Assembly (NCBI GenBank): GCA_018268465.1
Contig: JAFDWN010000023.1
Coordinates: forward strand, 1 to 64,000
DNA from: Actinomycetota bacterium
Lineage (GTDB): Bacteria; Actinomycetota; Actinomycetes; Mycobacteriales; Mycobacteriaceae
Length of the DNA: 64,000 bases
Reading direction: 5' to 3'
Shown here: positions 1-64,000 of the stretch, one piece after another
Layout of the letters: each line of letters starts with the position of its first letter
Position numbering within the stretch: the first letter of the stretch is position 1
The notes under the pieces: generated by a model
What the model was told of the DNA's origin: nothing
What the model saw: only the letters and a program-made list of their open reading frames with translations
Databases searched by the model: none
Made by a program: the position numbers and the translations under genes

Positions 1-26
1 CCAAAATTGAGACACACCACTAGGCG

Positions 27-455
27 TCAGGGAACCAGAGCGCGGCGCACATCGGCTCCGGCCGCCAGGACCATCAGGATCAGGGTGCGCAACGCGTCGT
101 CGGCGAGACCCGCCGCAGGAAAGTTGTAGCGCAACAAGACATCCGCGGTGCGTTTGGAGTTCCGCTTGGCGGTGGGGTCAGCGGGCTTCACGGCCAGCGA
201 CACGGTTCCGAGCAGCGTGTTGTGCGCATGTTCGGCCACCGATGCACGCAGCTTGGCGTCCAGGGGCAGATCCCAGGCCAGGATCTGCGTCAGCGACACC
301 ATCTCCAGACCCTCGGCGATACTCACCACCCGCAGCGAGGCGAACGTGTGGTCATGCTGCACGGTGACCGAACCGTCGTCCTCCTGATGGATCGGCAGGA
401 CCTCGCCGAGCACGGTCACCAACCGCTGCGACAGGTCGGCGGGCTCCCCGGTCAT
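27..455 (-). CDS. Conserved hypothetical protein (Rv2360c-like)
   Basis: A 142-residue protein without an obvious catalytic motif or membrane segment. The ATG at 453-455 is chosen because it overlaps the uppS stop codon as TGATG, so translation is probably coupled to uppS; a longer reading from 509 would run well inside uppS. By position and size it matches the conserved gene downstream of uppS in M. tuberculosis (Rv2360c). The sequence has an N-terminal alpha/beta part (residues about 8-65, with a DGSVTVQHDHTFASL strand) and an Ala-rich helical C-terminus; I infer a YbjN or type III secretion chaperone-like fold only tentatively. Function unknown. Confidence 0.8.
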   Translation of the reverse strand: MTGEPADLSQRLVTVLGEVLPIHQEDDGSVTVQHDHTFASLRVVSIAEGLEMVSLTQILAWDLPLDAKLRASVAEHAHNTLLGTVSLAVKPADPTAKRNSKRTADVLLRYNFPAAGLADDALRTLILMVLAAGADVRRALVP

Positions 456-1339
456 CAGGCCCGGCCGAATCGCCGGTTGCGGCTGACGTATTCCTCGCAC
501 GCGGCCCACAGATCACGCCGGTCGTAGTCCGGCCACAGTTTGTCCTGGAACACGTACTCGGCGTAGGCCGCCTGCCACAACAGGAAGTTGCTGGCCCGCT
601 GCTCCCCGGAGGTCCGGATGAACAGATCGACGTCGGGGATGTCGGTGCGGTGCAGATGCGCGGCGATGGTGGCTTCGGTGATCCGGTCGGGGTTCACGGT
701 CCCCGCGACGGCCTCCTTGGCGATCTGCTTTGCCGCTTCGGCGATCTCGGTGCGCCCGCCGTAGTTCACGCAGTAGTTGATGGTGATGACGTCGTTGTTC
801 AGCGTCATCTCCTCGGCGATCTCGAACTCCTTGATCACGCTGCGCCACAGCCGCGGACGCGAGCCGACCCAACGCATCCGGACCCCCATGGCGTCGAGGT
901 TCTCCCGTCGCCGGCGCACCACTTCGCGGTTGAAGCCCATCAGGAACCGGACTTCTTCGGTGCTGCGCTTCCAGTTCTCGGTGGAAAAGGCGTACACGGT
1001 CAGGTGCTTGATGCCGATCTCGATCGCCCCGCAGGTGATGTCGATGAGCACCGCCTCGCCCATCTTGTGACCTTCGGTGCGGTGCAGCCCACGCTGGGTG
1101 GCCCAGCGGCCGTTGCCGTCCATCACCACGGCGACGTGGTTGGGTACCTGATCGGCCGGGATCCTGGGCGCGGCGGCCTTCGACGTGTGCTGCGGTGGGC
1201 GGCGGGGCCCGCCGCCCGGCGCGGCCGGCAGGTCCGGGAACATCACCGGCCACGTCGACGTGTCCGGGAACATCGGATAGTCGTCAGGCGCCGGAGGCAG
1301 CTGGGGGTAGCTGGTCTTGCCCGTCCGTGTGATCGCCAT
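455..1339 (-). CDS. uppS: (2Z,6E)-polyprenyl / decaprenyl diphosphate synthase
   Basis: This 294-residue cis-prenyltransferase adds isopentenyl units to an allylic diphosphate to make decaprenyl diphosphate, the lipid carrier for arabinogalactan, lipoarabinomannan and peptidoglycan. The phosphate-binding signature VVMDGNGRW is at residues 71-79 with the catalytic Asp at 74, and the late RTSGEQR segment that binds IPP is present. The N-terminal extension (about 65 residues, [10 protein letters not shown]) is typical of mycobacterial UppS and fixes the start at the ATG 1337-1339. This start lies 56 bases inside the 3' end of recO, so the two genes overlap out of frame and are likely one transcript. 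Confidence 0.97.
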
Positions 1340-2153
1340 GCGGCGAATTCTGCCCGAACACTGTGATCCGCTGGTCGCCGACCTGGGAGTACCTCCCGCC
1401 GACGGGGGCGCGATCGACCCGGTACACCCGCTCGACCAGCGGCAATGTCCGCAGCTGACGTTCCAGATGCCATTGCAGATGCGCGGCCACCAGCCCGCTG
1501 GCCTGGCTGCGGTGCGACGACTGGGCCGATTGCGCATGATCCCAGTCGCCGTCGTGCAGCGCGGCCATCAGATCCAGCACCGCCTGCGGCGGTGTCACCG
1601 CCCCCGACGGCCGGCAATGCACACAGACGCTGCCGCCCGCGGCGATGTGAAATGCGCGGTGCGGGCCGGGGGCCGCGCAGCGGGCGCATTCGGTGAGCGC
1701 CGGCGCCCACCCGGCAATTCCCATCGCGCGCAACAGGTAGGCATCCAGCACGAGCTCTCGTGGCCGGCTGCCGTCCGCGACGGCCCGCAGCGCCGCGACC
1801 GTCAGCCGGTGCAACGCGGGTACGGGCGCCCGCTCCTCACCGGCCAGCCGCTCGGCGGTCTCCAGGACGGCGCAGGCGCACGTATAGCGGCCGTAATCGC
1901 TGACGATGTCGGTGGCGAACGCGTCGATGGACTGGACCTGGGTGACGATGTCGAGATTGCGGCCCGGGTGCAACTGCACGTCGATATGGGCGAACGGCTC
2001 CAGCCGCGCCCCGAACTTACTGCGGGTCCGGCGCACCCCCTTGGCCACCGCGCGCACCAGCCCGTGGTCACGGGTGAGCAGCGTGACGATCCGGTCGGCC
2101 TCACCGAGCTTGTGCTGGCGTAGCACCACCGCCCGGTCCCGATACAGCCGCAT
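1284..2153 (-). CDS. recO: DNA repair protein RecO
   Basis: A 289-residue recombination mediator of the RecFOR pathway that helps load RecA on SSB-coated single-stranded DNA. The N-terminal OB fold ([20 protein letters not shown]) is followed by a helical domain with a four-cysteine zinc site at C156, C159, C177 and C180. The ATG at 2151-2153 is the conserved RecO start. The C-terminus is somewhat longer than in M. tuberculosis and runs 56 bases into uppS. It is transcribed away from the amidase gene, and the 105-base gap between them should carry divergent promoters. Confidence 0.96.
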
Positions 2154-2258
2154 CGCAACAGTCTCCCACCGCACGAAGACAATGCCGGTCAAGCACGCCC
2201 GCGCGACACTCCGAACGCCGGGACGGCGCCGACGGCGCCGGTCACGTCGATACCCTCG

Positions 2259-3749
2259 ATGGCGATGCCCGCGGACCGTCCCCTCTTCCCCACCCTCACT
2301 GACCAGCTCTACCGCCTGGCCAGCGGCGACGTGACGTCCGAGGAATTGACCCGGCGCTCGCTGCACGCCATCGGCGCCAGCCAGTCCACCCTCAACGCGT
2401 TCCGGGTGGTGCTCACCACACAAGCCCTCGCCGACGCCGCCGAAGCCGACCGCCTGCGCGAAGCGGGCGAGCACGGACCACTGCTGGGCATCCCCATCGC
2501 CGTGAAGGACGATATCGACGTGGCGGGCGTGCCGACCCGGTTCGGCGTCGACGGCAACGTCCGGCCCGCGGCCGCCGACGCCGAGGTGGTGCGCCGGCTG
2601 CGCGCCGCGGGCGCGGTCATCGTCGGCAAGACGAATACCTGCGAACTGGGCCAATGGCCGTTCACCAGCGGGCAGGCCTTCGGTCACACCCGCAACCCGT
2701 GGTCGCGCAAACACACCCCCGGCGGATCGTCGGGGGGCAGCGCCGCCGCCGTCGCCGCCGGACTGGTGGCCGCGGCCATCGGCTCCGACGGGGCCGGCAG
2801 CGTCCGCATCCCGGCGGCCTGGACACACCTGGTCGGCATCAAACCGCAACGCGGCCGGATTTCCACCTGGCCGCTGCCCGAGGCGTTCAACGGGATCACC
2901 GTCAACGGCGTGCTGGCCCGCACGGTCGCCGACGCGGCGCTGGTACTCGATGCCGCCTCGGGCAACACCGACGGCGATCTGCACAAGCCGCCGCCGGTCG
3001 AGATCGCCGAGCACGTCGCACGCGCACCCGGACCGATGCGGATCGCGCTGTCGACCGGACTCCCGTTCACCGCCTTTCGTGCGAAACTGCACCCCGAGAT
3101 CCGCACCGCACTGAAGAACGTCGCCGGTCAGCTCGAACAGCTCGGGCACACGGTGATCGCCAAGGATCCGGACTACAGCGTGCGAATGTCGTGGAACTTC
3201 CTCTCCCGCTCCACATCCGGGCTGCTGGACTGGGAGGAGCGCCTGGGCGACATCACCTTCGACCGGCGCACCGTCGCCAACATGCGGCTGGGCCGGCTGC
3301 TGTCGCAGAACGTCCTGCGCAAGGCACGCGCGCGAGAAGCGGAGGCGCAGCGCCGCATCGGCTGGATCTTCAACCTCGTCGACGTGGTGCTGGCACCCAC
3401 CACCGCGCAACCCCCGCCGCCGCTGCACCACTTCGACCACCGCGGCGGACTGTCCACCGATCGCGCGATGATCCGCGCGTGCCCGGTGACCTGGCCGTGG
3501 AACCTGCTGGGCTGGCCGTCGATCAACGTCCCCGCCGGGTTTCACGCCGACGGCCTGCCCATCGGGGTTCAGCTGATGGGACCGGCCAACAGTGAGCCGT
3601 TGCTCGTTTCGCTGGCCGCCGAACTGGAGGCCATCGGCGGCTGGGCGGCCAAGCAGCCGCCGATCTGGTGGAACACACCGCAATCGAAAGATGCCGCACC
3701 CGCCCGACAGACCGGCACGGAGCCGCCCGTCGAGCACGAGGTCGCGTGA
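2259..3749 (+). CDS. amiA2: Amidase signature family amidase (AmiA2-like)
   Basis: A 496-residue cytoplasmic amidase that hydrolyses an unidentified carboxamide to acid and ammonia. The Ser-cisSer-Lys triad is complete: K83 in AVKDD, S157 in the GGSSGG loop and S181 in GAGSVRIP, with the usual 24-residue gap between the serines. It is the only plus-strand gene in this part of the block and occupies the place of Rv2363 (amiA2) in M. tuberculosis, between recO and era. A second ATG three codons in is a possible start. The substrate cannot be read from the sequence. Confidence 0.93.
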   Translation: MAMPADRPLFPTLTDQLYRLASGDVTSEELTRRSLHAIGASQSTLNAFRVVLTTQALADAAEADRLREAGEHGPLLGIPIAVKDDIDVAGVPTRFGVDGNVRPAAADAEVVRRLRAAGAVIVGKTNTCELGQWPFTSGQAFGHTRNPWSRKHTPGGSSGGSAAAVAAGLVAAAIGSDGAGSVRIPAAWTHLVGIKPQRGRISTWPLPEAFNGITVNGVLARTVADAALVLDAASGNTDGDLHKPPPVEIAEHVARAPGPMRIALSTGLPFTAFRAKLHPEIRTALKNVAGQLEQLGHTVIAKDPDYSVRMSWNFLSRSTSGLLDWEERLGDITFDRRTVANMRLGRLLSQNVLRKARAREAEAQRRIGWIFNLVDVVLAPTTAQPPPPLHHFDHRGGLSTDRAMIRACPVTWPWNLLGWPSINVPAGFHADGLPIGVQLMGPANSEPLLVSLAAELEAIGGWAAKQPPIWWNTPQSKDAAPARQTGTEPPVEHEVA

Positions 3750-3767
3750 CCGCGGGCGGAAAGTGGC

Positions 3768-4667
3768 CTAAAAGCCCAGGCGACCCAGCTGTTTGGGATC
3801 GCGCTGCCAGTTCTTGGCGATCTTGACGCGTAGATCCAGGTACACCTTGGTGCCGAGCAGCTTTTCGATCTGGAGCCGCGCCGCGGTACCGACCTCGCGC
3901 AGGCGGGCGCCGCCCTTGCCGATCACGATGCCCTTCTGACTGTCGCGTTCGACGTAGAGAATGGCGTGCACATCGATGAGGTCGTCACGGTCCTCGCGGG
4001 GAGTGACCTCCTCGATCACCACCGCCAGCGAATGCGGCAGTTCATCGCGCACCCCTTCGAGCGCGGCCTCGCGGATCAGCTCGGCCATCAGCGTCTCTTC
4101 GGGCTCATCGGTGAGTTCACCGTCGGGGTAGAACGCGGGTCCGGGCGGCAGTTGCGCCGCGAACACGTCGATCAGGACGTCGAGTTGTTCACCCGTGGCC
4201 GCCGACACCGGCACGATCTCGGTGTCGGGCCCCACGAGTTCGCTCACCGCCATCAGTTGTGCCGCCACCCGATCCCGCGGCACCTTGTCGATCTTGGTGA
4301 CGATGGCCACCAGCGTGGTTCTCGGCGCGACGACCCGGATCTGCTCGTAGATCCAACGGTCCCCCGGGCCGATCTTCTCGTCGGCGGGGATACACCACCC
4401 GATCACGTCGACCTCGGAGTAGGTGTCCTTCACCAACTCGTTGAGCCGCTGCCCCAGCAGGGTGCGCGGCCGATGCAACCCCGGCGTGTCGACGAGCACG
4501 ATCTGGAACGCCTCGCGGTGCACGATGCCGCGGATGGTGTGACGCGTGGTCTGCGGGCGGTTGGACGTGATCGCCACTTTCGTCCCGACCAGCGCATTGG
4601 TCAGAGTCGACTTCCCGGTGTTGGGCCTGCCGACCAGACAGACGAAGCCGGAACGGAATTCGGTCAT
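3768..4667 (-). CDS. era: GTPase Era
   Basis: A 299-residue essential-type GTPase that binds 16S rRNA during assembly of the small ribosomal subunit. Visible motifs are the P-loop GRPNTGKS, DTPG (G3), TKID (G4) and a C-terminal KH domain with GIVIGKGG. The ATG at 4665-4667 (MTEF) agrees with the mycobacterial family start; another ATG three codons upstream is less likely. Together with ybeY and phoH upstream it forms a ribosome maturation and RNA quality control cluster on the minus strand. Confidence 0.97.
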   Translation of the reverse strand: MTEFRSGFVCLVGRPNTGKSTLTNALVGTKVAITSNRPQTTRHTIRGIVHREAFQIVLVDTPGLHRPRTLLGQRLNELVKDTYSEVDVIGWCIPADEKIGPGDRWIYEQIRVVAPRTTLVAIVTKIDKVPRDRVAAQLMAVSELVGPDTEIVPVSAATGEQLDVLIDVFAAQLPPGPAFYPDGELTDEPEETLMAELIREAALEGVRDELPHSLAVVIEEVTPREDRDDLIDVHAILYVERDSQKGIVIGKGGARLREVGTAARLQIEKLLGTKVYLDLRVKIAKNWQRDPKQLGRLGF

Positions 4668-4740
4668 CGACACCACCCGCCGAGTGGGAACCCAGTGCGA
4701 AAGATCCGTGAAAAACTGGCAGTGGCTTCACATTCGGCGA

Positions 4741-5058
4741 TCACAGCGGTCGTCCTGCCCGGTCGGTGACGATGATCGCGGCGTCCGGGGACAGTTCGCG
4801 CACCGCCGCCACCCCCGCGTCGTCACCCGAGCCGCCGACCAGTACTACCGCCTCAAGTCCGGCGGCGCCGCTCGACACCGCCGCGGCCACCGCGGCCTGC
4901 AGCGCGGTCAGCTCCAGCGCCGACAGGGTGACCGGCGCGCCGGCGTAGGTGCGGCCGTCGACGTCCCGCACGGCGGCCCCGCTGGGCGCCTCGGCCCGGG
5001 CCATCGCGCCCCGCGCGAGCACCACCAATTTCGCGTCCTCGCTCTGCAGCTCAGCCAT
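4741..5058 (-). CDS. Cytidine deaminase-like protein lacking zinc ligands (Rv2365c-like)
   Basis: A 105-residue protein whose layout follows the small tetrameric cytidine deaminases: [14 protein letters not shown] (substrate strand), [16 protein letters not shown] (the helix that normally carries Cys/His-Ala-Glu) and a late SPDAAIIV strand. The zinc-binding C/H-A-E and P-C-x-x-C motifs are both absent, so deaminase activity is unlikely. The ATG at 5056-5058 overlaps the end of the upstream CBS-domain gene by 8 bases, indicating coupling. The gene sits between era and the CBS-domain gene as in M. tuberculosis. Function unknown; a structural or ligand-binding role is inferred. Confidence 0.8.
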
Positions 5059-6553
5059 CGCCACCCTTCGCCCGTCGCGCCAGCGCCCCATCGCTACCGT
5101 CGTCACTTCGCCCCAGCGGCTCGTCGCCATTCTTGGCTTTCCGGGACCGCTGCTCGTCACCATTCTTGGCTTTCCGGGACCGCGGCTCGTCACCACCCTT
5201 CACCCGGTCTGCTCGCGGCTCGTCGCCACCCTTGACCCGACCCGCCTTCGGCTCGTCGCGCCCGCCGTCGTCGACGTCCTCGACCGGTTCGACCGGGCTG
5301 ACCAGCACGGTGCCGACCCGCACCCGGCCACGGGGGTCGGGGCCGCCCTCGGCCCGCAACCGCAGCCCGTCCCACGTCACCTCGGCGCCCGGCAGCGGAA
5401 CGCGGCCCAGCTCCAGTGCGACCAGGCCGCCCACGGTGTCCACGTCGAGGTCCTCGTCGAATTCGCGGTCGTACAGCTCGCCCAGATCCTCGATCGGCAG
5501 GCGTGCCGAGACGCGGAACCGCTTGTCGCCGAGGTCTTCCACCGGAGCGACCTCGTCGGTGTCGTACTCGTCGGCGATCTCGCCCACGATCTCCTCGAGC
5601 ACATCCTCGATGGTCACCAGCCCGGCGATCGCACCGTATTCGTCGACGAGCAGCGCCATGTGGTTGTGGGTCCGCTGCATCTCGTTGAGCAGTTCGTTGA
5701 GCGGTTTGGAGTCGGGGACGAACGCCGCGGGCCGCATGACCTGTTCCACGGTGGTGTCCCGCCCGCCGTTGGTGGAGTTGTAGGTCTGCTGCACAAGGTC
5801 TTTGAGGTACACCACACCGACGACGTCGTCGACGTTCTCGGCGATGACCGGAATCCGCGAATGTCCGCTGCGCACCGCCAACGACGTCGCCTGCCCCGCA
5901 GTCTTATCCGATTCGATCCACACCATCTCGGTGCGCGGCACCATTACCTCGCGGGCCGGGGTGTCGCCGAGTTCGAACACCGATTGGATCATCCGGCGCT
6001 CGTCGTCGGCGACGACACCGCTCTGCTGTGCCAGGTCGACGACCTCGCGCAGTTCGATCTCCGAGGCGAAGGGGCCGTTGCGGAACCCGCGGCCGGGCGT
6101 GAGGGCGTTGCCCATCAGCACCAGCAGCCGGCTGATCGGGATGAGTAGCACCGAGATGGCCTGCAGCGGCCACGCCGCGACCAGCGCGATGGTGTAGGCG
6201 TTCTGCCTGCCCAGCGTGCGGGGGCCGACACCGACCGCCACGAAGCTGATCACCACCATGATGGCGGCGGCGGTGAACAGGCCCCACCCCACACCGAGCC
6301 GTCCGTCCAGATAGGCCACCAGTAGCACCGTGGCGGTGACCTCGCAGGTGATCCGCAGCAGCACAACAAGGTTGATGTAGCGCGGCCGCTCCGCGATCAG
6401 GCGGGCCAGCCGCGCCGCGCCGGGCCGCTCGTCGCGCACCAGCTCCTCGACACGAGCCATCGAGACCGTGCTGATGGCGGCGTCGATCATCGCGAACAGT
6501 CCACCCAGAGCGACGAGAACGATCGCGCCGAGGAGCGGGGCTATGCCGGTCAC
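5051..6553 (-). CDS. CNNM/DUF21 and CBS domain membrane protein (hemolysin/CorC family)
   Basis: A 500-residue integral membrane protein. The N-terminal DUF21 (CNNM) domain has about four membrane helices (residues about 5-150), then a CBS pair (about 195-330, with VMVPRTEM and [18 protein letters not shown]) and a C-terminal CorC_HlyC domain ([16 protein letters not shown]). Relatives act in Mg/Co transport or export. The GTG at 6551-6553 overlaps the ybeY stop as GTGA and matches the known family start TGIAPLLG. The tail beyond about residue 430 is a charged, repeated 11-residue unit not expected in the family. It is probably part of the ybeY-CBS-era operon. Confidence 0.93.
5119..5260. repeat. 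33-bp tandem repeat in the C-terminal coding part of the CBS protein
   Basis: Four adjacent 33-base units start at 5119, 5152, 5185 and 5218, with a decayed fifth at 5251. Each begins GCTCGTC. The two units at 5119 and 5152 are nearly identical. On the coding (minus) strand each unit encodes 11 residues of the form [11 protein letters not shown] or [11 protein letters not shown]. The unit length is a multiple of three, so copy number changes would not shift the frame. Confidence 0.9.
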
Positions 6554-7086
6554 GACTCGTCGAAGTACCGGGACTTGTCGAGCAGCCGCCGGTCCTTTTC
6601 CGTCTGACGATCCTGGTGGTAGGAATCGACCTGGTCGGCGACCCACTCCTCGAGCAGCTGCCGCTGCAGCGCGAACATTTCTTTCTCCTCGTCGGGCTCG
6701 GCGTGGTCATAGCCGAGCAGATGCAACACGCCGTGGACGGTCAGCAGCGCGAGTTCGTGCCCCAGCGAATGCCCGGCGGCCGTGGCCTGGTCCGCGGCGA
6801 ACGCCGGGCACAACACGATGTCACCCAGCATCGCCGGGCCCGGTTCGGGCGCGTCCGGCCGTCCGCCCGGCTCCAGCTCGTCCATCGGAAAGCTCATCAC
6901 GTCGGTGGGCCCGGGCAGGTCCATCCACCGCATGTGCAGATCGGCCATCGCCGCGGTGTCCAGCAACACCATCGACAGTTCGGCGCCGGGATGCACGTCC
7001 ATCTTCTCGATCACGAACCGGGCGACGCTGATGAGTTCTTCCTCGGAGACGTCGATGCCCGACTCGTTGGACACCTCGATGCTCAT
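6550..7086 (-). CDS. ybeY: Endoribonuclease YbeY
   Basis: A 178-residue metal-dependent RNase involved in 16S rRNA 3' end maturation and ribosome quality control. The zinc motif [11 protein letters not shown] spans residues 118-128 with H118, H122 and H128 as ligands. The ATG at 7084-7086 (MSIEVSN) is 4 bases from the phoH stop and gives the usual length; an upstream ATG would lie inside phoH. It overlaps the following CBS gene by a GTGA junction, so phoH-ybeY-CBS-Rv2365c-like-era read as one operon. Confidence 0.96.
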
Positions 7087-7090
7087 GCGC

Positions 7091-8140
<1,050 letters not shown>

Positions 8141-8259
8141 GTGCGGTCCAGTGCCTGCTTTCTGTGTTCACGAAGGTCGTTGCTGGTCGAACTCCCAGTT
8201 TACCGCCGGGCACCGTCACGTCCCAGCGGTCGGCACCTGCGCGGGTGATAATCCACCGG

Positions 8260-8997
8260 GTGCCCATCAGCAATCGCGCCGTCCTCGTCTGCGGCGGCAC
8301 CGGCGGCATCGGCCGCGCGATCGTCCGGAACCTGGTCGGCGCCGGCCATCGGGTGGTGTTCAGCGGCCGCGACGCCGCCCGCGGAGACGCGCTGGCCGCC
8401 GCCACCGGCGCCGGCTACATCGCCCACGATCCCCGTGAGAACGGCGCCCCGGTGGTCCGGGCGGCGGCCCGGCAGCTCGGCGCCCTCGACGGCCTCGTCC
8501 TCAACGCGGGCACCCTCGTGCACAGCCGGCTCGACGCCACCCTGCCGGCGCAGCTGCGCGACACCCTGCACGTCAACGTCACGGTGCCGGTGACACAAGC
8601 GCAGACCGCGGCGGAGCTGATGCCGCGCGGCGGCGCGATCGTCGCGGTCGCGTCCAACGCTGGCCACTGGGGCGAGACCGAGATCGGTGCCTACTCCGTG
8701 TCCAAGGCGGCGCTGCTTGCCGCATGCCGGGCGCTGGCAGCCCAGTTCGGCCCGCTCGGGGTGCGGGTCAACACGGTCAGTCCCGGCGACACCGAACCGG
8801 GTATGGCGCCCAGCCAGGCGGAGTTCGGCGACGAGGTGTTCACCGCCTTGCCCCCGCTCGGCCGCCTCGGCCGCGCCGAGGACACCGCCGCCGCGGTGGC
8901 CTTCCTGCTCTCCGACGCCGCGGACTTCGCCACGGGGGCCGACCTTCTCGTCGACGGCGGTATGCACAGCGCGCTCGACGCGGGGCGGCCGAGATGA
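8260..8997 (+). CDS. Short-chain dehydrogenase/reductase
   Basis: A 245-residue Rossmann-fold NAD(P)-dependent oxidoreductase. The cofactor motif CGGTGGIGRA is near the N-terminus, LNAG follows at the fourth strand, and the active site YSVSK has the Tyr-x3-Lys pair. The C-terminal TGADLLVDGG is typical of FabG-like enzymes. The GTG at 8260 is taken so that the Rossmann strand begins a few residues in; a GTG at 8245 and an ATG at 8164 are alternatives and no clear ribosome site decides. The stop overlaps the next gene as ATGA. Substrate unknown. Confidence 0.82.
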   Translation: MPISNRAVLVCGGTGGIGRAIVRNLVGAGHRVVFSGRDAARGDALAAATGAGYIAHDPRENGAPVVRAAARQLGALDGLVLNAGTLVHSRLDATLPAQLRDTLHVNVTVPVTQAQTAAELMPRGGAIVAVASNAGHWGETEIGAYSVSKAALLAACRALAAQFGPLGVRVNTVSPGDTEPGMAPSQAEFGDEVFTALPPLGRLGRAEDTAAAVAFLLSDAADFATGADLLVDGGMHSALDAGRPR

Positions 8998-9524
8998 CCC
9001 GCACCGTGCGGGTGGCCACCTCCGACGGGGACATCCTGTCCGGTGAGCTGGCCGCATTGGGCTGGACGGTCGAGGACCGGGACGCCGACACGCCACTGGA
9101 CCTCCTCATCGTGGCACCGGCACCGCAGCCGCCCACCGGCCACATGTGGTCGCCGGGTGACGCGATGGACGCGGTGGCCGAGGTCATCGACCGGATCGTC
9201 GCCCAGCGGGACCGCCTGCGGTCGCGGCACGGACTGGCCGTCGTCGCGGTCGCCGACTCCGCGCAGCACGCCGCGGTGGCCCGGGCCGCGGGTGGTGTGG
9301 TGTCCGCCGCCCTCGCGATGGCCGTCCAGGTGCTGGCCGCCGACTGGGCGCCCGACGTCCGGTGCCTGCTGGTCGTCATCGGCGATGCCGGACCGCACCG
9401 TCTGGCGGCGGCGGTGCACTGGCTGACCACACCTGGCGCGCCCGCACTCACCGGACAGACGGTCGACCTGGCCGCACTCGGACACGCGGTGCTGCGGGTG
9501 CCCGGCGCTCAGCCGCCGGGGTGA
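8994..9524 (+). CDS. Hypothetical SDR-like partner protein
   Basis: A 176-residue protein translationally coupled (ATGA) to the SDR upstream. It resembles a shortened Rossmann fold: an N-terminal strand with SDGDILSGELAALGW, a central VVAVADSAQHAAV strand and a helix AAALAMAVQVLAADWAPDVRCLLVVIG like the SDR dimer helix. It lacks the glycine-rich cofactor loop and the YxxxK active site. I infer a non-catalytic paralogue that may form a heteromer with its neighbour, as in some SDR pairs. It is not recognised by name. Confidence 0.65.
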   Translation: MTRTVRVATSDGDILSGELAALGWTVEDRDADTPLDLLIVAPAPQPPTGHMWSPGDAMDAVAEVIDRIVAQRDRLRSRHGLAVVAVADSAQHAAVARAAGGVVSAALAMAVQVLAADWAPDVRCLLVVIGDAGPHRLAAAVHWLTTPGAPALTGQTVDLAALGHAVLRVPGAQPPG

Positions 9525-9739
9525 CCCCCGCGACGAGACCTGCCGCGCACTTCGGCGGCGTGGTTGCGGCAATACCGGCCCGATCGCGTCGGCAACCAGC
9601 CGTAGTCGACGAGCAACTCGTTGAGCGCCTCCGTCACCCGAACGTCGTCGGCTGGTCGGGCCGCCGAGATGATCCCGATGCTGATGACGACGAGACAGCG
9701 TTCGCACCGCACGCGGTATGCGATGGTGTGGTCACTCAT
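9509..9739 (-). CDS. Small cysteine-containing protein, possible zinc ribbon
   Basis: A 76-residue protein with a CERC pair (C12, C15) and a later CRNH (Cys and His near residues 57-60), which together could bind one zinc ion. The tail is Arg- and Gly-rich. It converges on and overlaps the 3' end of the plus-strand gene by 16 bases. The preserved Cys/His pattern supports a real gene. The role is unknown; nucleic acid or protein binding is a guess. Confidence 0.55.
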   Translation of the reverse strand: MSDHTIAYRVRCERCLVVISIGIISAARPADDVRVTEALNELLVDYGWLPTRSGRYCRNHAAEVRGRSRRGGHPGG

Positions 9740-9839
9740 CTGCGGACCCTTCAGGCGGATACTGCGCTTCGCGCAGCGCCGCGCCCGATTGCCGAACTCT
9801 AACCCGCAACCGGCGCGGCCACCGCCGGGAACACCTGTG

Positions 9840-10619
9840 TCAGTAATCCCACCGCCGGGTCAGCACTCCCAGCGCGCCGAGCGCGACGGCGGCAGCTGTC
9901 GAGGTGCGCAGCACGGTCGGTCCGAGGCGTACCGGTTCGGCGCCGGCGCCGGCCAGTGTGGCCAGTTCGTCGTCGGTGATCCCGCCCTCGGGCCCGACGA
10001 TCAGCATCACCGCAGGCGCCCCCGCCGGCGCCACCTCCGTGAACGGTCCACGGGCCGACTCGTGGAGGGTGAGCACCCGGCCCCCGGCGGCGGTGACGCC
10101 GGCGACCAGTGCCACCAGCTCCGCCGTCGACACCACGGCGCTCACGTCGGGGATGTGCGCCCGCCGCGATTGGCGTGCCGCCGAACGGGCCACCGCCTGC
10201 CAGCGCCGCATCCCCTTGTCGACGCGTTGCGGGCCGTCCCAGCGGGCGACGCAGCGCGCGGCCTGCCAGGCCACGATCGCATCCGCGCCCGCCTCGGTCG
10301 CGAGTTCGACGGCCAGCTCGGAGCGTTCGGATTTGGGCAGCGCCTGCACCACGGTGACGGCGGGAACGGGCGGGCTGACCGTGCGGACGTCCAGCACCCG
10401 CGCCGAGAGTCGCGCCTTGCCGGCGTCCTCGATGACACAGTGCGCCACCGTCCCGGCGCCGTCGCCGAGGTCGAGTTCCTCGCCGGGACGGATCCGCCGG
10501 ACGCTGGCAGCGTGGAACCCCTCCTGGCCGTCGAGAACGGCCAGCTCACCGATCTCCGGCAGCTCGTCGACGTAGAAAAGCGCGCGGTGCGCCGCGCCGT
10601 GCGTTTCGGCCCCGGCCAC
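9840..10619 (-). CDS. rsmE: 16S rRNA (uracil-1498-N3)-methyltransferase RsmE
   Basis: A 259-residue SPOUT-class methyltransferase that modifies U1498 of 16S rRNA using SAM. The N-terminal PUA-like domain carries [19 protein letters not shown], and the C-terminal trefoil knot has [11 protein letters not shown] and [13 protein letters not shown], the SAM loops. The ATG lies 5 bases after the dnaJ2 stop. In mycobacteria rsmE follows dnaJ2 and hrcA in the same order, so hrcA-dnaJ2-rsmE is likely one transcript. Confidence 0.95.
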
Positions 10620-10624
10620 TCGGG

Positions 10625-11767
10625 TCAGCGGCCGGTGAAGGTCTCACGCAGCCGACTGAACAATCCGCCCGACGCCGACGCCGATTGCGTCGAGCGGATC
10701 TCGGCGGCGTCACGTTGGCGGTTGTCCTTGAGCTTGCGCAACAACTCGATGTCGGTGTGGTCCAGGCGCGCGGGCACCACGACGTCGATGTGGGCGTGCA
10801 AGTCGCCGCGTACACCCGAGCGCAGATGTGGCATGCCGTGACCGCGCAGTGTCGTCACCGATCCCGGCTGGGTCCCCGCGGCGATGGTGATCTCCGTCGG
10901 ACCGTCGAGGATCGCGTCGACGGTCACGGTGGTGCCCAGCGCCGCGTCGACCATGGGGACCGAGATCGTGCAGTGCAGATCGTCGCCGTCGCGGACGAAC
11001 ACCTCGTGGGCCTTCTCGTGGACCTCCACGTACAGGTCGCCCGCCGGGCCGCCGCCCGGGCCGACTTCCCCCTGGGCCGCCAGTCGTACCCGCATACCGT
11101 CGCCGACCCCGGCCGGGATCTTGACGCTGATCTCCCGGCGCGCCCGCACCCGGCCGTCACCGCCGCAGCGGTGGCAGGGGTCGGGGATGACTTCACCGAC
11201 CCCGCCGCACACCGGGCACGGCCGCGACGTCATCACCTGGCCGAGCAGGGACCGCTGCACGCTCTGAATTTCGCCGCGACCCCCGCAGGTGTCGCAGCTG
11301 ACCGGGGTCGACTTGCCGTGCGTGCCCTTGCCGTGGCACAGGTCACACAGCACCGCGGTGTCGACGGTGACCTGTTTGGTCACGCCGGTGGCACACTCGC
11401 CGAGATCCAGCCGCATGCGCAGCAGTGAATCCGAGCCCGGCCGCACCCGGCCGATGGGGCCGCGCGAGGTCGTGCCGCCGCCGAAGAACGCCTCGAACAC
11501 GTCGCCCAGCCCGCCGAATCCGGTGAACCCGTTGGCCGCGGCGCCGGCGGATTCCATCGGGTCGCCGCCAAGGTCGACGATGCGGCGCTTCTCGGGATCG
11601 CTGAGCACCTCGTAGGCGACGCTGATCTCCTTGAACCGCGCCTGCGCCTCTTCGTCGGGGTTGACGTCGGGATGCAGCTCTCGGGCCAGCCGCCGATACG
11701 CGCGCTTGATCTCCGAATCACTCGCACCCTTGCCCACCCCGAGCAGGCCGTAATAGTCGCGTGCCAC
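10625..11767 (-). CDS. dnaJ2: Chaperone protein DnaJ2
   Basis: A 380-residue type I Hsp40 cochaperone that delivers substrates to DnaK and stimulates its ATPase. The J domain has the HPD triad at residues 32-34, then a Gly/Phe region ([19 protein letters not shown]), four CxxCxGxG zinc repeats ([32 protein letters not shown]) and the C-terminal substrate domains. It lies 44 bases after hrcA with a strong inverted repeat in the gap. Confidence 0.97.
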
Positions 11768-11782
11768 GCCTCAACCTTTCCC

Positions 11783-11812
11783 ACCGCTGTGACGCGGCTG
11801 TACCACAGCGGT
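11783..11812 (-). other. 9-bp inverted repeat between hrcA and dnaJ2
   Basis: The arms ACCGCTGTG (11783-11791) and CACAGCGGT (11804-11812) are perfect complements with a 12-base loop. The repeat occupies most of the hrcA-dnaJ2 gap and touches the hrcA stop. No T-run follows, so it is not a classical terminator; it could stabilise or process the mRNA or tune dnaJ2 expression relative to hrcA. Confidence 0.5.
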
Positions 11813-12843
11813 TATCTGCTGCCTAGAACTTGGCCAATATAGAGCGCAACAGCGGCGACGTTGGCGATCGTTCCCGGGTAGTCCATCCGGGTGGGTCCCA
11901 GTACGCCCATTCCGCCGTACACCTTGCCCGACGAGCCATAGGTGGTGCTCACCACCGAGGTGCCGATCATCTGCTCGGCCTCGGTCTCATGGCCGATGCG
12001 CACGGTGACCTTACCGGCCTCCTGCTGCGCTGCCAGCAGGCGCAACACCACGACCTGTTCCTCCAGCGCCTCGAGCACCGAACGCAGCGACCCGCCGAAG
12101 TCGGTGCTGCTGCGGGTCAGGTTCGCGGTACCGCCGAGCAGCAGCCGCTCTTCGGCGTGTTCGACGAGCGTCTCCACCAGCACCGTGGCCGAACGTCCCA
12201 CCGCGTCGGACAGGCCGCCACTGCCGTTGAGATTGCTCGCCAGGTCCGAAACGGCGATCGATGCCGCCGTGAGGGGTTTGCCCTCCAGCGCCTGCCCGAG
12301 GAGTTCACGCAGCTTGGCGAGCTGGTGGTCGTCGATCGCGTCGCCCAGTTCGACGATCCGCTGGTCGACGCGGCCGGTGTCGGTGATGACCACCAGCAGC
12401 AGCCGGGCGGGAGTGAGGGCGACCACCTCGAGATGGCGCACCGATGAGGTGCTCAGCGTCGGGTACTGCACCACCGCCACCTGCCGGGTCAACTGGGCCA
12501 GCAACCGCACGGCGCGGCGCAGCACATCGTCGAGGTCGACGCCGGATTCCAGGAACGTCAGGATGGCGCGCCGCTCCGAGGACGAGAGCGGTTTCACATC
12601 GTCGAGGCGGTCGACGAACTCGCGGTAGCCCTTCTCCGTGGGCACACGGCCCGAGCTGGTGTGCGGCTGGGTGATGTAGCCCTCGGCCTCCAGCACCGCC
12701 ATGTCGTTGCGAACCGTCGCGCTGGATACGCCCAGGTTGTGGCGTTCGACGAGGGATTTCGAGCCGATGGGTTCCTTGGTGGACACGAAGTCGGCGACGA
12801 TGGCGCGCAGCACCTCGAAGCGACGATCGTCGGCACTACCCAT
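11812..12843 (-). CDS. hrcA: Heat-inducible transcription repressor HrcA
   Basis: A 343-residue repressor that binds CIRCE operators upstream of groES/groEL genes and whose folding depends on GroEL. The N-terminal winged helix contains [20 protein letters not shown], followed by the HrcA GAF-like domain ending YIGQVLGSR. The ATG 12841-12843 gives the normal length. No CIRCE element (TTAGCACTC-N9-GAGTGCTAA) was seen beside it in this window, so its targets are elsewhere. Confidence 0.97.
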
Positions 12844-13006
12844 CGTTCACCCACCTCTCCCGGCATGTTCGCACCCCATTTTACGGCTATCAACAGGCCT
12901 GATCCTGCTGGAGCGGGTGTTTGGGCCGCGCTTGTCGTCCGCGGCTCGGTTAACCTTGCAAGCCTGGCCATAGTTGCGGGGGAACCGAGTCACCGAAGGC
13001 GCGCTG

Positions 13007-13333
13007 ATGATCTTCAAGGGTGTCCGCGACGGTAAGCCGTATCCCGACCACGGTCTGAGCTACCGGGACTGGTCGCGGATCCCGCCCCGGCAAATCCGGC
13101 TGGACGAACTCGTCACCACCACGACGGTGCTGGCGCTGGACCGTCTGCTGTCCGAAGATTCGACGTTTTACGGCGACCTGTTCCCGCATGCGGTCAGGTG
13201 GCACGGCGTGGTCTACCTGGAGGATGGCTTGCACCGCGCGGTCCGCGCCGCGCTGCGCAACCGCACCATCCTGCACGCGCGGCTGTTCGACATGGACCTG
13301 CCGTTGTCGCACCAGGTCACTGCGGGACGGTGA
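13007..13333 (+). CDS. Conserved hypothetical protein (Rv2375-like)
   Basis: A 108-residue protein, small and mixed alpha/beta, with RIPPRQIRLDELVTTTTVLALDRLLSEDSTFYGDLFPHAVRW and an EDGLHRAVRAALRNR segment. The same small conserved gene follows hrcA in M. tuberculosis (Rv2375). The ATG at 13007 is preferred over 12974 because the conserved part begins MIFKGVRDGKPYPDHGL. No catalytic motif is apparent. It marks the left edge of the accessory island. Confidence 0.85.
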   Translation: MIFKGVRDGKPYPDHGLSYRDWSRIPPRQIRLDELVTTTTVLALDRLLSEDSTFYGDLFPHAVRWHGVVYLEDGLHRAVRAALRNRTILHARLFDMDLPLSHQVTAGR

Positions 13334-13343
13334 GCCCGCCGCG

Positions 13344-13829
13344 TCACAGCCGGCCGTAGACCGCCACCACCACGGTCCGGTCCAGGCTGTTCTCCGACCA
13401 CACTCCGATCGCGGTGTTGGCGCAGTCCTGCATGATCGCGAGGTAGTCGGGTCGGTGGTACCACTGCTGGAGGATCTCCAGGCCGGTGATGGCCAGGGCC
13501 GGATTGATCGCCACGGTCTGCGCGACGACACCGGGGAATCCGGCGGCTTCGGCGCGTTGTTGGGGTGTCGACCCGTCCGATCCGAGGTCACCGGAAATGC
13601 TCCGGTTGCGCAGCACGTCGTTGGCGTGCCACTGCGCGGCCAGCCGGAGGCGCGGGTCGATGCGCAGGTCGTCTCGGCACCCGGCCTGGCGCTGAATGGT
13701 GTACACGTTGGCCACGACTCCGTCGTTGAGGCGTTTGTTGTCCGCCTGCGCGACCGGGGCGGCCAGGCACATGCCGACGACCGCGACGAAGCCTGCATAC
13801 GTGGACCTCAGGTAACCAACGCTTTTCAT
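13344..13829 (-). CDS. Secreted CAP-domain (SCP/PR-1-like) protein
   Basis: A 161-residue exported protein. A signal peptide covers about residues 1-29, with predicted cleavage after AQA. The remainder is a CAP domain: DPRLRLAAQWHANDVL carries the conserved His, and late GVWSENSLDRTVVVAVYG is the closing strand. Two cysteines (near 51 and 136) could form a disulfide. Its start overlaps the stop of the DUF732 gene as ATGA, tying it to the mce transcript. CAP proteins bind sterols or lipids in other systems, which would suit a lipid uptake operon; this is inference. Confidence 0.75.
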   Translation of the reverse strand: MKSVGYLRSTYAGFVAVVGMCLAAPVAQADNKRLNDGVVANVYTIQRQAGCRDDLRIDPRLRLAAQWHANDVLRNRSISGDLGSDGSTPQQRAEAAGFPGVVAQTVAINPALAITGLEILQQWYHRPDYLAIMQDCANTAIGVWSENSLDRTVVVAVYGRL

Positions 13830-14176
13830 GATCCCGGCGGTGGTCGATAACCGGCGGCCGAGTTCCGCAGCTGCCAGATCTGGGCGGGGCAGAGTTCGTT
13901 GACCGCTTGGGAGATCAGGTAGGAGGCCTGGAATTCGTCGCGCGTGGCGAAATCGGTTCTCACATCGTCCATCACGTCCGCGTAGGCACGCCCCCGTGCG
14001 GTCTTGTCACAGATGCCGTATCCGTACGACAGTGCGGCCTCGGCGCTGGCGAAGTGGTACCCGGGCCGCACCGTGACGTTGACCAGATAGGCCACCGCGT
14101 CGGCATGTGCGGGTGCGGCCACCCACAGGCCGGCGCCGGTCGCGACGGCGGTCGCCAGCAGCATTCTCAATCGCAC
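13826..14176 (-). CDS. Secreted DUF732 protein
   Basis: A 116-residue protein with a signal peptide (residues about 1-25, cleaved after AHA) and a DUF732 domain: LSYGYGICDKTARGRAYADVMDDV ... YLISQAVNELCPAQIW, with the two conserved cysteines. DUF732 proteins are small secreted helical proteins common in mycobacteria, function unknown. It starts 13 bases after the second Mce-associated gene and overlaps the CAP gene by ATGA, so it appears to be a late gene of the mce operon. Confidence 0.8.
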   Translation of the reverse strand: MRLRMLLATAVATGAGLWVAAPAHADAVAYLVNVTVRPGYHFASAEAALSYGYGICDKTARGRAYADVMDDVRTDFATRDEFQASYLISQAVNELCPAQIWQLRNSAAGYRPPPGS

Positions 14177-14189
14177 GACCGATGCCCGC

Positions 14190-14816
14190 TCATACCGGGG
14201 TGAACTCGGAGATCAGCCAGCGGTCGCCGACTCTGTCCAGGGTCACTTGCACGCTGGAGGTGGTATTCGTCGGGGCGCTGTCGCCGACGGTCGTCGTCTG
14301 GTTGACGAACACCACCACGACCGCGTGACTGCCGCTCGCCGATACCGAAGCGGCGGCGGGCACACTGGCCACTGCGGAGATCCGCTGCTGCTTGGCGCCG
14401 GGGATGACCACATCGCGGATCAGCGAGGTGTAGGCGTCGTGGAACGATCCGGTCAGTCGGGCGCTGGCCGCCTCGAGATCGGTCTCGACGCTGTCGGCCC
14501 GGTAGGACAGCATCGCGATGGTGCCCTCGGTGGCGGCCTGCACGGAGGTGATCGCCGCCCGCTGGGAGTCCCGCGTCGAGGTGTCGCGCCATTTCAGGTA
14601 GCCGGCGGCGGCGCCGAGGAAGACCGCGATGACGGGCAGCAGCCCGAAGGCGATCGCCTTCACCCACCATCGTGTTGCTTCCCGGGGGATTTCGGCGCGC
14701 TCAGGCGCGCTCAACGCCTCTGAGGACACCGAATCGGCTTCGGTGTCGGTATCCACACCCTCGTCGTCGGGGGCGGCTGCGGTGTCGGCTTGCCTACGGC
14801 GGAGCAGAGCGATCAC
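14190..14816 (-). CDS. Mce-associated membrane protein 2
   Basis: A 208-residue protein with an acidic disordered N-terminus (about 1-45), one membrane helix (WWVKAIAFGLLPVIAVFLGAA start at about 50) and a periplasmic domain ending in WLISEFTPV, the typical Mce-associated (Mas) C-terminus. Mas proteins stabilise or assemble Mce complexes. ATGA overlap with the first Mas gene. Confidence 0.88.
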   Translation of the reverse strand: MIALLRRRQADTAAAPDDEGVDTDTEADSVSSEALSAPERAEIPREATRWWVKAIAFGLLPVIAVFLGAAAGYLKWRDTSTRDSQRAAITSVQAATEGTIAMLSYRADSVETDLEAASARLTGSFHDAYTSLIRDVVIPGAKQQRISAVASVPAAASVSASGSHAVVVVFVNQTTTVGDSAPTNTTSSVQVTLDRVGDRWLISEFTPV

Positions 14817-15544
14817 GGGACAAACCCCACATTCGAAATCTTCGCGCCGTCACCGGCGTCCTGAACCGTCAACCGCATCCGCCAGTGCCGGGGTTGCTGC
14901 TCGGGGGCGGCGCTGTTGGATGTGGTGACCGTGACACTGACGAGCACCTCGGCGGTGTCGCCGTCGACGGATTCGATACCGGCGGCGGTCACGGTGCCTT
15001 CCGTCGTGGACTGCGACTGTCGGACGACGTCGGTGAATGCCGTTGCGTTGCGCTGGAACTCGTCGTGGAAAACGCCGACCGAGGAGTCGAGAACGCGCTG
15101 GATATCGGCCCCAACCCGGGTGTGGTCGATCGTGGTCAGATTCACCGCGCCCTGGCGTCCGGCTTCGAGGAATAGCGCGCGTTGCTGTTGTAGGTGTTGG
15201 GATTCGTTGGCCCGCACAGCAAGCCACACCGTCAGCCCGCCGAGGGCCAGACACATCACGACACCGAGAAGCAGCGCCGATCGGATGACGCCGGGCGCCC
15301 TGGTCCGCTCGCCGGCGCCACCGCCGTCCTCGCCGTCCACCGGGTCCTCGCCGTCCACCGGTTCGTCGCCGTCCACAAGGTCCGCGCTGTCCGCCGGGGG
15401 CCGATCCTCGCCGACCTGCTCGCCCGGCGGCGGATGCTGTCCGCCCGCCGCGATGTCCTGCGCCCGGGCCGCGTCCGCCGCCGCGCCGTCGGCGATCTCC
15501 GCATCCGTCAGTTGCCCGTCGGTGGTGTCAACATCGACTGCCAT
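14813..15544 (-). CDS. Mce-associated membrane protein 1
   Basis: A 243-residue protein. The first about 85 residues are very acidic and repetitive (VDGDEPVDGEDPVDGED), then come a single membrane helix (about 88-108) and a periplasmic domain ending KISNVGFVP. The family is the Mas group downstream of mceF in mycobacterial mce operons. The start lies 37 bases inside mceF. Confidence 0.88.
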   Translation of the reverse strand: MAVDVDTTDGQLTDAEIADGAAADAARAQDIAAGGQHPPPGEQVGEDRPPADSADLVDGDEPVDGEDPVDGEDGGGAGERTRAPGVIRSALLLGVVMCLALGGLTVWLAVRANESQHLQQQRALFLEAGRQGAVNLTTIDHTRVGADIQRVLDSSVGVFHDEFQRNATAFTDVVRQSQSTTEGTVTAAGIESVDGDTAEVLVSVTVTTSNSAAPEQQPRHWRMRLTVQDAGDGAKISNVGFVP

Positions 15545-16980
15545 GTCCGCTCCTTCGGTGTGGTCTCGGCGAGGTCGCTCTGGGTGTAGACGTTGCCGTC
15601 CGGTCCGAGGTATGTGCCTGTCGCAGGGTCGTATTCCGCTGCGGCCAGCGCAGGCACCGGCACCGCGGGAGGAGGCGGCGGCGGGGGCTGGGGCGGCACG
15701 GCGTCCGGGGGCAACTGCGGGATGTCCTGGCCCGACAGCGTCGCGTTGGGATCGCCCTTCCAGTTGTAGCCGTCGTTGAGAGGCACGTAGGGTTCGCCGG
15801 TCTCGCAGAGCTTGACCGAGGGCGCACGCTTACCGGGGACGGTCTCGCACGGCAGGTTTCGGGCGCCGCGCACGTTGAACGCCGAATCCTGCGGCACCCG
15901 GCAGTACAGGTCGCCGGGGGCCCGGTCGGGGTAGTCCTCGAATGTCGCTGTGCGTTGCTGCCGGGCCGGCAGGAAACCCGTGGTGCAGGCCGGCGGTAGA
16001 TTCAGGTTGAGATTGAAACTCAGGTAGGCGCCGTGGTAACCCGTCTTGCTGTTCGCGTTGGCGACCTCGATGCCCTGCAAGGACGCGATGCCTTGCGGTA
16101 GCAGCACCAGCAGTTGTTCGATCGAGGGCTGATAGGTCAGCGCAACCCGGCCGACACTGACGAAGTTGGCCAGCAACACCGGCAGGGTCGGCTGCAGCCG
16201 GTCGATCAACTGCCGCGCTTCGTCCGCGGCGGGACCGCCCTGCTCGATGAACCCGGCGACCGCCGAATCATGTTCTCGCAGTTGGTCGGTGACTGTGGCC
16301 AGATGCGATGCCCAGGCGTGGATGGCGTCGGCGGTTCCGGTCTGCGACGCGACGACAGGCTGCCACTGGTCGATCAGCGTCGTGAGCGGATCGAGGTTCT
16401 TGCGTGCCTCGATCGCCAACGTCGTCGAGCCGTTGACCACGCGTGAGATCTCCGGCCCCAACCCCCCGACCGCGATGTACGCCTCGTCGATCGCCGTCTT
16501 GAGGTTGTCGCGCGGAATCGCCCGCAAACCGTCGCTGGCCGCGCCCAGCAGGTCGTTGATATCCGGGGGGACGGAGGTGTCCTGCAGCGCGATCACGTCA
16601 CCGTCCCTCAGTGGTGGCGCTGTGGTGCTGCGGGGCAACAACTCGACGTATTGTTCACCGATGGCCGACTGACTGTGCACCTCCGCACGGAGGTCCGACG
16701 GTATGTCGATGCCCGAATTCAGTGACAGCACCGCGGCCACCCGTCCGTCCTGGGTCAAGCTCACGCTGTCGACCCGGCCCACCTCGGTTCCCCGATAGGT
16801 CACGTTGCCCGTCGGGTAGAGACCGCCGGCCTGTGCGAGTTCCATCGTCACCGTGTAGCGGCCGACGCCGAAGAGTTTCGCCGGCAGCTTCATGTAGCCG
16901 AAAACCATGACCGACCCGAAGACGGTCGCGATGACCGTGAAGACGATCAGCTGAATCTTGGTGCGCCGGTTCAGATGCAT
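15508..16980 (-). CDS. mceF: Mce family protein MceF
   Basis: A 490-residue subunit of the Mce lipid transporter. An N-terminal membrane anchor (residues about 8-28, IQLIVFTVIATVFGSVMVFG) precedes the MCE/MlaD domain (about 38-115), a long helical region and a Pro-rich C-terminus (PPQPPPPPPPAVPVPA). Mce subunits are thought to form a tube carrying hydrophobic substrate across the periplasm. The ATG at 16978-16980, 2 bases after mceE, is chosen. Confidence 0.93.
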   Translation of the reverse strand: MHLNRRTKIQLIVFTVIATVFGSVMVFGYMKLPAKLFGVGRYTVTMELAQAGGLYPTGNVTYRGTEVGRVDSVSLTQDGRVAAVLSLNSGIDIPSDLRAEVHSQSAIGEQYVELLPRSTTAPPLRDGDVIALQDTSVPPDINDLLGAASDGLRAIPRDNLKTAIDEAYIAVGGLGPEISRVVNGSTTLAIEARKNLDPLTTLIDQWQPVVASQTGTADAIHAWASHLATVTDQLREHDSAVAGFIEQGGPAADEARQLIDRLQPTLPVLLANFVSVGRVALTYQPSIEQLLVLLPQGIASLQGIEVANANSKTGYHGAYLSFNLNLNLPPACTTGFLPARQQRTATFEDYPDRAPGDLYCRVPQDSAFNVRGARNLPCETVPGKRAPSVKLCETGEPYVPLNDGYNWKGDPNATLSGQDIPQLPPDAVPPQPPPPPPPAVPVPALAAAEYDPATGTYLGPDGNVYTQSDLAETTPKERTWQSMLTPPTGN

Positions 16981-16982
16981 AG

Positions 16983-18119
16983 CTAGGGCCCCTGATCCAG
17001 GTGGTAGGGCGCAACCAGCGGATTGCCGGCGGTATAGGGGCTGGGGAACTGGCCGATCGTGCGCCCCCACTGCATTTCCAGCGCCGTGAGGTCGCCCTCC
17101 CACCGGGTTCCGGTGAACAGGCCGGCGTCGATGCGGCTGAGGGTGAGGTCGACGATGGCGATCATGTTGGCGTAGTCACCGCGCATCCAGTTCTCCAACG
17201 TCTCGTTCGGAAACGGGAAGGTGGACAACATGCTCAGTGACCGCGTCAGATTCGGTCCGGCGTCGGCGAGGGATTCCAGCACCGGGCCGATCGCGTTGAG
17301 TTCCGACACCAGACTGGCCCTGGTCTGATTGACCGAGTCCGCAGCCAGCGCGCTGAACTTGCCGAACTGGTCGAGGGCATCGGCCAGCTCGTGGCGGACG
17401 TCCTTCAGCACCGCAAGGGCGTCGGGAATGGTCCGCAGCGCCCGGTCGACCACGGGCTTACTGTCGGCGAATTTCGCGGTGAGGTCGTTCAAACTCTCGG
17501 TCGCCGCGATGATGTCGTCGGTTTGGGCGTTGGTATTGGCGACGAATGTGTCCAACTGCCCGATGAGGCTGCGCAGATCGTTCTCTCGTCCGTCGAACGC
17601 CGTGCTCAATGCCTTGGTGATGTCCTGCAGCTGGCCGAGCCCACCGCCGTTGAGCACCAGCGACAATGCGCCGAGCGTCTGCTCGGTGGTCGGGTAGGCG
17701 GTCGCGTTCGACAGCGGGATGAGGGCACCGTCCCGCAGTCGCCCCTGCGGCGGCACGCCGGTGGGCGCGGCGAGTTCCACGTGCATCGAGCCGAGCAGGC
17801 TCGTCTGGCCGATCGACGCCGTCGCGTTGGCGGGCAGCTGTACATCTCCGTTGAGTCGCATCGTCAACAGCGCATGCCAGCCCTGCCTCTCGATCCTGGT
17901 AACGGTGCCCACCGTGATGTCGCCGACACGGACACGCGAATTAGGTTGCAGATTCGTGACATCGGGCATTTGCGTGTGGATGACGAACGCGTCTGGTCCG
18001 CCGCCCTCGGTGCCGGGCAGCGGCAACGAGTTCAGGCCGCGCCAGCCGCATCCCGTCATAGCGACGGTCAGCAGCAGGCACACCGCCGCCGCGGCGTAGC
18101 GTGGTCTGCTCCACCTCAT
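16983..18119 (-). CDS. mceE: Mce family lipoprotein MceE (LprK-like)
   Basis: A 378-residue lipoprotein: signal peptide with lipobox MTGC, lipidated Cys at 24, then an MCE domain (about 42-120, with TVGTVTRIERQGWHALL) and a helical tail domain. The E position in mce operons is regularly the lipoprotein. Overlaps mceD by ATGA. Confidence 0.93.
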   Translation of the reverse strand: MRWSRPRYAAAAVCLLLTVAMTGCGWRGLNSLPLPGTEGGGPDAFVIHTQMPDVTNLQPNSRVRVGDITVGTVTRIERQGWHALLTMRLNGDVQLPANATASIGQTSLLGSMHVELAAPTGVPPQGRLRDGALIPLSNATAYPTTEQTLGALSLVLNGGGLGQLQDITKALSTAFDGRENDLRSLIGQLDTFVANTNAQTDDIIAATESLNDLTAKFADSKPVVDRALRTIPDALAVLKDVRHELADALDQFGKFSALAADSVNQTRASLVSELNAIGPVLESLADAGPNLTRSLSMLSTFPFPNETLENWMRGDYANMIAIVDLTLSRIDAGLFTGTRWEGDLTALEMQWGRTIGQFPSPYTAGNPLVAPYHLDQGP

Positions 18120-19516
18120 CGGCTACCTCCCTGCGGAATCATCAGTCCGGGCAGTCCCGCCCCGGGATCGGCGGGCGCGGAATCCGTTGCCGGGGAATCG
18201 GATTGCGGCGACTCGGCGGCCAGCGGCGGCCCGGGAACCGGCGCAGCCGCGCCGGGGTCGGTCGCGTCGCCGACCGCCGGGGCCGCGGCTGCCGGCCCGG
18301 CCGACGGCGTCGCGGGCGCGGGTGCGGGTGCGGGTGCGGGTGCGGGTGGAATGTAGTCCGGGCGCAGCCGGTCCTCGCTGTAGGTGATTTCGTTGGGCCG
18401 GGCCTGAGCACCGACGAAGGGATTGAGCCCGATCGGCGGGAAGTTGTACTGGCGGTTCTTGACGATCGGGGCCAGGTACTGCACGCACAGTTTCGCCGTT
18501 TCCGGCCCGCGCAGGCGCGACGCCGCCTGGATGGCGCCGCAGATGAAGCCGATCGGATCGGCGAAGTTGTTGACCGCAAGCGCGCCGGTCAGCGCTCCGT
18601 TGGCGGGCTCGTAGATGTTGTTGAAGTTCGCCAGCGTCGTCGGCGCGACGTGCAGCGTCTGTTTGATGTCGTCGAGGCTCTCGACCAACGCGGTGCTGAT
18701 CGACGCCAGGGTGTCCGACGTGGTGCCCAGCGCCTCACGGTTGTCCGCCGTGAAACTGCGCACCTCCCCCGCCACCGAATAGAGGTCTTCGGCCGCGCGT
18801 CCCACTTCGTCCGGATCGTTGGCGACGAGCGAGGTGGCGCTTGCCAGGTTCCTGTTGAGTTGTGCGAGCAGATCGGCGCTGTCGTGCAACGCCGACACCA
18901 GGACCGACAGGTTCCGCAGCGTCGAGAACAGATCCCCGCCGTGGTCGTCGAGAGTGGACATCGTGCGCGACAGTTTGATCAGCGCGTCGCGGATATTCGC
19001 GCCCTGGCCGCGCAGGTTGTCCGCCGCGGTGTTGATGAACGCGCCGAGGGCGCTGACGCCTCCGGGTTCGGTGGGCTGCAGCGTCTTGGTCAGCCGTTCG
19101 AGTTGGACGCGGAAGTCGTCCCAACTGACCGGTATCGCCGTGCGGTCGTGCGGGATCACCGCGTTGTCCTGAAGTACGGGGCCACCGGTGTAGGCGGGGG
19201 TGAGCTGGACGGCACGGCCGGTGACGAGTTGTGGTGAGAGCACCACGGCCCGGACGTCGGCGGGCACCTGGTAGTTGGCGTCGAACCAGAAGGTGATTTT
19301 CGCCTGCAGCGGTTGCGGCTCGATCTTCTCGATCTTGCCGACCGGAACACCGAGGATGAGCACGTCGTCGCCGGCGAAAACGCCGTTGCTGTTCTCGAAG
19401 TACGCGGTGACGGTGGTGCGCGCCGCCGCGGTGTGCCGCAGCGCCACCACCAATCCGCCGACCAGGACCAGGACCAGCGCCAGCGCCAGCCCGATGCGGA
19501 ACTTGGGGCCGCTCAT
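18116..19516 (-). CDS. mceD: Mce family protein MceD
   Basis: A 466-residue Mce subunit: membrane anchor at about 7-26 (IGLALALVLVLVGGLVVAL), MCE domain about 33-115 (GVPVGKIEKIE), helical domain, and a low-complexity C-terminus rich in Pro and Ala that includes five PA dipeptides encoded by a hexanucleotide repeat. Four-base overlaps with mceC and mceE. Confidence 0.93.
   Translation of the reverse strand: MSGPKFRIGLALALVLVLVGGLVVALRHTAAARTTVTAYFENSNGVFAGDDVLILGVPVGKIEKIEPQPLQAKITFWFDANYQVPADVRAVVLSPQLVTGRAVQLTPAYTGGPVLQDNAVIPHDRTAIPVSWDDFRVQLERLTKTLQPTEPGGVSALGAFINTAADNLRGQGANIRDALIKLSRTMSTLDDHGGDLFSTLRNLSVLVSALHDSADLLAQLNRNLASATSLVANDPDEVGRAAEDLYSVAGEVRSFTADNREALGTTSDTLASISTALVESLDDIKQTLHVAPTTLANFNNIYEPANGALTGALAVNNFADPIGFICGAIQAASRLRGPETAKLCVQYLAPIVKNRQYNFPPIGLNPFVGAQARPNEITYSEDRLRPDYIPPAPAPAPAPAPATPSAGPAAAAPAVGDATDPGAAAPVPGPPLAAESPQSDSPATDSAPADPGAGLPGLMIPQGGSR
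18318..18347. repeat. GCGGGT hexanucleotide repeat in mceD
   Basis: Five perfect copies of GCGGGT (plus strand), with an imperfect copy (GCGGGC) just before at 18312. On the coding strand they give alternating Pro-Ala in the MceD tail. Because the unit is six bases, copy number change would alter length without breaking the frame. Confidence 0.9.
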
Positions 19517-20826
19517 GGACCCGCCTGCGGTGACGGCGGCGCGACCTCGCCGGGTGCCGGAACGTAGACCGGGGACGGCGTCGGTTCGGGTACGGACTGC
19601 AGCTCCGGCGGCGCCACCGCCGGCGGCCCCGGCGGCGGTCCGCCGGGCGGCGGCGCAGGCGGCGGCTCCCGGTAGGGGTATCGGGGATCGCCCGGATTGC
19701 CGGTGATGGCGTCGGGCAGGTTCAGCCGTGGGTCGCCGCCCTGGCCCGTACGCGGGTAGGGCACGGGCAGCGCGGGAGTACCCGGCTGGCCCGTCTGGGG
19801 GTCGGTGCGTTGCGACGGGAGCAGCGTGGCCGGGTCGAGCCCGAGGTCGGAAAAGGCCGCGTCGACGAACGGCTGCACGAACTGGCCGGGCAGCAGGTTG
19901 GCCACGTATGCCTTGAAGAACGGGCCGGACGACACCGACTCGCCCAGCGACATCGCGTAGCTGTTGAGCAACTTGACGGCCTTCTGCAGGCGCTCCTTGC
20001 GGTTGTCCACGATCTTCAGCGCGCCGTTGAGTTTGTCCAGCATCGGCTTCATCTGCTCGCGGTTCTCGTCGATGAATCCGCGCAACTGCTGGGACAGCCG
20101 CGAGATGTTGGCTGATATCCGGTCGAGGGAATCACTCTGGGCGAGCAGTTCGCCCAGCAGGGCATCGGTGTCGGCGACGAGTTTCGCCACCTGGTCGCTG
20201 CGCTCGGCGAGCACCGTCGTCGCCTTGTTGGCGTTCTCCAGGAGGTCGCGCAGCTGGCCGTCGCGGCGGTTGAGGCTCTCCGCCAGCCCGGCGACCCCGT
20301 CGACGGCCAGTTTGAGGTCCGGCGCGGTGTGGGAGAACGTCTCGGCGAGTGTGGCCAGCGCGGTCGAGAGCCGGTCGGTGTCCAGACCCCCGATCGTGGT
20401 GGCCAGGTCGCCGAGGGCGTCGGGCAACTGGTAGGGCGACGTGGTTCGTTCGAGCGGAATCGTGTCCGAGAGCGTCCCGCCACCGCGCGGTGTGATGTCG
20501 AGGACCTTGGCACCCAGCAGACTCTTGGACTTGATCGCGGCCTCGGTGTCGGCACCGAGGTTGACGTCTTTGTCGACGGTGAACCGCACCAGTACCCGTG
20601 GTCCGTCCAGCGCGACACTCGACACCTTGCCCACCGCGAAACCGGAAACCCGGACGCTGGCGCCCGAGTACAGGCCACCGGCGTCGGCGAAGTAGGCCGA
20701 GTACGCCGTGGCGCTGTTGAATACGGGAAGGCGGTCGTAATTCAGTGCCGCCGTGGCGATCCCCGCCGTCACCGCGACTCCGACGACGCCGATGACGAAG
20801 GGATTGCGCTCCGCGAAGGACTTCAT
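19513..20826 (-). CDS. mceC: Mce family protein MceC
   Basis: A 437-residue Mce subunit with an N-terminal membrane anchor (about 10-28), MCE domain (FADAGGLYSGASVRVSGFAVGKVSSVAL), helical region with MLDKLNGALKIV, and a Pro-rich tail. The ATG at 20824-20826 is preferred to the one four codons upstream because it forms an ATGA overlap with the mceB stop, as at the other junctions in this operon. Confidence 0.93.
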   Translation of the reverse strand: MKSFAERNPFVIGVVGVAVTAGIATAALNYDRLPVFNSATAYSAYFADAGGLYSGASVRVSGFAVGKVSSVALDGPRVLVRFTVDKDVNLGADTEAAIKSKSLLGAKVLDITPRGGGTLSDTIPLERTTSPYQLPDALGDLATTIGGLDTDRLSTALATLAETFSHTAPDLKLAVDGVAGLAESLNRRDGQLRDLLENANKATTVLAERSDQVAKLVADTDALLGELLAQSDSLDRISANISRLSQQLRGFIDENREQMKPMLDKLNGALKIVDNRKERLQKAVKLLNSYAMSLGESVSSGPFFKAYVANLLPGQFVQPFVDAAFSDLGLDPATLLPSQRTDPQTGQPGTPALPVPYPRTGQGGDPRLNLPDAITGNPGDPRYPYREPPPAPPPGGPPPGPPAVAPPELQSVPEPTPSPVYVPAPGEVAPPSPQAGP

Positions 20827-21851
20827 TTGGGTGCGCACCGTCCCGTGCTCTGGCCGGCCACTTTGACGTAGACCGGCTGTCCGCCCTTTCCGTTGAGTTT
20901 CAGGACCAGATCGCAGAGGTAGAAACTGAAGAAATCGCCGTAGAGTCCTTGGCGCGCCAGTGTTTGGTATTTGTCGGGCAGGGTGTTGAGCAAGTTGTCC
21001 ACGTATTCGTAGTCGGCGACGACGATTCCGGCGGTCCGGTCGGTCTGCTCGACGACGTTCTGGATGGCTGGCCGCGTCTGGGACAACAGGTCGGCGATCG
21101 AGGACGCCGCAGCGTTCGCGTACGCAACCCCGTTGACGATGTCGCCCTTGCGCTGGGCCAAACCGTCGACGAGTTCGGACAGCGACGTCACGGCCTTGTC
21201 GAATTGATCGGCGTTGCCGCCAAGCGATCCCATCACGGCGTTGAGGTTGCCGATCACCTGGCCGATGAGTTCGTCGCGATCGGCCAGCGTGCTCGTCAGC
21301 GCGGCCGTCTGGGACAGGAAGGAGCCGATGGTCGCGCCCTGGCCCTGGAAGGCCTGGATCAGTTGGCCGCTGAGCGCATTCACCTGTTCGGGGTCGAGCG
21401 CCTTGAACAGTGGGCGAAACCCTCCGATCAGCGCATCCAGATCCAGTGCCGGTTCGGTCCGGGCCATCGGGATGGTCTGGCCCGCCTGCATCGGTCGCAT
21501 TCCGCCCGCGCCCTCCTGGAGTTCGAGATAGCGGCCGCCGATGAGGTCGTCGTAACGGATGAGGGCCCTGCTGGTGTCGGTCAGGACGACGGAATCGTCG
21601 GTGCCGAAGTCGACCACCACGACGGCGTCGGGGTTGATCGAAATATCCTGCACCTGGCCGACTTCGACCCCGGCGATGCGGACGAAATCGCCCACTACCA
21701 AACCGCTGACATCCGAGAACTCCGCTCGGTAGGACTTGCCCTCACCGAATCGCCATTGCGAGAAGATCGCCAGCAGGGCGAATGCTCCCAGCGCGCACAC
21801 GGTGAGGAACGCCGCAACGCGAATCAGGGTGGCTATCAGAGCATTTCTCAC
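20823..21851 (-). CDS. mceB: Mce family protein MceB
   Basis: A 342-residue Mce subunit: anchor at about 8-30, MCE domain (FSDVSGLVVGDFVRIAGVEVGQVQDI, about 44-125), helical region, and a conserved Cys-containing end (FFSFYLCDLVLKLNG ... GRCAPK) typical of MceB proteins. It begins 30 bases after mceA. Confidence 0.94.
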   Translation of the reverse strand: MRNALIATLIRVAAFLTVCALGAFALLAIFSQWRFGEGKSYRAEFSDVSGLVVGDFVRIAGVEVGQVQDISINPDAVVVVDFGTDDSVVLTDTSRALIRYDDLIGGRYLELQEGAGGMRPMQAGQTIPMARTEPALDLDALIGGFRPLFKALDPEQVNALSGQLIQAFQGQGATIGSFLSQTAALTSTLADRDELIGQVIGNLNAVMGSLGGNADQFDKAVTSLSELVDGLAQRKGDIVNGVAYANAAASSIADLLSQTRPAIQNVVEQTDRTAGIVVADYEYVDNLLNTLPDKYQTLARQGLYGDFFSFYLCDLVLKLNGKGGQPVYVKVAGQSTGRCAPK

Positions 21852-21881
21852 TGCATGTCGTTTCTGTCGGGTCGCCGGCGG

Positions 21882-23327
21882 TCAGGAAGCCGGCGGCAGC
21901 GGGGTCGGTGTCAGCACGGCCGGTGCCGGCGGAACGAAGGGCTCCGCGCCCGGCGGCAGGTGTTGCGGGTCGGGTGGCGCCTGGTCCGACGGGGGCGGCG
22001 CCGGCGGCAGACCGGGCCACAGCGGTGTCCCGTCGTCGGCATAGAGGTCGGCCCCGTAGGGCGGGGCCCCGGGATAGGTAATCGGGCCGGGCGCGGGCCC
22101 ACCGAACAGATTGCGGATGCTCGGGGGCTTCGGTGTCCCGCGAGTCACCGGAAAGTAGTTGGCCCAGCCGGGGAATCCGATCCCCGGGTTGGGCCGAAGA
22201 TCCACCCCGGTGCCCCAGCCGGTGTCGGTGACCAGGGCGCGCACGGGGAAGTTCTTCGTCGCGTCCGGCAGCGAACCGCAGCCCGGTTTGCCACCGGGGC
22301 CTCCCTTGGCTCCGACGATGGGCAGGTTGTCGGGATACTTGTACGGGTCGTTGCCGAGGAGCAGCGCGATGTCGAAGATGGCCGAGCGTCCGTTGCCGCC
22401 GAAGTTGTCGTAGGCCCCGTTGTCCAGCAGCCACTTCGCGCCGTTGAGCAGGCAGGTGTAGGACGGGTTGTACTTGAGCAGCAGGTCGGTGGTCGGCTCG
22501 AAGTCGTTGATGGCGTCGATCAGGTTCTGCCGGTTCGGCCCCAGCAGGCCCACGCCCGACTGGGCGAACCCGGTGACGTTGACCAGCAGTGCCTGGAGGG
22601 CCTCGGCGCGGTCGGTGACCGTCGTGCTGGTCGTACTCGCCGCATCGAGGATACGCACGATGTCCTCGGCCGCGCCGCCGTAGGTGTCGCTGAGTTCACC
22701 GAGCGCCCGCCAGTCGCGCCGTATCGTCTCGTTACGCGGATTGACCTCCAGCAGAACCTGATTGAGATCCGTGATGGCCGTGCCGATGCGCTCACCCTTG
22801 CCGCGGAAGCCCTCCGCGAGGGCGCTGAGCACGGCATTGAGCTTGGCGGGGTCGACGAGGTCGAGGACGTCGACGAGGTTCTGGAAGACGGTGTTCACCT
22901 CGGTGCTGACGTTCTGGGATTTCAGCACCGCGCCGGCCGAGAGCCGTTCCACGCTGGGGTTGGGCGGGTACATCAGATCGACGTACTTGGCACCGAACGC
23001 CGTGGTGGCCGTGATCCTGGCTTCGACGTTGGCGGGAATGTACGGAATCTGGTCGGGTTCGATCTCCAATCCCAGGCTGACGCCCTGGGTTCCACCGGCG
23101 ATGCTGCTGACCCGGCCAACCTGTACGCCGTTGAGTTTGACCTTGGCGCCGGATTCCATCACCAGGCCCGCGCGTTCCGATGTCAGGGTGACGGGCACGA
23201 AAGACCGGAATGTCCCGGCGAACGAGGCGGACGTCACGAAGAAGAACGTGCCGACTACCACGATCAGGATCAGCGCCCACCACCCGGGTGCGATGCGCCG
23301 TTCACCTCGTCGGGGTTCCACCGTCAA
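21882..23327 (-). CDS. mceA: Mce family protein MceA
   Basis: A 481-residue first Mce subunit: anchor WWALILIVVVGTFFFVTSASFAG (about 16-38), MCE domain (about 44-120, SERAGLVMESGAKVKLNG), helical domain (RGKGERIGTAITDLNQVL) and a long Pro/Gly-rich C-terminus. Overlaps the second yrbE gene by ATGA. The number of this mce locus (mce1-mce9) cannot be assigned from sequence alone. Confidence 0.95.
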   Translation of the reverse strand: MTVEPRRGERRIAPGWWALILIVVVGTFFFVTSASFAGTFRSFVPVTLTSERAGLVMESGAKVKLNGVQVGRVSSIAGGTQGVSLGLEIEPDQIPYIPANVEARITATTAFGAKYVDLMYPPNPSVERLSAGAVLKSQNVSTEVNTVFQNLVDVLDLVDPAKLNAVLSALAEGFRGKGERIGTAITDLNQVLLEVNPRNETIRRDWRALGELSDTYGGAAEDIVRILDAASTTSTTVTDRAEALQALLVNVTGFAQSGVGLLGPNRQNLIDAINDFEPTTDLLLKYNPSYTCLLNGAKWLLDNGAYDNFGGNGRSAIFDIALLLGNDPYKYPDNLPIVGAKGGPGGKPGCGSLPDATKNFPVRALVTDTGWGTGVDLRPNPGIGFPGWANYFPVTRGTPKPPSIRNLFGGPAPGPITYPGAPPYGADLYADDGTPLWPGLPPAPPPSDQAPPDPQHLPPGAEPFVPPAPAVLTPTPLPPAS

Positions 23328-24175
23328 CCCGCCAGCCGGAAATTACCCGACTGCCCGTAGACAGCCAGCGAGATCATCACCACCACGACGGCCGCGACCA
23401 CCAGTGAGGTGCGCACCGCCCGGCCCACCGCCTCACCGACCCCGGCGGGCCCGCCGGTCGCCGTGTAGCCGTAGTAGGTGTGCACCAGCATGATGACCAC
23501 GGTGATGGCCACCGATTGGCCGAACGACCAGATCAGATCGGTGGTGTTGAGGAACGAGTTGAAATAGTGGTCGTACACGCCCGAACCCTGACCGTAGATG
23601 ACGGTCGTCCCGATCCGCGACGCCAAGAACGACATGATCACCGCGACGCAGTACAGCGGGATCACCACCATCACACCGGCCACGACGCGGGTGGACGCCA
23701 GATAGGCCACGCTGCGGATGCCCATGACCTCCAGGGCGTCGATCTCCTCGTTGATGCGCATGGCCCCGAGTTGCGCGGTCGCGCCGGCGCCGATGGTCGC
23801 CGAAAGGGCCACGGCGGTGGTACCCGGGGCGATCAGCCGCACGTTGAAGAAGGCCGAGGCAAAGCCGGTCAGCGCCTCCACGCCCACCGAGGCGAACTGG
23901 TTGTACCCCTGCACCGCCACGAGTGCGCCGGTGGTCACCGTCAGGAAGCCGACGATCGCCACCGTTCCGCCCACCACGGCGAGTGCGCCCGCGCCTAAGC
24001 CCATCGTCGCGATCAGCCGGACGAGCTCTGCCCGGTAGTTGACGAATGCGTCGCCGACCGAGCCGAGAGTTCGGGCGTAGAACTGGGTCTGGACGCCGAC
24101 CCGGTTCCATTCCCGGACTCTCCGATCCACGAATCGTGTGACTCGCGGATACCGCTGCTTGAGAACGGTATTCAC
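23324..24175 (-). CDS. yrbEB: Mce transporter permease YrbEB
   Basis: A 283-residue MlaE-type permease, second of the pair, with about five to six membrane helices and the conserved cytoplasmic loop RINEEIDALEVMGI that contacts the ATPase (MceG/Mkl, encoded elsewhere). Starts 10 bases after yrbEA and overlaps mceA by ATGA. Confidence 0.95.
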   Translation of the reverse strand: MNTVLKQRYPRVTRFVDRRVREWNRVGVQTQFYARTLGSVGDAFVNYRAELVRLIATMGLGAGALAVVGGTVAIVGFLTVTTGALVAVQGYNQFASVGVEALTGFASAFFNVRLIAPGTTAVALSATIGAGATAQLGAMRINEEIDALEVMGIRSVAYLASTRVVAGVMVVIPLYCVAVIMSFLASRIGTTVIYGQGSGVYDHYFNSFLNTTDLIWSFGQSVAITVVIMLVHTYYGYTATGGPAGVGEAVGRAVRTSLVVAAVVVVMISLAVYGQSGNFRLAG

Positions 24176-24185
24176 GACTGCGCCC

Positions 24186-24953
24186 TCATGTCACGGTCAC
24201 CTTGATCCCGACCGCGGTGGCAATGATGTTGATCGCGAACAACGCCATGAACGTGAACACGACCGTCTCGTTGACCGCGTTGCCGACGCCGGCCGGGCCG
24301 CCGCCCACGGAGGTGCCCTTGTAACAGGCGATGAGTCCGGCGGCCAGCCCGAACGGCGCTGCCTTGGCCAGGGCGACGATGACGTCGACGCCGCCGGTCA
24401 GCACGGTCAAGCCGGCCACGAACGCGCCCGGGGGGACGTGCTGGACGAAGACCGCGAAGACGAAGCCACCGACCAGCCCGACCATGATCACCGTCGCCGA
24501 CAGTGCGAGCGCCACCGTGGTGGCGGCGAGTACCCGTGGCACCACAAGGGCCTGGATCGGGTTGATGCCCATGACGCGCATCGCGTCGAGCTCTTCACGG
24601 ATCGTGCGCGCGCCGAGGTCGGCGCACATCGCGGTGGCCCCCGCACCCGACACCACCAGCACCGTGACGATGGGTCCGATCTGGCTGACGGTGCCGATCG
24701 CCGCGCCGGTCCCGGAGAAGTCGGCCGCCCCGAATTCGATCAGCAGGATGTTGAACGTGAAGACCAGCAGAACCGTGTAGGGAACGGTCAGCATCAGGGC
24801 GGGCAGGACCGACACCCTGGCGACGAACCACGTCTGGTTCACGTACTCCCGCCAGGCGAAGGGCGGGCGGAACATCTGCACGAAGGTGTCCAGCGACATC
24901 GCGAAGAACTCGCCGAGACCGCGGATCGGTTTGCCGGCCGTGCGCAGGTTCAT
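24186..24953 (-). CDS. yrbEA: Mce transporter permease YrbEA
   Basis: A 255-residue MlaE-type permease and first gene of the mce operon. The EQ-loop-like segment ARTIREELDAMRVMGINPIQ is present, with about five membrane helices. The ATG at 24951-24953 (MNLRTAGKPIRGL) gives the usual family length; GTG at 24956, ATG at 24965 and a longer reading to 25061 are possible. A 222-base divergent region separates it from tetR and carries two palindromes. Confidence 0.93.
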   Translation of the reverse strand: MNLRTAGKPIRGLGEFFAMSLDTFVQMFRPPFAWREYVNQTWFVARVSVLPALMLTVPYTVLLVFTFNILLIEFGAADFSGTGAAIGTVSQIGPIVTVLVVSGAGATAMCADLGARTIREELDAMRVMGINPIQALVVPRVLAATTVALALSATVIMVGLVGGFVFAVFVQHVPPGAFVAGLTVLTGGVDVIVALAKAAPFGLAAGLIACYKGTSVGGGPAGVGNAVNETVVFTFMALFAINIIATAVGIKVTVT

Positions 24954-25094
24954 CACCGCACACATCCGGCCGTCGCCGCTTCGACCCGCTCCACAGTGCG
25001 GAGTGAAGTCACAGGAGCACCATCGACCCGAAGCACGACGAGAATCTATGGCAGCCATCACACCGGGAGCGGCTCCACCAAGTAGTAACTGTGT

Positions 25095-25107
25095 CCCCCT
25101 TAGGGGG
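25095..25107. promoter_or_regulatory. Palindrome CCCCCTTAGGGGG in the mce/tetR promoter region
   Basis: Arms CCCCT and AGGGG separated by one base, each extended by one more C or G. The same arms recur in the divergent promoters at 26578 and 28972. It may be the binding site of a shared regulator, possibly the LuxR pair at 34143-36388; this is inference. Confidence 0.55.
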
Positions 25108-25121
25108 TGTATGCCGGGCGC

Positions 25122-25143
25122 CTAGTGTGTCATCATTCACTAG
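25122..25143. promoter_or_regulatory. Putative TetR operator CTAGTG-N10-CACTAG
   Basis: Perfect 6-base arms with a 10-base spacer, 32 bases upstream of the tetR start and facing the yrbEA gene. Nearly the same site occurs at 36475-36496 and 37536-37557. Location beside a TetR gene suggests autoregulation plus control of the divergent mce operon. Confidence 0.75.
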
Positions 25144-25175
25144 CGGCATGCAGGAGGTGAAATATCGCGACGGAG

Positions 25176-25766
25176 ATGCTCGGGGGCTCACGGGCACCCC
25201 GAACCCGCGACCCCGAGCGCAAGAGCAGGATTCTCGCGGCGGCAGCGGACCTGGTCGCACGCAAGGGTTTTCACGCCGTCTCGATCGCCGAGATCGGCGC
25301 CGCGGCAGGTATCACGGGCTCAGGGGTCTATCGGCATTTCGACAGCAAGTCGGCCGTGTTGGTCGCGTTGTTCGACAAGGTCATCGACGACTTGCTGCGT
25401 GACGAACTGCAGATCATCGGCGACAACGCCGACCTGGCCAGGGCGCTGGACCAACTGATCGCCGGCCAGGTCGAATTCGTCGTCGCCGAGCGCGAATTGG
25501 CTCAGGTGTACTACCACGAGATCAACAATCTGCCCGAAGAGGACAGCCGCCGCTTACGGCGTAAGCAGCGGCTGTACCTCGAGGAGTGGGTCCATCTGAT
25601 CAGCGAGTTGCGGGACGATCTGACCGACACCGAGGCACGGGCAGTGGTGCATGCGGTGATCGGCGCGATCCAGTCTCCGCTATTTCACAACACCGGCTTG
25701 GCCGAGGACAGACTGCGCGTTCTGCTCACCGACGCCGCCCGAGCGATACTCGACCTGTCCGGATGA
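25176..25766 (+). CDS. TetR-family regulator of the mce/catabolic cluster
   Basis: A 196-residue TetR-type repressor: N-terminal helix-turn-helix (residues about 12-58, RILAAAADLVARKGFHAVSIAEIGAAAG followed by SGVYRHFDSKSAVL) and an all-helical ligand domain. It is divergent from yrbEA and preceded by the inverted repeat at 25122, which recurs at two more promoters of the cluster. The ATG at 25176 has GGAG directly abutting it, whereas a strong AGGAGG at 25152-25157 is spaced for an in-frame ATC at 25164, so the true start is uncertain. The ligand is likely an acyl-CoA from the pathway; inference only. Confidence 0.88.
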   Translation: MLGGSRAPRTRDPERKSRILAAAADLVARKGFHAVSIAEIGAAAGITGSGVYRHFDSKSAVLVALFDKVIDDLLRDELQIIGDNADLARALDQLIAGQVEFVVAERELAQVYYHEINNLPEEDSRRLRRKQRLYLEEWVHLISELRDDLTDTEARAVVHAVIGAIQSPLFHNTGLAEDRLRVLLTDAARAILDLSG

Positions 25767-26519
25767 GGGGTACACCACGGCGGGCAGCAACGCACCCGCC
25801 ATCCTGACCAGCGCCACCGCCAGACCGATGCTGACCAACGACGCCATCGCGGTGAGCGGCGCGAAGGGTTGTTCGAGATTGATCGCGATGATGGTGGGCC
25901 ATCCGGCCCCGAAGTTCGCCCCGAAGAACGTGCACGGGAAGATCACGAACAGTGCGAGCAGCTGCCACTGGCGGGTGACGTGTGCCCGCAGCAGCGCGGC
26001 GGCCAGTGCGAAGCAGATCACCTGTGCCGCTTCGAGAACCCCGATGACCAAGGGGTATTCGAAGATGCGGAACGTGTGCGGACCCCAATAGCTGTACGCC
26101 CCGGCGTTGATGGCGTAGATCTCGAACACCGCCGACATGGTCAGTTCGGCACCGGCGAGGATGAACAACTTGCGGACGGTGAGCGTGCCGCGCCCCATCT
26201 CGCGGGCGACGTAGAGGGCCGCACTTGCATAGAGCACGACGTATCCGCTGTGCGTCCAGATCGGTTGGGGAATACCGAAAGCCGTGAAGTGCGTCCACAT
26301 TCCGGCGGTGGAGTAGAAGTAGAGGTTCATTGCGACGTCGTAGAGCGGTTCGGCGAAAGCGCCGATCATGGCGGCCAGGACGATCAGTGGGTAGAAGACG
26401 GTACGCTCTCGTCTCCCCCATTGGACCGCCACGATCAGGATGACGGCGGTGAGTCCCCAACTTGCGTAGGTGAGAACCGCCTGCGTGGTGAGGTTGAGTT
26501 CATGGTCGATTGGTGGCAT
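25680..26519 (-). CDS. Hypothetical multi-pass membrane protein
   Basis: A 279-residue protein with about seven predicted membrane helices (for example VLTYASWGLTAVILIVAV, VFYPLIVLAAMIGAF, VVLYASAALYV, LFILAGAELTMSAVF, LVIGVLEAAQVICFALAAAL, LLALFVIFPCTFFG, MASLVSIGLAVALV). No family is recognised. Its 3' end converges on and overlaps tetR by 87 bases. It is divergent from the F420-type oxidoreductase gene at 26634. A transport or membrane-anchoring role for the catabolic system is possible but unproven. Confidence 0.75.
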   Translation of the reverse strand: MPPIDHELNLTTQAVLTYASWGLTAVILIVAVQWGRRERTVFYPLIVLAAMIGAFAEPLYDVAMNLYFYSTAGMWTHFTAFGIPQPIWTHSGYVVLYASAALYVAREMGRGTLTVRKLFILAGAELTMSAVFEIYAINAGAYSYWGPHTFRIFEYPLVIGVLEAAQVICFALAAALLRAHVTRQWQLLALFVIFPCTFFGANFGAGWPTIIAINLEQPFAPLTAMASLVSIGLAVALVRMAGALLPAVVYPSSGQVEYRSGGVGEQNAQSVLGQAGVVK

Positions 26520-26560
26520 AGGCGGACGTTATGACGGGCGTCACTGCGAAATCGGCCCCA

Positions 26561-26590
26561 CCCCGGGGGATATTGCTCCCCTGCAGGGGG
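26561..26590. promoter_or_regulatory. CCCCGGGG and CCCCTGCAGGGG palindromes in a divergent promoter
   Basis: Two inverted repeats lie side by side between the membrane protein gene (starts 26519, minus) and the oxidoreductase gene (starts 26634, plus): CCCCGGGG at 26561-26568 and CCCCTGCAGGGG at 26578-26589. The second has the same CCCCT/AGGGG arms as sites at 25096 and 28972. Confidence 0.55.
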
Positions 26591-26633
26591 TAATACGCCG
26601 GGGCCCGCACCGGGGCCGTGTCAGGCTGGCCGC

Positions 26634-27671
26634 GTGAAAGTGGATGTGAACATCGGCGGCGCGGTCGACGGGACCACCGGGGCGGATTTGACGGTGCTGG
26701 CGGCGCAGATCGTATCGGCGGAGACGTCGGGTTTCGACGGGGTGTGGTCGACCGAGGTGAATCGTGATCCCTTCCTGCCGCTGCTGCTGGCAGCCGACCG
26801 CTCCGATGCCCTGCAACTCGGAACCGCGGTGGCGATCGCGTTCGCGCGTAGCCCCATGATCACGGCGGCGGTGGCCAACGATCTGAACACGTTCAGCCGG
26901 GGCCGATTCGTGCTGGGACTCGGGTCGCAGATCCAAGCCCACATCGAACGCCGCTTCGGTATGCCGTGGTCGGCACCGGCAAGCCGTATGCGCGAGTATA
27001 TATCTGCACTGCAATCAATTTGGAGATGCTGGCAAACCGGCGAGAAACTCGACTTCGCCGGTGCGCACTACCGGCACACGTTGATGACTCCGATGTTCAG
27101 TCCGGGTCCTTCGCCGTTCGGGCGGCCGCGCGTCATGATCGCCGCGGTGGGCCCGAAAATGACCCGGGTGGCGGCCGAAGCGGCAGACGGGCTGCTCGTC
27201 CACGGGTTCACCACCGCACGCTACCTACGCGAAGTCACCGATCGGACGATCGAGTCGGGGCTGGCGGCCAGCGGCCGGACCCGCGACCAATTCACCACCT
27301 GTTACCCGGGTTTGATCGCCACCGGCCCCGACGAGCACGCCGTGGCCCGGGCAACGGACCGGGTGCGCCATCAGATCGCCTTCTACGGGGCCACCCCGGC
27401 GTACCGGGCGGTGCTGGATCTGCACGGCTGGAGCGACCTGCACACCGAACTGTACCGGCTGTCCAGGGCCGGGGACTGGGCGGCGATGCCGGGATTGATC
27501 GACGACGAGATCCTGCACGCCTTCGCGGTCGTCGGTGCGCCCCGCGAGGTCGGCGCCGAAATCGTGCGCCGGTTCGGCGGGCTCGTCGATCGATTCACGC
27601 TCTACACGCCCTATCCCCTCGACGAGGACGCCAGGGCTGCCGTCGTCGAGGGGATCCGGGGCGCGGTCTAA
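26634..27671 (+). CDS. F420-dependent luciferase-like (LLM) oxidoreductase
   Basis: A 345-residue TIM-barrel protein of the bacterial luciferase superfamily. The opening KVDVNIGG, the ATSIAIAFARSP-like strand (GTAVAIAFARSPM), GRFVLGLGSQIQAHIERRFGMPW and the PRVMIAAVGPKMTRVAAEAADGLLVHGF segment follow mycobacterial F420-dependent members. It probably oxidises or hydroxylates a pathway intermediate with F420 or FMN. The GTG start 26634 is used. Its stop overlaps the 3' end of the convergent acyl-CoA dehydrogenase by 4 bases. Confidence 0.85.
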   Translation: MKVDVNIGGAVDGTTGADLTVLAAQIVSAETSGFDGVWSTEVNRDPFLPLLLAADRSDALQLGTAVAIAFARSPMITAAVANDLNTFSRGRFVLGLGSQIQAHIERRFGMPWSAPASRMREYISALQSIWRCWQTGEKLDFAGAHYRHTLMTPMFSPGPSPFGRPRVMIAAVGPKMTRVAAEAADGLLVHGFTTARYLREVTDRTIESGLAASGRTRDQFTTCYPGLIATGPDEHAVARATDRVRHQIAFYGATPAYRAVLDLHGWSDLHTELYRLSRAGDWAAMPGLIDDEILHAFAVVGAPREVGAEIVRRFGGLVDRFTLYTPYPLDEDARAAVVEGIRGAV

Positions 27672-28906
27672 CTCTGCGCCGCAGCCGATTCCAGCAGGAA
27701 TTGGCCGATGTAGGTCCGCGTCTGGTCGGCGTTGAGCGGCTGGAACATCGATGCCGCGGAGTCGCGGTAGAGCCGTTCGAAGATGGTGCCCCTCCGGAAG
27801 GACGAACCGCCCACCATACTCATCGCGTGTCGAGACATGTGCATCACGTTGTCGGAGATGAAGGTCTTCGCCAGCCCCAGGTACGGGAACCGCAATTCGA
27901 CCGGCCAGGTCTTGTCCTTGCCGGCGATCAGATCCTCACAGGTCTGGTACAGCACGCGGCGGCTCAGCTCGACGCGTGACGCCATCTCGCCGATGCCGTC
28001 GATGATGTGTCCGACGTTCTTCACCGCGGTGTCCGAGGCGACGATGGCCCCGAACGTGGCGCCGAGGTGCTTCTTGGACAGTGTCTTGACGGTCTCCTCC
28101 AGGATCCGGTGCTGCATCCCCAGGTAGATGCTGGCGAACATCAGCGACGCCCATTCCAGGGTGCCGAACGCGCCCGCGCGCCACGGCGCGATGAATCCCT
28201 CCTCCGGCACGAAGTAACCGTCGAAAACGATGGTCTGGGTGCCCGTGGCATGCATACCCAAAGCATCCCAGGTCTTTTCGATGCGGATGCCCTCGCCGAC
28301 GCCGTTCTCGTCGACCGAGAAGTCACCGATGAACAGCTTCTCCGCGGCCACCCTGCCGTCGAATGTGTCCGGCAGGTTGCCGTCGGCGTCCGTTTCGGTG
28401 GCATTGGTGGTGATGATATCGGCGGCCTCACACAACGTGCCCCACGTCTTCTTCCCGTAGAGCCGCCACCCGCCGCCGGGCTGCGGCACCGCGGTCATAT
28501 CGGCCAGGCCCGAGAAGCCGGCCCGCTGCTCGGAGAAGGGGCCGAACATGAGGTCACCGTCGGCCACCCGGCCCAGCCAGTATTTGTTCTGCTCGTCGCT
28601 CATCAGGTTCCCGGCGATGCCGACCATGATGTAGTGCATGTTGTAGGCCAGGGTGATCGCCGAGTCGCCGCGAGACAGTTCGGTGACGACCTTGGACACC
28701 TGCAAGATGTTGCCTCCGGGCCCGCCGAACGCCGTGGGAACCGGTAATGCGCCCAGCCCAGTCTTCTTGAAGGCCTCGATGGAGGGTGTGGCGAAAGTGT
28801 TCTCGGCGTCGTACTTCGGACCGATTTCCCGGAAGTACCCCGAGAGCTCCTGCGCCTTGGCCAAATACGGCTCGAAGTCCTCGTCGGTCAAATCCTGTTC
28901 CAGCAT
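27668..28906 (-). CDS. Acyl-CoA dehydrogenase family protein
   Basis: A 412-residue flavoprotein of the acyl-CoA dehydrogenase fold: N-terminal helical domain, middle beta domain (MFGPFSEQRAGFSGLADMTAVPQPGGGWRLYGKKTWGTL) and C-terminal helical domain ending SFRRGTIFERLYRDSAAS. The ATG at 28904-28906 (MLEQDLTDEDF) follows AGGGAG at good spacing and is preferred to 28972. It is divergent from the NTF2-like pair. Whether it is a dehydrogenase or a flavin monooxygenase of the same fold cannot be decided. Confidence 0.87.
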   Translation of the reverse strand: MLEQDLTDEDFEPYLAKAQELSGYFREIGPKYDAENTFATPSIEAFKKTGLGALPVPTAFGGPGGNILQVSKVVTELSRGDSAITLAYNMHYIMVGIAGNLMSDEQNKYWLGRVADGDLMFGPFSEQRAGFSGLADMTAVPQPGGGWRLYGKKTWGTLCEAADIITTNATETDADGNLPDTFDGRVAAEKLFIGDFSVDENGVGEGIRIEKTWDALGMHATGTQTIVFDGYFVPEEGFIAPWRAGAFGTLEWASLMFASIYLGMQHRILEETVKTLSKKHLGATFGAIVASDTAVKNVGHIIDGIGEMASRVELSRRVLYQTCEDLIAGKDKTWPVELRFPYLGLAKTFISDNVMHMSRHAMSMVGGSSFRRGTIFERLYRDSAASMFQPLNADQTRTYIGQFLLESAAAQS

Positions 28907-28971
28907 GCGTTTCTCCCTGTCGGTCGTGCTGCGATGGGTACCGATGCTCGTCTGTTGCAGCGTCGCCCACA

Positions 28972-29026
28972 CCCCTCACAGGGGGGAACTCGGTCCAACT
29001 ACGGAGGAGCACCTACCCCCATGGGG
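28972..29026. promoter_or_regulatory. CCCCT-CAC-AGGGG and CCCCATGGGG palindromes in a divergent promoter
   Basis: Two inverted repeats in the 207-base gap between the acyl-CoA dehydrogenase (minus) and the NTF2-like gene (plus): CCCCT-N3-AGGGG at 28972-28984 and CCCCATGGGG at 29017-29026. Their arms match the palindromes in the other two divergent promoters of the cluster. Confidence 0.55.
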
Positions 29027-29113
29027 CGGTCGGTTTCCTCCCCGCGATAGTGGTCGGTAAAGCATCCGCGCAATAGCGTCGGCGTCACCGCCACCGACCA
29101 GCGAGGAGAGACC

Positions 29114-29566
29114 ATGAGTCATGCTTTTGCCGTCAAATGGCTGAAAGCCTTTCGAGAAAGCCCCGAAGCGGTTGTGGCGCTCTACGCCGATGACTTCCTG
29201 TTCGAGGATCCCCTCCTGGGCCAGTCGATCACCTCCAAAGCCGAACTGCTGCGGGTCTTCGCGCCCTATGCCAACGCCGACACCGAAAACGGCATCGGCA
29301 TCAACAACTTCCGCATCGACGAGGTGGTCGGCGACGAACGCGCGGCCATCTACCGGTGGACCTGGCACGCGCCCACCGCCGCGGCATTCGTCGGCGTCCC
29401 CACCAAGGGGAAGGTGCCCGGGACCCGCGGCATCACGTTTCACATCTACGACGAAGACGGTCGGATCAAGCGCGAGGAGAGCTTCTGGGACTGCGCCACC
29501 GCCGTCCGCGACCTCGGGCTGCCGGTCGAGCCGTCCTCGGTCACCACCTCGCCGGCCCTGGTCTGA
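29114..29566 (+). CDS. NTF2-like (SnoaL-type) protein 1
   Basis: A 150-residue cone-shaped NTF2-like protein: WLKAFRESPEAVVALYADDFLFEDPLLG, then GIGINNFRIDEVVGDERAAIYRWTWHAP and ITFHIYDEDGRIKREESFWD. Members include SnoaL cyclases, ketosteroid isomerases and dehydratases. A good ribosome site (GAGGAGAGACC) precedes the ATG. First gene of a plus-strand operon running to the flavin reductase at 34118. Function unknown. Confidence 0.85.
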   Translation: MSHAFAVKWLKAFRESPEAVVALYADDFLFEDPLLGQSITSKAELLRVFAPYANADTENGIGINNFRIDEVVGDERAAIYRWTWHAPTAAAFVGVPTKGKVPGTRGITFHIYDEDGRIKREESFWDCATAVRDLGLPVEPSSVTTSPALV

Positions 29567-29579
29567 AAGGAATCACGCG

Positions 29580-30080
29580 ATGAACTTCGCCATCGATCAC
29601 GCCGCTCGCTGGACGCGTGCCCTCACGTCGGACACCGACGCCGCCGTCGACCTCTACGCCGACGATCTGGTCTACGACGACCACGCCGACTCCGACCACG
29701 TACTCGACACCGCGCTCACCAAGGACGAGCTCGCACCGAGGCTGGCGCCGTTCGCCAACACCGATGCGGGAAACGGGGTGGGAATCCACCGGTTCACGGC
29801 GACCGAGGCCTTCGAACTGGCCGGAGTCAACGGCCAGATGGCCATCGTCATCCTCTGGGACTGGGCCGGTGAGGGTTTGGCCACCTACCGGGGTGTACCC
29901 ACCGACGGCAGGTCGCTGAGCACCCGCGGGATCACGTGGCATCAGCTCGATGCCAACGGCAAGATCGTGCGCGAGACCACCTACTGGAACGACACTCCGG
30001 TGCTGCAGGAGCTGGGCCTGCCGATCATCACCCCCGAGTACTGGGTCGAGGGTTTCGACCCCAGCCTGCTGGCGCGATGA
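29580..30080 (+). CDS. NTF2-like (SnoaL-type) protein 2
   Basis: A 166-residue paralogue of the preceding protein (AVDLYADDLVYDDHADSDH, AIVILWDWAGEG, STRGITWHQLDANGKIVRETTYWND). It starts 13 bases after the first copy and overlaps the acyl-CoA synthetase gene as ATGA. The tandem arrangement suggests a heterodimer or two successive steps on similar substrates; inference. Confidence 0.85.
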   Translation: MNFAIDHAARWTRALTSDTDAAVDLYADDLVYDDHADSDHVLDTALTKDELAPRLAPFANTDAGNGVGIHRFTATEAFELAGVNGQMAIVILWDWAGEGLATYRGVPTDGRSLSTRGITWHQLDANGKIVRETTYWNDTPVLQELGLPIITPEYWVEGFDPSLLAR

Positions 30081-31669
30081 CGGGCACCAGGGCGGGCATG
30101 TGGGGCACGTTGCCCGACGTTCTCGACCGCGCATGCGGCTATTACCCCGACAACACCGCAATTGTCGACGCCGATCGGTCGATCACTTACCGTGAGCTGC
30201 TCGCCTGGCGCAACCGAATCGCCCATGCGCTGCTGGAATCCGGCGTGCAACCTGGCGACAGGGTCGGGCTGCTGATGCCCAATTGCCTGGAGTTCATCCC
30301 GATTCAGCATGGAATCTGGGCTGCGGGGGCGGTGCTGGTGCAGATGCCGACCCGCGCCGGCGCGGCGGGCTTCCGGTCCAACCTCACCCAAAGCGACGCG
30401 ACAACGCTGATCTACCACGCCCAGTTCGAATCTGCCGTCGCCGGGATCTGCGCGGACCTGCCGAAACTGCGCAACGTCATCCGTCTCGGATCCGTCGAGA
30501 CGGCCGACGTGGACGCGCTGGACTTCGCCAAACTCGTCGACGGCCAGCCCGATACCCGCCCAGCTGTCACGATCGAAGAACACGACGAAGCCTACGTGCT
30601 GTTCACCTCCGGTAGCACCGGTGAGCCCAAGGGTGTGGTCAACTCCCACTTCACGTGGAGCTACTATTCGATCTCGGCGGGGCTGGAGATCGGGGACATC
30701 GGTTTCGGCGAGGTGTTCGCCCACGGGGCGCCGCTGACACATTTCACCCAGATATTCGTGATGCCGACGTTCGTCCGTGGCGGCACCAACGTGATGCTGC
30801 CCGGTCTGGACGTGTCGACGCTGCTGTCGAGCATCCAACGGCACCGGGTCACCGCAACCGCGGTCGTGCCGACCATCATCTACCTGCTACTCGACCACCC
30901 GCAACGCGACACCGCCGACCTGAGTTCGTTGCGGACGATGGTCTATGCCGGGGCGCCGATCACCCCTGAACGCCTCCGCCAGGCACTGGACGCGTTCGGC
31001 CCGATTTTCATCCAGACCTATGCGGGAACCGAACCCGGCTACATCTCGTGTCTGCGCAAGAACGAGCATCGTGTCGACGCGGACGACTGGACCGCGCGGC
31101 TGGCGTCGGCGGGCCGGCCGATGTTCCAGGTCGATGTCTCGATCCAAGACGACGAGGACCGCGAGCTGCCGGTCGGCGAGATCGGTGAGATCTGTTCGCG
31201 ACAGCTCGGTCAGATGCTCGGATATCTGGACCCGCAACGTAACTCCGAGACCCTGCGCGGGGGCTGGGTGCACACCGGTGATATCGGGCGCCTCGACGAG
31301 CACGGCTTCCTCTACATCGTCGACCGCAAGAAGGACATGGTGGTCACCGGCGGCTTCAACGTCTTCCCCCGCCAGGTCGAGGATGCACTGAGCACCCATG
31401 CGGCGGTCGCACGGTCGGCTGTCATCGGTGTCCCGCACGAGAAGTGGGGTGAGGCCGTGCTGGCGGTGGTAGTGGCTCGCGAGGGCGAAATCACGGGTCC
31501 GGCACTGGAAGCCGAGCTCATCGCGCACGTCAAGGAAGCCATGGGCAGCGTGTGCGCGCCCAAGTCGGTGCTTTTCTCCGACGACCTCCCGCTCAATCCG
31601 GCCGGCAAGGTCGACAAGAAATCCATCCGGCAGCCGTATTGGCGGGGCCGTGCACGCCAGATCGGCTGA
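30077..31669 (+). CDS. Acyl-CoA synthetase (FadD-type AMP-forming ligase)
   Basis: A 530-residue adenylate-forming enzyme that activates a carboxylic acid to its CoA thioester. Motifs: YVLFTSGSTGEPKG (P-loop), QTYAGTEPG (A5), WVHTGDIGRLDEHGFLYIVDRKKDMVVTGGFNVFPRQVE, and the catalytic Lys in NPAGKVDKK. ATGA overlap with the second NTF2-like gene. It probably primes the acid formed by the neighbouring aldehyde dehydrogenase. Confidence 0.92.
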   Translation: MTGTRAGMWGTLPDVLDRACGYYPDNTAIVDADRSITYRELLAWRNRIAHALLESGVQPGDRVGLLMPNCLEFIPIQHGIWAAGAVLVQMPTRAGAAGFRSNLTQSDATTLIYHAQFESAVAGICADLPKLRNVIRLGSVETADVDALDFAKLVDGQPDTRPAVTIEEHDEAYVLFTSGSTGEPKGVVNSHFTWSYYSISAGLEIGDIGFGEVFAHGAPLTHFTQIFVMPTFVRGGTNVMLPGLDVSTLLSSIQRHRVTATAVVPTIIYLLLDHPQRDTADLSSLRTMVYAGAPITPERLRQALDAFGPIFIQTYAGTEPGYISCLRKNEHRVDADDWTARLASAGRPMFQVDVSIQDDEDRELPVGEIGEICSRQLGQMLGYLDPQRNSETLRGGWVHTGDIGRLDEHGFLYIVDRKKDMVVTGGFNVFPRQVEDALSTHAAVARSAVIGVPHEKWGEAVLAVVVAREGEITGPALEAELIAHVKEAMGSVCAPKSVLFSDDLPLNPAGKVDKKSIRQPYWRGRARQIG

Positions 31670-31684
31670 GGTGAGGAGACACCT

Positions 31685-33184
31685 GTGATCAACCACTACA
31701 CCATGTACATCGACGGCAAGTGGATCGACAGCGGCGACGCCTACGAAATACGCAGTCCGGCAGACGAAGAACTCGTCGCCACCGTCGCCAAAGGTACCGT
31801 GGAGCACGTCGATGCGGCCGTGAACGCGGCCAAGGACGCCTTCGCGGAGGGTAGTTGGCGACGAACTCCGCCCGCCGAACGAGCGGCGCTCATCGAAACC
31901 GTCGCCGCGCGGCTCGCCGCCCGCTCCGACGAACTCGCTGCGCTGCAGGCGCGCGAGAACGGCGCGACGATTCGTATCACCGGGGCACTGCACGTCGGCT
32001 TGTCGGTCGCACAATTGCAGTACCTGGCGGCCGTCGCCCGCGAGTACGAGTGGGAAACCGCCGGACCCGCCATCGAGCCCGTGCCCGCCGACGGCCTGGT
32101 GGTGCGGGAGCCGATCGGCGTCGTCGCGGCGATCGTGCCGTGGAACATCCCACTGCTCACCACCGTGTGGAAGATCGGACCCGCGCTGGCGGCCGGCAAT
32201 TCCGTGGTACTCAAACCCGACGAGCACGCTCCGCTGCTGCCACTGGAGCTGGTCCGCGAATTCGACGCGGCCGGGCTGCCGCCGGGTGTGCTCAACCTGG
32301 TCACCGGGGACGGCGAACCGGTCGGTGCGCACCTTTCCGGTCACCCGGAGGTACGCAAGGTCGCCTTCACCGGGTCAACGGCCGTCGGCAAGAGCATCCT
32401 GCGACAGTCGGCGGATGCGGTCAGACGGGTGACCCTGGAGTTGGGGGGTAAGGGAGCCAACATCATCCTGGACTCGGCCGACCTGGACATGGCCGTGGAC
32501 GGCGCACTGTTCGCATGCATGGCCAACAACGGCGAGGCCTGCGAGGCCGGAACGCGGCTGCTGGTGCCGGCGAACCGGCGTGACGAGATCGTCGAGAAGC
32601 TGGTGGCCCGGGCGTCGACGCTACGACTCGGCAATCCACTCGACCCGACAACCCATGTCGGACCGATCATTTCGGCCACTCAACGCGACCGCATCCTGAG
32701 CTACTTCGAGATCGCCGCCGCCGAGGGCGCCAGGGTCGCGACCGGCGGGCGGCGCCCGTCGGGACCCGGATTCGAGAAGGGTTTCTGGATCGAACCCACC
32801 ATCTTCGTCGACGTCACCAGGGATATGCGGATCGCGCGTGAAGAGGTGTTTGGACCGGTCCTCGTGGTGCTGACCTACGACTCCATCGACGAGGCGGTCT
32901 CGATCGCCAATGACACCGACTATGGGCTGTCCGCCGGCGTGTGGGGCGACGACGCCCGGGCCATCGACGTCGCCCGCCGGCTGGACGCGGGAATGGTGTG
33001 GGTCAACAACTGGCACGTCATCCACCCCGCCTATCCGTTCGGCGGTTACAAGCAGAGCGGACTCGGCCGCGAGGGCGGTCCGCACGCCATCGACGAGTAT
33101 GTCGAGGAGAAGTTCATCGCGGTGGATCGGTCCGGAGGTATCGAGAACAAGGCCTTCGCCATCGTGATCGACCCGGCGACATGA
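31685..33184 (+). CDS. NAD(P)-dependent aldehyde dehydrogenase
   Basis: A 499-residue aldehyde dehydrogenase oxidising an aldehyde to the acid. The general base E252 lies in LELGGKGAN and the nucleophile C286 in NNGEACEAGTR; the cofactor motif FTGSTAVGK and the VPWNIPLL segment are intact. GTG start with GAGGAG upstream. It lies directly after the acyl-CoA synthetase, so aldehyde-acid-CoA conversion is encoded in order. Overlaps the next gene by ATGA. Confidence 0.93.
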   Translation: MINHYTMYIDGKWIDSGDAYEIRSPADEELVATVAKGTVEHVDAAVNAAKDAFAEGSWRRTPPAERAALIETVAARLAARSDELAALQARENGATIRITGALHVGLSVAQLQYLAAVAREYEWETAGPAIEPVPADGLVVREPIGVVAAIVPWNIPLLTTVWKIGPALAAGNSVVLKPDEHAPLLPLELVREFDAAGLPPGVLNLVTGDGEPVGAHLSGHPEVRKVAFTGSTAVGKSILRQSADAVRRVTLELGGKGANIILDSADLDMAVDGALFACMANNGEACEAGTRLLVPANRRDEIVEKLVARASTLRLGNPLDPTTHVGPIISATQRDRILSYFEIAAAEGARVATGGRRPSGPGFEKGFWIEPTIFVDVTRDMRIAREEVFGPVLVVLTYDSIDEAVSIANDTDYGLSAGVWGDDARAIDVARRLDAGMVWVNNWHVIHPAYPFGGYKQSGLGREGGPHAIDEYVEEKFIAVDRSGGIENKAFAIVIDPAT

Positions 33185-33630
33185 GCGCCCTGCCCGACGT
33201 CGATATCGCGACCAACGGACCTGTTCGCGTAGGGATCACGGGCGAAGACGGCTGGTGGCCCCATCAGCCCCGCGACGTGGTGCGGGTCCAGGCCCCCGAT
33301 CTGCGCCGCGTCGCCGCCGCGACCGCCGCGGTCCGCGAGGCACAGCCGCGCGTGTCGGTGCTCGTCGACATCTACGTCGCCATCGCCGGCGATGCGCACA
33401 TCGCCCGGACGGTGCTGGCGGCGACGGGTGGTGCGGGCGCGGCGCAGAGTCTGCTCTACGTCGGCACCCCAACCGGCCTCGCCGGACTGATCACCGACAT
33501 CCACGCGCTCGGCCTGGCCGACGGTGCGGTGCTGATCCCGCTGCTGCCCGGCGTCGGTGAGCTCATCGCCGGCGAGGTCATGCCGGCGTTGCGTTCGTTG
33601 GGCGCAGTCTGGGAGCGCAGGCCGGCATGA
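33181..33630 (+). CDS. Small luciferase-superfamily-like hypothetical protein
   Basis: A 149-residue protein coupled by ATGA on both sides. The end, [52 protein letters not shown], resembles the C-terminal part of luciferase-like monooxygenases, and the middle [14 protein letters not shown] resembles a preceding barrel strand. The N-terminal two thirds of that fold are absent. It may be a stand-alone partner of the flavin reductase or of the oxidoreductase at 26634. Not recognised by name. Confidence 0.7.
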
Positions 33631-34118
33631 CGATCACCAACGACGACTACCGCGCCGCCCTGCGGCGTCACCCCGCCGGAGTCACGATCATCACGCTCGC
33701 CTCACCCGCCGGACCGGTCGGGTTCACCGCGACGTCGCTGGCCTCGCTCTCGCTGAGTCCGCCACTGGTCTGCTTCAACATCACCCACACGTCCTCCAGC
33801 GTCGGCGCGCTCCGCCAAGCGAACTCGCTCGTCGTCCATCTGCTGGGAGAACACCAACTGGACCTGGCCCGCAGGTTCTCCCGTGACGCGTCGCAACGTT
33901 TCGCCGACCCGGCGTCGTGGTCGACGCTGGCCACCGGCGAGCCCGTACTGACCGGAACCCCGACGTGGTTGCGCGCCATCGATATCCAGTTGATCGAGGC
34001 CGGGGACTCCACCCTGGTGGTGGCCAGGGTCGCCGAGATCCACCGCAGTCCGGACAACCCGGCGCCGCTGCTCTACCACGACGGTCAGTTCACCGGCGCC
34101 AGTCGCCTCACCGGCTGA
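33627..34118 (+). CDS. Flavin reductase (HpaC-like)
   Basis: A 163-residue FMN-binding split-barrel protein: [40 protein letters not shown] and the late [10 protein letters not shown] motif. Such reductases supply reduced flavin to two-component monooxygenases. It ends the plus-strand operon that begins at 29114 and converges on the LuxR pair. A partner oxygenase would be the LLM protein or one of the acyl-CoA dehydrogenase-fold proteins nearby. Confidence 0.9.
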
Positions 34119-34142
34119 CGGACGACGGCGCCCGCACGATGC

Positions 34143-35315
34143 TCAGCGATCGGTGAGCGCCCAGGCGATCGCCTGGGCGCGGTTGACGGCGCCGTACTTG
34201 CGCAGGATGTGTTTGACGTGCGACTTCACCGTTCCCTCGGTGATCACGAGTCGGTCGGCGATCTCCTGATTGCTTGCCCCGGTCACCATGAGCGCGAAGA
34301 CCTCTGCCTCGCGCTCGGTCAGGTCCACCGCGCCGGGACCCGTACCGGTACCGCCGTCCCCGGTTTCGTCGAGGGATGCGGCCGGCCCGGCCGCTGATTC
34401 GCACAGGTCGTCGATGCGATCCACCGCCTCGAAGAACAGGTCACGCACGCTGTCACGCTGTTCGCGCAGGCGTTCCAGCAGCACCGTGCGTTCGTAGATG
34501 TGGCTGAACCCGTCGGCGAACGCCCAGAGCACATCGCGATCGGCGGTGTCGACACGCCGCGCCTCGGGATGGTGGTCGGTGTGCAGGAACCCGATCACCT
34601 CGTCACCGTGCACCAGCGGCGCGACCACGTAGGAGCGCGACTGACCGGCCTGAACGATCAGCGGCCGATAGACCGGGGCGTTGGAGGTGTCCTGAATGAG
34701 CGACGGTCGTCGCCGGGACAGCGCCTCGGCTTCCGGCGTCACATCCACCAGCGGAACGACTCTGTTGAACCAGTCGCTGAACCACGATCGGGTCTCCGCG
34801 TCCGATCGATCGATCAGGACCAGCGGCTTCCATCCTCTCGACTCCACCTTGGAGAGCACCGCGCGATGAAACCCGCAGCGCGACACCAGCTCTTCGCACG
34901 CCGATTCGAGCAGCGCGGCCGACGTCGGCATGCCGCGCAGCCGGCTCAGCCCGGCCGCGCACCCGGCCAGCCGCTGGCCCCGCATCGCGGTCTCGTGTAG
35001 GTACCAGTCCATCGCCAGCTGCTGCAGGTTCAACGCCAGGTCGCACAACCGTTGCGCGCCGCGGACGTCACCGGACTGGATGGTGCGCAGCCGGTCGATA
35101 CACGTGTGTGTCAACGCGGAGATCGCCTCGCCCGATTGCTGCGCGGAATCCCAGCCGATCTCGGGCAAGGCGGCCCCGCCGCCCATCACGGCTGCGGTCT
35201 GGGCGCGCAGCGCCCGCAGCCGCTCCAGCAGGTCGATCTCCCGAGTCCACCAATCGTCCCGGCACCGCGCGGCGGTCGTCGACCGGGACGCCTCACTGGC
35301 CATCGAGACACTCAT
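34143..35315 (-). CDS. LuxR-family transcriptional regulator with GAF-like domain (2)
   Basis: A 390-residue regulator: a helical N-terminal part, a GAF-like sensory region (about 130-290, SYVVAPLVHGDEVIGFLHTDHH) and a C-terminal LuxR helix-turn-helix (LTEREAEVFALMVTGASNQEIADRLVITEGTVKSHVKHILRKYG region). The ATG at 35313-35315 overlaps the stop of the upstream LuxR gene as ATGA, so it is preferred to 35357. Paralogue of that gene. Probable activator or repressor of the adjacent catabolic operons. Confidence 0.88.
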   Translation of the reverse strand: MSVSMASEASRSTTAARCRDDWWTREIDLLERLRALRAQTAAVMGGGAALPEIGWDSAQQSGEAISALTHTCIDRLRTIQSGDVRGAQRLCDLALNLQQLAMDWYLHETAMRGQRLAGCAAGLSRLRGMPTSAALLESACEELVSRCGFHRAVLSKVESRGWKPLVLIDRSDAETRSWFSDWFNRVVPLVDVTPEAEALSRRRPSLIQDTSNAPVYRPLIVQAGQSRSYVVAPLVHGDEVIGFLHTDHHPEARRVDTADRDVLWAFADGFSHIYERTVLLERLREQRDSVRDLFFEAVDRIDDLCESAAGPAASLDETGDGGTGTGPGAVDLTEREAEVFALMVTGASNQEIADRLVITEGTVKSHVKHILRKYGAVNRAQAIAWALTDR

Positions 35316-36388
35316 CGCGACCGCCGATTCTCCGCCTTGGACTCGCCGAGGTAACACGCGATGGCGGCGGCTCGATTGCCGGCGCCCAGCTTGTGCAGAA
35401 TGTGCTTGACGTGTGATTTGACGGTGCTCTCGGCGACCGTCAACCGGTCGGCCAGCTGCGAATTAGTGGCGCCGCTTGCCAGCAACGCCAGCACTTCGCG
35501 TTCGCGGGACGTCAGGCGCGAGAGCCGGGAGTGTTCGCGCGGCGGTTCGGCGAGTTCGCGGGTGGCGGCCGGCACGGGCTGTACCGCCGTGGCTCCGAAG
35601 CGCAGCGCGGGGGTTGCCGGCACCGCACCGAGCGACCGGACGGCGGCATCGCATGCTTGCGCGATCGTCTGCGCCTGCCGTGCCGCGCGTTCGGCGATGC
35701 CCGCCCGTTCGTAGATCAATCCGACGCCATCGGCGAACATGCGCAACAGATCCCGGTCGATCGCGGATAGCGCCCGCCCGTCGGCGGGGCGGTCGGCGTG
35801 GATGAGGGCGATCACCGACGCGTCGGCCACCACGGGAGCGACCACGTATTCCGTGGTTCCGGTGCGCTCCATCAATTGGCGGCACACCCGGCTTTCCCGA
35901 CGCGCGTCGTGAACCAGAGCCGGCAGCCGCCGGCGCACCACCTCGGCCTCGACCAGTGGCGATACCAGCGCGATGTCGAGTTGCTCGACGAGGCCGTCGA
36001 CGTGCAATGCGACCTGCCCGTCGGGCCTGGCGACATAGACGTCCGCGATGCGCCAGGCCGAACCGCGCACCCGCGAGAGGATCACCCGTTCGAAGAGCCC
36101 CGCCGCGCACAACTCCCGCGGGGCCAGATCGATCACCTGATCGGGATCACCCGCCTGCCGGACCCGGCCCAGCGCATCAACCACGTCGTTGAGCGATCGC
36201 CCGAAGCAGTCGTTGAACCGCTGGGCGGACGCGGACTGGGTGGTGACAGCAGCGGTGAGCGCGTCGGCCAGCTGAGCGGGGGTGAAGGTATCCGACGACA
36301 ATGCGGTGCCGATGACCACTCCTCCGGGACGCGAGAGCCGTGATGCGGATCCCGATTTACTAGATGTCACATCATCAGTGACGTGCAT
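35312..36388 (-). CDS. LuxR-family transcriptional regulator with GAF-like domain (1)
   Basis: A 358-residue regulator with a GAF-like domain (EYVVAPVVADASVIALIHADRPA) and C-terminal LuxR helix-turn-helix (LTSREREVLALLASGATNSQLADRLTVAESTVKSHVKHILHK segment). The ATG at 36386-36388 is used; a TTG at 36400 would also be in frame, and a start further in cannot be excluded because GTCAC-N7-GTGAC, a palindrome that looks regulatory, lies in the first codons (36366-36382). Coupled to its paralogue downstream by ATGA. Confidence 0.85.
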   Translation of the reverse strand: MHVTDDVTSSKSGSASRLSRPGGVVIGTALSSDTFTPAQLADALTAAVTTQSASAQRFNDCFGRSLNDVVDALGRVRQAGDPDQVIDLAPRELCAAGLFERVILSRVRGSAWRIADVYVARPDGQVALHVDGLVEQLDIALVSPLVEAEVVRRRLPALVHDARRESRVCRQLMERTGTTEYVVAPVVADASVIALIHADRPADGRALSAIDRDLLRMFADGVGLIYERAGIAERAARQAQTIAQACDAAVRSLGAVPATPALRFGATAVQPVPAATRELAEPPREHSRLSRLTSREREVLALLASGATNSQLADRLTVAESTVKSHVKHILHKLGAGNRAAAIACYLGESKAENRRSR

Positions 36389-36474
36389 CACCGCTGTCAA
36401 CCCACACCCAGAGCAGAGACTGGCAAGTCAGAGACCGCTCCGCGGCATCGTCCGTTGACACCACAGTGAGGGAG

Positions 36475-36496
36475 TTAGTTATTCTTGATTCACTAA
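36475..36496. promoter_or_regulatory. Putative TetR operator TTAGTT-N10-CACTAA
   Basis: Inverted repeat with one mismatch between the arms and the same 10-base spacing as the sites at 25122 and 37536; the right half (ATTCACTA) is identical to that beside tetR. It lies 17 bases upstream of the nitronate monooxygenase start. Confidence 0.72.
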
Positions 36497-36513
36497 TAGC
36501 CTCCGGAGGTCAC

Positions 36514-37437
36514 GTGTCCCGATCCGCTGTTTGGCCGCGTCGTCTGACGTTGCCCGCCATCGCCGCCCCGATGACCGCGGTGTCCGGTCCCGATCTGGTC
36601 ATCGCGGCCTGCCGGCGCGGCCTGATCGGCGCCTTTCCCACCCACAACGCCGCCGATCCCGCCGAACTAGACCGGTGGCTGCGGCGGATGAGCAGCGAAT
36701 CCACCCCCCAGAGCGCACCCCACGCCGCCAATCTGGTCGTCCATCGCAGCAACGCCCGGCTGTCCGCGGACCTGGAATGCGTGATCCGCGGCCGGGTCGA
36801 ACTGGTGATCACCAGCGTCGGATCGCCCGCGCCGGTGGTCGATCCGCTCCACGATGCGGGCTGCCGGGTCTTTGCCGACGTGGCCAGCATCGCGCATGCC
36901 CGCCGCGCGCTGGAGGCCGGAGTGGACGGCCTGGTTCTGCTCACCGCGGGCGCCGGCGGCCAGACGGGGTGGGCCAATCCGTTCGCGTTCGTTCGGGCCG
37001 TGCGTCAGGAGTACGACGGTCCCGTGGTGTTGGCGGGCGGCATCACCGACGGACGCTCGATCGTCGCCGCCGAGGCGCTCGGCGCGGACCTGGTTTACCT
37101 CGGGACGCGCTTCATCGCCACCCGGGAGAGCCTGGCCACGCCTGCCTACCGGGCCGCGCTCGTGGCGTCGTCGCTCGATGACGTCCGGCTCTCCGACCGG
37201 GTCGGCGGCATCCCGGCCAGCTTGCTCGCCTGCTGGCTCGACGGCGACCACGGCACGCCAGAAACCGGCGGCGGCTTCGCGCAGGAGCGGCTGCTCGACA
37301 ACCGCACCGCATGGAGCGCCGGCCACAGCGTCTCCGGGGTGACGACCGTGTCCTCGGTCGACGAACTGGTCGACGCCCTGCTCGACCAATACCGGCAGGC
37401 GCGCCGCGACATCTGCCAGCTAGTGAACGTGGGATAG
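36514..37437 (+). CDS. Nitronate monooxygenase / 2-nitropropane dioxygenase family protein
   Basis: A 307-residue FMN TIM-barrel protein. The opening LTLPAIAAPMTAVSGPDLVIAACRRGLIGAFP, the phosphate-loop VVLAGGITDGRSIVAAEALGADLVYLGTRFIAT and DGLVLLTAGAGGQTGW match the family. Some relatives are enoyl reductases (FabK) rather than nitronate oxidases, so the substrate is open. The GTG at 36514 has GGAGG at 36505-36509; a GTG at 36466 is rejected because it would place the operator inside the gene. Confidence 0.87.
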   Translation: MSRSAVWPRRLTLPAIAAPMTAVSGPDLVIAACRRGLIGAFPTHNAADPAELDRWLRRMSSESTPQSAPHAANLVVHRSNARLSADLECVIRGRVELVITSVGSPAPVVDPLHDAGCRVFADVASIAHARRALEAGVDGLVLLTAGAGGQTGWANPFAFVRAVRQEYDGPVVLAGGITDGRSIVAAEALGADLVYLGTRFIATRESLATPAYRAALVASSLDDVRLSDRVGGIPASLLACWLDGDHGTPETGGGFAQERLLDNRTAWSAGHSVSGVTTVSSVDELVDALLDQYRQARRDICQLVNVG

Positions 37438-37482
37438 CTGAGACGAGGATGGAATGCCCCTATCTCGTTCGGACAGTAGGCA

Positions 37483-37499
37483 TCACCTCATGGAGGTGA
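37483..37499. other. Inverted repeat TCACCTC-ATG-GAGGTGA
   Basis: Perfect 7-base arms with a 3-base loop, 45 bases after the nitronate monooxygenase stop and 37 bases before the next operator. It could be a weak terminator for the upstream gene or another protein binding site; no T-run follows. Confidence 0.4.
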
Positions 37500-37535
37500 A
37501 TATCCGCGCATTCCGCCGGACGCCAAAATTTCGCC

Positions 37536-37557
37536 TTAGTGTTGCATCGTTCACTAA
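37536..37557. promoter_or_regulatory. Putative TetR operator TTAGTG-N10-CACTAA
   Basis: Perfect inverted repeat, best of the three copies in the window, 39 bases before the carboxylase beta subunit start. Control of the whole carboxylase-hydratase-AtuA operon (37597-46448) by the TetR at 25176 is inferred. Confidence 0.75.
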
Positions 37558-37596
37558 TTTGCGGTCCCGCGAGGACCGCGAGTGCAGAGGATCCGC

Positions 37597-39195
37597 ATGT
37601 CCGTCCTGAATTCAGACGTCGACCGCGCCGCGCCGACGTACCTCGCCAACTACGAGGCTCAATCGGCGGCGGTTGCCGCCCTCGACGAACAGCTCGAACG
37701 GGTGGCCGCCGGCGGCGGCGCCCGCTACGTACAACGTCACCACGACCGCGGTCGGTTGCTGGCGCGCGAACGTATCGAACTGCTCGTCGACCGCGACGCG
37801 CCGTTCATGGAACTATCGGCGCTGGCCGCCTGGGGCACCGAGTTCAACGTCGGGGCCGCCATCGTGACCGGGATCGGAGTGGTCTCGGGAATCGAATGCG
37901 TGATCATCGCCCACGACCCCACCGTGCGCGGCGGCACCATGAACCCCTACACCCTGCGCAAGAACCTGCGTGCACTCGAGATCGCCCGGGTCAACCGGCT
38001 ACCGGTGATGTACCTCGTCGAGTCGGGGGGCGCCGACCTGCCCACACAATCCGAACTCTTCGTGCACGCCGGGCGCATCTTCCGCGACTTGACCGAACTG
38101 TCCGCGATGGGCATTCCCAGTGTGGCTCTGGTGTTCGGGAACTCGACGGCCGGCGGCGCCTACGTGCCCGGCATGTGCGACTACGCCGTGCTCGTCGACC
38201 ATCAGGCCAAGGTGTTCCTCGGTGGGCCGCCGCTGGTCAAGATGGCCACCGGTGAAGATGCCGACGACGAGGAACTCGGTGGCGCCGACATGCACACCAG
38301 GGTGTCGGGGCTGGGCGACTACTTCGCCGTCGACGAGGTCGACGCCATCCGCATCGGCCGCGACATCGCCGCGCACCTGAACTGGCGCAAACTCGGTCCG
38401 GGCCCGACTCATCCGGTCGACGAGCCGCTCTACGATCAGGACGAGCTCCTGGGCATCGCCTCCGGAGACACCCGGATTCCGTTCGACCCGCGTGAGGTGA
38501 TCGCGCGCGTCGTCGACGGCTCGCGATTCTCCGAGTACAAGCCGCGCTGGGGCACCAGCCTCGCGACCGGATGGGCGTCGATCCACGGCTTCCCGGTCGG
38601 CATCCTGGCCAATACCCGCGGTGTGCTGTTCAGCGAAGAGTCCAAGAAGGCAACCGAATTCATCCTGCTCGCCAACCAAACCGACACTCCGCTCATCTTC
38701 TTGCAGAACGTCACCGGGTTCATGGTCGGCACCGACTACGAGCAGGGCGGGATCATCAAGGACGGCGCCAAGATGATCAATGCCGTCACCAACAGCACGG
38801 TTCCGCACATCACCGTCAACATGGGGGGCTCGTTCGGTGCCGGCAACTACGGCATGTCCGGACGCGCGTACGACCCGCGGTTCATGTTCACCTGGGTCAA
38901 CGCGAAGCTCGCCGTGATGGGCGCCCAGCAATTGGCCGGCGTGTTGTCGATCGTGGGCAAGGCGGCCGCCCAGGCGGCCGGCCGGGAGTTCGACCACGAG
39001 GCCGACGCCCAGCGCACCGCCGACATCGAGGAACAGATCGAGCGGGAGTCGCACGCATTCTTCGTCTCCGCGCGCATCTACGACGACGGCGTGATCGACC
39101 CCCGCGACACCCGCTCGGTGCTGGGCATGTCCCTCTCTGCGGCCCATTCCAATGTCGTGGCGGGACGCCGCGGCTTCGGCGTCTTCAGGATGTGA
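37597..39195 (+). CDS. Acyl-CoA carboxylase beta subunit (methylcrotonyl/geranyl-CoA type)
   Basis: A 532-residue carboxyltransferase that moves CO2 from carboxybiotin to an acyl-CoA. The two crotonase-fold halves are visible: NSTAGGAYVPGMCDYAVLVDHQAKVFLGGPPLVK in the first and FGAGNYGMSGRAYDPRFMFTWVNAKLAVMG in the second. The type is that of methylcrotonyl-CoA and geranyl-CoA carboxylases. ATG at 37597 has AGAGGA upstream; a GTG at 37582 is an alternative. Followed within 7 bases by the alpha subunit. Confidence 0.92.
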   Translation: MSVLNSDVDRAAPTYLANYEAQSAAVAALDEQLERVAAGGGARYVQRHHDRGRLLARERIELLVDRDAPFMELSALAAWGTEFNVGAAIVTGIGVVSGIECVIIAHDPTVRGGTMNPYTLRKNLRALEIARVNRLPVMYLVESGGADLPTQSELFVHAGRIFRDLTELSAMGIPSVALVFGNSTAGGAYVPGMCDYAVLVDHQAKVFLGGPPLVKMATGEDADDEELGGADMHTRVSGLGDYFAVDEVDAIRIGRDIAAHLNWRKLGPGPTHPVDEPLYDQDELLGIASGDTRIPFDPREVIARVVDGSRFSEYKPRWGTSLATGWASIHGFPVGILANTRGVLFSEESKKATEFILLANQTDTPLIFLQNVTGFMVGTDYEQGGIIKDGAKMINAVTNSTVPHITVNMGGSFGAGNYGMSGRAYDPRFMFTWVNAKLAVMGAQQLAGVLSIVGKAAAQAAGREFDHEADAQRTADIEEQIERESHAFFVSARIYDDGVIDPRDTRSVLGMSLSAAHSNVVAGRRGFGVFRM

Positions 39196-39202
39196 GAACA
39201 CC

Positions 39203-41191
39203 GTGATCACAAAGCTACTCATCGCCAACCGCGGCGAAATCGCGGCGCGGATCATTCGCACCGCGCACCAGATGGATATCACCACCGTCGCGCTGTACTC
39301 CGACGCCGACCGTGACATGCCCTACGTCGACGCTGCCGACGAATCGGTGCACCTGCCGGGCAGTGCACCCGCCGATACCTACCTGCGGGCCGACGCAGTG
39401 CTGGCGGCAGCCGCGCGCACCGGCGCCGACGCTCTGCACCCCGGATACGGATTCCTCTCGGAGAACGCCGATTTCGCACAAGCCTGCGGCGATGCCGGGG
39501 TCATATTCGTCGGCCCAAGTCCGGCGGCCATCAGGGCCATGGGTTCCAAGATCGCCGCCAAGGAACTGATGGCGTCCGCCGGAGTGCCCGTGCTGCCCGG
39601 CGTCACCGTGGAATCCGACGCCGACGCCGATCCCGCCCATCTCACCGCGGCCGCGGCGGGTATCGGATATCCGATCTTGGTCAAGGCGGCATTCGGCGGT
39701 GGTGGCCGCGGCATGCGCATCGTCACCGACTCCGCCGGCCTCGTCGAAGCCGTGGCAAGCGCACGACGCGAGGCCGCCTCGGCGTTCGGTGACGGAACCG
39801 TGTTCCTGGAGAAGTTCGTCGAATCCCCGCGCCACATCGAAGTGCAGATCTTCGGCGACCGCCACGGCACCGTCGTCCACCTCGGCGAACGCGAATGCTC
39901 CATTCAACGGCGCTACCAGAAGATCATCGAAGAGGCGCCGTCGACCGCCGTGGACGAGGCCCTGCGGGACGAACTCGGCCGTGCCGCGGTCGCGGCGGGA
40001 AAGGCGCTGGCCTACGAGGGCGCCGGAACCGTCGAGTTCGTCATGGCCCGCGACGGGTCGTTCTTCTTCCTCGAAGTCAACACCCGCCTGCAGGTCGAGC
40101 ATCCGGTCACCGAGCTCGTCACCGGCATCGACCTGGTCCGCGCGCAGCTCCTCGTCGCCGACGGGCAGGCGCTCCCCGAGGAGATGCTGAACACCACTGC
40201 GCGGGGCCACGCGATCGAAGTTCGCCTCTACGCCGAGGATGTCGCCGCGGGGTTCATCCCGTCCTCGGGCACCCTGACAACCCTGGAGTTCGCCGCACTC
40301 CCCGGTATCCGGATCGACACCGGATACCGTTCGGGTTCGCAGGTCAGCACCCACTACGACCCGATGCTCGCGAAGGTCATCGCCCACGGCGACACCCGAG
40401 CGGACGCCAGCAGCCTGCTCGCCCGGACATTGCGCGCATCGCGGATCCACGGCGTGGCGACCAACCGCGACCTGCTCGTCGGGATTCTGCGTGAGCCGGA
40501 ATTCCGCTCCGGCGCCATCGATACCGGATATCTCGACCGTCACGATCCGGCGGCGCTGGCCGGCACCGGCGATCCTTCGGCGCCGTCGGTACACGCCGTG
40601 GCGGCGGCCATATCGGCACAGGCGGAGCGTCGCGCCCAGGCGCCGGCGCTTCCCACGCTGCCGTCGGGGTGGCGCACGCTCTGCAGCGCACCACAGCGGG
40701 TCGCCTTCCGGCATGGCGAGAACGACCTGCACGTCAGCTACCGATTCGAGCGCTCCGCGCTGAGCGTCACCGTCAACGACTGGCGGCCCCGGGTGCGGCT
40801 GATCGGTGTCGCCCCCGGCACGGTCGACATGGTCGTCGACGGAGTGCGACGCCGGTACCGGGTGAATCGTTGCGGTCCCGAGTATTTCGTCGACAGCTCG
40901 CTGGGCTCCACGGTTTTCGGCGAAGTCCCGCGCTTTCCCGAACCCGGCTCGGTACAGGAGTCGGGTTCCCTCCTGGCGCCGATGCCCGGCTCCGTCGTGC
41001 GGATCGAGGTGATCGAGGGCGAGACCGTCAAGGCGGGCACACCGATCGTCGTCCTGGAGGCCATGAAGATGGAGCACACCGTGCGCGCGCCGGTGGCGGG
41101 CGTCGTCGCGACGGTGCTCGTGGGCACGGGCGACCAGGTCGACTCCGGCCAAGTGCTCGCGGTGCTCAGCGATGCGGACGACACCGCATGA
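39203..41191 (+). CDS. Acyl-CoA carboxylase alpha subunit (biotin carboxylase and biotin carrier)
   Basis: A 662-residue protein with biotin carboxylase (about 1-445; LLIANRGEIAARIIRTA, GGGGRGMR, LEVNTRLQVEHPVTE), a linker domain, and a biotinyl carrier domain with the biotin-accepting K622 in VLEAMKMEH. The GTG at 39203 is the conserved start. With the beta subunit it forms a complete carboxylase of the AccA1/AccD1, LiuD/LiuB or AtuF/AtuC type. Confidence 0.94.
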   Translation: MITKLLIANRGEIAARIIRTAHQMDITTVALYSDADRDMPYVDAADESVHLPGSAPADTYLRADAVLAAAARTGADALHPGYGFLSENADFAQACGDAGVIFVGPSPAAIRAMGSKIAAKELMASAGVPVLPGVTVESDADADPAHLTAAAAGIGYPILVKAAFGGGGRGMRIVTDSAGLVEAVASARREAASAFGDGTVFLEKFVESPRHIEVQIFGDRHGTVVHLGERECSIQRRYQKIIEEAPSTAVDEALRDELGRAAVAAGKALAYEGAGTVEFVMARDGSFFFLEVNTRLQVEHPVTELVTGIDLVRAQLLVADGQALPEEMLNTTARGHAIEVRLYAEDVAAGFIPSSGTLTTLEFAALPGIRIDTGYRSGSQVSTHYDPMLAKVIAHGDTRADASSLLARTLRASRIHGVATNRDLLVGILREPEFRSGAIDTGYLDRHDPAALAGTGDPSAPSVHAVAAAISAQAERRAQAPALPTLPSGWRTLCSAPQRVAFRHGENDLHVSYRFERSALSVTVNDWRPRVRLIGVAPGTVDMVVDGVRRRYRVNRCGPEYFVDSSLGSTVFGEVPRFPEPGSVQESGSLLAPMPGSVVRIEVIEGETVKAGTPIVVLEAMKMEHTVRAPVAGVVATVLVGTGDQVDSGQVLAVLSDADDTA

Positions 41192-41222
41192 GCAAGCCGC
41201 GAGAAGCGCAGCGGGATCGCGC

Positions 41223-41981
41223 ATGAGCGTCCACTACGAGGTCCGCCGCGGGGTGGCCTGGCTGACCATCAACCGGCCCGACGCCCGGAACAGCCTCAAC
41301 ACGGCGGTACGTGACGGATTGTTCGACGGTGTACGGACATTCAACGACGACGATTCGGCGAAGGTATTGGTGCTCACCGGCGCCGGAGACAAGGCTTTCT
41401 GCGCCGGCGGTGACCTCAAGGAGATGGCCGAGGCGGGACTGACCATTCCCCCGGTCGATTTCGTGCCGCAGTTCGGCCGCAATATCGAGGTGGCGAAACC
41501 CACCATCGCCGCGGTCAACGGGGTCGCATTCGCCGGGGGCTTCCTGCTGGCCCAGACGTGCGATCTCTGCGTGGCCTCGCGAACCGCGCGGTTCGCGATC
41601 ACCGAGGTGAAGGTCGGTCGCGGCTCGCCGTGGGCGGCGCCCCTGTCGCGGATGATTCCCCGCCGGATCGCCATGGAACTCGTGCTCACGGGCGCCCCGC
41701 TGTCGGCCGAGCGGGCTTACCAGATCGGTTTCGTCAATCGCCTCGTCGCACCCGACGAACTCGTCGAGGTCACCCAGACCATCGCCGAAGGGATCGCCGC
41801 CAACGCGCCGCTGTCGGTCGTGGCGGGGAAACGCACCATGACGCTGACCGACGACCATCCCCTGCGTGAGGCCTACGAGTACGCCGAGAACATCTGGGCA
41901 CCGGTCTATCTCAGCGCCGATGCGCAGGAGGGTATGCAGGCGTTCTCCGAGAAACGTCCCCCCGCATGGAGAGGAGTGTGA
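41223..41981 (+). CDS. Enoyl-CoA hydratase/isomerase 1
   Basis: A 252-residue crotonase-fold protein: oxyanion loops KAFCAGGDLKEM and VNGVAFAGGFLLAQTCDLCVAS. The position after the carboxylase corresponds to methylglutaconyl- or isohexenylglutaconyl-CoA hydratase (LiuC/AtuE). Preceded by a 12-codon mini-ORF (41188-41226) joined by ATGA overlaps to both neighbours. Its stop overlaps the next start as TGATG. Confidence 0.9.
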   Translation: MSVHYEVRRGVAWLTINRPDARNSLNTAVRDGLFDGVRTFNDDDSAKVLVLTGAGDKAFCAGGDLKEMAEAGLTIPPVDFVPQFGRNIEVAKPTIAAVNGVAFAGGFLLAQTCDLCVASRTARFAITEVKVGRGSPWAAPLSRMIPRRIAMELVLTGAPLSAERAYQIGFVNRLVAPDELVEVTQTIAEGIAANAPLSVVAGKRTMTLTDDHPLREAYEYAENIWAPVYLSADAQEGMQAFSEKRPPAWRGV

Positions 41982-42775
41982 TGGCGCTCGACTATGGCGG
42001 CCTGCTCGCCGACCTGGGCCACGAATCCGACGCGCTCGCCAAAGCGCTGGCCGGGTTGCCCCGCGACCAGTGGGAGCTGCCCACGCCGGCGGCCGGGTGG
42101 AGCATTCGGGATCAGATCTCGCACCTCGCCTTCTTCGACGACGCGGCCCGGCTCGCCATGGCCGATCACGACGGATTCCGGTCCTTCGCCGACGAACTCG
42201 TCGCCGGCGGCATGGACTTTCCCGATCGGGTCGCCGAGCGGTATCGGCAGCTGGCTCCCGCCGATCTGATGAACTGGTTCGCCGAGGCGCGCGGAGGGCT
42301 CCTGACCGAGTTCGGCGCCGAGGATCCCAAACGACGTCTGCCGTGGTTCGGCCCCGACATGAGCGTGGCGTCCTCGGCCACCGCCCGGCTCATGGAGACA
42401 TGGGCGCACAGCCAGGACGTCTACGACGCCATCGGCGTGGCGCATCCGCCCAGTCCGGGCCTGCGTAGCATCGCCCACCTCGGCGTGGCGACCTTCGCCT
42501 TCGCCCACATCCTCAATGGTCTGGAGGTTCCCCGGGATCCGGTGCGGGTCGAGTTGGAGTCGCCCGACGGCGAATCATGGCACTGGGGTCCGCCCGAAGC
42601 CGACAATCGGGTGTGCGGCCCGGCCCTGCACTTCGTGCTGACCGTCACCCAGCGCCGGCACTGGACGGAGACGGACCTGACCGCCCACGGTGCGGTCGCC
42701 CGCTCCTGGCTGGATATCGCCCAGGCGTTCGCGGGTGCACCGAGTCGGCGACCGGCACGGGCGGTCCGCCCATGA
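41981..42775 (+). CDS. TIGR03084-type metal-binding protein (DinB/maleylpyruvate isomerase-like)
   Basis: A 264-residue protein with a DinB-like four-helix bundle: WSIRDQISHLAFFDD, METWAHSQDVYDAIG and TFAFAHILNGLE provide three spaced His residues for a metal. The actinobacterial family occurs beside AtuA proteins; biochemical role unknown. The ATG at 41981 has AGAGGAG upstream and is preferred to 41966. ATGA overlap with the AtuA gene. Confidence 0.82.
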   Translation: MALDYGGLLADLGHESDALAKALAGLPRDQWELPTPAAGWSIRDQISHLAFFDDAARLAMADHDGFRSFADELVAGGMDFPDRVAERYRQLAPADLMNWFAEARGGLLTEFGAEDPKRRLPWFGPDMSVASSATARLMETWAHSQDVYDAIGVAHPPSPGLRSIAHLGVATFAFAHILNGLEVPRDPVRVELESPDGESWHWGPPEADNRVCGPALHFVLTVTQRRHWTETDLTAHGAVARSWLDIAQAFAGAPSRRPARAVRP

Positions 42776-44532
42776 GGCGGCCGGTTCGCATCGGCAACGC
42801 ATCGGCGTTCTACGGAGATCGATTGGGTGCCATGCGCGCGCTGGTCGACGGTGCCGACGTCGACGTCATCACCGGCGACTACCTCGCCGAACTCACCATG
42901 CTCATCCTGTGGAAGGCCAAGCGCAAGGATCCCGAAACCGGCTACGCCCACACGTTTCTCCGCCAGTTCGGCGACGTCGTCGCCGACTGCGCGCGACGCG
43001 GGATCAAGATCGTCGTCAACGCGGGTGGACTCAACCCGGCCGCGCTGGCGTCGCGGGTGCGCGCCCTGGCGCAGGAGGCGGGCACACCGCTCGGTGTCGC
43101 CCACGTCGAGGGCGACGACTTGATCGGGCGCCTGGACGAAATACGTTCTCGGGGAATACAGTTCGATCATCTCGATACCGGCGCCACGCTGGCCGGCGCG
43201 GGAGCGCAACCGGTCACCGCCAACGCGTATCTGGGCGGATGGGGTATCGCCGCGGCCCTGAGGCGGGGTGCCGACGTGGTGGTCACCGGGCGGGTCACCG
43301 ACGCCGCGCTGGTGGTCGGCGCCGGCGCGTGGTGGCACAACTGGAACCGCACGGATTACGACGCGCTGGCGGGCGCGGTCGCGGCGGGCCACGTCATCGA
43401 GTGCGGTCCGCAGGCGACGGGAGGCAACTACTCCCAGATGCAGGAGATCGCCGACCGGCGATATCCGGGCTCGCCCATCGCCGAACTGGCTCACGACGGC
43501 AGTTTCGTGATCACGAAACCTGCCGGTACCGGCGGCGCCGTCACCCCGGGCACCGTCACCGCGCAGTTGCTCTACGAAGTCGCTGCACCGGCCTACGCCA
43601 ATCCCGACGTGGTCGCCCATTTCGACACCCTGTCCGTCATCCAGGACGGACCGGACCGAGTGCGGGTCAGCGGAACGCGGGGTTCGGCACCACCGCCCAC
43701 GCTGAAGGTCGCGATGAACTACATCGGCGGCTTCCGGAATACGATGACCATGGTCCTCACCGGCCTCGACATCGAGGCCAAAGCATCCTGGGCGGTCGAC
43801 GAACTCTTCGAGATCCTCGGCGGCCGGGACCGTTTCGACAGTGTGGACATCCAGCTGCTGCGCTACGACAGACCGGAGCCGGCGTCCTACGACGAGGCGA
43901 CCGCGCATCTGCGGGTGACCGTCAAGGACCGCGACCGCGCCAAGGTGGACCGTGCATTCTCCAACGCGGTCGTGGAACTCTACGTGGCCGGCTATCCGGG
44001 TTTCCACACCACCTCACCTCCGTCGTCGGCGACCGAATTCGGGGTGTACTGGCCGACACTCGTACCGACTGCCGAAGTCCGCCATCTGGTGGTCCACAGC
44101 GACGGCTCCCGCGAGACGATCCCACACCCCGCCGATGTGGCCGATCTGCCGCCGACGCGGGTATCGGTACCCGCCGCCGCCGATGCCGACTTCGGCCCCA
44201 CGTCCCGGCGCCCGCTGGGATGTGTGGCGGCCGCGCGCTCCGGGGATAAAGGCGGCAACGCCAACGTCGGGATATGGACCGACACCGACGAACGCTGGGA
44301 CTGGCTGCGGACCCACCTGACGGTGGCCACGCTGCGCGCCCTGGTACCGGAGACGGCGGGGCTGGACGTTCGCCGCTTCGAATACCCCAACCTGCGGGCG
44401 CTCAATTTCGTGATCGCCGGTTTTCTCGGCGAGGGCGTCGCATCGTGCCCGAAGACCGATCCGCAGGCCAAAGCCCTCGGGGAATACGTGCGCGCGCGCT
44501 ACACCGACATCCCGGACAAGTTGGTCCCGTGA
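42772..44532 (+). CDS. AtuA-family protein (acyclic terpene utilisation)
   Basis: A 586-residue protein with the AtuA core (about 1-445; RPVRIGNASAFYGDRLGAM, NAGGLNPAALASRVR, VTGRVTDAALVVG, ECGPQATGGNYSQM) and a C-terminal domain (GCVAAARSGDKGGNANVGIW ... PNLRALNFVI). AtuA is required for citronellol and geraniol growth in Pseudomonas, but its reaction is not established. ATGA from the TIGR03084 gene and GTGA to the acyl-CoA dehydrogenase. Its presence separates this operon from a plain leucine pathway. Confidence 0.88.
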   Translation: MRRPVRIGNASAFYGDRLGAMRALVDGADVDVITGDYLAELTMLILWKAKRKDPETGYAHTFLRQFGDVVADCARRGIKIVVNAGGLNPAALASRVRALAQEAGTPLGVAHVEGDDLIGRLDEIRSRGIQFDHLDTGATLAGAGAQPVTANAYLGGWGIAAALRRGADVVVTGRVTDAALVVGAGAWWHNWNRTDYDALAGAVAAGHVIECGPQATGGNYSQMQEIADRRYPGSPIAELAHDGSFVITKPAGTGGAVTPGTVTAQLLYEVAAPAYANPDVVAHFDTLSVIQDGPDRVRVSGTRGSAPPPTLKVAMNYIGGFRNTMTMVLTGLDIEAKASWAVDELFEILGGRDRFDSVDIQLLRYDRPEPASYDEATAHLRVTVKDRDRAKVDRAFSNAVVELYVAGYPGFHTTSPPSSATEFGVYWPTLVPTAEVRHLVVHSDGSRETIPHPADVADLPPTRVSVPAAADADFGPTSRRPLGCVAAARSGDKGGNANVGIWTDTDERWDWLRTHLTVATLRALVPETAGLDVRRFEYPNLRALNFVIAGFLGEGVASCPKTDPQAKALGEYVRARYTDIPDKLVP

Positions 44533-45668
44533 CGGACTTCACCGAAGCGCCGGAGCACCGTGACCTGCGTGCCGCGGTCGCCGCCGTGACCCGCAGATAC
44601 GGCGACGACTACTTCTCCTCGCGCGCAGCGTGTCACGAACCCACCACCGAAATCTGGCGCGACCTCGCCGATCACGGCTTCATCGGCATCAACCTGCCCC
44701 CGGAACACGGCGGCGGGGGCGCGGGCATATCCGAGTTGGCGATCGTGTGCGAGGAGACCGCGGCCAACGGCTGCCCGTTGCTGTTGCTGCTGGTGTCCTG
44801 CGCCATCTCCGGTGAACTCATCGCCCGGTACGGCAGCGCCGAGCAGAAGCGGGAATGGCTGCCCCGCATGGCATCCGGTGACACGAAGGTCGTCTTCGCG
44901 ATCACCGAACCCGACGCCGGTTCGAACACGCGCCAGCTCGCCACCACCGCCGTTCGCGTCGGCGCGGACTATCTCGTCAACGGGTCGAAGTACTACATCT
45001 CCGGTGTGGACGAAGCGGCGGCACTGATCGTCGTCACTCGCACCTCACCCGAAAAGCTGTCGCTGTTGCTGGTCCCCACCGACGCGCCCGGTCTCACCAC
45101 ACACCGCTTGCCGGTGGGCATCAGCGTGCCCGAGAAGCAGTACACGTTGCACTTCGACAATGTGCGTGTTCCCGCCTCGAGCCTCATCGGTACCGAACAC
45201 GAAGGCTTCCAGCAGGTATTCGACGGGCTCAACCCCGAGCGGATCACCGGTGCTGCGGTCTGTGTAGGCATCGGCCGCCACGCCGTGGGCAAGGGTGTCG
45301 AGTATGCCCGCAGCCGCAGCGTGTGGGGACAGCCGATCGGTGCGCACCAGGCCATCGCCCACCCGCTGGCGCAGGCCAGAATTGCGGTGGACCTGGCCGC
45401 GCTGGCGACGACCAGGGCCGCGTGGCTGTACGACCAGGGCGCCCCGGCGGGCGAGGCGGCCAACGTCGCGAAGTACGCGGCCGCGGACGCCGCGCTGGCA
45501 GCCGTCGACCACGTCATCCAATTGCACGGCGGCAATGGACTTTCCGCGGAGTTCGGCCTCGTTCCGCAGTGGGGACTGGCCCGTCTGCTCCGCATCGCGC
45601 CGGTGAGCCGGGAGATGATCCTGAACTACGTCGCCCAGCACAGCCTGGCGCTGCCCCGGTCCTACTGA
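44529..45668 (+). CDS. Acyl-CoA dehydrogenase (AtuD/FadE-like)
   Basis: A 379-residue flavoprotein dehydrogenase: GFIGINLPPEHGGGGAGISELAIVCEE, VFAITEPDAGSNTRQL, RSVWGQPIGAHQAIAHPLAQA, and QLHGGNGLSAEFGLVPQWGLARLLRIAPVSREM. It would introduce the double bond needed before carboxylation. The GTG at 44529 overlaps the AtuA stop as GTGA. Confidence 0.92.
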   Translation: MTDFTEAPEHRDLRAAVAAVTRRYGDDYFSSRAACHEPTTEIWRDLADHGFIGINLPPEHGGGGAGISELAIVCEETAANGCPLLLLLVSCAISGELIARYGSAEQKREWLPRMASGDTKVVFAITEPDAGSNTRQLATTAVRVGADYLVNGSKYYISGVDEAAALIVVTRTSPEKLSLLLVPTDAPGLTTHRLPVGISVPEKQYTLHFDNVRVPASSLIGTEHEGFQQVFDGLNPERITGAAVCVGIGRHAVGKGVEYARSRSVWGQPIGAHQAIAHPLAQARIAVDLAALATTRAAWLYDQGAPAGEAANVAKYAAADAALAAVDHVIQLHGGNGLSAEFGLVPQWGLARLLRIAPVSREMILNYVAQHSLALPRSY

Positions 45669-45674
45669 CTCACC

Positions 45675-46448
45675 GTGAACGGAGTATCCGCTGTGCTGAC
45701 GATCAGCGACGACAACCACGTGCGCACCCTGACCCTGGCGCGGCCCGAAGCGCTCAACGCGTTCAACGAAGCGCTCTACGACGCGACCACGATCGCGTTG
45801 CGCGAGGCCGCCGCCGACGACGATGTGGCCGTCGTCCTGCTCACCGGCACCGGTCGTGCATTCAGCGCGGGCACCGACCTGGTCGAGATGCACCACCGGG
45901 TCAGCGGAGGTGCGTTCACCGCCGGCGAGTACGGATTCGCCGGACTCATCGACGCGCTGATCGCATTCCCCAAGCCGCTGGTGTGCGCGGTCAACGGCGT
46001 CGGGGTCGGCATCGGCACGACGATCCTCGGCTTCGCCGATCTCGTGTTCATGTCCAGCGCCGCGCGGCTGCGCTGTCCGTTCACCAGTCTGGGCCTCGCA
46101 CCCGAGGCCGCATCGTCGTATCTGCTGCCCGGACTGGTCGGCAGGCAGAACGCCGCGTGGCTGTTGATGTCCTCGGAGTGGATCGACGCCGAGGAGGCCC
46201 GGGCGATGGGACTGGTGTGGAAGGTGTGCGCCCCGGACGACCTGCAGGCGGAGGCCATGCGGCACGCCAGGTTGCTTGCATCGCGACCGCTGCCGAGTCT
46301 GATCGCGGTCAAACGTGCCCTGGCGGCCCCCCACGTGGCGGCGACCCGAGCCGCCTTCGAGCGGGAGAACGCCGCCATCGATGACCTGCTGGGGTCACCG
46401 GCGGCGGCAGCGGCACTGGCCGGCTTCAGCGCTCGCACGTCCGGCTGA
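45675..46448 (+). CDS. Enoyl-CoA hydratase/isomerase 2
   Basis: A 257-residue crotonase-fold protein with GRAFSAGTDLVEM and VNGVGVGIGTTILGFADLVFM. The GTG at 45675 is used. It ends the carboxylase operon; a GC-rich hairpin (GCCGGC-TGA-GCCGGC, 46449-46463) directly follows the stop. It is closer to the ECI/delta-isomerase style of crotonase than to classical hydratases in its catalytic loop, so either activity is possible. Confidence 0.9.
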   Translation: MNGVSAVLTISDDNHVRTLTLARPEALNAFNEALYDATTIALREAAADDDVAVVLLTGTGRAFSAGTDLVEMHHRVSGGAFTAGEYGFAGLIDALIAFPKPLVCAVNGVGVGIGTTILGFADLVFMSSAARLRCPFTSLGLAPEAASSYLLPGLVGRQNAAWLLMSSEWIDAEEARAMGLVWKVCAPDDLQAEAMRHARLLASRPLPSLIAVKRALAAPHVAATRAAFERENAAIDDLLGSPAAAAALAGFSARTSG

Positions 46449-46500
46449 GCCGGCTGAGCCGGCAGCGCCGGCGCGCTCGGGGCGACGGCAGAAAGGCGGA

Positions 46501-47070
46501 TCAGGGAAGGGGCACCCGGTCACGATTGGTCAGCCCCGGCAGGATCAGCGTCAGCCAGCGCGCCCGCGCCGCGGCGGGCTGGCCGGTGGGCGCCGCCGAC
46601 ATCAGCAGGTAGACGTCCGCGACGGTGACGTCGGGGTGGATTTCGCCGCCGGCCTGCCCAGCGGCGATCAGTCTGGCCAGCGCCTCGCCGGCGCGGGCCT
46701 CCGCGGCCTGGTTGCCGTAGTCGGCGCCGAGCGCCTGCGCGGCCGCCTTGATCGCATGATTGGTCGCCGACGCGTCCACCACCCGACTGAGGAAGCCCGC
46801 GACCTCGTTGAACGCCGGGGAGCCTGTCTGTGCCCGGCTCCAGGAAGACTCGGCGTCATCGGCGACCTGGCCGACGAATTCGGCGATCACCGCCTCCACG
46901 AGGTCGGTCTTCGTCGGGAAATGCCGATACAGCGTCCCGACCGCGACGCCCGCGGCTGCGGCGATCTCGTCCATCCCCGCGGCCGACCCGTGCAGCGTGA
47001 TCTGGTCACGCGCGGCATCGAGGATCTTCGTGCGGTTGCGGACGGCGTCAGCACGTTGCGCGCGGGGCAT
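46501..47070 (-). CDS. TetR-family regulator of the adjacent SDR gene
   Basis: A 189-residue TetR protein: TKILDAARDQITLHG, MDEIAAAAGVAVGTLYRHFPTKTDLVEAV, helical C-terminal domain. The ATG at 47068-47070 has GGAG 6 bases upstream and is preferred to 47082. It is divergent from the SDR at 47162, and ATGAAC-N4-GTTCAT lies between them. Confidence 0.88.
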   Translation of the reverse strand: MPRAQRADAVRNRTKILDAARDQITLHGSAAGMDEIAAAAGVAVGTLYRHFPTKTDLVEAVIAEFVGQVADDAESSWSRAQTGSPAFNEVAGFLSRVVDASATNHAIKAAAQALGADYGNQAAEARAGEALARLIAAGQAGGEIHPDVTVADVYLLMSAAPTGQPAAARARWLTLILPGLTNRDRVPLP

Positions 47071-47102
47071 GGTGGTCTCCATCGGGGCCTACTTGCAATA
47101 AC

Positions 47103-47118
47103 ATGAACACAAGTTCAT
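47103..47118. promoter_or_regulatory. Putative TetR operator ATGAAC-ACAA-GTTCAT
   Basis: Perfect 6-base inverted repeat with a 4-base spacer in an AT-rich gap, 32 bases from the TetR start and 43 from the SDR start. Position suggests autoregulation and control of the SDR gene. Confidence 0.7.
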
Positions 47119-47161
47119 AATAAAACCTGAACCAACGCTCACCATACCCTGAGAGGCAATC

Positions 47162-47995
47162 ATGACCACCAAGACAGCCCTCGTCACCGGGGCGTCCTCC
47201 GGCATCGGCGAGGCGACCGCCCTGAAGCTGCAAGAACTGGGCTACGTCGTCTACGGCGCGGCCCGCCGTACCGAACGGCTGCAGAAACTCGCCGGCGCAG
47301 GCGTGCGCCCACTGGCGATCGATGTCACCGACGACACCTCCATGCAAGCCGCCATCGCCCGCATCGTCGACGAGACCGGCCGTATCGACGTGCTGGTCAA
47401 CAACGCCGGATACGGGTCGTACGGGGCGCTCGAGGACGTGCCGCTGGACGAGGGCCGTGACCAGTTCGAGGTGAACGTCTTCGGCGCCATGCGGTTGATC
47501 CAGCTCGTGTTGCCGCAGATGCGCGCCCAACGCAGCGGTCGAATTGTGAACATCACCTCGATGGGCGGAAAGCTGTACACCCCGCTCGGCGGCTGGTACC
47601 ACGGCAGCAAGTTCGCCCTCGAGGCGCTCAGCGATTGCCTTCGCCTGGAGGTCAAACCCTTCGGGATCGATGTCGTCGTCATCGAACCGGGCGGCATTCA
47701 GACCGAATGGGGAGGGATCGCCGCGGGCCACGTGGAGAAGACGTCCGGGGGTGGGGCTTACGCCGCCCAGGCCGCGGCGGTGGCGTCTTCGCTGCGCTCG
47801 GAAGCCAATTCCACCCGCAACTCACCGCCCTCGGTGATCGCCAACGCGATCGGGAAGGCAGTCACCGCGCGGAAACCCAAGACCCGCTATGTCGCCGGAT
47901 TCGGTGCGCGCCCGCTGCTCTTCGTCCGCCGCCACGCCTCCGACCGCGTGTTCGATTGGATCATCTCGCGCGCGGTCGGCCTTCCGCGCACATAG
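47162..47995 (+). CDS. Short-chain dehydrogenase/reductase
   Basis: A 277-residue classical SDR: TGASSGIGEA cofactor loop, NNAGYG, the ITSMGG serine strand, and YHGSK active site. Members with this layout (oxidoreductase, C-terminal LLFVRRHASDRVFDWII) are common in actinobacteria under local TetR control and often deal with aldehydes or ketones. Substrate unknown. Confidence 0.88.
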   Translation: MTTKTALVTGASSGIGEATALKLQELGYVVYGAARRTERLQKLAGAGVRPLAIDVTDDTSMQAAIARIVDETGRIDVLVNNAGYGSYGALEDVPLDEGRDQFEVNVFGAMRLIQLVLPQMRAQRSGRIVNITSMGGKLYTPLGGWYHGSKFALEALSDCLRLEVKPFGIDVVVIEPGGIQTEWGGIAAGHVEKTSGGGAYAAQAAAVASSLRSEANSTRNSPPSVIANAIGKAVTARKPKTRYVAGFGARPLLFVRRHASDRVFDWIISRAVGLPRT

Positions 47996-48080
47996 CGGTG
48001 GTGAACACCGCCGTGCACCACTCGCGGGCAGTACGGGGCCGCGCAGTCGCCGGCCCGAACCGCGCTCACCGAATGCGCGG

Positions 48081-48707
48081 TCAGTGCCGGGGCACGCCGG
48101 TGTACTCCGGGTTGGGCGGCACGGACAGTGCGATACCGATTCGGTTGGTGGCACCGATGAAGGCCGCGATCGAAACTCCCTCCAGGATCAGATGGTCGTC
48201 GAGACCCAGCCGCCTCAGCCGATCGAAGTCGCCGTCCACTAAGCCCTGCGGGTTGTTGTTCACCGCCAGCGCCAAGTCGGCGAGCGCACGCTCACGATCG
48301 GTGAGCTCGGCCACCTGATGATGGTCGATGGCCACCCGCTGACCGAACGACCAATCCCCCGCAACCTTGCCCAGCTTGTTGGCGTGATTGGTGTGGCAGT
48401 AAGCGCAGCGGTTCTCACCGGAAACCACCGTGGCGATCACCTCACGCTCGCGTGCGGTCAATCCGGTGCGGCCATCGGTGCCCAACAACGGAAGCAGATA
48501 GCCGTTGAGGCGGGCAAGGTCGTCCTCGTTCAGTGACAGCGCACGAAACCAGTTGGACGTCAGCCCCTCTTCCCGTTGCTGGTGGGTGAAGAAGCCGCGG
48601 ACCTCGCGGTTGCGGAGCTCGTCGACATCGGGGACATCGAGTCGTGAAATCCGGGTAGGCGTACTACGTTCCGTTGTTGGCGTGCCGGGTTCGGCTGTGG
48701 TGGTCAT
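48081..48707 (-). CDS. AhpD-like peroxidase-related protein (carboxymuconolactone decarboxylase fold)
   Basis: A 208-residue protein with an AhpD-type redox centre: E98 and CAYCHTNH (C101, C104, H108). AhpD-like proteins accept electrons from lipoamide systems and reduce peroxides or peroxiredoxins. The ATG at 48707 (MTTTAEP) is chosen; 48719 and 48743 are alternatives. No clear operon partner. Confidence 0.85.
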   Translation of the reverse strand: MTTTAEPGTPTTERSTPTRISRLDVPDVDELRNREVRGFFTHQQREEGLTSNWFRALSLNEDDLARLNGYLLPLLGTDGRTGLTAREREVIATVVSGENRCAYCHTNHANKLGKVAGDWSFGQRVAIDHHQVAELTDRERALADLALAVNNNPQGLVDGDFDRLRRLGLDDHLILEGVSIAAFIGATNRIGIALSVPPNPEYTGVPRH

Positions 48708-48840
48708 GCTGGCGACCATGCCGTCGATGCCGACTCGGCTCAACAGTTCCGGTGAGGCAGAGTCGAATCATTGCCCCGCATGGACAGAAGTGCACGCCTT
48801 CGTCATCCATCAATCACCCGCACACCTCGCCGCTGGGCGG

Positions 48841-49158
48841 TCATTCCCTCCCCGGCCACGAGTCTGTCCGGGCATCGCGCCTCCGGCGGCCGGCCCGATT
48901 CCATCGGCACAGGCCTATACCTGCGGCTGCTATGGCGGCCCCGAGCAACGCGATTCCCGCGACAACCGTTGCGCCAGATCTGTCCTGCATCGTCGCATCT
49001 CCCATCACGACCAGACCGGCGAGGAGTAGACCGACCGAAACGCACTGCCACGTGAGAAAGGACTGCTCGTCGGCGAATGCGGCGAGATAGTTTGGCTCAC
49101 CGTCCCCTTCCTGACCGCGCGGTGGGTTGCGGCCCGATCCGTCGTTCTCGTCACCCAT
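48841..49158 (-). CDS. Small DUF202-like membrane protein
   Basis: A 105-residue protein with two membrane helices (about 38-52 and 64-83). NYLAAFADEQSFLTWQCVSVGLLLAGLVVM resembles the DUF202/YidH signature (RTFLAWxRT). The N-terminus is polar and charged. Function unknown. Confidence 0.65.
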   Translation of the reverse strand: MGDENDGSGRNPPRGQEGDGEPNYLAAFADEQSFLTWQCVSVGLLLAGLVVMGDATMQDRSGATVVAGIALLGAAIAAAGIGLCRWNRAGRRRRDARTDSWPGRE

Positions 49159-49188
49159 GGGACTCTCTTTGCGAGCCAGTCATTCTCG

Positions 49189-49281
49189 CCGCGCCATCAT
49201 CAGATCGCCCGTCGGCCGCTCGAGCAAAGCGACGGTGCGCACCAGCGTGCTCTCGCCGGACCCACCCGCGCCGACAACCCC
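49189..49281 (-). pseudogene. Relic of an ABC transporter ATPase (MetN-like Walker A region)
   Basis: About 31 codons in the minus frame read GVVGAGGSGESTLVRTVALLERPTGD, which looks like the Walker A region of a methionine importer-type ATPase (G-x-SGAGKSTL-x-R-x-x-N-x-LERPTSG). The essential Lys is Glu, and nothing else of the ATPase is present. The rest of the 316-base gap (49159-49474) holds only CCGACA-N6-TGTCGG at 49337-49354; I see no other gene there. Confidence 0.5.
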
Positions 49282-49474
49282 GGAATGCCATGCATCACCT
49301 CGTCGCGTGGGAAACCGAACAGTCCCCTTGATACAGCCGACATACAGCTGTCGGACAGGGTTGCGCTCAACCCGCGCGGAAAGCAAGGAACGGTTCAAGC
49401 CCGGGCTCTCGGCGATTCACGATCCTTCGGCCATCGCTGTCCTGACTTACGACGCGGCTGAGAACTACTGCCGC

Positions 49475-50650
49475 TCAGTCACTCAGCAGGGTTCGCACCG
49501 CCCCGTCGGCAAGCAGCCTGCCCCGATCGGTGAGCACCAACCGCTCCCCGACGCGCACCGCCAGCCCGTCGGAGACCACCAGACGGGCCCGCGCCCGCTC
49601 ATCGTCGGACAGGTCGGCCAGCGGCAGACCCTGCCGCAGGCGCAGTCGCAGCATCACGTCCTCGGTGTGCCTGGCGGCTCCGTCCAGTTGCTCGAAATCC
49701 GCGACCGGCAACCGACCCTCGGCGAGGGTCTGGGCATACGCGTTGGGGTGCTTGATATTCCACCACCGGATGGAGTCGACGAAGCCATGCGCACCCGGTC
49801 CGGCGCCCCACCACTCCCCGCCGCCCCAGTAGCCCAGGTTGTGTCTGCACTCCCCACCGGGCCGACTCCAGTTGGACACCTCGTACCAGTCGAAGCCTGC
49901 CGCTAAGAACCGCTCGTCGAGCAGTTCGTAACGGCGCGCCAGCACGTCGTCGTCGGGAGCGGAGATCTCGCCGCGGCGCACCCGCCGCGCCAGCGCGGTG
50001 CCGTCCTCGACCACCAGGGCGTACGCCGAGACGTGATCCACTCCGGTATCGAGGACGGCATCGGCGGACCGCCGCAGGTCGTCGTCGGTCTCCCCCGGCG
50101 TGCCGTAGATGAGGTCGAGGTTGACGTGATCGAATCCGGCGGCGAGCGCCTCACGCGCGGCGGTCACCGCCCGGCCCGGGGAATGCACCCGGTCCAGCAC
50201 CGCCAGCACGTGCGGGGCCATCGACTGCATACCGAGCGACACCCGCGTGTATCCGGCGTCCAGCAGGTCGGTGAACAGGGCGGGCGACGTCGACTCCGGA
50301 TTCGCCTCGGTGGTGACCTCCGCCCCCGCAGTGAGTGTGAAGTGCGAGCGGATCGCGTCGAGGACCGCGGCCAGCCCGGATCCGCCCAGTAACGACGGGG
50401 TGCCGCCGCCGACGAACACCGTGTGCACATCGAGGCGGCCGAGGCGGGCGGCGGCCATGCCCAGTTCGGTGCGCAGCGCCGCCAGCCAGCCCTCCGGGGT
50501 GGCCCCGCCCAGCTCACCGGGTGTGTAGGTGTTGAAGTCGCAGTAGCCGCACCGCGCGGCGCAGAAGGGCACGTGTACGTAGACGCCGAACGGCCGCTGC
50601 AGGTGCGCCGCCAACTGGGGCAGGCGCGCGGAGGCGGTACGGAGCGTCAC
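49475..50650 (-). CDS. hemW: Radical SAM protein HemW (HemN-like, heme chaperone)
   Basis: A 391-residue radical SAM protein with the 4Fe-4S motif CAARCGYC (Cys-x3-Cys-x2-Cys) in the first part, VFVGGGTPS, and a C-terminal HemW domain. HemW proteins bind and transfer heme rather than oxidise coproporphyrinogen. The GTG at 50648-50650 (TLRTASARLPQLA) is preferred; it corresponds to Rv2388c. It is divergent from the sirA leader. Confidence 0.93.
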   Translation of the reverse strand: MTLRTASARLPQLAAHLQRPFGVYVHVPFCAARCGYCDFNTYTPGELGGATPEGWLAALRTELGMAAARLGRLDVHTVFVGGGTPSLLGGSGLAAVLDAIRSHFTLTAGAEVTTEANPESTSPALFTDLLDAGYTRVSLGMQSMAPHVLAVLDRVHSPGRAVTAAREALAAGFDHVNLDLIYGTPGETDDDLRRSADAVLDTGVDHVSAYALVVEDGTALARRVRRGEISAPDDDVLARRYELLDERFLAAGFDWYEVSNWSRPGGECRHNLGYWGGGEWWGAGPGAHGFVDSIRWWNIKHPNAYAQTLAEGRLPVADFEQLDGAARHTEDVMLRLRLRQGLPLADLSDDERARARLVVSDGLAVRVGERLVLTDRGRLLADGAVRTLLSD

Positions 50651-50831
50651 GCCTTCGATCCTCCCAGACCGGCGGACCGGCCCTCCCCACCCGCGAAACC
50701 GCATTTCAGCAGGTGTGCTCTCGCACCTCGCCCGCACGGATGCAATCACGCGCGGCGAAAACGGCTGAGAGGACTTTTGCTCAGCGTGAGTCCAAATCTG
50801 GTCCGGTTAGGGCCTATGCGGGGGTCCGTGG

Positions 50832-50837
50832 CAGAAT
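50832..50837 (+). promoter_or_regulatory. Predicted -10 element of the sirA leader promoter
   Basis: CAGAAT lies exactly 7 bases before the GTG at 50845, the spacing expected for a leaderless transcript starting at that codon. The same 7-base distance is seen for TAAGCT before the subI leader ORF. No good -35 was found. Confidence 0.5.
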
Positions 50838-50844
50838 TGTCGAC

Positions 50845-50943
50845 GTGACCGCCGCCCAGACCACCGCCCCCGGTGCCCGCCTGGTGGTTCGGCGTCATGT
50901 CGACTTCAAGCGTGTATGCACCTGTTGTTGTCGTTGTCCGTGA
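50845..50943 (+). CDS. Polycysteine leader peptide (cysteine-responsive attenuator sORF) of sirA
   Basis: A 32-codon ORF that appears leaderless (GTG at the predicted transcription start) and ends VCTCCCRCP-stop, with five Cys among the last eight residues. Polycysteine leaderless sORFs upstream of sulfur genes act as cysteine-sensing attenuators in mycobacteria. Ribosomes slowed at Cys codons when cysteine is scarce would change folding of the following RNA. The preceding residues (LVVRRHVDFKRV) seem to be less important for sensing. The downstream gene starts 113 bases later. Confidence 0.8.
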   Translation: MTAAQTTAPGARLVVRRHVDFKRVCTCCCRCP

Positions 50944-50972
50944 TGCCGTAGACCTGCCCACCTGTACTTTCA

Positions 50973-51048
50973 GCTGGCCGCCGGATCTGCGCTGCCGGCC
51001 AGCCCCGGTGACGACGCACGGTTCGAACGCCTGCTCCTATCAAGGAGC
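50973..51048 (+). promoter_or_regulatory. sirA leader hairpins including a ribosome-site-sequestering stem
   Basis: Hairpin 1 pairs GCTGGCCG (50973-50980) with CGGCCAGC (50996-51003). Hairpin 2 is GCTCCT-ATCA-AGGAGC (51033-51048), and its right arm contains AGGAG, the sirA ribosome binding site 9 bases before the ATG at 51057. The second stem would hide the site unless opened, consistent with attenuation controlled by the polycysteine sORF. Confidence 0.7.
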
Positions 51049-51056
51049 CACACCCC

Positions 51057-52742
51057 ATGACCGAAGCACCCGTTCAGCCCAAGCCGCGCACCCCCAAACG
51101 TCCGCGGGGTGAGGGCCAGTGGGCCCTCGGATACCGCGAGCCGCTCAACGCCAACGAGCAATCCAAGAAGGACGACAACCCGCTCAACGTGCGCGCGCGC
51201 ATTGAGAACATCTACGCCCACGGCGGCTTCGACAGCATCGACAAAGGTGACCTGCGCGGCCGTTTCCGCTGGTGGGGGCTCTACACCCAGCGCGAAGAGG
51301 GTTACGACGGCAGCTGGACCGGCGACGACAACATCGACGTCCTGGAAGCCAAGTACTTCATGCTGCGGGTGCGCTGCGACGGCGGTGCGCTGACCACCGC
51401 GGCGCTACGGACGCTGGGGTCGATCTCGTCGGACTTCGCCCGTGACACCGCCGACATCTCCGACCGGCAAAACATCCAGTACCACTGGATCGAGGTCGAG
51501 AACATGCCCGAGATCTGGAAGCGGCTGGACGCGGTCGGTTTGCAGACCACCGAGGCCTGCGGCGACTGCCCGCGCATCGTGCTCGGCTCCCCGCTGGCCG
51601 GCGAGTCGCTCGACGAGGTGATCGACGGGACGCCCGCGATCCACGAGATCGTCAAGCGCTACATCGGCAAGAAGGAGTACTCGAACCTCCCGCGCAAGTT
51701 CAAGACGGCCATCTCCGGCCTGCAGGACGTCGTGCACGAGGTCAACGACGTCGCATTCATCGGTGTCGAGCACCCCGAACACGGTCCCGGGTTCGACCTG
51801 TGGGTCGGCGGCGGGCTGTCCACCAACCCCATGCTGGGCCAGCGGGTGGGCGCGTGGGTGCCGCTGGACGAGGTCCCCGACGTCTGGGAGGCCGTCGTCA
51901 GCGTGTTCCGCGACTACGGTTACCGCCGCCTGCGGGCGAAGGCCCGGCTGAAGTTCCTCGTCAAGGACTGGGGCATTCCGAAGTTCCGTGAGGTGCTCGA
52001 AACGCAGTACCTGAAGCGTCCGCTGATCGACGGTCCCGCCCCCGAGCCGGTGGTCCGCCCGATCGACCATGTCGGGGTGCAGCGGCTCAAGAACGGGCTC
52101 AACGCCGTCGGTGTCGCGCCCATCGCGGGCCGTGTGTCGGGCACCATCCTGACCAAGGTGGCCGACCTCGCCGAAGCCGCGGGCTCCGACCGGATCCGGT
52201 TCACGCCGTACCAGAAACTGATCATCCTCGACGTCCCCGACGAAAAGCTCGATGAGCTGCGCGCCGGCCTGGATGCGCTCGGGCTGCCGGCGCAGCCGTC
52301 GCACTGGCGTCGAAACCTGATGGCCTGCACAGGAATCGAGTTCTGCAAGCTGTCGTTCGCCGAAACCCGCAAGCGCTCCCAGACCCTGGTGCCCGAGCTG
52401 GAGAAGCGGCTGGAGGACATCAACGCCCAACTCGACGTCCCCGTGACCGTCAACATCAACGGCTGCCCCAACTCGTGCGCACGCATCCAGATCGCCGACA
52501 TCGGGTTCAAGGGCCAGATGGTCGACGAAGGCGACGGGCCGGTCGAGGGCTTCCAGGTGCACCTGGGTGGCAGCCTGGGTCTGGACAGCGGGTTCGGGCG
52601 GAAACTGCGCCAGCACAAGGTGCTGTCCAGTGAGCTCGGCGACTACATCGAGCGGGTCGTGCGCAACTTCGTGAAACAACGTGAGGACGGCGAGCGTTTC
52701 GCCCAGTGGGCCGTCCGCGCGGACGAGGCCGACCTGCGGTGA
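51057..52742 (+). CDS. sirA: Ferredoxin-dependent sulfite reductase SirA
   Basis: A 561-residue siroheme/4Fe-4S enzyme reducing sulfite to sulfide for cysteine synthesis. Cluster ligands: C424 and C430 (ACTGIEFC) and C470 and C474 (NGCPNSC). Y76 and C168 sit where the Tyr69-Cys161 covalent link of the M. tuberculosis enzyme lies (both offset by 7). First structural gene of sirA-cysH-che1. Confidence 0.97.
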   Translation: MTEAPVQPKPRTPKRPRGEGQWALGYREPLNANEQSKKDDNPLNVRARIENIYAHGGFDSIDKGDLRGRFRWWGLYTQREEGYDGSWTGDDNIDVLEAKYFMLRVRCDGGALTTAALRTLGSISSDFARDTADISDRQNIQYHWIEVENMPEIWKRLDAVGLQTTEACGDCPRIVLGSPLAGESLDEVIDGTPAIHEIVKRYIGKKEYSNLPRKFKTAISGLQDVVHEVNDVAFIGVEHPEHGPGFDLWVGGGLSTNPMLGQRVGAWVPLDEVPDVWEAVVSVFRDYGYRRLRAKARLKFLVKDWGIPKFREVLETQYLKRPLIDGPAPEPVVRPIDHVGVQRLKNGLNAVGVAPIAGRVSGTILTKVADLAEAAGSDRIRFTPYQKLIILDVPDEKLDELRAGLDALGLPAQPSHWRRNLMACTGIEFCKLSFAETRKRSQTLVPELEKRLEDINAQLDVPVTVNINGCPNSCARIQIADIGFKGQMVDEGDGPVEGFQVHLGGSLGLDSGFGRKLRQHKVLSSELGDYIERVVRNFVKQREDGERFAQWAVRADEADLR

Positions 52743-52756
52743 ATGGGAGTACGCCG

Positions 52757-53449
52757 ATGACGGAGTCAGACCTACAGGAACTCGCCGAGCGCGGCGCCGC
52801 CGAACTGGACGGCGCCGGCGCGCTGGACCTGCTGCGCTGGACCGACGAGAACTTCGCCGGTGATTACGTGGTGGCCTCCAACATGCAGGACGCCGTCCTG
52901 GTCGACCTGGCGGCGAAAGTGCGCCCGGGCGTCGACGTCCTCTTCCTCGACACCGGGTACCACTTCGTCGAGACCATCGGCACCCGCGACGCCGTCGAGG
53001 CCGTGTACGACGTGAACATCGTCAACGTCACACCCGAACACACCGTCGCCGAACAGGACGCGTCGCTCGGCAAGAACCTGTTCTCCAGCAACCCCAACGA
53101 ATGCTGCCGTCTGCGGAAGGTGTCGCCGCTGAGCAGTGCGCTGAAGGGTTACTCCGCGTGGGTGACCGGGCTGCGCAGGGTCGAGGCGCCGACCCGCGCC
53201 AACGCGCCACTCATCAGCTGGGACAGCGCATTCGGTCTGGTGAAGATCAATCCGCTGGCGGCGTGGACCGACGAGGATATGCAGGAGTACATCGACGCCA
53301 ACGGTGTTCTGGTGAATCCCCTGGTGTTCGAGGGATATCCGTCGATCGGGTGCGCGCCGTGCACGGCCAAACCGGTCGAGGGCGCGGATCCGCGCAGTGG
53401 ACGCTGGCAGGGTCTGGCCAAGACGGAATGCGGGCTGCACGCCTCGTGA
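52757..53449 (+). CDS. cysH: APS/PAPS reductase CysH
   Basis: A 230-residue adenylylsulfate reductase producing sulfite with thioredoxin. The 4Fe-4S ligands CC at 116-117 and C199-x2-C202 mark it as the APS-reducing type; the catalytic Cys is C225 in ECGLH. The ATG at 52757 has GGGAG upstream; a GTG at 52739 overlapping the sirA stop is an alternative. Overlaps che1 by GTGA. Confidence 0.96.
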   Translation: MTESDLQELAERGAAELDGAGALDLLRWTDENFAGDYVVASNMQDAVLVDLAAKVRPGVDVLFLDTGYHFVETIGTRDAVEAVYDVNIVNVTPEHTVAEQDASLGKNLFSSNPNECCRLRKVSPLSSALKGYSAWVTGLRRVEAPTRANAPLISWDSAFGLVKINPLAAWTDEDMQEYIDANGVLVNPLVFEGYPSIGCAPCTAKPVEGADPRSGRWQGLAKTECGLHAS

Positions 53450-54147
53450 GTCTGATCCTCACCGCGCACGGCAGCGCCGACCCGCGCTCATCGGCAACCG
53501 TGCACGGGGTGGCCGCCGTGATGCGCCGGATGCGTCCCGGGCTCGACGTGCGGGTGGCGTTCTGTGAGCAGAACTCCCCCAGCCTCCATGACGTCCTGGC
53601 GGAGCTGCACAGCGAGGCGGTGGTGACACCGCTGCTGCTCGCCGACGCCTACCACGCACGGGTGGACATCCCCGCCGCGATCGGGCGGTCCGGCGCACGC
53701 GTACGGCAGGCGGACGTGCTCGGCGAAGACGAGCGGCTGATCCAGCTGCTACGCCGGCGTGTCACCGAATCCGGTGCCTCCGAACGGGATACCGACCTCG
53801 GAATCGTCGTGGTGGCCGTCGGATCGTCACGTGCCGAGGCCAACGTCCGCACCGCGCGTGTCGCCCAGCGGCTCGCGGCGGGCACCCGCTGGACGACGGC
53901 GGCGGCATTCGCGACCGGGCCGCATCCGACCGTCGCGCAGGCTACGGCGTCGCTGCGGGGTCGTGGCGTCGAACGGGTCCTCATCGCGCCGTGGTTCCTC
54001 GCCCACGGCCTGCTCACCGACCGTGTCGCCGAATACGCACACGAACAAGACATTTCGATGACGGAACCCCTCGGTGCCCACCCGCTGGTGGCGGCCACGG
54101 TGCTGGATCGCTACGACCGCGCGCTGACCCGGGTCGCCGCGGCCTGA
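53446..54147 (+). CDS. che1: Sirohydrochlorin ferrochelatase-like protein (CbiX/SirB type)
   Basis: A 233-residue two-domain chelatase. The N-terminal half has LILTAHGSADPRS with the metal-binding His, and the second half repeats the fold (VVVAVGSSRAEANV). It should insert iron into sirohydrochlorin to make siroheme for SirA, which fits its coupling to cysH (GTGA) and the sirA operon. In M. tuberculosis the gene is Rv2393. Confidence 0.92.
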   Translation: MSLILTAHGSADPRSSATVHGVAAVMRRMRPGLDVRVAFCEQNSPSLHDVLAELHSEAVVTPLLLADAYHARVDIPAAIGRSGARVRQADVLGEDERLIQLLRRRVTESGASERDTDLGIVVVAVGSSRAEANVRTARVAQRLAAGTRWTTAAAFATGPHPTVAQATASLRGRGVERVLIAPWFLAHGLLTDRVAEYAHEQDISMTEPLGAHPLVAATVLDRYDRALTRVAAA

Positions 54148-54163
54148 GTCAGCGCGCGCCGCG

Positions 54164-55147
54164 CTAGAACCAGCCTTTGCGTTTGGCCCAGACCAGCAGT
54201 GTCGCCGACATCGCCAGCATGACGCCCAACGTAGCGGCCAGCAGCAGCCAATGGGTCTCGTCGTTGACGATGAGGTTCATCCCGAGCACCGAGGACAGGG
54301 CGGTGATGGGCAGGGTGATGGCGGCGATCACCGCCAGCCGCTCGGCGGCGACGGTCATCTTGGTGTTCGTTCTGGCCTGGTAGAACTCGATCGTGCCCTG
54401 CAGATAGGCCTTCTGGCTGTCGGCCATCACCGAAAGGTGGTGGAACTGGTCGACGGCGTCCTCCAGCAGCGTCTGGCCGGATCCGGCACCGAATGCCCCG
54501 ATGGTGACCATCCGGCCGTAGACCTCGCGGCTCAATGCGGACATCGTGCTCACGGTGAGCAGTCCGTGCCGCGCCCGGAACATCTCGTCGAGGAACGTCT
54601 CCGGGTCGCCCAGATGCCCACCGGTGACCCGCTGTTCGAGCCGCCACACATCTTTGGTCAGCTCGGCGGCATACCCGCGCAGACGCGCGGTCAACGCCGT
54701 CAGCAGCGCGTAGGACAGTTCGAATCCGCTGGCGGGCTTGAGTTTCCCGGACGCAAGGCGCGCCAGCACGGTATCGACTTCGACCATCGCGGCGGCCTGG
54801 TCGACGGCGGGGTTGAGCGGTCCGTGCACCGTGACCAGGTAGCGCTCGGCGATGAACTGGTCGAGTTCGACGTAATGCACATGTCCGCCGGCGCCGGGCT
54901 GCGGCGCGTGCAGCACCAGGAACAGGTGATCGCGATAGCGGTGGATCTTCGGCACCTGGTTGCGATTGGCCGAGTCCCGGATCGCCAGGGGATGGAATCC
55001 GAAGGTCGACGTCAGCATCTGCTCGGCGCGCTCATCCCAGACCGGGATGTCGACCCACACCAGGCCGTCGGTGCGGGCCAGCAGCGCGGGCAGCTCGTCG
55101 TCACGGTGCACTTCGGCGCCCGCCGAAGCGATGAATCGGACCTCCAT
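54164..55147 (-). CDS. corA: CorA-like divalent metal transporter
   Basis: A 327-residue membrane protein with a large cytoplasmic N-terminal domain and two C-terminal membrane helices. The pore motif GMN is present in VLGMNLIVNDETHW. It probably moves Mg or another divalent ion. The ATG at 55145-55147 (MEVRFIAS) is chosen; 55216 would lack homology. It lies between the che1 and cysA genes in convergent orientation to che1. Confidence 0.92.
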   Translation of the reverse strand: MEVRFIASAGAEVHRDDELPALLARTDGLVWVDIPVWDERAEQMLTSTFGFHPLAIRDSANRNQVPKIHRYRDHLFLVLHAPQPGAGGHVHYVELDQFIAERYLVTVHGPLNPAVDQAAAMVEVDTVLARLASGKLKPASGFELSYALLTALTARLRGYAAELTKDVWRLEQRVTGGHLGDPETFLDEMFRARHGLLTVSTMSALSREVYGRMVTIGAFGAGSGQTLLEDAVDQFHHLSVMADSQKAYLQGTIEFYQARTNTKMTVAAERLAVIAAITLPITALSSVLGMNLIVNDETHWLLLAATLGVMLAMSATLLVWAKRKGWF

Positions 55148-55228
55148 GGGCCGCCTCCCGCCGCGCGATGACCTCCTGCCTGTCATAGCACTTGGCAGGA
55201 GGCCCGCAGGAGACAACGGTGACGGCTG

Positions 55229-56281
55229 TCAGGCTTTTGTCAGCTCGGGGTCCTGGACCGGCCGCGTGGTCAGGACAGCCTCACCGGGAATCGACGGCAC
55301 CCGGGTGGCACGCACGTACACCGTGTCGCCGTCGCGCAGGCCCAGCGCCTCCAGGTCACCCCGGGTGATCTGGGCGGTGAACGGATGCCCCGCCGCCGCG
55401 TCGGTCAACTCCACCCGCACCTCGAAGCCGAGCACCACGATGCGGTCGATGGTGGCACGCACCACCCCCGTGGACTGAATGCCGGCATCCGCGGAGGCCA
55501 CCGCCATTTCCGGGTTGCGCCCGACGCGGATGTCGTGAGGCCGCACCAGCGACCCGTTCAGCGACGACACCGTACCGAGGAACGACATCACGAAGGAGTT
55601 GGCCGGCTCGTCGTAGACCTGGGTCGGCGAACCGACCTGCTCGATGCGCCCCTTGTTGAGCACCGCGATCCGGTCGGCGACATCCAGCGCCTCGGCCTGG
55701 TCGTGGGTGACCAGCACCGTGGTCACATGTACCTCGTCGTGCAGCCGGCGCAGCCACGCCCGCAGGTCCTCACGCACCTTGGCGTCCAGCGCACCGAACG
55801 GCTCGTCGAGCAGTAGCACCTCCGGATCGACGGCCAGTGCCCGCGCCAGCGCCATACGCTGGCGCTGGCCGCCGGAGAGCTGGTTGGGATAACGGTTCTG
55901 GAAGCCCGCCAGCCCCACCACCTCGAGCAGGTTGTCCACCTTGTCCTTGATCTCGCCCTTCGGGCGCTTGCGGATCTTCAGGCCGAAAGCCACGTTGTCG
56001 CGGACGGTCAGATGTTTGAACGCGGCGTAATGCTGGAAGACGAAACCGATTCCCCGGCGCTGCGGGGGTACGTGGGTGACGTCGCGGCCGTTGATCGTGA
56101 TCGTGCCGGTGTCAGGTTGGTCGAGGCCGGCGATGGCGCGCAGCAATGTGGATTTGCCTGACCCGCTGGGGCCGAGCAACGCGGTCAGCGAGCCGGCGGG
56201 CACGACGAAATCGACATTGTCCAGCGCAGCGAAATCACCGTAACGCTTGTTGGCGCCGGTGACCGTGATCGCATTGCTCAT
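55229..56281 (-). CDS. cysA: Sulfate/thiosulfate ABC transporter ATPase CysA
   Basis: A 350-residue ATPase: Walker [10 protein letters not shown] at 37-45, signature [15 protein letters not shown], Walker [13 protein letters not shown], and a C-terminal TOBE-like regulatory domain ([14 protein letters not shown]). It energises sulfate import with CysT, CysW and the SubI binding protein. ATG at 56279-56281, 8 bases after cysW. Confidence 0.96.
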
Positions 56282-56289
56282 ATCAGCTC

Positions 56290-57102
56290 CTATTTTGCTG
56301 CCCGGGCACGCCGGGCGTCCAGAATGACCTGTGCGACCAGCACCAGGACCGCCACGCCCATCAGCAGTGTCGAGATGGCGTAGGCGCCGTACTCGGCACC
56401 CCGGTTGTACCGGTCGGAGACCAACAGAGTCAGGGTTTGTGACTGTCCCGGCAGATTGGAGGACACCATGATGACGGCTCCGTATTCCCCGAGGGTGCGG
56501 GCGATCGTCAGCACGATGCCGTAGGTGAGGCCCCACCGGATGGACGGCAGGGTGATCCGCCAGAACGTCTGCCACCACTGGGCACCGAGGGTGGCCGAGG
56601 CCTCCTCCTGGTCGGTGCCCAATTCGTGCAGCACTGGTTCGACTTCCCGGATGACGAACGGCACCGTCACGAAGATGCTGGCCAGCACGATGCCCGGGAA
56701 ACTGAAGATGATCTTGAAACCGAGGTCGTTCTCCACGAATCCGAACAGGCCCGCCGATCCCCACAGCATGATCAGGGCGACGCCGACGACCACCGGCGAT
56801 ACCGCGAACGGCAGGTCGATGACGGCCTGCAGGACGCTCTTGCCGCGGAATCTGTTGCGCGCCAGCACCAGTGCGGTCGGCACGCCGAACAGCACGTTGA
56901 GCGGCACCACGATGGCCACGACCAACAGCGACAGCTGCAATGCCGACAGTGCCGCCGGGGTGGTGATCGAGCCGATGAACTCGCCCACACCGGGCGCGAG
57001 GGTACGCCACAGGATGAGCGCCACCGGGACGATGACGAGGATCGCGATATAGCCCAGCGCGACGTACCGGACGAGGTGGCGGGTCAGCGGTGAGAGGGTC
57101 AT
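56290..57102 (-). CDS. cysW: Sulfate ABC transporter permease CysW
   Basis: A 270-residue permease with about six membrane helices and the ATPase-contact loop [21 protein letters not shown]. The ATG at 57100-57102 forms ATGA with the cysT stop. Confidence 0.95.
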
Positions 57103-57983
57103 TTCGCCAGTTCCTCCCGCTTGGCTGCCCGAGACCCGATGGCGCGCAGGATGAACAGCACGACGAACGAGATGCCCAGCAGCACGATCGAGATGGCGGC
57201 GGCACCGACCCGGTCGTCGTTCTCGATCAGGGTGCGGATCCATTGTGAGGACACTTCGGTCTCACCGGGCACAGCGCCGCCGATGAGCACCACCGACCCG
57301 AACTCCCCGATCGCCCGGGAGAACGCCAGGCCCGCGCCGGAGAGCAGCGACGGCAGCAGCGCGGGCAGGATGACCCTGGTGAGGATCGTGTAGTTGTTGG
57401 CGCCCAGCGACGCCGCCGCCTCCTCGACCTCCTTGTCGAGTTCCAGCAGCACCGGCTGCACCGAACGCACCACGAACGGCAGGGTGACGAACAGCAGCGC
57501 GATGCCGACGCCCCATTTCGTGTGCTGCAGATGGATGCCCACGGGGCTGCTCGGCCCGTACAGCGCCAGCATCACCAGGCTGGCCACGATCGTCGGCAGC
57601 GCGAACGGCAGGTCGATGACCGCGTCCACCAGCCGCTTGCCAGGAAACTCGTCGCGGGTGAGCACCCAGGCGACCAGCAGCCCGAAGAACGCGTTCACGA
57701 TCGTGACGCCGACCGAGATGGTCAGCGTCACCCGGAACGACGCGACGGCCGCCGGCGACGTGACGGCGGACCAGAAGGCGTCCCAGCCGCCGTCGGCGGA
57801 CTGCCAGAGGATGGCGGCCAGCGGCAGCAGCACGATCAGCGAGAGCCACAGGGTGGCGGCGCCGACCCGCAGCGAGGTGGAGCCGTAGCGACGGTTGAGC
57901 AGACCCGGCGGGCGGCCCGAGTCACCGTCACCGGTGAGCTCGGGCCGGACCGCCTCGGGATTCGGCTCGACGGTTGCCGTCAT
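57099..57983 (-). CDS. cysT: Sulfate ABC transporter permease CysT (CysU)
   Basis: A 294-residue permease with about six helices and the contact loop [23 protein letters not shown] disordered N-terminal stretch of about 45 residues precedes the first helix. The ATG at 57981-57983 forms ATGA with the subI stop. Confidence 0.95.
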
Positions 57984-59017
57984 CCGGTGGCCTGCTTGTA
58001 GATCTGCGTGATGGTGCCGGTGTCCTTGTTGAACAGTTCGGAGTCGACCTTGTCCCAGCCGCCGAGATCGGCGATGGTCCACAGTTTCTCCGGTGCGGGG
58101 AACTGATCGGTGAACTCCGCGGCAACGGCGGGATCGACAGGACGGAAGCCGGCCTCGGCCCACAGCTTCTGCGCCTCGGGGGTGTACTGGAAGTTGACGA
58201 ATGCCGTCGCCTGCTCCACGTGCTGGCTGGTGTTCACCACCGCGACGGGGTTTTCGATCTTGAAGGTCTGCGGCGGGTTGAGGTAGTCGAACTTGTGGCC
58301 GAGGCGACGGGAGTTGATGGCCTCGTTCTCGTAGGCCAGCAGCACGTCACCGCTGCCCTGCAGGAACACGTCGGTGGCCTCCCGGCCGGAACCGGGGCGC
58401 AGCTTGATGTGATCGCTGACGAGTTTGTTGACGAAGTCGAGGCCGGCTTGCGGGTTCTGACCGCCGTTGCTCGCATAGGCGTAGGGCGCCAACAGGTTCC
58501 ACTTGGCCGAGCCCGAACTCAACGGGCTGGGGGTGATGACCTCGACACCCGGCTTGAGGAGGTCGTCCCAGTTGCGGATGCCCTTCGGGTTGCCCTCGCG
58601 CACCATGAAGCTGACCACCGAGCCGAACGGGATGCCCTTGTTGGCGCCCGCGTCCCAGTCCTCGTCGACCTTGCCGGCCTTGACCAGCCGGACGATGTCC
58701 GGCTCGACGGAGAAGTTCACGATGTCGGCGGGTTTGCCGGATTCGACGGCGCGGGACTGGTCACCGGAGGCGCCGTAGGAACTCGTCACCTGAACGCCCT
58801 TGCCTTCGTCGGTGGCGGCGAAGGCGGGTCCGACCTTCGACCAGCCCGGCTCGGGCACCGCATAGGCGACCAGCGTCAGCGTGGTCTCGGCACCGGAGTC
58901 GCCGCCTTCACCCACCACGTCGCTGGCGCCTCCGCCACAGCCGGCAAGCACGGTCGCGGCTGCGGAGAACGCGGCGGCGTACTGCCACCACTTGGCTCGC
59001 TGGACCTTGGGGAACAT
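57980..59017 (-). CDS. subI: Sulfate-binding lipoprotein SubI
   Basis: A 345-residue extracytoplasmic binding protein. Lipobox LAGC with lipidated C27, then a periplasmic-binding fold (TLTLVAYAVPEPGWSKVGPAFAATD, GKPADIVNFSVEPDIVRLVKAG, VITPSPLSSGSAKWNL). It captures sulfate for CysTWA. AAAGG lies 5 bases before the ATG. First structural gene of the operon, preceded by the polycysteine leader at 59134-59229. Confidence 0.96.
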   Translation of the reverse strand: MFPKVQRAKWWQYAAAFSAAATVLAGCGGGASDVVGEGGDSGAETTLTLVAYAVPEPGWSKVGPAFAATDEGKGVQVTSSYGASGDQSRAVESGKPADIVNFSVEPDIVRLVKAGKVDEDWDAGANKGIPFGSVVSFMVREGNPKGIRNWDDLLKPGVEVITPSPLSSGSAKWNLLAPYAYASNGGQNPQAGLDFVNKLVSDHIKLRPGSGREATDVFLQGSGDVLLAYENEAINSRRLGHKFDYLNPPQTFKIENPVAVVNTSQHVEQATAFVNFQYTPEAQKLWAEAGFRPVDPAVAAEFTDQFPAPEKLWTIADLGGWDKVDSELFNKDTGTITQIYKQATG

Positions 59018-59027
59018 GATGACCTTT

Positions 59028-59128
59028 CGTTCGGGTGAGGGAGGCGGAGAAACCCCGTCCGACCGAACGGCACAGTCAGTTCACGACCAAACGACAGCCA
59101 TTGCACCGACACCAAACCGCGGACGGGG
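59028..59128 (-). promoter_or_regulatory. subI leader: two competing stems
   Basis: Stem A pairs CGGACGGGG (59120-59128) with CCCCGTCCG (59053-59061), nine perfect pairs. Stem B pairs CCGAACG (59063-59069) with CGTTCGG (59028-59034), adjoining the subI ribosome site at 59023-59027. The arm of stem A lies between the arms of stem B, so the two cannot form as simple hairpins together. The far arm of A starts 5 bases from the polycysteine ORF stop, where a paused ribosome would cover it. Confidence 0.65.
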
Positions 59129-59133
59129 ATGGG

Positions 59134-59229
59134 TCAGCGACAACAACAAGCGACATCGGCAACGGCGGATGTACCCACGGCGATGAGGGCCAAGATGTGG
59201 CCCTCCACAGCGCCGGACGCCAATTGCAT
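59134..59229 (-). CDS. Polycysteine leader peptide (attenuator sORF) of subI-cysTWA
   Basis: A 31-codon ORF, MQLASGAVEGHILALIAVGT then SAVADVACCCR-stop, too short for standard gene calling. TAAGCT lies 7 bases before the ATG, so the transcript is probably leaderless. The three Cys codons at the end match the polycysteine attenuators of mycobacterial sulfur operons. The two stems at 59028-59128 separate it from subI. Confidence 0.8.
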   Translation of the reverse strand: MQLASGAVEGHILALIAVGTSAVADVACCCR

Positions 59230-59236
59230 GGCGCGA

Positions 59237-59242
59237 AGCTTA
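59237..59242 (-). promoter_or_regulatory. Predicted -10 element TAAGCT of the subI leader
   Basis: Matches the mycobacterial TAnnnT consensus and ends 7 bases before the ATG at 59229, placing the transcription start at or next to the start codon. Confidence 0.55.
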
Positions 59243-59274
59243 ACAGAGTCGTCGCACTTTGCCCGACTCGGAGG

Positions 59275-59361
59275 TCAGCGGGCGTACAGCCACATCACGA
59301 TCACCAGCACCACCAGGACGATGAGCACCAATGTGACCCGGGATCTGGGCATACCCGTCAT
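59275..59361 (-). CDS. 28-residue single-pass membrane microprotein
   Basis: MTGMPRSRV followed by a strongly hydrophobic run (TLVLIVLVVLVIVMWLY) and a closing AR. The ATG at 59359-59361 overlaps the stop of the 65-residue gene as ATGA. A basic short N-terminus and a single helix suggest an inner-membrane peptide. It ends 33 bases before the subI leader promoter. Too short to assign a function. Confidence 0.6.
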   Translation of the reverse strand: MTGMPRSRVTLVLIVLVVLVIVMWLYAR

Positions 59362-59555
59362 CGCCCCTCGTCCGGATCGGCGCCCCGGGCCCGCCGCAGG
59401 ATGCGCACACCCTGACCGAGGACCGCGTCGAGCACCACGGCAATCCCGAAGGCCAGCGCCAACACCACCGGCATCACGATGGCGGTTTGCGCGATGAAGC
59501 CCAGGCCCGACAGCCACAGCTCGACGCCGTCCCACCAATTCAGGATCGCGCCCAT
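59358..59555 (-). CDS. Small membrane protein (Rv2401A-like)
   Basis: A 65-residue protein with a short amphipathic start (MGAILNWWDGVELWLSGLGF) and a membrane helix (AIVMPVVLALAFGIAVVLDAV), ending in a charged tail. A small membrane protein occurs at the matching place in M. tuberculosis. It is divergent from the flavoprotein gene at 59588 and coupled to the 28-residue microprotein. Confidence 0.7.
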   Translation of the reverse strand: MGAILNWWDGVELWLSGLGFIAQTAIVMPVVLALAFGIAVVLDAVLGQGVRILRRARGADPDEGR

Positions 59556-59587
59556 CGGGTCAGACTATGCGATGTGACAATGCAGGG

Positions 59588-60823
59588 GTGCCGACCAACC
59601 CTGGACGCACCGATTGCCTGATCGCCGGCGGTGGACCCGCGGGGATGATGCTGGGTCTGCTGCTCGCCCGCGCGGGTCTGGATGTGACCGTGATGGAGAA
59701 GCACCCCGACTTCCTGCGCGACTTCCGCGGTGACACGGTGCATGCCAGCACCCTTCGCCTGCTCGACGAGCTGGGTCTGGGCGAGCGGTTCGGGCAGGTC
59801 CCCCACCGCCTGATCGACAGCCTCAACATGCAGGTGCGCGGCACCCCGATCCGGCTGGACCTGCACCACATTCCCGGACCGCACAAGCACATTGCGTTGG
59901 TGCCACAGTGGGATTTTCTCGAGCTGCTGGCCTCCGCGGCGGCGCAGGAGCCCACCTTCACGCTGTTGCGCAGCACCGAGGTGCTGGGCCCGTTGCGGTC
60001 GGGCGGCCGCGTCGCGGGTGTGACGTATCGCGACGACGCCGGCGACATCCGGGAGATGGCCGCCGAGCTGACGGTGGCCTGCGACGGCCGGGCGTCGACA
60101 TTGCGCTCGGCGGCCGGACTGGTACCGAGGAGTTTCGGCGTGCCGATGGACGTGTGGTGGTTCCGGCTGCCGCGCGCGGACACCGACCCGCCCGGGCTGG
60201 CCGGGGTGCTGGAGGCCGGTCACGCGTGTGTCGCCATCGACCGGGGCGACTACTTTCAGATCGCCTATCTCATACCCAAGGGTTCCGATGCGCAGATGCG
60301 CGCCGCGGGAATCGACAGCCTGCGCGCCGGGGTGGCTGCGCTGCTCCCGTGGCTTGCCGATCGTACGGCGACGCTGACGTCGTTCGACCAGGTCAAACTG
60401 CTCGACGTCCAGCTCAACCGACTGCGACGGTGGTATTCCGACGGGCTGCTGTTCCTCGGTGACGCCGCGCATGCGATGTCACCGGTGGGCGGTGTCGGCA
60501 TCAACCTGGCGGTGGCCGACGCCGTCGCCGCGGCGGGCATACTCGCCGCGCCGTTGCGGGCCGGTCGGGTGACGACACGCGATCTGGCGATGGTGCAGGC
60601 CCGCCGCTGGGTACCGACGGCGCTGGTGCAGGCCGCTCAGCGCACGGTGCACGACCGGGTGCTGGCCGCCACACTGTCCGGTGACGGGCAGGCCGGGGCC
60701 CCCGCGCTGCTGCGGTTCGTCAACCGTTCGGCCATGCTACGCACCGTGTTCAGCACGGTTTTCGGCTACGGCGTGGCGGTCGGCCCGTTGCCCGAACGCA
60801 TCCCAGGATTCGCACGGCGCTGA
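59588..60823 (+). CDS. FAD-dependent aromatic hydroxylase-type monooxygenase
   Basis: A 411-residue class A flavoprotein: FAD dinucleotide motif CLIAGGGPAGMMLGLLLARAG, the DG segment ACDGRAS and the GD motif GLLFLGDAAHAMSPVGGVGINLAVADA. The GTG at 59588 places the Rossmann strand near the start; an ATG at 59567 is possible. It may hydroxylate an aromatic or polycyclic substrate; none is indicated by neighbours. Convergent with the SfnC-like gene. Confidence 0.87.
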   Translation: MPTNPGRTDCLIAGGGPAGMMLGLLLARAGLDVTVMEKHPDFLRDFRGDTVHASTLRLLDELGLGERFGQVPHRLIDSLNMQVRGTPIRLDLHHIPGPHKHIALVPQWDFLELLASAAAQEPTFTLLRSTEVLGPLRSGGRVAGVTYRDDAGDIREMAAELTVACDGRASTLRSAAGLVPRSFGVPMDVWWFRLPRADTDPPGLAGVLEAGHACVAIDRGDYFQIAYLIPKGSDAQMRAAGIDSLRAGVAALLPWLADRTATLTSFDQVKLLDVQLNRLRRWYSDGLLFLGDAAHAMSPVGGVGINLAVADAVAAAGILAAPLRAGRVTTRDLAMVQARRWVPTALVQAAQRTVHDRVLAATLSGDGQAGAPALLRFVNRSAMLRTVFSTVFGYGVAVGPLPERIPGFARR

Positions 60824-60833
60824 GGGCGCCGCC

Positions 60834-62033
60834 TCAGAAATACCCGTTGGCCGGTGCAGTGGTGCCGTTGACCAGGTGGTTGCCCACCGCGTGCGCCTTG
60901 TAGTCGAGCGGGTTGTGGCTGGCGACGGTTCGCGCATTGCGCCAGTGCCGGTCGAGGTTGAGAATTCGCGCGGTCGCCGAGGCGCCCCCGGTATCGAAGA
61001 GTCGCTGCGCCGCCTGCAGCGTCAGGCGCTCGGCGACCAGCTGTGCCCCGGCCACCACCGCGGCCGCCTCGCCCAGTGCGTCGTCGTCCGACTGGGCGCC
61101 GGAGTCCACCAGCGCGTCCAGCACGTCGGCGGCCGAGAGCACCAGCGTCTCGGCGGCCGCGGCGGAAGCACCGATCTCGCCGACGGCGTGCAGCACGAAA
61201 GGGTCGTCGGCGGCCCTGCTCGCGACCGAATGAGCGGCGGGCCGGGCACGGTTGCGCACGTAGTCGACCGCATCCGCGCGCACCGCAGCGGCGATACCCG
61301 CAGCAACCGCGGCCAGGTAGAGCTGCAGAAACGTCGTGCTGTGTCCGAGGTGAGCGCCGTCGGACACCGTGGTCACCTCGACCGGCGTGACCTCGACATC
61401 GGTGAACCGCGTCGCCCCGCTGGCGGTGGTGCGCTGCCCGAATCCGTCCCAGTCGTCGAACCGTTCGACACCGGTGCGGCCCGTGGGCACGATCACCTGC
61501 ACGTCGTTGCCGTCGATATCGACGGCAGACACCGCGATCGCGTCGGCGTACAGGGTGCCCGTCGAGTAGAACTTGTGGCCGTTGAGCCGCAGTACGCCGT
61601 CTCGGTCGGGCAACACGGTGGTGTCCGAACTGCCCGGAGCCCGTCCCCTGGCGTCGGTGATGGCGTTGCCGACCAGCAGACCGGCGTTGATCCGCGGAAA
61701 CCACTCGGCCCGCTCGACCTCAGTGGCCCGGTTGCTCAACAGCCGCTCGGAGAAGCCGAAGTGCGCCCGAAGTGCCTGTGCCACATTGGAGCTGCCCGAC
61801 GCTATCCGGATCACCGCCGTGAGCACGTCGCGAATGCTGCCGCCAGGACCGCCGTAACGTTGCGGAACCCGAAGGGTGAGGATGCCCGCGTCGCGCAGTT
61901 CATCGACAGCCGCGTACTGCAGAACCCGCTCCCGCTCGGCTGAGGGGTCCTGCACGCGCAACGACTCGACGATCGGCGTGAGGCGGTTCAGGCGTTGGGC
62001 GACATCACCGTCGAGCGTGGTGGCCAATGTCAT
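60834..62033 (-). CDS. Acyl-CoA dehydrogenase-fold monooxygenase (SfnB/DszC-like)
   Basis: A 399-residue FMN/FAD protein of the DszC/SfnB type: GILTLRVPQRYGGPGGSIRDVLTAVIRIASGSSNVAQALRAHFGF, LNGHKFYSTGTLYADAI and C-terminal DTGGASATARILNLDRHWRNARTVASHNPLDYK, the DszC-like end. These enzymes handle organosulfur compounds with reduced flavin. It follows the SfnG-like gene by 15 bases. Confidence 0.85.
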   Translation of the reverse strand: MTLATTLDGDVAQRLNRLTPIVESLRVQDPSAERERVLQYAAVDELRDAGILTLRVPQRYGGPGGSIRDVLTAVIRIASGSSNVAQALRAHFGFSERLLSNRATEVERAEWFPRINAGLLVGNAITDARGRAPGSSDTTVLPDRDGVLRLNGHKFYSTGTLYADAIAVSAVDIDGNDVQVIVPTGRTGVERFDDWDGFGQRTTASGATRFTDVEVTPVEVTTVSDGAHLGHSTTFLQLYLAAVAAGIAAAVRADAVDYVRNRARPAAHSVASRAADDPFVLHAVGEIGASAAAAETLVLSAADVLDALVDSGAQSDDDALGEAAAVVAGAQLVAERLTLQAAQRLFDTGGASATARILNLDRHWRNARTVASHNPLDYKAHAVGNHLVNGTTAPANGYF

Positions 62034-62048
62034 CGCTTCTCCTCGGGG

Positions 62049-63068
62049 TCAACGGAACTTCGGGATGATCGTGTCGGCGAACCGCTCCAGTTCGGCCTCC
62101 AGCGGCTGGAACTGCAGCATGAACAGCTCGATACCGGCGTCGTGGAAAGCCGAGACCCTCTCGGCGACCGTGTCATAACTGCCGACCAGCCCAGCCAGTG
62201 TGCCGCCGTTGGAGCCGACTCGGCTGGTGCCTGCCAGCACCTGGTACATCTGGGTCTTCGGGTCGGTGCCGCCGGAGATCTCCGGCCTGCGCTCGGCGTC
62301 CACCAGCGCCTGCAGATGCGCCGCCTCGGCCTCGGCTTCCTCGTCGGTGTCACGGGCGATCACGAACGCCGACAAGCCGAATCGCAGCGGGCCGCCGGAT
62401 TGCGCCGAGCCGCGACGCGCCGTCAGGTCGGCGATCACGGCCCGGGTGTCGGCCAGCGGCCGGCCGTTGATGAAGAACACGTCGGCCGTCTCAGCGGCCA
62501 GTTGCCGGCCGGGTTCGGACTCGCCTCCGACGTAGACCGACGGAACATATTGCGGTACAGGGCGTACCAGCGCGGGCTGACCGGCCCCGACGGCGACCTG
62601 TTTACCCGCCCACAGAGCGGTCACGGTGTCCACCCACGAGCGGGTGTACGCGTAGCGGTCGTCGTGGTCGAGGACGTCGACACCGAGGGCCTCCAATTCC
62701 GGTAGGAACCAGCCGGTGACGACGTTGATGGACAGTCTTCCCCTGGAGATGTCGGCGATATTGCCCGCAAGTTTGGCGAATACGAGCGGGTTGACGAGCA
62801 GCGGTTTGATCGCTCCTATCAGCTCGATCCGCTCGGTGGCCTCGGCCAGCGCCGCGAGCGTGGACCAGGTTTCCAGGACACCGTCCTCGACGTCGCTGGG
62901 ATGGATGACGTGCTGGGCCACCAGCGTCGCATCGAAGCCGACGTTCTCGGCACGCACGATCAGATCCCGGTTGCGCCGATAACTTGCGTCGGGCGCGTCG
63001 TCGGGATGGTGTCGGGCGCCGTGGTTGCCGTACACGGGCGCCCAGACCCCGAACCGCGGCACGCTCAT
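62049..63068 (-). CDS. LLM-class monooxygenase (SfnG, dimethylsulfone monooxygenase-like)
   Basis: A 339-residue TIM-barrel FMN-dependent monooxygenase: FGVWAPVYGN start, HVIHPSDVEDGVLETWSTLAALAEATERIELIGAIKPL, GRLSINVVTGWFLPELEALG, and YVGGESEPGRQLAAETADVFFINGRP. The set resembles SfnG, which converts dimethylsulfone to methanesulfinate. The ATG at 63066-63068 overlaps the glutamine synthetase stop as ATGA, so 63128 is rejected. Confidence 0.85.
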   Translation of the reverse strand: MSVPRFGVWAPVYGNHGARHHPDDAPDASYRRNRDLIVRAENVGFDATLVAQHVIHPSDVEDGVLETWSTLAALAEATERIELIGAIKPLLVNPLVFAKLAGNIADISRGRLSINVVTGWFLPELEALGVDVLDHDDRYAYTRSWVDTVTALWAGKQVAVGAGQPALVRPVPQYVPSVYVGGESEPGRQLAAETADVFFINGRPLADTRAVIADLTARRGSAQSGGPLRFGLSAFVIARDTDEEAEAEAAHLQALVDAERRPEISGGTDPKTQMYQVLAGTSRVGSNGGTLAGLVGSYDTVAERVSAFHDAGIELFMLQFQPLEAELERFADTIIPKFR

Positions 63069-64000
63069 GACGTGCTCAGGTAGCGGCGCCGCTCCCAGTC
63101 GCTGACGTGACTCACGTACTGCTGCCATTCACTGCGTGCGATCGCGGCGAAGTCGTGCACCGAGTCCGCACCGAGGATGTCCAGGATGGTGTCGTCCTGG
63201 GTGGCCAGCGCGATGGCGGTGCCCAGCGAGTCGGGCAGTGGGGTGCCCTTGCCGTACAGGTTTCCAGTGGCCGCGTCGGGCGGTTCACGGCGCGCCTCCA
63301 ACCCCGCGATGACCGCGGCCAGCGCCGAGGCGATGAGCCAGTAGGGGTTGGAATCCGAAGCGCCGGAACGTAGCTCGATGCGGGAAGCGCGCGGCTCCGC
63401 CTCGACCAGGGAGCGGATCGCTGCGCTGCGGTTGTCGCGGCTCCAGTTGACGGTGTCGGGTGCGAAGGTGTCCGGCGCGAACCGGCGGTAGGCGTTGACC
63501 GAGTGGGCACCGAACAGCGTGATCGACGGCAGATGTTCGAACAGCCCGGCGATGGCGTACCGCGCGGTGCGGCTCTCCGCGCCGTCGACGGCGGCGAAGG
63601 CGGGTTCGTCGCCGCGCCACAACGAAATATGCAGGTGTGCCGAACTTCCCGAATGCTCGGAGAACGGCTTGGGCATGAAGCTGGCCAGCCGCCCATGCCT
63701 GCGCGCCACCTCCTTGGCGGCGTACTTCAGGCGGGCACTGTCGTCGGCAGCAGCCAGCGCGTCGGTGTAGACCAGGTTGGTCTCGACCTGTCCCGGACCG
63801 TACTCGGTCTGGATTCCTTCCAGCCGGGTGAAGGCGCCCAGAGTGTCGTACAGGTCGGCGATCAGCGGGTCGAGCGCATTGGCGTTCTCCAGCGAATAGG
63901 CCTGGATCGCGTCGATGATCGGCGATCCGTCGCTCTGCAGCAGATAGAACTCGAATTCGACCCCGATCTTGGCGGTGTAGCCCAGTCCGTCCAGCCGGGT
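63065..64000 (-). CDS. Glutamine synthetase family protein, partial (5' end beyond the window)
   Basis: At least 311 C-terminal residues; the frame stays open to the window edge, so the N-terminus is missing. Visible: YGPGQVETNL (Glu ligand), PKPFSEHSGSSAHLHISLW (ATP/metal site), NRSAAIRSLVEAEPRASRIELRSGASDSNPYW (Arg residues for substrate) and AALAAVIAGLEARRE. Such GlnA-like proteins near monooxygenases may be gamma-glutamyl ligases rather than true glutamine synthetases. Coupled to the SfnG-like gene by ATGA. Confidence 0.9.
   Translation of the reverse strand, partial: TRLDGLGYTAKIGVEFEFYLLQSDGSPIIDAIQAYSLENANALDPLIADLYDTLGAFTRLEGIQTEYGPGQVETNLVYTDALAAADDSARLKYAAKEVARRHGRLASFMPKPFSEHSGSSAHLHISLWRGDEPAFAAVDGAESRTARYAIAGLFEHLPSITLFGAHSVNAYRRFAPDTFAPDTVNWSRDNRSAAIRSLVEAEPRASRIELRSGASDSNPYWLIASALAAVIAGLEARREPPDAATGNLYGKGTPLPDSLGTAIALATQDDTILDILGADSVHDFAAIARSEWQQYVSHVSDWERRRYLSTS

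Follow-up and report, generated by a model that had tools for sequence, protein, structure and literature searches.

Palindromic candidate operators connect a TetR regulator with nitronate monooxygenase-like and carboxylase/AtuA genes beside a mycobacterial mce operon

Atu clusters comprise AtuA, a GCC-like carboxylase pair, an acyl-CoA dehydrogenase and a hydratase. The following systems are described as in excerpts of the papers cited. In Mycobacterium, KstR governs a large lipid and sterol regulon including mce4, and its operator, TnnAACnnGTTnnA, overlaps the −10 region (PMC1995591). BkaR/Fad35R has the operator GTTA-N-T-N4-A-N-TAAC and controls the accD1-accA1 operon (PMC3920632), and Mce3R is a fused double TetR acting on a non-palindromic 25-bp site (PMC11667970). 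AtuR of Pseudomonas is mentioned in PMC3511530, which also contains a 200-bp rule for divergent TetR targets. In the pocket of GCC, Gly stands for Phe191 of MCC and a three-residue insertion is absent (PMC4673880). Among the matches listed in the open-licence literature we found no description of the TetR treated here, its operator or its link to mce; as direct precedents for such a regulator the matches listed gave mentions of KstR, BkaR, Mce3R and AtuR only.

The window, a 64,000-nucleotide stretch of mycobacterial DNA, contains a tetR gene divergent from an mce operon, and a run of catabolic genes (Table 1). The first-pass annotation had reported three palindromes with equal arms and spacing and a common TTCACTA, one between tetR and yrbEA, one before the NMO gene and one before AccD. 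All three lie where it had put them, with 6-bp arms, a 10-bp spacer and TTCACTA on every right side. Operator 2 overlaps the mechanical start of the NMO ORF (GTG at 36466) and precedes the probable start, an in-frame GTG at 36514 behind a GGAGG box; operator 3 is 24 bp from the first GTG of the AccD ORF (37582) and 39 bp from an in-frame ATG (37597).

Table 1. Coordinates of genes and sites in the window
Feature	Coordinates	Strand	Remarks
Operator 1	25122..25143	.	CTAGTGTGTCATCATTCACTAG; between divergent yrbEA and tetR; PWM 26.4 (training-set member)
Operator 2	36475..36496	.	TTAGTTATTCTTGATTCACTAA; 5' of NMO gene, over probable −10 region; PWM 37.1 (training-set member)
Operator 3	37536..37557	.	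TTAGTGTTGCATCGTTCACTAA; 5' of AccD; PWM 28.3 (training-set member)
Second conserved dyad	37483..37499	.	TCACCTCATGGAGGTGA; 53 bp upstream of operator 3
TetR regulator	25164..25766	+	Pfam TetR_N and TetR_C_24; ATG ORF from 25176
YrbEA permease, first mce-operon gene	24186..24965	-	PF02405 MlaE 1.4e-52; YrbE1A of solved Mce1 complex, 294 bits
YrbEB	23324-24175	-	MlaE
Six Mce proteins	21882-23327, 20823-21851, 19513-20838, 18116-19516, 16983-18119, 15508-17103	-	MlaD and Mce4_CUP1 in all six
mce core beyond yrbEA, total span	15508..24175	-	YrbEB and six Mce proteins
NMO-family FMN enzyme (nitronate monooxygenase/FabK-like)	36514..37437	+	PF03060; TIGR03151 below cutoff; start approximate
AccD, carboxyltransferase beta subunit, MCC/GCC lineage	37582..39195	+	open pocket predicted, Ala replaces MCC Phe191
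AccA, biotin carboxylase and biotin carrier alpha subunit	39152..41191	+	MCC-type BT domain
Enoyl-CoA hydratase family	41172..41981	+	AtuE-like by position
TIGR03084 family metal-binding protein	41966..42775	+	MDMPI/DinB fold
AtuA with AtuA ferredoxin-like domain	42577..44532	+	PF07287 1.2e-165, PF23544; ORF start over-extended
Acyl-CoA dehydrogenase	44274..45668	+	AtuD-like by position; ORF start over-extended
Second enoyl-CoA hydratase	45675..46448	+	final gene of run

A whole-genome scan, suggested with the palindromes, found the motif not to be frequent at unrelated loci. The exact pattern YTAGTKN10CACTAR has three matches in 6,875,363 bases, all of them operators 1 to 3, and its mirrored control has five forward and four reverse matches in the same genome. 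Genome-wide, TAGTGN8TTCACTA with up to one mismatch again returned operators 1 to 3 only, and with two mismatches nothing beyond noise (22 matches on the forward and 31 on the reverse strand, against 131 and 135 for the control). Allowing up to two mismatches, the degenerate pattern is only mildly enriched within the window, with eight matches against 3.59 expected, a number that five of 100 shuffles reach. The exact pattern occurs in six of 61 relatives (G000, G018 and four others with single sites), which makes a single stray match in a genome nothing out of the ordinary. A weak further site at 37420-37441 (PWM 13.2) overlaps the NMO stop codon; we rejected it as a fourth operator, coding conservation being able to account for its score.

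Ten of 248 genomes of the genus have a close TetR ortholog (E of 1e-60 or better), and the same ten have a close NMO ortholog (E below 1e-120); TetR relatives of 49-53% in G020, G024 and G034 fall under the 1e-60 line and thus outside the ten. A site stands before NMO in all ten and before AccD in all ten, and before tetR, at a score of at least 11 of 16, in seven. Operator 2 recurs as an identical 22-mer in G018. Across the ten genomes the information content per column is 1.79 and 1.80 bits in the arms and 0.42-0.77 in the flanks, and the conserved dyad reaches further inwards than the first-pass annotation had it, to TTAGTGAAT-N4-ATTCACTAA. Judged by eye, a TTGAC box lies 12-14 bp upstream of the NMO operator in eight of the ten. 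The nearby block encoding LuxMO, ACAD, SnoaL, FadD, ALDH and a flavin reductase has no site scoring at least 9 close to it in the ten mycobacterial regions, and one weaker site (13.2) stands before LuxMO in L048; this block is probably outside the regulon.

A position weight matrix (PWM) built from 27 mycobacterial sites was applied to distant loci, 51 in number, of which eight were removed as duplicates (the related L094/L095/L097 and L100/L101 were retained; L110-L118 were omitted from the motif counts). At threshold 11 it found 36 promoter matches in 24 of the 43 non-redundant loci, against a mean of 2.0 for shuffled columns, and no promoter site in the other 19; one of 60 shuffles, near-identity shuffles included, gave 38 matches and so exceeded the observed number. 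At threshold 13 the count was 32 against a shuffle maximum of 15, and at threshold 9 it was 38 against 26. TetR orthologs occur in Saccharopolyspora, Prauserella, Amycolatopsis, Klenkia, Pseudonocardia and others, the recognition-helix residues Y52, R53, H54 and K58 are kept in all 51 relatives, and homologs of AccD, AccA or AtuA lie near the TetR ortholog in 43 of the 51 loci. An mce operon lies near it in none of the 51. Since these loci were chosen by TetR similarity, they cannot by themselves exclude another factor that uses the motif.

The regulator has a TetR_N DNA-binding domain (PF00440, 1.4e-14), and its conserved start codon is possibly AUC (25164) rather than the ATG at 25176. It scores 24.6 bits with the KstR model NF033703 (cutoff 280) and 157.3 bits, below the cutoff of 250, with the SACE_7040 equivalog NF050111; the literature on SACE_7040, as excerpted, concerns morphology. 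From sequence comparison, operators 1 to 3 very probably mark genes controlled by one TetR repressor, and a regulon of tetR, NMO and the carboxylase/AtuA genes is well supported.

By overall sequence AccD scores 559 bits with MCC and 456 bits with GCC, and so is nearer the former. In its pocket the three-residue insertion is absent as in GCC, and the Phe191 position is Ala, not Gly. This Ala is found in 39 of 41 AccD rows including that of the window, L111 and L118 being unreadable there and some rows being near-duplicates; the solved AccD1 retains both the insertion and the Phe. The pocket appears open and geranyl-CoA-carboxylase-like, which points to a terpenoid or else to a long acid with branches, and the operon looks like a pathway for degrading branched, terpene-like acids. 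The earlier proposal had been an acid or terpenoid with carboxylation of its CoA ester; a branched or terpenoid acid that is carboxylated as the CoA ester gains support, by inference, from this pocket.

We consider it quite probable, taken as a whole, that the TetR acts through the three operators as a repressor of its own, the NMO and the AccD-operon promoters, answers to an acyl-CoA inducer and probably also includes mce in its control. The TetR (25176-25766) would bind as a dimer to operators of the TTAGTGAAT-N4-ATTCACTAA type. Without inducer it would repress its own promoter, that of NMO, where a TTGACA box is followed by the operator, which covers the probable −10 region, and that of the AccD-AccA-ECH-TIGR03084-AtuA-FadE-ECH operon. 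With substrate present, a pathway intermediate, most likely an acyl-CoA, would bind to the C-terminal domain of TetR and release it from the DNA. The Atu-like route would then carboxylate, hydrate and cleave an acyl-CoA that is alpha,beta-unsaturated, carries a beta-methyl group and exceeds methylcrotonyl-CoA in size. The divergent mce operon, probably repressed here from the same intergenic operator, would supply the lipid substrate.

The mce operon encodes an actinobacterial Mce transporter set, with two MlaE and six MlaD/Mce4_CUP1 proteins above the Pfam cutoffs. The first Mce protein matches TIGR00996 and a chain of Mce1 (229 bits); YrbEA scores 121.9 with the narrower TIGR00056, below its cutoff of 212.2. 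The yrbEA ORF opens at 25061 and its probable ATG is at 24965 or 24953, giving a probable gap to tetR of about 198 bp. Control of mce via operator 1 is likely in this genome; it is the weaker link of the regulon, based on gene neighbourhood and on the short intergenic stretch that yrbEA and tetR share here.

The main competitor, to which we give a little less than an even chance, is a TetR regulon without mce, in which operator 1, probably the autoregulatory site of tetR, serves this purpose only and mce, although linked, has separate control. From the end of operator 1 it is 20 bp to the probable tetR start, and the probable start of yrbEA is 156 bp from the operator. In mycobacterial loci the tetR-side site is equally frequent with and without an mce neighbour: ten loci with adjacent mce have best scores from 0.9 to 29.9, and eleven others from −8.2 to 20.3 (lists that omit L043 and L044, repeats of G091 and G200, and the Nocardia loci L040, 13.3, and L053, 9.0). 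Sites without mce include L058 (20.2) and G091 (20.3); among mce-adjacent loci the site is absent in G063 (best score 0.9) and weak in L042 (7.7) and G164 (9.1). Since the site also occurs where no mce adjoins, autoregulation alone accounts for operator 1. No operator was found at eight yrbEA loci 9-71 kb from tetR. Against a regulon without mce, the gap of about 198 bp falls inside the 200-bp rule as excerpted from PMC3511530, the site of the window (26.4) ranks among the strong ones, as do those of G201 and G165 (29.9), and the mce lineage is physically linked to tetR: in a tree of YrbEA from the best 29 loci of a longer list (L207 dropped as a second copy of L206), the lineage of the window shares the contig of tetR in 16 of 20 copies, a weakly supported grouping. 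The first-pass annotation had tied mce, NMO and the carboxylase/AtuA operon to one TetR. The catabolic part of this claim stands, given the sites in ten of ten genomes, the co-occurrence of TetR and NMO over 248 genomes and the joint presence of site and TetR across Actinobacteria; the operator tie to mce is not yet supported.

That the palindromes belong instead to the two GAF-LuxR regulators (34143-35357 and 35312-36400) is improbable. Their genes adjoin operator 2 in all ten mycobacterial regions (LuxR1 lies beyond the stretch compared in G201 and G165), and LuxR/GerE proteins bind dyads too, but a LuxR1 or LuxR2 homolog is present in only one of 51 distant loci within the stretch compared (L060), the strong-site loci L059, L064, L066, L068, L069, L074, L079, L096 and L109 have none, and a site stands at the tetR promoter itself. 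These regulators may use the second dyad at 37483 instead. Ownership by the second TetR (46501-47082, minus strand) is less probable still: it lies directly downstream of the carboxylase operon, which it would regulate, yet it is found only in the window's region among the ten compared while the sites are in all ten (in G018 and G067 the stretch compared stops where the operon ends, and a copy beyond it could have escaped), it belongs to another C-terminal family, TetR_C_43, and its promoter has no match at up to two mismatches. Distribution across regions and loci makes both poor candidates. Chance palindromes in AT-rich promoter DNA are scarcely credible, for although base composition predicts about one exact match per genome and four relatives have one stray match each, all three matches of this genome lie within 12.4 kb at related promoters, and the sites persist although their flanks have diverged.

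The preferred reading, one TetR acting through all three operators, bears on a wider problem. Environmental mycobacteria have numerous mce operons of unassigned cargo (among the matches listed, 20 genomes have from at least 3 to at least 15 YrbEA matches at E of 1e-80 or better; G091 and G274 look like one assembly), and here the neighbourhood ties one mce lineage to a defined pathway. Through this tie, and possibly a shared repressor, the search for the cargo narrows to a few acids that can be tested. With the operator in hand, further regulon members can be searched for, and inducers of an Atu-like pathway of Actinobacteria can be assayed.

Among the known systems, Mce3R is likewise a TetR-like repressor beside an mce operon and a sequence relative (97 bits), but is, in the excerpt cited, a tandem double-TetR polypeptide on non-palindromic DNA, whereas the present regulator is a single TetR of 196 amino acids with palindromic sites. 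BkaR is comparable in repressing, as this TetR probably does, its own gene and an operon of acyl-CoA carboxylase and beta-oxidation genes; as excerpted, its operator differs, as does its carboxylase, AccD1 keeping insertion and Phe. With the Atu system the locus shares AtuA, the GCC-like carboxylase pair, acyl-CoA dehydrogenase, hydratase, a TetR repressor and inverted-repeat operators; it differs in operon layout, in the additional TIGR03084 protein and NMO, in the mce neighbour and, from the excerpt of PMC4673880, in Ala where GCC has Gly. By analogy the system may work like KstR-mce4, with which it shares, as far as the excerpt goes, a single TetR-family repressor and a palindromic operator over the −10 region, together with CoA-ester catabolic genes and, if operator 1 governs it, mce. 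An operator is present before the catabolic genes, and the mce-side site lies in the shared divergent region and is not conserved with mce. KstR has TnnAACnnGTTnnA and, according to the same excerpt, a large regulon, against TTAGTGAAT-N4-ATTCACTAA, three sites and a carboxylase/AtuA operon here. We tentatively suggest, while thinking the opposite somewhat likelier, that the locus is a terpenoid analogue of KstR-mce4, in which one TetR would hold both a GCC-like Atu pathway and a dedicated Mce importer in check, the importer taking up an isoprenoid or a long acid with beta-methyl branches. On this view the catabolic regulon would be of ancient origin in Actinobacteria, and mycobacteria would have brought the importer under it.

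The three inverted repeats that the first-pass annotation had placed between tetR and yrbEA (operator 1) and in the promoter regions of the gene of an NMO-family FMN enzyme (NMO; operator 2) and of the carboxylase/AtuA operon, which begins with the carboxylase subunit gene AccD (operator 3), are all found at the coordinates given for them. Across the 6.88-Mb genome their exact degenerate pattern has no match besides them (a mirrored control gave 5 and 4 matches), and TAGTGN8TTCACTA with at most one mismatch again finds only the three operators. The source genome is Mycobacterium-type, and its TetR shares 77-83% identity with the TetR proteins of M. aurum, M. rhodesiae and M. pyrenivorans.

Coordinates of the operators and associated features in the window
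Feature	Position	Strand	Remark
yrbEA (first mce gene)	24965		probable start
Operator 1	25122-25143		tetR-yrbEA gap
GGAGG box and in-frame codon	25153-25178		tetR start region
tetR	25164/25176-25766	+	probable start 25164
Linked block	26634-36400		F420-type LLM oxidoreductase TIGR03617, acyl-CoA dehydrogenase-like, two SnoaL/ketosteroid-isomerase-like, FadD, aldehyde dehydrogenase, flavin reductase, two GAF-LuxR regulators
GAF-LuxR pair	34143-35357, 35312-36400
Operator 2	36475-36496		before NMO
Weak fourth palindrome	37420-37441		CTAGTGAACGTGGGATAGCTGA; 116 bp before operator 3; overlaps NMO gene end
Second perfect dyad	37483-37499		TCACCTCATGGAGGTGA; 53 bp upstream of operator 3
Operator 3	37536-37557		before AccD
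Second TetR gene	46501-47082	-	downstream of AccD operon

Of 248 genomes in the genus, 10 contain a TetR ortholog with an E value of 1e-60 or lower. NMO matches of 1e-70 or lower came from 15 genomes, and the subset with E below 1e-120 consists of exactly those 10; both cut-offs were set after the gap in the match lists was visible, and TetR relatives of 49-53% identity in G020, G024 and G034 fall under the 1e-60 line. The remaining five NMO genomes contain homologs of 52-57% only, and at their loci and that of a second copy in G018 (L134-L139) no motif was found, the best score with a position weight matrix (PWM) of 27 mycobacterial sites being 8.1. TetR, NMO and AccD occur together in the region of all 10 genomes. 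Scored against TTAGTGAA-N6-TTCACTAA, a site of at least 12 of 16 precedes NMO in 10/10 and AccD in 10/10, and one of at least 11 of 16 precedes tetR in 7/10; the operator arms carry 1.79 and 1.80 bits per column versus 0.42-0.77 for the 60 bp on either side.

The NMO operator is preceded in 8 of the 10 genomes by a TTGAC box, recognized by eye, whose end is 12-14 bp away (2 bp in G067; absent in G110), which places this operator about at the expected -10 box. Its left half shows an identical departure from the palindrome (TTAGTTAT or ATAGTTAT) in 8 of 10 genomes, which may reflect the -10 sequence. Counterparts of the weak fourth palindrome, likewise weak, stand 84-119 bp in front of the AccD operator in G164, G091, G018, G067 and G110. 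In 6 of 10 genomes the second dyad recurs in the strict form TCACC-N6/7-GGTG, 53-54 bp upstream of the AccD operator, and 3 more show looser forms; it could be an activator site, perhaps for the GAF-LuxR proteins. G201 and G165 have two sites before tetR, 55 bp apart (PWM 29.9 and about 16.4), which suggests paired operators about five helical turns apart.

A set of 80 TetR relatives was retrieved, of which 51 distant loci (L059-L109, 46-76% identity) are mostly non-mycobacterial, some being mycobacterial with a second TetR type (51-54%). The retrieved stretch around TetR contains AccD, AccA or AtuA homologs in 43 of the 51, a LuxR homolog in one (L060) and mce or NMO homologs in none. The PWM, made from mycobacterial sites only, was run on the 43 non-redundant distant loci with 60 column shuffles as control. 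With a threshold of 11, 36 sites fell within 300 bp of a homolog start and 17 elsewhere (shuffle means 2.0 and 3.4; maxima 38 and 11). The corresponding numbers were 32 and 12 at a threshold of 13 (shuffle means 0.6 and 1.1; shuffle maxima 15 and 9) and 38 and 19 at a threshold of 9 (shuffle means 2.2 and 6.6; shuffle maxima 26 and 31). The 36 start-proximal sites are spread over 24 of the 43 loci; the genes behind them are AccD, FadE, FadD, AtuA, the TIGR03084 gene and tetR. Near-identical AtuA clusters of 10-20 kb with a 51%-identical TetR occur in different mycobacterial records (L075, L076, L077, L078, L081, L083 and L090; L077 to L075 99.995% over 20,570 bp, L076 99.86%, other pieces 94.5-100%), so that either a catabolic island has recently spread by horizontal transfer or some of the assemblies are contaminated.

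In the recognition-helix region of TetR, Y52, R53, H54 and K58 are retained in 51/51 distant relatives; several neighboring positions differ in 25 paralogs (34-41% identity). Position 49 is Pro in 25/25 paralogs, Ser in 20/20 close and 31/51 distant relatives and Pro in 16/51 distant ones. The second TetR of the window was not found in the other nine regions over the stretches compared. After the GGAGG box, the window and 14 of 18 relatives (L039, L041-L052, L054-L058) have ATC as the in-frame codon; L042 has ATA, L049 ATT and L043 ATG, and in L056 the reading frame does not match. Judged from these codons, a non-canonical AUH codon may be the start of tetR, with two caveats: 10 of the 18 relatives have an in-frame GTG overlapping the GGAGG box, and in the window an ATG follows in frame four codons downstream of ATC. 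Such a weak start, if true, would hold the repressor at a scarce level.

The mce operon has its full set of genes, encoding two MlaE permeases and six MlaD/Mce4_CUP1 proteins, and the probable starts of yrbEA and tetR are about 198 bp apart. According to PMC3511530, divergent TetR genes less than 200 bp from a neighbor usually control that neighbor. The best tetR-side PWM scores, for which several sites were also in the training set, are 26.4 (window genome), 29.9 (G201), 29.9 (G165), 17.4 (G110), 12.0 (L055), 11.4 (L056), 10.7 (L049), 9.1 (G164), 7.7 (L042) and 0.9 (G063) with mce adjacent, and 20.3 (G091), 20.2 (L058), 16.9 (L048), 16.2 (L045), 16.0 (L041), 15.5 (L039), 14.1 (G200), 12.7 (G018), 12.5 (L050), 9.9 (G067) and -8.2 (L046) with mce not adjacent. 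Adjacency of mce thus gives no stronger site. Among the best 30 yrbEA loci of a longer list, sites above 12 occur at the tetR-adjacent ones of the window genome, G201, G165 and G110, and no site above 9.4 at any locus not adjacent to tetR.

In a tree of 29 yrbEA proteins, from the best loci of a longer list and with distances to tetR taken from coordinates, the window copy, in contrast to these site scores, falls with tetR-linked copies. These form one group of 3 rows (window, G165, G201) and one of 17; of the 20 rows, 8 are adjacent to tetR, 8 lie on the same contig at 8.7-71 kb and 4 on other contigs; uniting both groups requires a root among the other rows, the branch to which has a support of 81/71 only. 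Six of the 9 remaining rows are on contigs other than that of tetR and three are megabases away. Because the tree groups the tetR-linked copies, the mce importer seems to travel with the catabolic pathway and is a candidate for control by the same repressor.

By sequence alignments AccD belongs to the lineage of methylcrotonyl-CoA carboxylase (MCC) and geranyl-CoA carboxylase (GCC), with a higher overall score to MCC than to GCC. In GCC, as described in PMC4673880, Gly replaces Phe191 of MCC and a 3-residue insertion just before this position is absent. The window AccD likewise has no insertion and, in the column located from the alignments, Ala at the Phe191 position; 39 of the 41 rows, the window among them, have this Ala (column not resolved in L111 and L118). 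This predicted pocket, without the insertion and with Ala, together with AtuA suggests as substrate a CoA ester that is beta-methyl-branched, alpha,beta-unsaturated and larger than methylcrotonyl-CoA. The linked block is kept beside this tetR in many mycobacteria, and the TetR operator was not found inside it; its putative enzymes would fit oxidation of a precursor to an acid, followed by activation of the acid.

Model cutoffs separate this TetR from KstR and from the SACE_7040 equivalog, and its architecture and type of site separate it from Mce3R. Its operator motif also differs from that of BkaR. KstR follows the same regulatory logic: its palindrome lies across a -10 region, and mce4 belongs to its regulon (PMC1995591). 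Since rubber degraders have been proposed to take up isoprenoid acids through Mce systems (PMC8538451), an isoprenoid would by analogy be a reasonable cargo for the mce importer of the window.
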